In this document: piece by piece, positions 1 through 23,879 of the stretch
How the letters are laid out: every line of letters starts with the position of its first letter
Position numbering within the stretch: position 1 is the stretch's first letter
DNA from: a virus
Virus record (IMG/VR): IMGVR_UViG_3300045135_000862
Location: 1-23,879 of that record
Length of the DNA: 23,879 nucleotides
Direction: 5' to 3' (one strand)
Position numbers and translations under genes: made by a program
The notes under the pieces: model-generated
Databases searched by the model: none
The model's input: the letters and a program-made list of their open reading frames with translations, nothing else
What the model was told of the DNA's origin: nothing

Positions 1-320
1 CAGACGAACTGTCAGTGTTTGATCACGTCAAAGTACTGAACGTTGCTTCTCGTTTTGTTGACTCAGCTTGCTCTAAAACATGTAACGTTGGTGAAGATGT
101 AACATGGGAAGAGTTTAAGAAAGTTTACATGGATGCATATGATGGTGGATCTTCTGGTTGCACTACCTTCCGTGCAGCAGGTAAACGTTATGGTATCCTT
201 AACGCCTCCACCTCTGAGGAAGTAGCAGAGGAGCCTGTGGTTGAGGAAACACAAGACTACGTAGAAGAAGGTGGTGCTTGCTACTTCGATCCTGCAACTG
301 GTCTACGTCAGTGTGAATAG
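1..320 (+). CDS. nrdJ: Class II (B12-dependent) ribonucleotide reductase, C-terminal fragment
   Basis: This is the 3' end of a gene that begins left of the window; the frame is open from base 3 to the TAG at 318-320. The segment SKTCNVGEDVTWEEF followed by GCTTFRAAGKRYGIL is the conserved C-terminal region of adenosylcobalamin-dependent ribonucleotide reductases. The protein ends in a flexible acidic linker and a Cys-x10-Cys-Glu tail, the usual redox pair that re-reduces the active site. The enzyme makes deoxyribonucleotides, so it would supply precursors for phage DNA synthesis. Marine phages often carry this class, which works with or without oxygen but needs cobalamin. The catalytic barrel lies outside the window, so the class call rests on the tail alone. 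It leads a tightly packed + strand operon. Confidence 0.85.
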   Translation, partial: DELSVFDHVKVLNVASRFVDSACSKTCNVGEDVTWEEFKKVYMDAYDGGSSGCTTFRAAGKRYGILNASTSEEVAEEPVVEETQDYVEEGGACYFDPATGLRQCE

Positions 321-504
321 GCAACGTAGAAAGAAACTGGGTACTGTCCCTTCACCCTGCATAAAGGTCTGTCGTATAGATGACGATGGCTTTTGTGTGG
401 GGTGTAAAAGAACACTTGACGAAATAAGGGATTGGATGATACTGTCCGAATACGAGCAGAATATGCTTATCTATGAACTAAAGTGGAGACAACTAAATGG
501 CTAA
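313..504 (+). CDS. DUF1289 small cysteine-motif protein
   Basis: A 63-residue protein, counted from the GTG at 313, containing the DUF1289 signature: Ser-Pro-Cys-Ile-x-Val-Cys, then Cys-x2-Cys and a Thr-Leu-Asp-Glu-Ile-x-x-Trp helix. The four cysteines (16, 20, 28, 31) suggest a small metal site. DUF1289 proteins are common in proteobacteria and their function is not established. The start is uncertain. GTG at 313 gives an 8-base overlap with the reductase gene and starts close to the conserved core. In-frame GTGs at 271 and 274 would add about 14 residues unlike the family. No clear ribosome-binding site separates these options. The stop overlaps the next gene by 8 bases, so translational coupling is likely. 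The family is clear; the role in the phage is unknown. Confidence 0.75.
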   Translation: MNRQRRKKLGTVPSPCIKVCRIDDDGFCVGCKRTLDEIRDWMILSEYEQNMLIYELKWRQLNG

Positions 505-652
505 GGTGCAACTGGTAGGTTCATCAGCAAACTCACATCAGAGTATTAAAAAGAAAACCTCTCAGTCAAAAAGAATATCTTCAATGAAGTTAGGTTCAAT
601 GAACAAGCATAAACGTAGGGCAACCAAACCATATAGGGGTCAAGGCAAATGA
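497..652 (+). CDS. Small basic phage protein (51 aa), unknown function
   Basis: A 51-residue ORF with ATG at 497 and TGA at 650-652. A GGAGA ribosome-binding site lies 7 bases before the ATG. It overlaps the DUF1289 gene by 8 bases and the nuclease gene by 4 (ATGA), as expected in a coupled operon. The protein is rich in Lys, Arg, Ser and Gln and ends in SMNKHKRRATKPYRGQGK. That kind of tail (MNK-x-K-R ... YRGQG) is one I recall from small proteins of other T7-like marine phages, though I cannot confirm it here. The charge suggests nucleic-acid binding, but that is inference. There is no cysteine, signal peptide or membrane segment. It is easily missed because of its length; start, spacing and overlaps support it as real. 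Confidence 0.75.
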   Translation: MAKVQLVGSSANSHQSIKKKTSQSKRISSMKLGSMNKHKRRATKPYRGQGK

Positions 653-1116
653 GAAACATTGCACCAGGTGTGAGGTATGTGAAGAAACCTTTTAATCCTG
701 TGAACTACAAGCTGTATGATAAGCTTGGCAGAGATAAGCTAGAAGAATATCTAGTTGCAAAAGGACACAAGGTTCTACACAACCAAGAGGATTACAACGT
801 AGACCTAATCACAATGAGAGATGGGTTTACTTATTTCAATGAGGTAGAGATCAAGTTAGCTTGGTCAGGTGACTGGCCTACAAACTGGGCTGAGATCCGT
901 ATTCCTTCAAGGAAGAAACGTCTTGTTGAAATGTACAAGAATGATAAAGGTGCTCTCAACTTCTACATCTTTAGCAAAGATATGGATCGTGTCTGGAGAA
1001 TCAAAGACACTCTCATGACTGAGGATAGAATCAGAGTAGCCAAAGGACGTAACATCTACAAGGGTGAGTCCTTCTTCCACATTCCTTATCAGGAGGCAGA
1101 GCTTATACTACTATGA
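649..1116 (+). CDS. PD-(D/E)XK-type nuclease-like protein
   Basis: A 155-residue protein. Residues 48-69 read as a PD-(D/E)XK nuclease core: Asp52 in DYNVDL, a beta-turn, then EVEIK with Glu67 and Lys69 as the E-x-K pair. A helix rich in charged residues precedes it (24-38). The rest is a small alpha/beta domain with many Lys and Arg, fitting DNA contact. Phages of this type commonly carry a small endonuclease in the replication/nucleotide module, used for host DNA breakdown or for resolving branched DNA. Which of these applies is not visible. The ATG overlaps the stop of the preceding small gene (ATGA), and its own stop overlaps the next ATG (ATGA). The fold call rests on the short motif only. 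Confidence 0.6.
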   Translation: MRNIAPGVRYVKKPFNPVNYKLYDKLGRDKLEEYLVAKGHKVLHNQEDYNVDLITMRDGFTYFNEVEIKLAWSGDWPTNWAEIRIPSRKKRLVEMYKNDKGALNFYIFSKDMDRVWRIKDTLMTEDRIRVAKGRNIYKGESFFHIPYQEAELILL

Positions 1117-1388
1117 CCTACTGTAAGAAATGTAATAATTTATTAGATGACAACAATGTGTGTGGAGAATGTGAAGATATGTTTGATGCAGTTGAAAGAC
1201 CAAGCCACTACGGTCAAGGTGAGATTGAATGCATTGACTACATCAGAGACTTCCTTACCAGAGAGGAGTTCATAGGCTACCTTCGAGGTAACATTGCAAA
1301 GTACATGCACCGTTGGAGATATAAGAACGGAGCACAGGACTTGGAGAAAGCTCAATGGTATCTAAAAAGACTAGTCGAAGTAGCATAA
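1113..1388 (+). CDS. Zinc ribbon plus DUF3310 protein (phage nucleotide-kinase-like)
   Basis: A 91-residue protein with two parts. Residues 4-20 hold Cys4-x2-Cys7 and Cys17-x2-Cys20, a zinc ribbon. Residues 25-90 match DUF3310: RPSHYGQGEIECIDYI, then GNIAKYMHRW and the DLEKAQWYLKRL helix. DUF3310 occurs in many phages, including T7 gene 1.7, whose product is a nucleotide kinase. That activity is established for T7, not for this short form, which lacks most of the 196-residue T7 protein. The ATG overlaps the nuclease stop (ATGA). The AGGAGG upstream is about 16 bases away, too far for an ideal ribosome-binding site, so translation probably depends on coupling. The context of ribonucleotide reductase and nuclease fits nucleotide metabolism. 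Confidence 0.8.
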   Translation: MTYCKKCNNLLDDNNVCGECEDMFDAVERPSHYGQGEIECIDYIRDFLTREEFIGYLRGNIAKYMHRWRYKNGAQDLEKAQWYLKRLVEVA

Positions 1389-1600
1389 ATAAAAAAACCC
1401 TTGAGCAAGAAGCCCAAGAGTTTATTAAATCTGACATTCCTAGTGATGATGTTTCAACTAGGGATTACTTTGCAGGTGCAGCCTTGTCAGGGTTACTAGC
1501 ATCTGGAAAGTATTTACGATCAGGCGAGATCGTTGATCAAGCATTCTGTTATTCGTGTATGATGCTTGACTATAAAAAGACTAAAGATAAATCGTCTTAA
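1355..1600 (+). CDS. Small conserved phage protein (RDYFAGAAL type), unknown function
   Basis: An 81-residue protein. After a Lys/Ser/Thr-rich start, residues 35-75 contain STRDYFAGAALSGLLAS and then an Ala/Cys/Met-rich helix ending in MLDYKK. Short proteins with an RDYFA-A-L-GL motif followed by an 'A-x-x-ADAML' helix are frequent in phages and prophages; no function is known to me. The ATG at 1355 has a GGAG sequence 8 bases upstream. This supports the 34-base overlap with the preceding gene, in another frame, as genuine. It is the last gene of the + operon; its stop is followed at once by a strong terminator. Confidence 0.65.
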   Translation: MVSKKTSRSSINKKTLEQEAQEFIKSDIPSDDVSTRDYFAGAALSGLLASGKYLRSGEIVDQAFCYSCMMLDYKKTKDKSS

Positions 1601-1603
1601 ACT

Positions 1604-1636
1604 AAACCCCCAGTTAATCCCTGGGGGTTTTCTTTT
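1604..1636. terminator. Rho-independent terminator between convergent operons
   Basis: A perfect 10-bp inverted repeat, AAACCCCCAG (1604-1613) and CTGGGGGTTT (1621-1630), encloses a 7-base loop. On the + strand it is followed by TTTTCTTTT, a classic intrinsic terminator for the early operon. Read on the - strand, the same stem is followed by a weaker T-rich run, so it may also end the late operon, whose stop codon (1635-1637) touches the stem. It is the only intergenic space here. Confidence 0.92.
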
Positions 1637-4600
1637 ATTCACTGATACCTAGTCTCCTATCCAAGCCAGCCCTGTCTTGCTTCATCATCTTCACCATGTC
1701 TTCTATGACACGAAGTTGATTTACGTCTAGCTTCCATAGGTTCTTTTCTTTGACATCAAAGTAAGTAAGGACTTTATCAAGGTCTTCCTTACGTCCTGCT
1801 TTCTTCACATCAAAGATGAGTTTTGTTTTTACCTCATCACTATCAAGAGATCTTTCCATATTCTTTTCAGTATTTCTTTTTGCAACTTTAAGAATATTTT
1901 GAACGATTTCTTCTTTATCTCTTAAAGACTTTCCGTCCCACTCATCGTTGTACATTACAATATCAGCAAGGATTTCTATCTGAGGTCTGACTAATTCATT
2001 GTATGTGTTGACTGCTTCAGGAGACTTACTTCTGATCTCAGTTTTCCATGTAGGTCTACCAATATCATTGAACATCTTTTCAATAGTAGAAGAAGGAAGA
2101 ACCTCCCTGTAACCACCAATCTTTCCAATAGGTACAGGTCTAGCCTCAGGAGATAGAGCACTCTTCTTAACCTGTGCTCTCTCACCTGTAATAGCTTCAC
2201 TTGGTTCCATCCCTGTTAATGTTTCAAAGATTTGATCAACGTACCTTGTTGAATCATTAACCCACTTCACACCCTGCTTCTTATCCACAGCTTCGTAGTC
2301 TTCACCTTTAGACATAGAGATAATTTGATTCACTGGTTCAAAACGTCTAGTGAAACCTGAAGCATACTGAGATGCAATAGAACCAAAGAAGTTTCCTGCT
2401 AGGTCAAGGAACTCAACATCTTTAGCATTTGCTGCAAGAGTAAAGCCCTGTGTTACAGCACCAAAGGCATCACCTAAATCTCTGGTCAAAGCACGAGTAC
2501 CAAAGTTGTCAGCAAAAGCAACCAGCAGATCATCAGGAACTTCACCATCTCTTAGGAGGTGAGCACCCATCCGACCAACAAGCATTGGAACGTTACGAGG
2601 GTAATCATATAGGTAGCTTACAACAGACCCAGACTCATCCCTGTCTTCGTACCAAGCTAGACCTTCTTCGAGGTTACTCATTTGTTTGTAGACACCAATA
2701 GATAAAGCACCCCAGCCAACAGCAGACTTAGTTAGGAGATCCATAGCATCCCTGTCCATAGCCTCTCTGCCACCTGCTTTGATGGTGTACTTATTTAGTA
2801 GGCTCATACCAGAATGATCAAGCATGAAAGCTACACTGTTGTTCCAGAACTGACCAAATGGAGCAAGAGCACCAATGCCTGGTACGTTTCTTATGTTCTC
2901 AATCATGTCTGCTGTTTTACGTAGGTAGTCATCGTTGTTACCATACTTCTTAGAGAACGTATTACGTAGTGCATCCTGCACTGCAGCAGCCTCTAGTTTA
3001 GCAAACTCGTTAAACCTTTCAGAACCTGGTTCAGATAGGTAACGAACTAGGTCAGGGTCATTTAAGAACTCAACCAAAGACTTGTCGTACTTTAGTCTGA
3101 TCTGTTTATCCAAAGCATAAGAGAACTCTTGTGTCTTTGTAATAAAGTCCTGTGCTTTCACAGCATACAAAGTTTCAAAGAACTCGTTATACTTTTGAAT
3201 GTTGCCCTTCTCTGGTACTGCATTAGGATTTAACTCGAACTCATCAAGAATACCTTTTACTTCTACACCACCGTTAAGGTATCTGAATATTTCTTTCTGT
3301 GCCTGTGGTCTCACCATCAAGTAATCCATGACTGCATCCTTAGTTCCGTAAGGATCAACCATGTTTCTTACCTTCTGCCTTTGAAGGTCCATCATCTGGA
3401 CAGCCATCTTCTTATATCGGACAGCATTCTCTGCATTACCAACAACAAGTTCTTTCATGGCAGCACCACTATACAAACCTGCACGAATCATGTCAGACAA
3501 ACTCTGGTTTATTGTAGCTGCTTTCCAACCAAGAACGTTCAATGCTGTTGTACCAGGGTGTGTAACAATACTCCTAATCAAAGCATCTTGTAGAGGCTTG
3601 GCTTTACTAAGTAAACCTTTCACTGCCTCTTCATCTGCAGGATCAACCAATGCTTTAGCAGAGGTAGCAGCATCAGCTTCAGTGGCATCCAAACCAATCC
3701 TGTTAAAGAGTTGTTTTGCTTGTGACTTTACTTGTAAAATTCTACCAGCCTCTGACACTGCAGCAGCATCCAAGTTGATGAACTCTTCAAAGTTATAAGG
3801 CTTCAACTGATCTGAAGTTTCCCTAAGAACTTCATAAGCATCAACAACAATCTTCTTATTATCTGCCGACAGATCTTCAAAAGCATTTCCCATGAAGTCT
3901 GTGAAGTTCATGTCACTAGGTTGTTTGTATCCTGCTTCTGCTAGGATATCAACAAGACCCCTAAATCCTACTTCTGTACCATCTTCTAACTCTGCAGTTC
4001 TACTACCACTAAAGAACATGTTAGCAAACTCAGTGTCGTAATCTATAGAAGTCTTTGGGTTGTCGGATACTCTAAGAAGTTCTTTACCCTCTGCTACTTT
4101 AGCAGCCCAAGCTTCAGTTCTTTTCTTCAGTTGAAGGAGAGCCTGAGTTACGTTTTCACTAGCAAGTATCTCTTTTCTTTGCTCTTTATTGATAGACTTT
4201 AAACTATCATCTGTAGCTTGTTTAATCAGGTTTGATCTGTGCAACTGTATGGAAGCAAGGGGTATGTTCTTGTTCTTACTGATTGCAATCAAACCCAGTT
4301 GAATACCACCACCAAGAGCACCAGTAGCTGTGGAGATCCCAGTTTGAAACCAGTCGATGTCATCTTTAAATCCTGATGTTACTTCAGCCTTTTGCTGTAG
4401 GGCATCCATACCACCAGCAGCCGCCATGTCAAACCCAAGGCTACCATAGATTGCTTTCTTGTCTGCTTTATCTAAAATAGCTTTTGTTTTAGATTTCTTT
4501 AAAGCTTCTTGGAAAGCCCTTTGTGTTGTTTCTCTTTGAACCTTTTGAGCAGCTTGCTTTGAAGCACCCTTCTTTAGTTCTTGGTAAGCAGCTTGCCTAC

Positions 4601-5123
4601 CTACTCTGAATGCTAACTGTTTAGCTCCTTGAACTGCAGCTTTAGATCCTGCAATACCAAAGATCTTACCAACACCAAGAGATACAAGATTAACTGGGTC
4701 AACAATCAAAGCTCTGGCATAGTCGTAGACTGCATCAGCTTTCTCACCAGTAGTCCTATCCTTACTAAAGGCACCACCAAGACTGTCAAATAATTGGTAT
4801 GCTCTAGCAGCAGTAGAACGCCTCCTAGCTAAGGAATCACCTTCCCCAGCATTAAGATGTGCTAACTCACTTACGGTAACAACAGACTGACCAGAGTTGA
4901 ACTTCCTCATTTGATTTATGTAGGAGTCAATGATTTCTCTTTTAGAATACTTGTCTTCCTCCATGCCAAATCTATCTGACATGTAGCTCTTAATTGTTTT
5001 ATAGTTTTGATTAGTGGACAGAGTTTCAATGAGGGTCATGCCCTCTGTATCTTCAACCTCTTGATCACTAGTGTCTGGTGACTTCTTATATTTCTTTAAG
5101 ATATCATCTACTTCATTCGTCAT
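1635..5123 (-). CDS. Large internal virion / DNA-ejection-type protein
   Basis: A very large, mostly helical protein (1162 residues from ATG 5123) at the end of the late operon. This is the size and place of the big internal virion (ejection) proteins of T7-like phages, e.g. T7 gp16. No catalytic domain is recognised; the peptidoglycan-cleaving function sits in a separate gene three positions upstream (6645-7448). Charged helical stretches alternate with Gly/Ala-rich hydrophobic patches, for example around residues 140-165, 270-290 and 780-800. Such patches would suit membrane insertion during DNA delivery. There is no cysteine. Start: a GTG at 5129 gives two more residues, but the AGAG ribosome-binding site lies 8 bases before ATG 5123 and only 2 before the GTG, so ATG is preferred. 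The function is inferred from size, context and composition. Confidence 0.7.
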   Translation of the reverse strand: MTNEVDDILKKYKKSPDTSDQEVEDTEGMTLIETLSTNQNYKTIKSYMSDRFGMEEDKYSKREIIDSYINQMRKFNSGQSVVTVSELAHLNAGEGDSLARRRSTAARAYQLFDSLGGAFSKDRTTGEKADAVYDYARALIVDPVNLVSLGVGKIFGIAGSKAAVQGAKQLAFRVGRQAAYQELKKGASKQAAQKVQRETTQRAFQEALKKSKTKAILDKADKKAIYGSLGFDMAAAGGMDALQQKAEVTSGFKDDIDWFQTGISTATGALGGGIQLGLIAISKNKNIPLASIQLHRSNLIKQATDDSLKSINKEQRKEILASENVTQALLQLKKRTEAWAAKVAEGKELLRVSDNPKTSIDYDTEFANMFFSGSRTAELEDGTEVGFRGLVDILAEAGYKQPSDMNFTDFMGNAFEDLSADNKKIVVDAYEVLRETSDQLKPYNFEEFINLDAAAVSEAGRILQVKSQAKQLFNRIGLDATEADAATSAKALVDPADEEAVKGLLSKAKPLQDALIRSIVTHPGTTALNVLGWKAATINQSLSDMIRAGLYSGAAMKELVVGNAENAVRYKKMAVQMMDLQRQKVRNMVDPYGTKDAVMDYLMVRPQAQKEIFRYLNGGVEVKGILDEFELNPNAVPEKGNIQKYNEFFETLYAVKAQDFITKTQEFSYALDKQIRLKYDKSLVEFLNDPDLVRYLSEPGSERFNEFAKLEAAAVQDALRNTFSKKYGNNDDYLRKTADMIENIRNVPGIGALAPFGQFWNNSVAFMLDHSGMSLLNKYTIKAGGREAMDRDAMDLLTKSAVGWGALSIGVYKQMSNLEEGLAWYEDRDESGSVVSYLYDYPRNVPMLVGRMGAHLLRDGEVPDDLLVAFADNFGTRALTRDLGDAFGAVTQGFTLAANAKDVEFLDLAGNFFGSIASQYASGFTRRFEPVNQIISMSKGEDYEAVDKKQGVKWVNDSTRYVDQIFETLTGMEPSEAITGERAQVKKSALSPEARPVPIGKIGGYREVLPSSTIEKMFNDIGRPTWKTEIRSKSPEAVNTYNELVRPQIEILADIVMYNDEWDGKSLRDKEEIVQNILKVAKRNTEKNMERSLDSDEVKTKLIFDVKKAGRKEDLDKVLTYFDVKEKNLWKLDVNQLRVIEDMVKMMKQDRAGLDRRLGISE

Positions 5124-5128
5124 GTGCA

Positions 5129-6103
5129 CTACTCTGTGGTTATAAGGTCAACAGTTCCATCTAAGAAGTAATCTGGGTCAGAGAGTACTGCTGCAAAACC
5201 TGGTGATTGCTCGTATAAGTTCTTAGCAATCTCTGAGTTAAGCTCCATAAGTTTTTGATACTTAAGGAAATCGTTGTCCTCAATAGATAAGATCTCAATC
5301 AAATTATTGTAGTACTCTAAAACAGTTTCTCTTTCTGCTTCATCTGTAACGTAGTCTTCACTGTCTGGATCTAGTGAGTTTGCCAGCTCAGTCTTTTTAC
5401 CATCAGCCCACAGGTCATACTTACCATAGATAGCATTTCTTGCATCACGTTTATAAGTACTATCGTAGGTATCATCTTCTGCCAGAGCACCAAGATCTAC
5501 AGTAATATTACTTGGGCCTTCTTTTCTACCTTTAATAGTAGGAGCAGAGATACTAGCTGCTACGTCTGCACCAGTAACCTCATCACCAAACAAGCTTTGA
5601 GAATAAACATCGTACAGAATATCTTGAGATGATGTTCTACCAAACAATTTTTGTAAGGCGTTAAGCTCAACTTCTTCTGGCTTCCTAAGGTCAGCACCTT
5701 TAACAAAGTCAGGAGTAGCTTTCTTAATAAGTTCAGAGGGGGTCATACCTTGATCATCAAAGTCTGAAGCAACCTCAACAGCTTGATTAAGAATAGACTT
5801 AGTAAGTCTTCCGTCCTTCTCAGCCTCTTCTGCAGCAGCAGCAAGTCTAATAACTTCTTTAGCATTCTCCATCAACATAGCATTGAGAGACCTGCTATCC
5901 AGACCCTTTGACTGCAAATAATCTACTGAGTTCTGCAAAGCATTACGAGTCTTGTTGACTTCCTGTCTACGTTCTAACCCACGTTGATACAGATAGTCTT
6001 GTACTCTTTCAGCTTTATCTCTTGCATATTCTCTGTTCTCTTTCATGTCTTTTGCAAGACCACCAAGAGCAGACCCTAGTGCAACTCTACCAAAAAATCC
6101 CAT
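5129..6103 (-). CDS. Structural / internal virion protein, unknown family
   Basis: A 324-residue protein predicted to be mainly helical and acidic. It has a short Gly/Ala-rich hydrophobic start (GFFGRVALGSALGGLAKDM), then a long charged helix (20-75) that could form a coiled coil. No catalytic motif or cysteine is seen. Its place between two structural genes, with gaps of only 3-5 bases, implies co-expression with the late operon and a role in the internal core or tail channel. I do not recognise a named family. The N-terminal hydrophobic helix followed by a coiled coil might contact membrane or neighbouring core proteins, which is inference. Confidence 0.6.
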   Translation of the reverse strand: MGFFGRVALGSALGGLAKDMKENREYARDKAERVQDYLYQRGLERRQEVNKTRNALQNSVDYLQSKGLDSRSLNAMLMENAKEVIRLAAAAEEAEKDGRLTKSILNQAVEVASDFDDQGMTPSELIKKATPDFVKGADLRKPEEVELNALQKLFGRTSSQDILYDVYSQSLFGDEVTGADVAASISAPTIKGRKEGPSNITVDLGALAEDDTYDSTYKRDARNAIYGKYDLWADGKKTELANSLDPDSEDYVTDEAERETVLEYYNNLIEILSIEDNDFLKYQKLMELNSEIAKNLYEQSPGFAAVLSDPDYFLDGTVDLITTE

Positions 6104-6106
6104 AGT

Positions 6107-6640
6107 CTACCTCGCCATCAAACCTTTAGGTTTCTCTTCAACCATTGTGTCCTCTGACATCTCAGGTTCTTCTTGTGGTTGTTCTTCTTCTTGTACGTTA
6201 GAACTTATCTCAGTCAAGAAGTCATACCCAGCATCACGTTCTTCTTCAGGTGTGGACTCAACAATCCGTACCATTCTAGCAGCACGTTCTTCAATGCTTG
6301 TTTCTTGTTCATCAAATGATTCTTTGTAATCAACACCAGCATTGTCAGCAATCTTCATGACAGCCCTACGGATGAGGGGTTCAACGATAAGACCTACATC
6401 AATGCTGTGCATTCCTTTAGCCACTGCACCAGTCATCATAGAGTCTGTCAGTGTCTTTACTGGCATCCCCATATCAAGTGCATAGAACACGTTGTCGATA
6501 ACCTCTGGATCAGCAACCCTGTCAAGGTGATACTTCACAGCTTCGTTAGGATCAGTAATCTCTGGCGGTCTTTCCCAAGCATAGTTCTTTGGTTCGTCCG
6601 TAAGAGACTGACCTGGTATTGGTCTATTCATTGCTGACAT
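6107..6640 (-). CDS. Small structural protein (PIPGQSLT type), unknown function
   Basis: A 177-residue acidic protein. The N-terminus carries PIPGQSLTDEPKNYAWERPPE, a stretch I recall from virion proteins of other marine phages. The middle (45-105) is helical with VIDNVFYALDMGMPVKTL and a hydrophobic VGLIVEPLIRRAVM helix. The C-terminal 50 residues are Glu/Pro-rich and probably disordered. There is no cysteine. Spacing to its neighbours is 3-4 bases, so it belongs to the late operon. It may be a minor capsid or core component; no enzymatic motif is visible. Confidence 0.6.
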   Translation of the reverse strand: MSAMNRPIPGQSLTDEPKNYAWERPPEITDPNEAVKYHLDRVADPEVIDNVFYALDMGMPVKTLTDSMMTGAVAKGMHSIDVGLIVEPLIRRAVMKIADNAGVDYKESFDEQETSIEERAARMVRIVESTPEEERDAGYDFLTEISSNVQEEEQPQEEPEMSEDTMVEEKPKGLMAR

Positions 6641-6644
6641 TGGT

Positions 6645-7448
6645 TTAACCTTCTAGTAGATTGAAGAACTCTTTTCTGAATCTTCTGACGTATTCGTTTA
6701 CTGAGATGTTCTGATCTGCTGCCCCTTCTTCAGTGGCTTTCTTCAGGGGTCTACCAGTAAACCAAACAGAAACTGCATCTTCAATATTTCCGTATTGATT
6801 ATATTTCTCAGTGATGAAAGCTCTGACAAGTTTATCTTGTGCAGCACTATCAGCTAGGAACTGTTCCTTAGTCATCTTAGTACCAAGGTATTGCTTAGTC
6901 CAGACAGGAATGTTCTTACCCATGACTTGGTACATACCATAAGCTCTGTCACCGTAGTACATGCTGTTCTTGTCTTTGATTACTTCACCAACTGCATCGT
7001 ACTTGTTTGTACTTTCAACAAACCCAAGAGCTTTAGCAGCCATATCAAGATCTGTTTCTATATCAAAATCAGGAATAGGAACACCATCTTCTACCTCATC
7101 CTGAGATATTCTTGGTGGCCTCTTAGCTTTAGCATCTTCACCACTCATCTCACTGGGCTTGTCTTCTCCTGCACCAAAGGCTTCATCAATGGCAGTTGCC
7201 CACCCACCGTAGAAGTTAGACAGTTCTTCGTCAGGATTGTTGCTTGCTAGTCTTGTATCGTCATCTTCTCTGGAAGATCTACGAACACCTTGCATTGCAT
7301 CTCTCATCCCCAACCGTGTCTGTTGAGCAGAGGCAAGACCTCTTCTTATACTCTGTGAAGTAGAAGTAGCTGATCTACCCTGCCAATCTTCAAGTGCACT
7401 GTCGAAGATAGCTTTTCTTTTTCGTTCTTGTCTTGCATCTAATGACAT
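6645..7448 (-). CDS. Virion-associated lytic transglycosylase
   Basis: A 267-residue protein with an N-terminal half (1-130) of charged, low-complexity sequence, probably disordered, and a lysozyme-like transglycosylase (SLT-type) domain from about 135 to 235. FVESTNKYDAVG places the catalytic Glu at 145. AYGMYQVMGKNIPVW (169-183) matches the G-x-Y-Q segment lining the active-site cleft, and AVSVWFTG (225-232) corresponds to the substrate-binding end of the domain. Such enzymes cleave the glycan strands of peptidoglycan locally during DNA entry. In T7 the equivalent domain is fused to the large internal protein gp16; here it is a separate gene. There is no signal peptide or holin nearby, which favours a virion role over a lysis enzyme. 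There is no cysteine. Confidence 0.8.
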   Translation of the reverse strand: MSLDARQERKRKAIFDSALEDWQGRSATSTSQSIRRGLASAQQTRLGMRDAMQGVRRSSREDDDTRLASNNPDEELSNFYGGWATAIDEAFGAGEDKPSEMSGEDAKAKRPPRISQDEVEDGVPIPDFDIETDLDMAAKALGFVESTNKYDAVGEVIKDKNSMYYGDRAYGMYQVMGKNIPVWTKQYLGTKMTKEQFLADSAAQDKLVRAFITEKYNQYGNIEDAVSVWFTGRPLKKATEEGAADQNISVNEYVRRFRKEFFNLLEG

Positions 7449-7449
7449 A

Positions 7450-10400
7450 TTAAATTCCTATAATCTTTAAGAATACTTCTTTCACAAAGTCACCAGCACC
7501 TGCAGAAGCTTCGATGTCAGCTTGTAACTTGGCAGCATCTGTTGAAGCATCAGCAGCAAGTTTCTGCAAAACAATCTCGTTAGCTCTGTTAGCATTGTTC
7601 TCTGAGATTTGGAAAGCCATAGAAAGAATGTCTCTTTCTCTCTGCCATATCTCATCTAGTGAAGTCATTGTCAATCCGTTTACAGCTTGTGTATAAGCCA
7701 TATTGGATTCGTTAGCTGCAGCAGTATTGATAGTAGCTAGGTTCTGTCTCCACTGAGCATTCGCCTGTGCAACAACAAGATAGTTCTGAGCATTGAACAT
7801 CTCTCTCTGGTTTTGCATACTAGCATTGAACTCAAGGAGTGAGTTGACCTCATCAGCATTGAACTGCTTCATAGCATTCATCTGTGCTGCATTGAACTGA
7901 TTGACTGAGGCTGCAAGGTTAGAGAAGAACTGGTTAGTCTGGTTCTCTGATGTAGCATTGAACTGAGCAGCAGCATTAGCAGCAGCCTGATCAGACAGGA
8001 TACTGTTAATTAAAGACTGTTGTTTAAACAATGCTGTCTGTTGTTCATTAGCTAAGTTAGCCATGTCTATTTGTAAGAAGTTCTGAGCATTCTGAACTGC
8101 AGCTTGTTGTTGGTTGCTTAAGTTCTGACTATCTAGTTGAGATAGAGCAGCAGCTTCTGCCATTACCAAGGCTTGCTCGTTACTCAGGTTTTGCAAAGCC
8201 ATTGTGTTTGCAGCCTTAGAGTTCTCAAGAGCAATCTGCTGTTCAGCAGTGAAGTTCATGTTAGCAATCTCAGAGACTTTAGCAGCATTCATAACCTTAG
8301 CTTGGAATGCTTGGTCAAAGTCCATCTGCAAGAACTTAGCTCTTTGCTCTGCTTTAAATAAAGCCATCTGCTGTTTATTACCAGCATCAATCTGTGCAAT
8401 AGGAAGAGCAGCTTCCATAGCAGCTTGGATGACAGCTTGTCCTGCCATACTTGAAGCACCTAGACCTCTGGCAGCAAGCATCTGTGAAGCAGCCCTCATA
8501 GATCCTGCAGCCCAAGCAGGTGTATCCCCACCTTCAAACTGAGCCATCAGGTTAGCTAGTTCACCTTGTACTGATGCAGCTTGTACTTCACCAGTACCGA
8601 ATGCTTCCCCTACTTTTGCTTGGTCTACACCAGTACCTTGGATAAGCTCACCATCTGGTCCTGTCTGTAGTGTACGAGTAGGAGCACCTGTAACATCTAC
8701 AGATTCACCAGTAGCAGCATCAAGACCAGATACAGAAGTACCTGTAGCTGTAGCAGCATCAATAGTTTGTGTAGGTCCAGTAGATGTAGCTGCAGTCATT
8801 CCTTCAGTAGCTTGCTGCACATCACCGAATGCTTGGTTAGCATCATAGGTTGCAGCACCCTGACCGACAGGAACATCAGCAGTCGTAGCAGATCCAATTT
8901 GTGCCACCTGATCCTCTTGCACCATCGGTGCTGTACCAAGTGCTTGGCCTGTACTGGAATCCATTACAGTGCCATAAGTATTAGGATCAATGTACGACAC
9001 AGGAGAAGCAGCTACAGCCCCACCTGGGTTAGCATATGCTTGAGCATTAAGGTTAGCTTGATACTGAGCTAAAGCATCTCTATCTACTTCTTTCTGCTCA
9101 GTTGTATATTCAGTATTTATGTCAGCAGTCTGAGGTGTTGTATCAACTACTTCTTGTTGCTGTTGTTGAGCTTGAATACTCTGTAGTGTAGCAGGGTCTT
9201 GAAGGTAAGACTGATAAGCAGCAAACATTTGGTCTTGATTGTAACCTGGTAGGTTCACATCATAACCTTGCTGCTGCAAATATGTATTATAGTCAGGTAA
9301 ACCAAGGTTAGCTGTACCCATGTCAAGGGCAGCTTTAGCATTCAGTGCTGAACCATAGTCCTGAGAGTATGTTCCATCAGGGTATTTAATTCTAAACTTA
9401 CCACCTTCTTCTACAACAGTACCACCAGGTTGGAAGTTCATTGCAGGGTTTACTGTAGCCCCTGTGTTAAATCCTTGGATTACACCACCTTGGTTCTGGC
9501 CTTGTACAGCAGAACCACCTTGTGTCTGGTCTTCAGTTCCAAATCCTTGGACTCTATAATAACCAGGAGGAATAGGTTGACTAGGCACACCATTAATATG
9601 TTGGACATACATAGACATACCAAACCTGTTACGATACAACACATTCTCAAATGCAGGAGCAGTACCAGCAGCTTGTTGTTCTGCTAGTGTCTGAGGTTGT
9701 CTTAACTTAGCAGACTCAGCAGCCCTATTTTCAAACTGTGTTTGCTGTAAACCTAGTCCTGCTTCGTAAGTAGGGATATCTACTTCAGTAAGGCCAGTCT
9801 GATCAGCACCGTAGACTGGGGTAGTAACTCCAATATTAGGTGTGCTTACAAAGTTTGGCCCAGTGTACGTTCCATCTCCCATGTCTCCACCTGTGATGTT
9901 ACCTCCAGTGGTAATACCACTCCCACCAGTGTTAATAGTACCCGTTGGACCTCCACTAGTACCAGATGGGTCATATCCAGGGTCTGCTATCTTTGTTTTT
10001 TTAATCAGATCCCAATCAAGCATATCAAGAGTTGCTTCCTCAAAACTTTGATTTTTAAGGTGATCTGAATAATATCCTTTTTCTCCTTGATCTCTTAGGA
10101 TATTCTCAACATAATTATAACCTTTACTTAAGTCAGCTCTAGTAGATGTTGTGCCTCTAGCTTTAGTAGATCCTGGATCTATACCTCTTCTTGCAAGTTC
10201 TTCTTGTAAATAAATGGCGTTTGCTGTGTTATTATTTACCACTTCAACAGTGTTTGGATCTAAACCTGCATCAATAAGGTCTTGTTCTGTAGGTCTTTGT
10301 TGATTTCTTTCATAAAGTATTTGAGCACCAACATCATTAGCTGAATTATTTCCATAAAAATTTTCATTATCACCAGGAGTATACCCATACTGTTTTAATA

Positions 10401-10770
10401 GATTTCTTGCTACATCTGCTTCATTAGAGATATCATTACCTGCATAAGTAGATCCTGCAATACCTACCTTTTCATAAGCAGCTTGTAATTCCCCTGTTGA
10501 AACACCAGTATTTTGAGATAGGTATACCAGATCAGCAAGTTCTTTAACTGCTTGTTCATCTACATTGAGAGGAACAGTTTTAGAGTTGTCTGGGATAAGT
10601 TGAGTACTTCCATCTTTGTCTACAAAAGCAACATCACCATTATCCTGAATTTTATACTTATCAGGATTACTCTCAAAGACTTTTTTGGTATCTTCATTTA
10701 CCGAATTTATGTTAATTGCAGGTGTATAGAGACCATTATTCTCGCCTACATATTTACTCTCTACTGCCAT
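7450..10770 (-). CDS. Large Ala/Gln/Asn-rich internal virion or tail protein
   Basis: A 1106-residue structural protein. Residues 1-250 form a mixed-charge N-terminal part; 260-310 is Gly/Thr-rich linker; 310-720 is Gln/Gly/Pro-rich with blocks such as GGSAVQGQNQGGVIQGF. From about 740 a conserved-looking segment, MLAARGLGASSMAGQAVIQA, leads into some 300 residues of Ala/Gln/Asn helix with loose repeats (NLSNEQQ, QFNA), likely a long coiled coil. Proteins of this kind occur in other marine podoviruses as virion components; the exact role is not known to me. There is no cysteine. Base composition falls sharply inside the gene: 34/60 G+C at 8461-8520 against 19/60 at 10321-10380, with the change near 9980. 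The N-terminal part may therefore have a different origin. An AAGG lies 9 bases before the ATG. Confidence 0.7.
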   Translation of the reverse strand: MAVESKYVGENNGLYTPAININSVNEDTKKVFESNPDKYKIQDNGDVAFVDKDGSTQLIPDNSKTVPLNVDEQAVKELADLVYLSQNTGVSTGELQAAYEKVGIAGSTYAGNDISNEADVARNLLKQYGYTPGDNENFYGNNSANDVGAQILYERNQQRPTEQDLIDAGLDPNTVEVVNNNTANAIYLQEELARRGIDPGSTKARGTTSTRADLSKGYNYVENILRDQGEKGYYSDHLKNQSFEEATLDMLDWDLIKKTKIADPGYDPSGTSGGPTGTINTGGSGITTGGNITGGDMGDGTYTGPNFVSTPNIGVTTPVYGADQTGLTEVDIPTYEAGLGLQQTQFENRAAESAKLRQPQTLAEQQAAGTAPAFENVLYRNRFGMSMYVQHINGVPSQPIPPGYYRVQGFGTEDQTQGGSAVQGQNQGGVIQGFNTGATVNPAMNFQPGGTVVEEGGKFRIKYPDGTYSQDYGSALNAKAALDMGTANLGLPDYNTYLQQQGYDVNLPGYNQDQMFAAYQSYLQDPATLQSIQAQQQQQEVVDTTPQTADINTEYTTEQKEVDRDALAQYQANLNAQAYANPGGAVAASPVSYIDPNTYGTVMDSSTGQALGTAPMVQEDQVAQIGSATTADVPVGQGAATYDANQAFGDVQQATEGMTAATSTGPTQTIDAATATGTSVSGLDAATGESVDVTGAPTRTLQTGPDGELIQGTGVDQAKVGEAFGTGEVQAASVQGELANLMAQFEGGDTPAWAAGSMRAASQMLAARGLGASSMAGQAVIQAAMEAALPIAQIDAGNKQQMALFKAEQRAKFLQMDFDQAFQAKVMNAAKVSEIANMNFTAEQQIALENSKAANTMALQNLSNEQALVMAEAAALSQLDSQNLSNQQQAAVQNAQNFLQIDMANLANEQQTALFKQQSLINSILSDQAAANAAAQFNATSENQTNQFFSNLAASVNQFNAAQMNAMKQFNADEVNSLLEFNASMQNQREMFNAQNYLVVAQANAQWRQNLATINTAAANESNMAYTQAVNGLTMTSLDEIWQRERDILSMAFQISENNANRANEIVLQKLAADASTDAAKLQADIEASAGAGDFVKEVFLKIIGI

Positions 10771-10781
10771 TATCTAATACC

Positions 10782-11552
10782 TTATAATGCTAAAGTCTGT
10801 CTAAGCTTTGTTGTATCTGCTTTAGTAAACTCTTGGTAATTACCTTTTAAATTCTCTGGGAAATCAATAAACTCTATAGTTGCACCAGTCTTATCTGAGA
10901 CTTCTAGGGCTACATCATAAAAGCTACGAGGATTTCCTGTGCCAAAATTCCATATACCTGACTCGTCTACATCAAAGAATCTTTGCTGATCCATTACGAC
11001 TTTGCCTACGTGGATAAAGTCCCTGAAGTATTTAGAAGAACCTTTGAACAATTTTATCTTACCAGTCGTTTTAGCTTGGAACATAAACTTGGTGAAGGGA
11101 CTTGCTTGGTTTCCTTTGTGTTCCTCGTGGGGGCCATGTACGTTGAAGTATCTAAATATCTGAGTAGTGATATCAGCATTTCTAAACTCTACATACTTTT
11201 CAAACAATGCCTTACTACGAGCATAATGGTTCTGAGGATCAACAGGAGATGTTTCCTTGAAGTCTGACTTTAATCCATAGACGGAAGCACTGGAAGCAAA
11301 CTGAAACTTAACGTTATGTTTGATACACTCTTCATACAACTTAATAGAGAACTCTATATTCTGTCTGTATATACGAGAGATGTTTGTCTCAGTTGTAGAG
11401 CTAATAGCCCCTAAGTGTATTACCCAGTCCAGTCCTTTTACTTTAGGAAAAGACATACCCCATTCATTCTTAAGTACTTCGTGATGAGGAGAAAGAGCAT
11501 TGACCATATTCTGTCCGATAAAGCCATTGCTGCCAGTAACTAGGATCTTCAT
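10782..11552 (-). CDS. hldD: ADP-heptose 6-epimerase (HldD-like), short form
   Basis: An extended SDR-type nucleotide-sugar epimerase. The dinucleotide-binding motif is TGSNGFIG (6-13); HLGAISSTTET (46-56), YARSK with Tyr110 and Lys114, FRYFNVHGPHEEHKG with Lys146, RDFIHV and FPENLKGNYQEFTKAD are hallmarks of HldD. HldD converts ADP-D-glycero-D-manno-heptose to the L-glycero form, the sugar donor for LPS inner core. Both catalytic bases (Tyr110, Lys146) are present. At 256 residues it is about 50 shorter than E. coli HldD. About 20 residues are missing between the cofactor motif and HLGA, and the last ~25 residues, after the TTKLR motif, are absent. The next gene starts 11 bases later. The ATG overlaps the cupin stop (ATGA). 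The pathway context confirms the call; activity of the short form is inferred. Confidence 0.88.
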   Translation of the reverse strand: MKILVTGSNGFIGQNMVNALSPHHEVLKNEWGMSFPKVKGLDWVIHLGAISSTTETNISRIYRQNIEFSIKLYEECIKHNVKFQFASSASVYGLKSDFKETSPVDPQNHYARSKALFEKYVEFRNADITTQIFRYFNVHGPHEEHKGNQASPFTKFMFQAKTTGKIKLFKGSSKYFRDFIHVGKVVMDQQRFFDVDESGIWNFGTGNPRSFYDVALEVSDKTGATIEFIDFPENLKGNYQEFTKADTTKLRQTLAL

Positions 11553-11905
11553 CTTTGACTGTCTCCTTTTCCTACTCTGTAATTATCTTCAACAGAATCA
11601 GGAGTAGAGACTTCTATTATTGTTCCTTCTTCTTCACAAATGATTTGATGAGGGACCAAAGGCTCATTACGCCAAGTGTCACCTTGCTCCAAATCTTTTT
11701 CATGAGTGCTTGCATCCACTGTGTCAATGTAGATAACTTTAAACTTGCCATCCAAGACATACCAGGTCTCATCCTTTTCCCTATGGAAATGCATTGAGAA
11801 CCTAGAGCCTTTATTGAACCGTAGAAATTTACCACAATATTTTTCATTGGTTGCCCATATTAATTCTGAACCCCAGCCTTTTTTAACAAAGCCTTCAAGT
11901 CTCAT
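11549..11905 (-). CDS. Small single-domain cupin, probable sugar-modifying or isomerase-like
   Basis: A 118-residue single cupin barrel. Motif 1 fits exactly: Gly33-x5-His39-x-His41-x4-Glu46-x6-Gly53, and Pro85-His86 supplies the second-motif histidine, giving a complete metal site. The fold is like the C-terminal cupin of mannose-6-phosphate isomerase / GDP-mannose pyrophosphorylase and is common in nucleotide-sugar clusters. It overlaps the kinase gene by 11 bases and the epimerase gene by 4, so it is translated with them. Its substrate cannot be read from the sequence. It could act on the heptose or a related sugar phosphate, or simply bind the product. The missing GmhA step belongs to a different fold (SIS), so equating the two would be a guess. 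Confidence 0.75.
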   Translation of the reverse strand: MRLEGFVKKGWGSELIWATNEKYCGKFLRFNKGSRFSMHFHREKDETWYVLDGKFKVIYIDTVDASTHEKDLEQGDTWRNEPLVPHQIICEEEGTIIEVSTPDSVEDNYRVGKGDSQR

Positions 11906-12665
11906 TTACTACCTCATTTAGTGTAGGTGCATACACACCTCTGTGTTGTACAGTTACTGCTGCTGCTTGCATTGCAAACTTAATAGCAGCATCCATATCA
12001 TACGATTCCAAGTACTTAAACACAAGTCCTGCAAGGAACGTATCTCCTGCACCACACACATCATGAGTTTCTACACTAGGAGGTAGGTAAGTTCTGTTCT
12101 TATACTCGACTTTCTTTGAGCCGTATGTGACGATTAGTTCGTCTGTTAGTGTTTCTGCTGCCTCCAGTTCGTACTGGTTTATCTTCACGAAGCAGCCATC
12201 AAACTGAGCTAGGTTGGTCTTCTTAGTATCAACAAAGATAGGGCCATTATACTTAGCTCTAATATCTTTTATATCACCTTCTGCTACAAATCCTTTGTTG
12301 TAGTCTGAGACAACAATAGCATCGTATAAACTTAGTAGCTTCTTATCTGCTGTGTCTATGTGCTCAGTTCTAATCTTTTCATCTACTCTGAGCAGTTGTT
12401 GACCAGTCTTGTCATCTACATATCTGTGTTTACGTTCTCTGTACTCTGTTATGATGTCTACCCTAGCCCCTAGATTTACTAGGTTGTTGTAGACGTTGTA
12501 TGCCATACCTCTTTTGATTACAGTTGAGGTAATATCAAAGACAGGAACAGGAGCCTCTGGGCTTATTCTGGTTACAGTGCCTGTGTGATACTCATCATAG
12601 CAACTGTCTCCTAGTAATAAAATCTTCGATTGCTTTTGTGGTAGACTGTCCATTGGTTCTCTCAT
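11895..12665 (-). CDS. hldE: Heptose-7-phosphate kinase (HldE N-domain-like), stand-alone
   Basis: A PfkB/ribokinase-fold protein matching the kinase half of HldE: KILLLGDSCYDEY (14-26), VTRISPEAPVPVF (31-43), VSDYNKGF (119-126), DTKKT and HDVCGAGDTFLAG (201-213), where Asp208 is the catalytic base of the GAGD motif. It phosphorylates D-glycero-D-manno-heptose 7-phosphate at O1. It is 256 residues against about 315 for the bacterial domain; roughly 35 residues in the lid region after residue 70 are lost. The usual Gly-Gly of PfkB signature 1 is Arg52-Gly53 here. The ATG at 12665 lies inside the adenylyltransferase gene (71-base overlap); an in-frame ATG at 12653 also precedes the conserved core. 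In bacteria the two activities are usually one protein, kinase first; here they are separate and reversed. Confidence 0.85.
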   Translation of the reverse strand: MREPMDSLPQKQSKILLLGDSCYDEYHTGTVTRISPEAPVPVFDITSTVIKRGMAYNVYNNLVNLGARVDIITEYRERKHRYVDDKTGQQLLRVDEKIRTEHIDTADKKLLSLYDAIVVSDYNKGFVAEGDIKDIRAKYNGPIFVDTKKTNLAQFDGCFVKINQYELEAAETLTDELIVTYGSKKVEYKNRTYLPPSVETHDVCGAGDTFLAGLVFKYLESYDMDAAIKFAMQAAAVTVQHRGVYAPTLNEVVNET

Positions 12666-13005
12666 AGAAGACTATCTCTTTGCAGTATTCCTCCCCAAGT
12701 ATTGTCTTCCCCTTCCAATCAGATCCTTTTACCATTACGTCAGGTTGATATTGTCTTATTAACTCAATCAACTCTTCGTCTGTATCAAACACCTTTACAC
12801 TATTGACAGGTTTTAACATAGACATTATATGTTTACGTATTGACAAAGAATTAAAAGGTCTCCCAGTACCCTTGTTATACTCAATACGCCTGTCTGTGTC
12901 AATAGCAACCATAAGATGACCACCTAACATACTAGCAAAATCAAGTAGATCTAGGTGTCCAGAGTGCAATACATCAAATGCACCATTAACAAAAACTTTC
13001 TTCAT
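12595..13005 (-). CDS. hldE: Heptose-1-phosphate adenylyltransferase (HldE C-domain-like)
   Basis: A 136-residue nucleotidyltransferase matching the C-terminal half of HldE. It starts with FVNGAFDVLHSGH, which contains the His14-x-Gly-His17 nucleotide-binding motif. It continues with VAIDTDRRI, GRPFNSLSIR, PDVMVKGSDW and, near the end, GQSTTKAIEDFI, the ISSTxx-like signature. It joins ATP and D-glycero-beta-D-manno-heptose 1-phosphate to form ADP-heptose. The length equals one complete domain. It is the first gene of the - strand part of the cassette beyond the phosphatase gene. AGGA lies about 10 bases before the ATG, inside the 17-base space shared with the divergent phosphatase gene. It overlaps the kinase gene by 71 bases in another frame. 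Confidence 0.88.
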   Translation of the reverse strand: MKKVFVNGAFDVLHSGHLDLLDFASMLGGHLMVAIDTDRRIEYNKGTGRPFNSLSIRKHIMSMLKPVNSVKVFDTDEELIELIRQYQPDVMVKGSDWKGKTILGEEYCKEIVFYERTNGQSTTKAIEDFITRRQLL

Positions 13006-13022
13006 GAGGTAAAGATCCTAAT

Positions 13023-13670
13023 ATGTCCAGATTCAAACATATTATCACACAAGAACCAAGTCAACAACCTCAACAAGAATTACCTCCAGATTGGCCTACA
13101 GTTTTTCCTAAGTCTATTGTAGGTTTAGATCGTGATGGTGTTATCAATGTAGACAAAGGACACTACATCACAGATCCTGAAGACTTTGAGGTGTACCCTG
13201 AGTCCCTAGCAGCTATCCACAAGTTACGTATGAAAGGTTACAAAGTAGTTATACTTACTAACCAGGGTGGTATTATCAAAGGATTACAAACACATGAGCA
13301 GGTAGAGGCTGTACATCAACGTATGTTTGAAATTTTTGGTAGAGCAGGTATCTACACTATTGATGGTCTCTTTTACTCTGAGTCTTCATTGAAAGATGAT
13401 ATGTATGCCAAGCCTAATCTAGGTATGTTTCACAGAGCAGAGAAAGAAATCTTCGGTGGAAAGACTAGGTTCAAAGATAAAGGTTTTTATGTAGGTGATA
13501 AGATGTCTGATCTTAAAGCTGCTGAGAGAATTGGTGCCACCCCAATCTTAGTAAGAACTGGTCATGGGGTGGACACTGAAGGAGAGCTAAAGAAGTTCTC
13601 AAAAGAGAAGTTAAGAAAGAAGACTAAGGTTTTCGATAACCTCCTTCAATTTGTGAACAGGCTACCTTAA
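13023..13670 (+). CDS. gmhB: HAD phosphatase, GmhB-like (heptose 1,7-bisphosphate phosphatase)
   Basis: A 215-residue HAD-family phosphatase and the only + strand gene in the cassette. The motifs are complete: GLDRDGVIN with Asp36 (nucleophile) and Asp38, ILTNQGG with Thr79, Lys130 in AKPNLGM, and GDKMSD with Asp159/Asp163. The sequence INVDKGHYI and the NQGGI-KG stretch resemble GmhB, which removes the C7 phosphate of heptose 1,7-bisphosphate. The zinc-binding Cys/His loop typical of GmhB, between motifs II and III, is absent and replaced by a short Ser/Asp/Lys segment. A Gln/Pro-rich extension of about 30 residues precedes the domain. A GAGG lies 12 bases before the ATG. Its start is 17 bases from the divergent adenylyltransferase ATG and its stop interlocks with the carbamoyltransferase stop (TTAA), so its promoter must lie inside the neighbouring gene or farther left. 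Confidence 0.82.
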   Translation: MSRFKHIITQEPSQQPQQELPPDWPTVFPKSIVGLDRDGVINVDKGHYITDPEDFEVYPESLAAIHKLRMKGYKVVILTNQGGIIKGLQTHEQVEAVHQRMFEIFGRAGIYTIDGLFYSESSLKDDMYAKPNLGMFHRAEKEIFGGKTRFKDKGFYVGDKMSDLKAAERIGATPILVRTGHGVDTEGELKKFSKEKLRKKTKVFDNLLQFVNRLP

Positions 13671-15382
13671 GCAGCCTCTTCTCCTAGATCCTCTACAACT
13701 GAATCATTGTAAGGGTAGTGTACTAACTTACCCATTTCTGGTAAATACAAGTAGTTGATGTCTGAGTTCTTAATAGTCTTCATGGCATCTTCTAGTGTTT
13801 CTACCAGTGGCTCACCTGCTAGGTTGAAGCTAGTGTTGAACAGGATAGGTACACCAGTAATCTTACGGAACTCATCAATAAGAGTATGGTACGTTTCATT
13901 CTGTTCTTTAGTCACAGTTTGAATACGACAAGTACCGTCTACGTGTGTGATAGCAGGACACTCACCATGCTTCTCTAGTTTAAAGTCCATTGCATACATC
14001 ATGAATGGTGACTCTTCCATACCGTAGGTATCGAACCATTCCTCAAAGTGTTCTTGCATCATGGAACCAGCAAAAGGTCTGAACCACTCACGTCCTTTGA
14101 CCTTGTTCACAGTGTCCTTACCGTTAGGATCTGTGGGATCGTACAGGATAGAACGATTGCCTAGTGCACGAGGACCAGCCTCAGAACGTCCTTGATACAA
14201 AGCTACAATATTCTTCTCAGAGATAAGCTTTGCTACATCAGCAGGTTTTACATCACTCGTTTCAATGTCATCAAAGTCATATGACTCTTCACGTTCAGGA
14301 CCAAGGTACAGAGTTCCCAATGGACGAATAGCTGTATCCTTAGTTTCTGTGTAGTGTACTAGCTGTGCTAATCCGATTGCTGTACCACCATCATGAGAGA
14401 TAGGATCAACATATATGTTAAGGTCAGGAAAACGTTTTTTGTAGTAATAGTTTGCTACACAATTAAGACCATAACCACCAGCAATAACAATGTTCTTTTT
14501 ATCAGTCATTGCTACGGCTTTTTCAATCAGGTCACCTACAAGAGTTTGTGTCTCGTCTTGCACTGCCCAAGCTATGTTTTTAGAAACATCTGTTATTCTG
14601 TCAGGTTCTTGATGCCACAAGTTAGACTTATCAATTTTATTTAGATAAGGATTTCTTGTAACGTCTACAAAAGCACCTGCTGGATAACTAGGATGAAATA
14701 AATTTCTATTTCCTCTACCTTTAATAAATATTTCAGGAATCATTTCATCGTATTTGCCATAAGGTGCAAGCCCCATAGTTTTACCTGCTTCAATAAACCC
14801 AAAACCAAGAAAATCAGAAACAGCTTCATAAGCTTTTACTGTTGTTATAGATGAATCCATATCAACTTTTTCAGAGGTAGCTTGAATAGTATCATAGTTA
14901 CCCCCAAACGATTGAAAGACTGCTTTAATACCTTCTTCATAATCACAATTAAAGATAGTCTCTGTTTCAAAACCAGGATTTTTATCTCCTCTTTCATTAA
15001 TCTGAATTTCTTGCCTACTTCCTGAACCATCAACAATTAATGCAACAGCCTCATCAAAACCTGAATTATAAAAAGCTGCAGAAGCATGACCTAAATGATG
15101 AAGATGCCCTAGATTATATACTTTAACATTAGGGTTAAACTTACGTACAAGTGCACTATAAGGATCTTCACCTGTCCAAGGTAGTTGTGGAAACTGGGAA
15201 CTTGTTCCTCCTAAAACGAGTATGTCTACTCCGTGTTTTATGGCTTCAAGAATACCTCTAAAAGGATTTCCATCATATTTGTTACGAGATAGACGTTCCT
15301 CTTCAATGTAGAACTTAATCTCACCATCTACCAGTAGGGCAGCAGAACCATTATGACCTGGGTTAATTGCTAGGATATTCAT
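13667..15382 (-). CDS. O-carbamoyltransferase, NodU/CmcH family
   Basis: A full-length (571-residue) carbamoyltransferase. The N-terminal Kae1-like domain has INPGHNGSAALLVDG (6-20), the metal-binding His95-x3-His99 in GHLHHLGHASAAF, and VDGSG (118-121). AGGYGLNCVAN (301-311) and SHDGGTAIG follow. The C-terminal domain has GRSEAGPRALGNRSIL (398-413) and REWFRPFAGS. In this family carbamoyl phosphate and ATP form a carbamoyl adenylate, and the carbamoyl group is then moved to a hydroxyl of a sugar or antibiotic. Its neighbours, a GT9-like transferase one base upstream and ADP-heptose genes downstream, point to a heptose-containing glycan as acceptor. A related activity is known in Pseudomonas LPS, where a core heptose is O-carbamoylated; the acceptor here is inference. 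It belongs to the transcript starting at the 16361-16389 promoter. Confidence 0.9.
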   Translation of the reverse strand: MNILAINPGHNGSAALLVDGEIKFYIEEERLSRNKYDGNPFRGILEAIKHGVDILVLGGTSSQFPQLPWTGEDPYSALVRKFNPNVKVYNLGHLHHLGHASAAFYNSGFDEAVALIVDGSGSRQEIQINERGDKNPGFETETIFNCDYEEGIKAVFQSFGGNYDTIQATSEKVDMDSSITTVKAYEAVSDFLGFGFIEAGKTMGLAPYGKYDEMIPEIFIKGRGNRNLFHPSYPAGAFVDVTRNPYLNKIDKSNLWHQEPDRITDVSKNIAWAVQDETQTLVGDLIEKAVAMTDKKNIVIAGGYGLNCVANYYYKKRFPDLNIYVDPISHDGGTAIGLAQLVHYTETKDTAIRPLGTLYLGPEREESYDFDDIETSDVKPADVAKLISEKNIVALYQGRSEAGPRALGNRSILYDPTDPNGKDTVNKVKGREWFRPFAGSMMQEHFEEWFDTYGMEESPFMMYAMDFKLEKHGECPAITHVDGTCRIQTVTKEQNETYHTLIDEFRKITGVPILFNTSFNLAGEPLVETLEDAMKTIKNSDINYLYLPEMGKLVHYPYNDSVVEDLGEEAA

Positions 15383-15383
15383 T

Positions 15384-16310
15384 TTACTTCACCTTCTTTT
15401 CGATGTCTTTTACGATGTTAGCATACATCTTGTTTATTTCATCATCTGTAAATTCTATTGTAGCTTCATTTGCTCTATCTGCCAAGTGAGATTCCAGACC
15501 TGAAATACGAATAGGTGAGTAAACTTTTGGAGTATCCCTTTCTATGATGTTGAAGTGTCTAGGGTACGTAGTGTTTATAGCAAACGTAGACCCTATAACT
15601 ACTGTGCCAGGTTTATTAAATGCCCTAGCTATGTGCTGCCCTACAGAGTCACAACCAATGAAGTAATCTGCTGCATCAATAAATGCTGACCACATACGAA
15701 GATCTGCTTCAGGCTTCATAGTGTATGTGTCTTCAGGCATCCAGAAGTTTTTTTCAGTAAATAAGACTAGGTTATATTTTGTTGCTAGTTTCTTTACCAG
15801 TTTAAGGTACGTGTCTGGATTAATAGAACGAGAAGACTGATCTAGAAGAACACCTTCTTGTGGCTTTTCAATAGACCTACCAAAAGGTTGAATAACAATA
15901 GTCTTCTGTTTTTGTTGTTGTTGCCTAACTTGCTGCATAAAATTAGCAGCTTGCAACTCTTCATTCCTATTTGTTTTAATAACAGGAGCACCAAGATCAG
16001 AGTGATCGTCAGTATCATTGATTAGGTAATCAAAAGCTTCAGCAAGAGATTTTTCTTGTTTGTAGTAACCTGGAACTCTGTATGGCTCTGGAGAAATAAC
16101 TCTGTCAGCATCCATAAAGAATTGTTCCATAGCTCCTTTTTGATCTGGGTTAAAAACTTTATCATGTAGCTCTGGTATCCCCCAGTAAAGAGTGTCCCAT
16201 CCTGCTACCATTACTCTAAAATCTTTGTTCTTTTTAGAGTATTTGATAAGAGCAGGAATAGCTGCTATAGCCCTACCTGCTCCACCATCAATCATAAAAA
16301 CAGTTTTCAT
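15384..16310 (-). CDS. GT9-like glycosyltransferase (heptosyltransferase-related)
   Basis: A 308-residue GT-B-type protein resembling family 9 heptosyltransferases. GGAGRAIAAIPALIKY (9-24) parallels the N-terminal GxGD...TP loop that holds the acceptor. KTIVIQPFGRS (136-146) starts the C-terminal domain. CDSVGQHIARAFNKPGTVVIGST (220-242) is the family's donor-binding motif (D-S/T-G..H..A....P...G.T). ADP-heptose made by the downstream genes is the natural donor. The GxGD aspartate position is not conserved in the usual form (Ala-Gly-Arg), so the acceptor or base may differ. A Gln-rich insert (126-135) separates the two domains. It is the first gene behind a promoter of its own; the ribosome-binding site is a weak AAGAAG. 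No membrane segment is visible, so it should act in the cytoplasm. Confidence 0.72.
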   Translation of the reverse strand: MKTVFMIDGGAGRAIAAIPALIKYSKKNKDFRVMVAGWDTLYWGIPELHDKVFNPDQKGAMEQFFMDADRVISPEPYRVPGYYKQEKSLAEAFDYLINDTDDHSDLGAPVIKTNRNEELQAANFMQQVRQQQQKQKTIVIQPFGRSIEKPQEGVLLDQSSRSINPDTYLKLVKKLATKYNLVLFTEKNFWMPEDTYTMKPEADLRMWSAFIDAADYFIGCDSVGQHIARAFNKPGTVVIGSTFAINTTYPRHFNIIERDTPKVYSPIRISGLESHLADRANEATIEFTDDEINKMYANIVKDIEKKVK

Positions 16311-16338
16311 AGTCTTCTTCTTTTTATTATTATCTTTA

Positions 16339-16353
16339 CAGACTAAAAGTCTG
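16339..16353 (-). other. Short hairpin at the probable 5' end of the cassette transcript
   Basis: CAGACT and AGTCTG form a 6-bp stem with a 3-base loop. On the - strand it begins just after the expected start site of the promoter at 16361-16389 and about 30 bases before the glycosyltransferase ATG. It is not followed by a T run on the - strand, so it is not a good terminator for the upstream gene. A 5' stem of this kind could protect the mRNA; that is inference. Confidence 0.5.
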
Positions 16354-16360
16354 GTGCTTT

Positions 16361-16389
16361 ATTATACAAGAAAGTTTAACCTATATCAA
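16361..16389 (-). promoter_or_regulatory. Near-consensus sigma70-type promoter for the sugar cassette
   Basis: Read on the - strand: TTGATA (16384-16389), a 17-base spacer, then TATAAT (16361-16366). Only one base differs from the bacterial housekeeping consensus and the spacing is optimal. The -35 box overlaps the stop codon of the cysteine-rich tail gene. Transcription would start near 16354 and reach the glycosyltransferase ATG at 16310 after a leader of about 44 bases. It lets the host polymerase express the glycan genes independently of phage late transcription. Confidence 0.8.
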
Positions 16390-18365
16390 CCACAATAAAG
16401 TCTGTAGTAAAATGCACATTTACAGATTGCAGTGGTGCTGGGTGGTGCACAACACTGTTTACAAATAAAGGCAACAGCTACATGTAGTTTTGGGTGAGAA
16501 TCTGGTATTGTAAAATTGGTTCCAACCCAACGTAGTAGATTTGCATGGCAAGTACAAAGTTTAGAAGAATCCCCATACCCACACAGATTACCATACCGCC
16601 CATCATTACCACAATTACAACACCCAAAAGAAAGGTAATCACAGGGTATTCCATTATATTTTCTTCTATCAAAAGCAGTGCAGTCTGTGCTACCAAAGTT
16701 TGAGTCATACTCTATTCTTGCTGCAAAATGACCTTTGACGTTAGTAAAGGGAGAAGACCCTGCAGGTAGGTAAAGACCACCCATACCACACAATGCCCCA
16801 GGGTTAATATCACAAGAGCAAAGAAACATTGTAACAGGAAATAGTCCTATTCTATTACTTGTAGTACATATAGTAGAAGGAGTGTGACAAAATTTTGCAT
16901 TAAAGTTTTGTATATAGGTGTTATTTATATTCACACCTTGATGTAGTAATTGACAACAAGCATTTACACCACAGTTATCAAATCCAAAACAAAACCTACT
17001 TGCATTACACCCAACGTTGTTTGCACTTGCAAAACAAGTAATATTTTCTCTAGTTATCATAACACACTGAGCAGTAGCATCAAAACAGTCACTTCCATGC
17101 TCGTGCTTAAACATAGCAAAGTAAGATCTTGTAATACCACTTCGACACCCATAAGTTTCTACCATAAAGTAGTTTTTACCTACTGGTGTTACATTATTGA
17201 CAAATATTTCTGTTGGAAAAGTAGAACCATCATTAAAACAGAAAAAACATCTGGGGTCTCCAGTACAACAACATCTATTTAAATTAATTATTGTTCCATC
17301 ATTACATGCAAAGTTATAACCATGACAAGTACGACAACTTGCTTGAGCATGGTAGTAATAAAGTAATCCATTGCAAAAAAGTTTTATAGGTTTTGGTGTT
17401 GGGGTTCCAGATCCTCCTATAAGTTTATTACAACCATCAGTAAGAGGGACACAAACATTGGGTGTTAAACCTGGTAATGCACCGTTAAACCTAAATAATG
17501 CTGCAGCACTAAAAGTACATGCTTGACCTTCACAACAGCCATAACAAATAGCATTATTTTCTAAGATAGCAACACAGCATCTGTCTTCAGTAATTAACCA
17601 TCTTTTACACATACAGTCTTGTCGGTTCCAGTCAAAGCATTTTGCTACACCACCACATTTTCCTGCAATACAGTAGTAGTTACTAGCTACACAACAGAAA
17701 CAAAAGTCACAGGCTGTACCACAGTTAACAACATATAAACAGTTATTAAAACAATGATGCCCAAATACAGTCTTATCCCTAAACTCAAAAGCTACGTTAG
17801 AGTTAGAAGGACCATAAATTCTTAGAACACATCCACAACAACTAGTAGCAGTTGGGGGTCTATGAAAACCATTACAACCACAGCAACAAGGGCAGGAACA
17901 ACAATTAAAAGTTACTCCACAATTTGAAGGGGTAAACGTAAGATATTTTACATAACCACACCTATCGTGGGTATCAGGACACTGAAGACCACCGAAAATT
18001 AACTGACATGTAAAAGGATTAAAATGATCAAACATTTTAGTACAGCAAGAAAGACATCCTGCTGTTCCAGTGCTTGCAGTACAACACATAAAGTAAGGAC
18101 CAATCCAGTCAGAAACAGGAACACTCAAAGACTCAGAAAAAGCACCTCCTCCTGAAACCCAATCAGTACCATCATAAGCAAGAAGAGCACCTTCGTCAGT
18201 ATCAAAGTACAAAGAACCAGTAGCAGGAGATCCTGGCCTACTAGCTGTGTTCCCTGAAGGAGCATCCATACGTGAACTAGCTGTAATACAACACGAGGTA
18301 ACACAACAGGCACAAACGTTCCTGCTGTTATCGACCACCGTAGTGCCATTAATCTTATATGCCAT
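16386..18365 (-). CDS. Cysteine-rich tail / receptor-binding protein
   Basis: A 659-residue protein with 81 cysteines by hand count (12.3%), far above normal. Residues 1-75 are a tail-anchor module (KINGTTVVDNSRN ... RPGSPATGSLYFDTDEG ... YDGTDW), shared with the 71-residue gene just upstream and common at the start of marine phage fibre proteins. The body (about 88-659) is rich in Gly, Asn, Phe, Tyr and Cys with alternating hydrophobic stretches, suggesting a beta-rich fold; cysteines occur singly, in pairs and in clusters such as 155-164 (CC-S-C-P-CCC-G-C). I recognise no domain in the body. G+C drops at the module border: 28/60 at 18181-18240, 18/60 at 18001-18060. It lies last in the tail block, where receptor-binding proteins usually sit. 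Disulfide or metal cross-linking is possible; function and cysteine state are inferred. Confidence 0.75.
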   Translation of the reverse strand: MAYKINGTTVVDNSRNVCACCVTSCCITASSRMDAPSGNTASRPGSPATGSLYFDTDEGALLAYDGTDWVSGGGAFSESLSVPVSDWIGPYFMCCTASTGTAGCLSCCTKMFDHFNPFTCQLIFGGLQCPDTHDRCGYVKYLTFTPSNCGVTFNCCSCPCCCGCNGFHRPPTATSCCGCVLRIYGPSNSNVAFEFRDKTVFGHHCFNNCLYVVNCGTACDFCFCCVASNYYCIAGKCGGVAKCFDWNRQDCMCKRWLITEDRCCVAILENNAICYGCCEGQACTFSAAALFRFNGALPGLTPNVCVPLTDGCNKLIGGSGTPTPKPIKLFCNGLLYYYHAQASCRTCHGYNFACNDGTIINLNRCCCTGDPRCFFCFNDGSTFPTEIFVNNVTPVGKNYFMVETYGCRSGITRSYFAMFKHEHGSDCFDATAQCVMITRENITCFASANNVGCNASRFCFGFDNCGVNACCQLLHQGVNINNTYIQNFNAKFCHTPSTICTTSNRIGLFPVTMFLCSCDINPGALCGMGGLYLPAGSSPFTNVKGHFAARIEYDSNFGSTDCTAFDRRKYNGIPCDYLSFGCCNCGNDGRYGNLCGYGDSSKLCTCHANLLRWVGTNFTIPDSHPKLHVAVAFICKQCCAPPSTTAICKCAFYYRLYCG

Positions 18366-18395
18366 TTATATTCTCCGTCCTAAGACTATCGTGAA

Positions 18396-18611
18396 TCAAA
18401 TCCATTCAGTTCCATTGTAAGCTACTAACTTACCTTCATCTGTGTCAAAAAATAGGTGACCTGTGTTTGGTGAAGCAGGTCTTTGTGCTGTAGTGCCAGA
18501 AGGTGCAGTAAGGACGTTAGCTGTCACTATCGTCCCTTGCACTGATGGTGTTCCTGAAGGAATGTTTTTACTGTCGTCAATAACAGTTGTACCACTAACC
18601 TTTAGAGTCAT
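18396..18611 (-). CDS. Orphan tail-anchor module (71 aa), paralogue of adjacent adhesin N-terminus
   Basis: A 71-residue protein that aligns along its whole length with residues 1-70 of the cysteine-rich neighbour: LKVSGTTVIDDSKN against YKINGTTVVDNSRN, and APSGTTAQRPASPNTG followed by FFDTDEGKLVAYNGTEW against the matching segment. It stops exactly at the module's final Trp-Ile. It has no cysteine, even where the neighbour has five (18, 20, 21, 25, 26). The ATG overlaps the fibre stop by 17 bases, and GAGG lies 9 bases upstream, so it can be translated. It may be a remnant of an earlier adhesin whose body was lost, or a small functional adaptor. A 30-base space separates it from the next gene. 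Confidence 0.72.
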   Translation of the reverse strand: MTLKVSGTTVIDDSKNIPSGTPSVQGTIVTANVLTAPSGTTAQRPASPNTGHLFFDTDEGKLVAYNGTEWI

Positions 18612-21600
18612 TCTCTAGTTCCTCTACTTTACCTTGTAGACACTTCACAGTTTCAATGAGTGCACCTACCAAGCCATTATAGTTGACTGATTTGTAACCA
18701 TCGTCATCTGTTGTAACAAGTTCTGGGAATGCTTCTTCTACTTCTTGAGCAACAACACCCAATGTGTACTTACCAGAATCTTTCCAGTTATAGTTCACAC
18801 CTCTAATCTGACCGATCTTGCAGTAAGCATTCTCTACTGTAGTAATGTTCTCTTTGCATCTGCAGTCAGAAGTAGCATTAATGTCAGGAGCTACAACACA
18901 AGTTGTACCACAGATAATTGGAGAGTAAATACAAGTACCAGCACAAACACACTGACTAAATCTTCCTGCTACTGAACCACAAATCACAGGACCTTTTACA
19001 CATGTTGAACCACAAATGGTAGGGGCACGGGCAATGGCTGTACCACATATTACTGGTGATTGCACACATACATCAGAACATAAACAGTTAGCTTGGAAGT
19101 TATTTGCTAATGATCCATTCGTTGCAGCTTTACCTGCAAGACATGTTGCTAGTCCATCAACGTTAGCTACTGTGTGGTTGTGGCTATCATCTGCTACTGC
19201 AGTAAGTAAGTTCACGTTACCAGAACCATCCACTGAAGCAGAGCCAGTCACATCTCCACATATACAAAGTGTTCTAGCTGTTTGCCAAGCACTTGCTGTT
19301 GCTGCATTACCAGATGTGTTCTGATTTCCTGCAGTATTAACACCTGGTAGGTTTATGTTAGCTGAACCATTAAAAGAAACACCACCTATTGTACGTGCAG
19401 TTTCTAATGTTGTAGCAGTATCAGCATTACCAGTAACATCTCCTGTTACATTACCCTCTACGTTAGCTACAAGTGTACCTGTTGTAATAGAAAGGTTTCC
19501 TGTAGATGCACCAGTAAATGTACCTGTACCTACAATAAACTTATCTGCTGACTCATCAAAACCCATAAAGGCATTGGCACTGTCTCCACGTTCAATGATA
19601 ATACCTGCATCATTTGTAGGTGTTCCTGTCACTCCATTTGCTAATTCTATGATTGAGTCAGTAAGAACTTTGTTGGTTGAGTTAATAGTAGTTGTAGTAC
19701 CATTAACAGTTAAGTCACCTCCAATTATAACTGCCCCTGTTGTTGTAATAGCATCTATATACCCATGTGACCAGTAGTTAGAACTGTCACCTAAGCTATA
19801 TGTGCTATCAGCACTTGGAACAATATTAGAAGCAACATCTGCTGTAAGGGTTACAGTGTCAGTGGCTGCATTTCCTAAAGTAGTATTTCCATTAACAGTC
19901 AGGTTTCCTACAAGAGTACTATTTCCAGTTGTACAAACTGTAGCAAAGCAACTCGTACCAGAAGAGGTAACATTTCCTGTTAGATTACCTGTAACATTAC
20001 CAGTTACGTTTCCTGTTACATTACCTGTTACAGCACCACAAAGGTTAGTAGCACAAATGTTCGCCACACCAGTAATACATTGAGAGTTACCTGCTAGGTT
20101 TCCACCTAGTGTTGGAGAAGTATCTTCTTGAATACAAGTAAGAGCATCACCAAGGGTAAATGCAGCATTTGACCAAGCAGATCCTGTGTATACTTTTAGA
20201 GCATTGTCTGTAGTGTTCCAGTACAATGCACCAGTTAAGAGGGCATCTCCATCGTTGTCTACTGTTGGGTTTGATGCTTTATCACCAAGATATCTGTCAT
20301 CAAAGTTATCATATGCTGTTTCTGCATTGGTTGCCGAAGTAGCAGCAGCAGTAGCTGAGTTGCTTGCATTTGTTGCAGATGTAGCTGCATTAGTCTCTGA
20401 TGTTGCTGCATTCGTAGCAGAAGTAGCTGCTGCAGTTGCAGAACCTAGGATACCATCAACATAAGTTTTTGTTGTGAGATCAGCATTGTCAGTTGGTGTA
20501 TAGGTTGTAGTAATTTTACTAGAACCCATGTCGATAGCACCAGTCATAGTACCACCAGACAATGCTAGTCTTGTATCACGTTGTGTATCTGTATACGTTT
20601 TTGTGGCTGCATCTTGGGCATCAGTGGGATCACCTAGTCCTGTGATCTTTGATGTACCCATAGCAATAGCACCCGACATGGTTCCACCAGACAGGTTTAG
20701 CTTTAGAGCATCTTGTGTATCAACGTAACCCTTACGAGTTAGGGTATCATCTGTAGCAGGTGTAGCTGTAGATGTAGCTTTGTTAGCACCAAGGGTAATA
20801 TCCCCTGTCATAGTGCCACCAGCAGTAGCTAATTTTGTACCGATACAAGTCGTTAGTGTTGAATAGGCATTGGCATCGTCATTTAGAGCAGCAGCCAACT
20901 CATTAAGAGTATCAAGGGCACCAGGGGCACCACCAATCAGGTTAGTGATCTGTGTGTCTACATAACACTTTGTGCTTGCATCTGAATCAGCAGTGGGTGC
21001 ACCAAGAGAAGTAATCTTAGCAGAACCCATATCAAGTCCTGCTGTACCTGTCATGTTAATATCACAGAAAGTAGAAGTACCTGTTGAGATTACGTTACCA
21101 GTTAGGTTACCTGTTACGTTCCCTGTGACATTGCCAGTAACATTACCTGTAAGATCACCAGTTACATCCCCAGTAACATTCCCTGTAACATCCCCTGTAA
21201 GGTCTCCTGTAACATTTCCAGTAACGTTACCTGTCAGATTACCTGTTACATTGCCTGTAACGTCACCTGTAACTGCACCTGTTACTGGACCTACAAAACT
21301 AGTACCAGTAATTGTTGTACCTGTTATAGGACATGCTGTAGTAGAACCAATAGTAGTGCCATCAATAGCACCCCCATTGATATCGACTGTAGCAAAAGTA
21401 CCCTGTCCTGTCGTGCTAAGTGTAGTAAAACTACCAGCAGCAGTAGAGGTGGCACCAATAACAGTACCGTCAATATTACCTGCATTAATATCTACCGTAG
21501 CTAGTGTTGCTGTCCCTGTTCCACAAATGTTGGGGGCACATACTGTATCAGAGAAAGTAGAGACACCTGTGACACCTAGTGTACCTGAGAAGGTAGCATT

Positions 21601-21993
21601 ACCTGTAACAGCAGAAGTACCACCAACAGTGGCATTACCAGATAGGAATAGATTTTTAAATCTGTTTGTAGTTGTTACACCAAGATCAATGTCATCATCT
21701 GTTACAGGAACAACAGCACCATCTTGAACTCGTAGCTGTTCAACTGGACTTGCAGATACTTCTGTAAAGAAGCTAACCCTGTTGTTTGACGTATCAATAC
21801 AAACTTTGTTGTTTGCATCTGTATCTGCAATCAAAGGAACGTAAGCACCCTCAGTTGAAGTACCATCGTGTTTATGTCCTGTACTTGAATTAAAAGCATC
21901 TCTAACACAGTTAAACTCTGTGTCAACTGGTGCTGCTTTAACAACTGCACCTGCAACAATATCCCCAGAACTCTGCCTACAATAACCTGCCAT
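18595..21993 (-). CDS. Tail fibre with C-terminal S74 intramolecular chaperone
   Basis: A 1132-residue tail fibre. The N-terminal part (1-110: AGYCRQSSGDIV, STGHKHDGT, then VEQLRVQDGAVVPVTDDDIDLG) matches fibre starts of marine phages. It continues with VTGN/LTGN tetrapeptide repeats (237-300), beta-structured repeats of the TMTGAI-MG-S-KIT type (390-500), an Ala/Thr/Ser/Asn heptad stretch (about 515-556), a YWNTTDNALKVYTGSAW module near 590, more TGN repeats near 655-675, and a cysteine-rich P-x-I-C-G repeat zone (978-1038). Residues 1042-1132 form an S74 (endosialidase-type) chaperone: S1042-D1043 is the likely self-cleavage site, followed by KENI, NWKDSGK, GVVAQEVEEAFPELV and a final coiled coil. 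The chaperone drives trimer folding and is then released. There are 34 cysteines, mostly in the last third. It should bind a surface glycan or protein; the receptor is unknown. Confidence 0.88.
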   Translation of the reverse strand: MAGYCRQSSGDIVAGAVVKAAPVDTEFNCVRDAFNSSTGHKHDGTSTEGAYVPLIADTDANNKVCIDTSNNRVSFFTEVSASPVEQLRVQDGAVVPVTDDDIDLGVTTTNRFKNLFLSGNATVGGTSAVTGNATFSGTLGVTGVSTFSDTVCAPNICGTGTATLATVDINAGNIDGTVIGATSTAAGSFTTLSTTGQGTFATVDINGGAIDGTTIGSTTACPITGTTITGTSFVGPVTGAVTGDVTGNVTGNLTGNVTGNVTGDLTGDVTGNVTGDVTGDLTGNVTGNVTGNVTGNLTGNVISTGTSTFCDINMTGTAGLDMGSAKITSLGAPTADSDASTKCYVDTQITNLIGGAPGALDTLNELAAALNDDANAYSTLTTCIGTKLATAGGTMTGDITLGANKATSTATPATDDTLTRKGYVDTQDALKLNLSGGTMSGAIAMGTSKITGLGDPTDAQDAATKTYTDTQRDTRLALSGGTMTGAIDMGSSKITTTYTPTDNADLTTKTYVDGILGSATAAATSATNAATSETNAATSATNASNSATAAATSATNAETAYDNFDDRYLGDKASNPTVDNDGDALLTGALYWNTTDNALKVYTGSAWSNAAFTLGDALTCIQEDTSPTLGGNLAGNSQCITGVANICATNLCGAVTGNVTGNVTGNVTGNLTGNVTSSGTSCFATVCTTGNSTLVGNLTVNGNTTLGNAATDTVTLTADVASNIVPSADSTYSLGDSSNYWSHGYIDAITTTGAVIIGGDLTVNGTTTTINSTNKVLTDSIIELANGVTGTPTNDAGIIIERGDSANAFMGFDESADKFIVGTGTFTGASTGNLSITTGTLVANVEGNVTGDVTGNADTATTLETARTIGGVSFNGSANINLPGVNTAGNQNTSGNAATASAWQTARTLCICGDVTGSASVDGSGNVNLLTAVADDSHNHTVANVDGLATCLAGKAATNGSLANNFQANCLCSDVCVQSPVICGTAIARAPTICGSTCVKGPVICGSVAGRFSQCVCAGTCIYSPIICGTTCVVAPDINATSDCRCKENITTVENAYCKIGQIRGVNYNWKDSGKYTLGVVAQEVEEAFPELVTTDDDGYKSVNYNGLVGALIETVKCLQGKVEELENDSKG
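18880..19062 (-). repeat. P-x-I-C-G repeats in fibre stem before the S74 domain
   Basis: Residues 978-1038 of the fibre contain four P-(V/T/I)-I-C-G-(S/T) units (PVICGT, PTICGS, PVICGS, PIICGT) at uneven spacing, with extra cysteines between them (C-V-C-A-G-T-C). The region directly precedes the chaperone, so it would form the tip of the mature fibre after cleavage. Cysteines recurring at the same repeat position suggest stacked or cross-linked thiols in a trimer. Confidence 0.75.
19972..20031 (-). repeat. Second TGN tetrapeptide repeat block (5 units)
   Basis: Five 12-base units encode VTGN x4 and LTGN in the fibre gene, the same unit as the larger block at 21094-21285. Third-position changes between units show it is not a recent perfect duplication. 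Confidence 0.85.
20324..20446 (-). repeat. Ala/Thr/Ser/Asn heptad repeats (21-base units)
   Basis: The fibre gene encodes repeated seven-residue units of the AATSATN / AATSETN type, about five to six in a row. Such stretches are common in phage fibres and form a helical or linker neck; here they lie before the RYLGDKASNPTVDNDGD module. Confidence 0.75.
21094..21285 (-). repeat. VTGN/LTGN/VTGD tetrapeptide repeat block (16 units)
   Basis: Sixteen consecutive 12-base units encode residues 237-300 of the tail fibre as (V/L)-T-G-(N/D/A). The codons vary at third positions, so the protein repeat is kept by selection rather than by recent duplication. It probably forms a regular beta-rich shaft whose length can change by unit gain or loss. 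The long open frame on the opposite strand here is a by-product of this periodicity. Confidence 0.92.
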
Positions 21994-23543
21994 TATAATC
22001 TATCCCCCACTCCAAACGTCACAACAATACCTTGAACACTGTGTGACGAATTAGTGTCATTTGTAACATACCTAAAAGAAACTGATTTACCTGAACCTGA
22101 AACATTTACTCTTTGGACAGGAGAGGGGTTACCACTCCATATTGTTGTATTAGAAGGTTCATCATAGATAGCCTCGTTATAGTAGGCTGCTGCACCTTCA
22201 TTTGTAAGAATAAAGTTGGTTGGATTAAGAATGGTAGTATCATCATAGTCGTAGATTACCGACATTATGATCTCGTTATTACCTTCCGATCTAAGATAAG
22301 TAGCAACACTATGAATAATCTTACGTTGCTCTGGATCTTGCATGTGCAAGAATGGTGTTTGATAGACACTTACAATGTTGTTGCCACCAAAACTATTTCC
22401 TTGTTCTTGTCTGTGGACTTTTCCAGATTTATCACCATGAATAACAAATTCGTATTGTCCGATATATCCACTGTCAGCACATGTAGCTTCGATACCTAGT
22501 AGCTGGCCAAACTCAAAACCAATGCCACCTTGTTGTCCAAGACGTAGACCACCAATCAAACCATTGGCATTGTCTATATCATAGAAAAGTCTGAACTGTG
22601 ATTTACCTCTTACAACTACTGAAGATGCTGCATCCAGATCTTGCTCAAGAACAACATCAGTAAACAAAGACTGAATGTTTTTAGTTAATGTTTCAAGTTG
22701 AACATCCCCAATTTTATCTGTACCTGAAATAGGTCTAATACCATCCTGAGATAAGAATAGGAGGTCACCACCAATCTCAACTACACTATCTGATGCTAGG
22801 CAACCAAGGTCATCTGTAACATGCTCTACTGACCAGTCTGAGATGTTGTTACCAACAAGTCTTTTGATGTTGTTAATACCAAATATAAACAGTGAGTCAC
22901 GAAACGGTTTAATGGCTACAATAGGGAATCCTACGTTAATAACTCCAGCACCATCTGCAGGTGCCCATTTAGTTTCATCGTTAGGAGCACTAAAATAAAG
23001 ATTGTAATTCTCGTTAGGATCACCTGCAAGCCACATGTGGTTCTTAAACACTTCAGCAAACTTAGGGTCATCAGGAGCTTCTGTAGCCGTAATTTGAGTG
23101 TAAGTTGTACCGTCATAGGTGGCTGCAGGATTTACACCATCCGTTAAGATAACCTTTGGAGTACCAAAGTTAAACCTAGTAAACCTTACTTTTGTTACAC
23201 CTGTCATTGTAGGTGAACCAGAAGTAGTCACAGCAACCCAAGCTGATGTAGCATTATCCCAATAGTGTAAGTAGTTACTACCACTAGAAGGTGCACGAGC
23301 AGCTAGAATACCATCGTTGATTCCATTTGCTACTGCTACACCAAGAACAGATCCTGTACCTGTCACAGTACCGTAGTTATTGCTAAAACCACTTACACGT
23401 CTATATCCACCTGTAATAGAAGGTTCATAGTTTATAAGTGAGATAGCAGAACCAGGTTGTGTCTCACCTTGTGACAACACGTCCCTGTTCAGGTTCAGCC
23501 CACCTTGAGCAAATACTTTAAATGAACCTAGATTGTCTGCCAT
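21993..23543 (-). CDS. Tail protein, probable beta-rich tail hub/nozzle
   Basis: A 516-residue protein upstream of the fibre. The start, FAQGGLNLNRDVLSQGETQPGSAISLINYEP followed by GGYRRVSGF, is a pattern I know from podovirus tail proteins of the hub, tubular-B or stabilisation type. Repeated beta-strand segments (YDGTTYTQI, HMWLAGDPNENYNLYFSAP, DSLFIFGINNIKRL, GDLLFLSQDGIRPI) look like blades of a beta-propeller. Only two cysteines are present, in contrast to the two adhesins downstream. Start and stop both use TAATG junctions with their neighbours (one shared base), so the tail genes are translationally coupled. The structural role is well supported by context; the specific tail part is inferred. 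Confidence 0.7.
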   Translation of the reverse strand: MADNLGSFKVFAQGGLNLNRDVLSQGETQPGSAISLINYEPSITGGYRRVSGFSNNYGTVTGTGSVLGVAVANGINDGILAARAPSSGSNYLHYWDNATSAWVAVTTSGSPTMTGVTKVRFTRFNFGTPKVILTDGVNPAATYDGTTYTQITATEAPDDPKFAEVFKNHMWLAGDPNENYNLYFSAPNDETKWAPADGAGVINVGFPIVAIKPFRDSLFIFGINNIKRLVGNNISDWSVEHVTDDLGCLASDSVVEIGGDLLFLSQDGIRPISGTDKIGDVQLETLTKNIQSLFTDVVLEQDLDAASSVVVRGKSQFRLFYDIDNANGLIGGLRLGQQGGIGFEFGQLLGIEATCADSGYIGQYEFVIHGDKSGKVHRQEQGNSFGGNNIVSVYQTPFLHMQDPEQRKIIHSVATYLRSEGNNEIIMSVIYDYDDTTILNPTNFILTNEGAAAYYNEAIYDEPSNTTIWSGNPSPVQRVNVSGSGKSVSFRYVTNDTNSSHSVQGIVVTFGVGDRL

Positions 23544-23879
23544 TAGAGAACTCTACCTAGTACTTGGTTAGAAGAGTTGATTCTTTCTACTACAGTTGAT
23601 CTAATACGTAAGGGTTCATCGACGAGTATTCTTCTCATTGACTTAATACCCTCTTGGAATACACCTTGGTGTACTGCAGCACTCTGCTCATTAGATCTGA
23701 ATCTCATCATGTACATCATGGCACCATCAATAATTACATGCTTAAACCTGTCAGGTATTACTGTAGTGTCATCAAATGCTGTAAGGTCAGATGGGAAAGA
23801 CCAGTAGATGTACTCAATTTCGTATGCTTGATCTGGAATAGGAGTTACACCAAACTTCTCTTCGTTTGTTTGATAAACA
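23543..23879 (-). CDS. Tail or head-tail connector protein, C-terminal fragment
   Basis: The C-terminal 111 residues of a gene that begins beyond the right edge; the frame is open from base 23878 down to the TAA that shares a base with the next ATG (TAATG). The fragment contains YEIEYIYWSFPSDL, a DDTTVIPDRFKHVIIDGAMM stretch and MMRFRSNEQSA, then a helix with EGIKSMRRIL. I recall similar C-termini in podovirus proteins annotated as tail tubular A-like or adaptor proteins, placed just before the 516-residue type of tail protein. That fits its position. No cysteine is present. The precise family is uncertain because most of the protein is missing. Confidence 0.6.
   Translation of the reverse strand, partial: VYQTNEEKFGVTPIPDQAYEIEYIYWSFPSDLTAFDDTTVIPDRFKHVIIDGAMMYMMRFRSNEQSAAVHQGVFQEGIKSMRRILVDEPLRIRSTVVERINSSNQVLGRVL

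Follow-up and report, generated by a model that had tools for sequence, protein, structure and literature searches.

Cysteine-rich tail adhesins of phages are genetically linked to a glycosyltransferase cassette, and the link is real and widespread. In the window (the whole 23,879-nt stretch of viral DNA that was analysed, IMG/VR record IMGVR_UViG_3300045135_000862), it is represented by a distal tail adhesin and by a set of sugar genes encoded beside it (Table 1). On comparative sequence grounds, S-glycosylation is the leading explanation of this link: the cysteines are, on balance, probably acceptors for phage-encoded glycosylation, the sugar probably being an S-linked heptose that is then carbamoylated.

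The cysteine-rich adhesin and its gene neighbourhood

The stopper gene of the window shares 72% identity with its counterpart in Roseobacter phage CRP-1 and 34% with the one in Puniceispirillum phage HMO-2011; gene order agrees as well, and the window was therefore assigned to an HMO-2011-type podophage. By sequence, the ORF is identified as the distal adhesin of such a marine phage, in line with the adhesin character noted in the first-pass annotation. Ordinary Cys-poor adhesins are found in the cultured relatives CRP-1, CRP-2, CRP-9, CRP-13 and HMO-2011, among others.

Table 1. Genes of the adhesin locus and of the adjoining sugar cassette (coordinates in the window)
Feature	Coordinates	Strand	Remarks
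S74-type tail fibre	18595..21993	minus	1132 aa, 34 Cys, many C-terminal
71-aa anchor-only protein	18396..18611	minus	Cys-free paralogue of adhesin N-terminus
Cys-rich distal tail adhesin	16386..18365	minus	659 aa, 81 Cys, ATG start
GT9-like glycosyltransferase (phrog_8954)	15384..16310	minus	308 aa, directly downstream of Cys-rich adhesin
NodU-like O-carbamoyltransferase	13667..15382	minus	
GmhB-like heptose bisphosphate phosphatase (HAD)	13023..13670	plus	
HldE-like heptose-1-phosphate adenylyltransferase	12595..13005	minus	
HldE-like heptose-7-phosphate kinase (PfkB)	11895..12665	minus	
Cupin of sugar cassette	11549..11905	minus	
HldD-like ADP-heptose 6-epimerase	10782..11552	minus	

Cysteine accounts for 12.3% of the adhesin (72 TGT and 9 TGC codons), and residues 155-164 read CCSCPCCCGC; the count (81 in 659, over 12%) and the cluster, both reported in the first-pass annotation, were confirmed from the ORF translation. 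At a nominal Cys frequency of 1.1%, the binomial probability of this count is about 1e-56, and chance is excluded as the source of the excess, whatever plausible Cys frequency is assumed. Not one Cys occurs in five other proteins of the window's structural module (1635-10770, 3038 aa), so only the adhesin and, less markedly, the S74 fibre are enriched. The feature is not peculiar to one protein: the fibre carries 34 Cys, against 0-5 in its orthologues where the phage has no glycosyltransferase. The adhesin gene directly follows that of the fibre; the small Cys-free, anchor-only protein encoded between the two, perhaps an adaptor, is conserved at the same position in relatives.

An assembly or frame error, which had been raised as a way in which the observation might vanish, is unlikely: more than 20 further contigs from other samples contain residues 1-71 of the adhesin, including the five Cys, at 75-90% identity, and dozens of independent contigs have a Cys-rich protein in this slot. 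Inspection of the DUF1289-like ORF (271-504), which has its expected Cys, led us to discard a recoding of TGT/TGC. Neither the window nor any of eight loci yielded a tRNA gene.

Residues 1-71 form a conserved anchor with PHROG matches to virion structural proteins. For residues 72-659, a viral contig scan and iterative and profile comparison gave no detectable homologue, and nothing significant against all the other Cys-rich families; the whole adhesin had no relative among the viral contigs and no tblastn match in cultured phages. The figures for Cys conservation given below were obtained from different families that occupy this gene slot and do not concern the body of the window adhesin.

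In the adhesin body, 14 CC pairs were counted versus 9.8 in shuffled sequences, which is not significant (at least 14 in 178 of 2000 shuffles). No regular Cys spacing was found in the adhesin beyond the effect of sheer Cys number, and the protein contains no known Cys-rich domain, as had been noted from the sequence at the outset. These results bear on a metal-binding adhesin, in which Cys clusters would hold Fe, Zn or Cu and so stabilise the fibre or exploit host metal-uptake receptors. CC, CxC and CxxC are common, which speaks for such clusters, but they lack regular spacing, CC does not exceed its frequency in shuffles, no motif around the cysteines was found in the families compared (nor is any common to them), and metal has no link to the sugar cassette; we consider this reading very improbable.

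The NodU-like protein has both the N and the C Carbam_trans domains, well above the respective cut-offs (PF16861, 209 bits versus 27; PF02543, 72.5 versus 24). In NCBIfam, the cassette proteins match ADP-heptose enzymes best, but with scores below curated cut-offs, and no GmhA isomerase was seen in the window. The glycosyltransferase matches heptosyltransferases weakly (E 2e-5 to 0.006) and below curated cut-offs (PF01075, E 0.006, 16.4 bits versus 22; TIGR02201, 23.9 bits versus 170), and PDB sequence searches with it returned nothing useful. GT9 heptosyltransferases have a D-x-G-x-H-type nucleotide-binding motif in the C-terminal half and an N-terminal G-D, of which the Asp is catalytic. In 10 aligned sequences of the phage enzyme, D221-S-x-G224-Q-H226 is invariant and agrees with the first motif; G12-R13 is invariant at the place of G-D, a pair that is present in two GT9-like proteins of locus L333. 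The weak profile scores and the invariant G-R suggest an enzyme that departs from ordinary GT9 heptosyltransferases, and could fit a changed acceptor.

Pairing of cysteine-rich adhesins with the glycosyltransferase

Loci were anchored on the stopper gene, on the adhesin anchor and, later, on the glycosyltransferase, and were chosen by homology to these and not by Cys content alone; the Cys-rich proteins in them have 200-1400 aa or more. After de-duplication, the HMO-2011-type loci that extend 6.5 kb or more past the stopper gene comprise 36 with a Cys-rich adhesin as well as the glycosyltransferase and 16 with neither, and none is discordant. The corresponding Fisher P of 1e-13 is inflated by near-copies and shared ancestry, and a tree was made for this reason: on it the glycosyltransferase switches state four times or more, and Cys follows in 4/4 independent pairs, with none against, four pairs being too few to reach P 0.05 by themselves. 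The glycosyltransferase was absent from the complete genomes of ten Cys-poor relatives in a search that detected five positive controls.

A Cys-enriched ORF lies upstream at 83 of 89 distinct glycosyltransferase loci, each with at least 3.5 kb of upstream sequence. Among the six loci where none was clear, one (L296, glycosyltransferase at 9001) has well-covered Cys-free adhesins: the enzyme and the carbamoyltransferase adjoin glycine-rich adhesins with 0-1 Cys, and the locus is an exception to the pairing. In loci lacking the glycosyltransferase, Cys-enriched ORFs numbered 4 in 515, all on short contigs of that type, which break off ahead of the glycosyltransferase position. A pattern-based set included eight Cys-enriched ORFs with no enzyme close by, most of which do not resemble adhesins. 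Two plausible adhesin-like ORFs with 4.0-4.5% Cys (L098, 3-2798) lie on a virus contig of 118 kb where the enzyme went undetected. Searching with a DNA pattern for densely placed Cys codons yielded chiefly chance frames.

The same pairing occurs in tail-fibre loci of the T4-like cyanophages S-SSM7, P-SSM2, Sf-FS3, S-CAM1 and S-CAM3 and of single-cell virus contigs, where the glycosyltransferase-carbamoyltransferase-heptose cassette adjoins one to three proteins with 7.6-11.6% Cys and the enzyme is 34-52% identical to that of the window. Nine phage-like contigs from genome assemblies have it as well. Contigs binned to bacterial and archaeal assemblies (L324-L332; e.g. Euryarchaeota, Neomarinimicrobiota) resemble phage contigs, several of them of cyanophage type. 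In three cyanophage cassettes (L236, 24547-29964; L238, 19047-23520; L332, 8658-11551), 2OG-Fe(II)/prolyl-hydroxylase-like and tryptophan-halogenase-like genes stand among the heptose genes, and the island may serve several modifications of tail proteins.

Cys-rich tail proteins (5-13% Cys) fall into at least 15 sequence groups, nearly all encoded just upstream of the same GT9-like enzyme (15384-16310 in the window), a NodU-like carbamoyltransferase and, in many cases, ADP-heptose genes. Clustering of the bodies of 139 distinct sequences gave 22 multi-member groups plus singletons at the thresholds used, some of them maybe distantly related. Since many unrelated adhesin families are Cys-rich, the feature does not belong to one fold. 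Large phage genomes with the enzyme (L298, L302, L304, L292) encode NNIAIGxx-type repeat proteins with 50-130 Cys, which by eye look like trimeric autotransporter heads; in L298 and L292 the Cys often stands right after the IG of the repeat.

The enzyme might instead glycosylate the adhesin at Ser, Thr or Asn, the Cys richness being a separate but linked trait (substrate presentation, redox control). Association alone names no acceptor, and known adhesin heptosyltransferases use Ser (PMC4358343). This alternative nevertheless appears quite unlikely, as it is Cys that tracks the enzyme, rising from 0.4% in adhesins of phages without the glycosyltransferase to 9.8% in those of phages with it; the adhesins of enzyme-bearing phages have less Ser, Thr and Asp. 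The first-pass annotation had listed disulfides, metal, thiol exchange and a sugar attachment site, and had held that none could be chosen from the sequence. The list contained the explanation preferred here, and the comparative evidence now leans towards it: sugar attachment is favoured by the near-exclusive pairing of Cys-rich adhesins with the glycosyltransferase and carbamoyltransferase, often together with heptose genes.

Conservation and setting of the cysteines

Between Cys-rich adhesin homologues, Cys retention is 0.81, a value exceeded by Gly alone; in a homologue pair with 54% identity outside Cys, 84% of the Cys are retained. Unconserved Cys positions had been put forward earlier as the mark of drift, and in the same-slot homologous families the cysteines proved to be among the best-kept residues. 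A functionless accumulation of Cys, by compositional drift or as an artefact, has the absence of spacing rules in its favour and nothing else; it is refuted for these homologous families, and the zero Cys in other structural proteins of the same genome makes it barely credible overall.

Where Cys is exchanged, it is replaced by N (14.6%), S (10.7%), T (8.9%), A (7.6%), Y (6.7%), R (6.1%) and Q (6.1%); D, E, K, R, N and Q together make up 35% of the replacements, and V, I, L, M, F, W and A 28%. This profile indicates that the Cys sites are mostly polar and probably exposed. A Gly-rich adhesin with one Cys, from a phage without the glycosyltransferase (L032), is 41% identical over aligned columns to a 20-Cys adhesin from a glycosyltransferase-bearing phage (L259); at the 18 Cys columns of L259 that it covers, L032 has T (5), S (5), N (4) and others (4, including one Cys). 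Cys-poor orthologues of the S74 fibre have A, T, G, N, V, S or L at its Cys positions, a mixed set that possibly includes buried sites; this and the lack of a motif around the cysteines count against the acceptor reading.

Structure prediction gave a partial model for a cyanophage Cys-rich family (pLDDT 60, pTM 0.64), whose sequence profile had no match in the PDB. The model resembles the fibre of cyanophage Pam3 (PDB 7yfw and 7ypx; Z 14.7-15.5, with 192 residues at 3.3 Å for Z 14.7) and the glycine-rich domains of ALK/LTK (Z 8-10), likenesses that concern the predicted fold of this cyanophage family and not the body of the window adhesin. Both matches are in keeping with a receptor-binding tip. 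In the model, 22 of 27 Cys lie outside strands, a placement that is uninformative because 74% of the whole chain does so too. AlphaFold2 gave no usable model (pLDDT 27) for a family of adhesins of about 1140 aa.

The strong conservation of the Cys positions would also be expected of a disulfide-locked adhesin, in which pairing of the cysteines, once lysis has brought the phage into oxic water, would stiffen adhesins rich in loops, with a cassette that travels along and changes the host surface for superinfection exclusion; the LPS-type genes of P-SSM2 have indeed been published as changing the host surface (PMC2984593). However, disulfides fit poorly with the exchange of Cys for N, S, T, R and Q and with close homologues that dispense with Cys when the glycosyltransferase is lacking. 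Nor does a travelling cassette explain why the Cys of unrelated adhesins comes and goes with the glycosyltransferase, in many families and in two phage types, and this explanation is considered unlikely.

Proposed glycosylation and known systems

In the mechanism proposed for S-glycosylation, the phage cassette would make ADP-heptose from host sedoheptulose-7-phosphate by means of the HldE-like kinase and adenylyltransferase, GmhB and the HldD-like epimerase. The adjacent GT9-like enzyme would move the heptose onto the Cys thiols of the adhesin in the host cytoplasm, yielding an S-linked glycan, and the NodU-like enzyme would then carbamoylate the sugar. The adhesin cysteines would accordingly be kept as acceptor sites for a phage-attached sugar, and the sugar coat may tune receptor binding or protect loops. 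More tentatively, we suggest a widespread class of bacterial viruses whose adhesins could be Cys-loaded scaffolds, densely covered with S-linked carbamoylated heptose by the phages' own enzymes, with Cys as the acceptor and not Ser or Asn.

If this is true, host recognition in abundant aquatic phages rests on adhesins glycosylated at an unusual acceptor, many phage genes filed under LPS synthesis decorate the virion and do not alter the host, and a new family of Cys-specific glycosyltransferases with broad substrates is open to biochemistry. The cultured phages P-SSM2, S-SSM7 and S-CAM1 have the same pairing.

The LPS-type cluster of P-SSM2 was published as host-surface modification genes (PMC2984593). 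Its homologous genes (T4-GC 302-308) adjoin two Cys-rich proteins, neighbours that go unmentioned in the papers found; PSSM2_304 and PSSM2_306 are examples of Cys-rich proteins of this phage. As far as could be found in the open-access literature, where no paper on it was seen, the link between Cys-rich phage proteins and the cassette is undescribed.

Two bacterial systems offer the nearest comparisons. In TibC/TibA and Aah/AIDA-I, a dedicated heptosyltransferase that uses ADP-heptose hyperglycosylates a large surface adhesin, with Ser as the acceptor (PMC4358343). The proposed phage system would likewise combine a dedicated ADP-heptose enzyme with a large adhesin. It differs in that the bacterial adhesin is an autotransporter and its enzyme carries both a beta-barrel at the N-terminus and an iron finger of four Cys; the phage enzyme, of 308 aa, has a single Cys and so lacks this finger, is paired with many adhesin families and is followed by a carbamoyltransferase. 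For sugars on Cys thiols, the counterparts are the glycocin S-glycosyltransferases SunS and ThuS, dedicated enzymes that are encoded beside their substrates; they are of GT2 type, use UDP-sugars and modify small peptides with one or two sites. In contrast, the putative phage substrates are large tail adhesins with tens of Cys and the enzyme is GT9-like, the S-linkage being the feature that the two systems would share.
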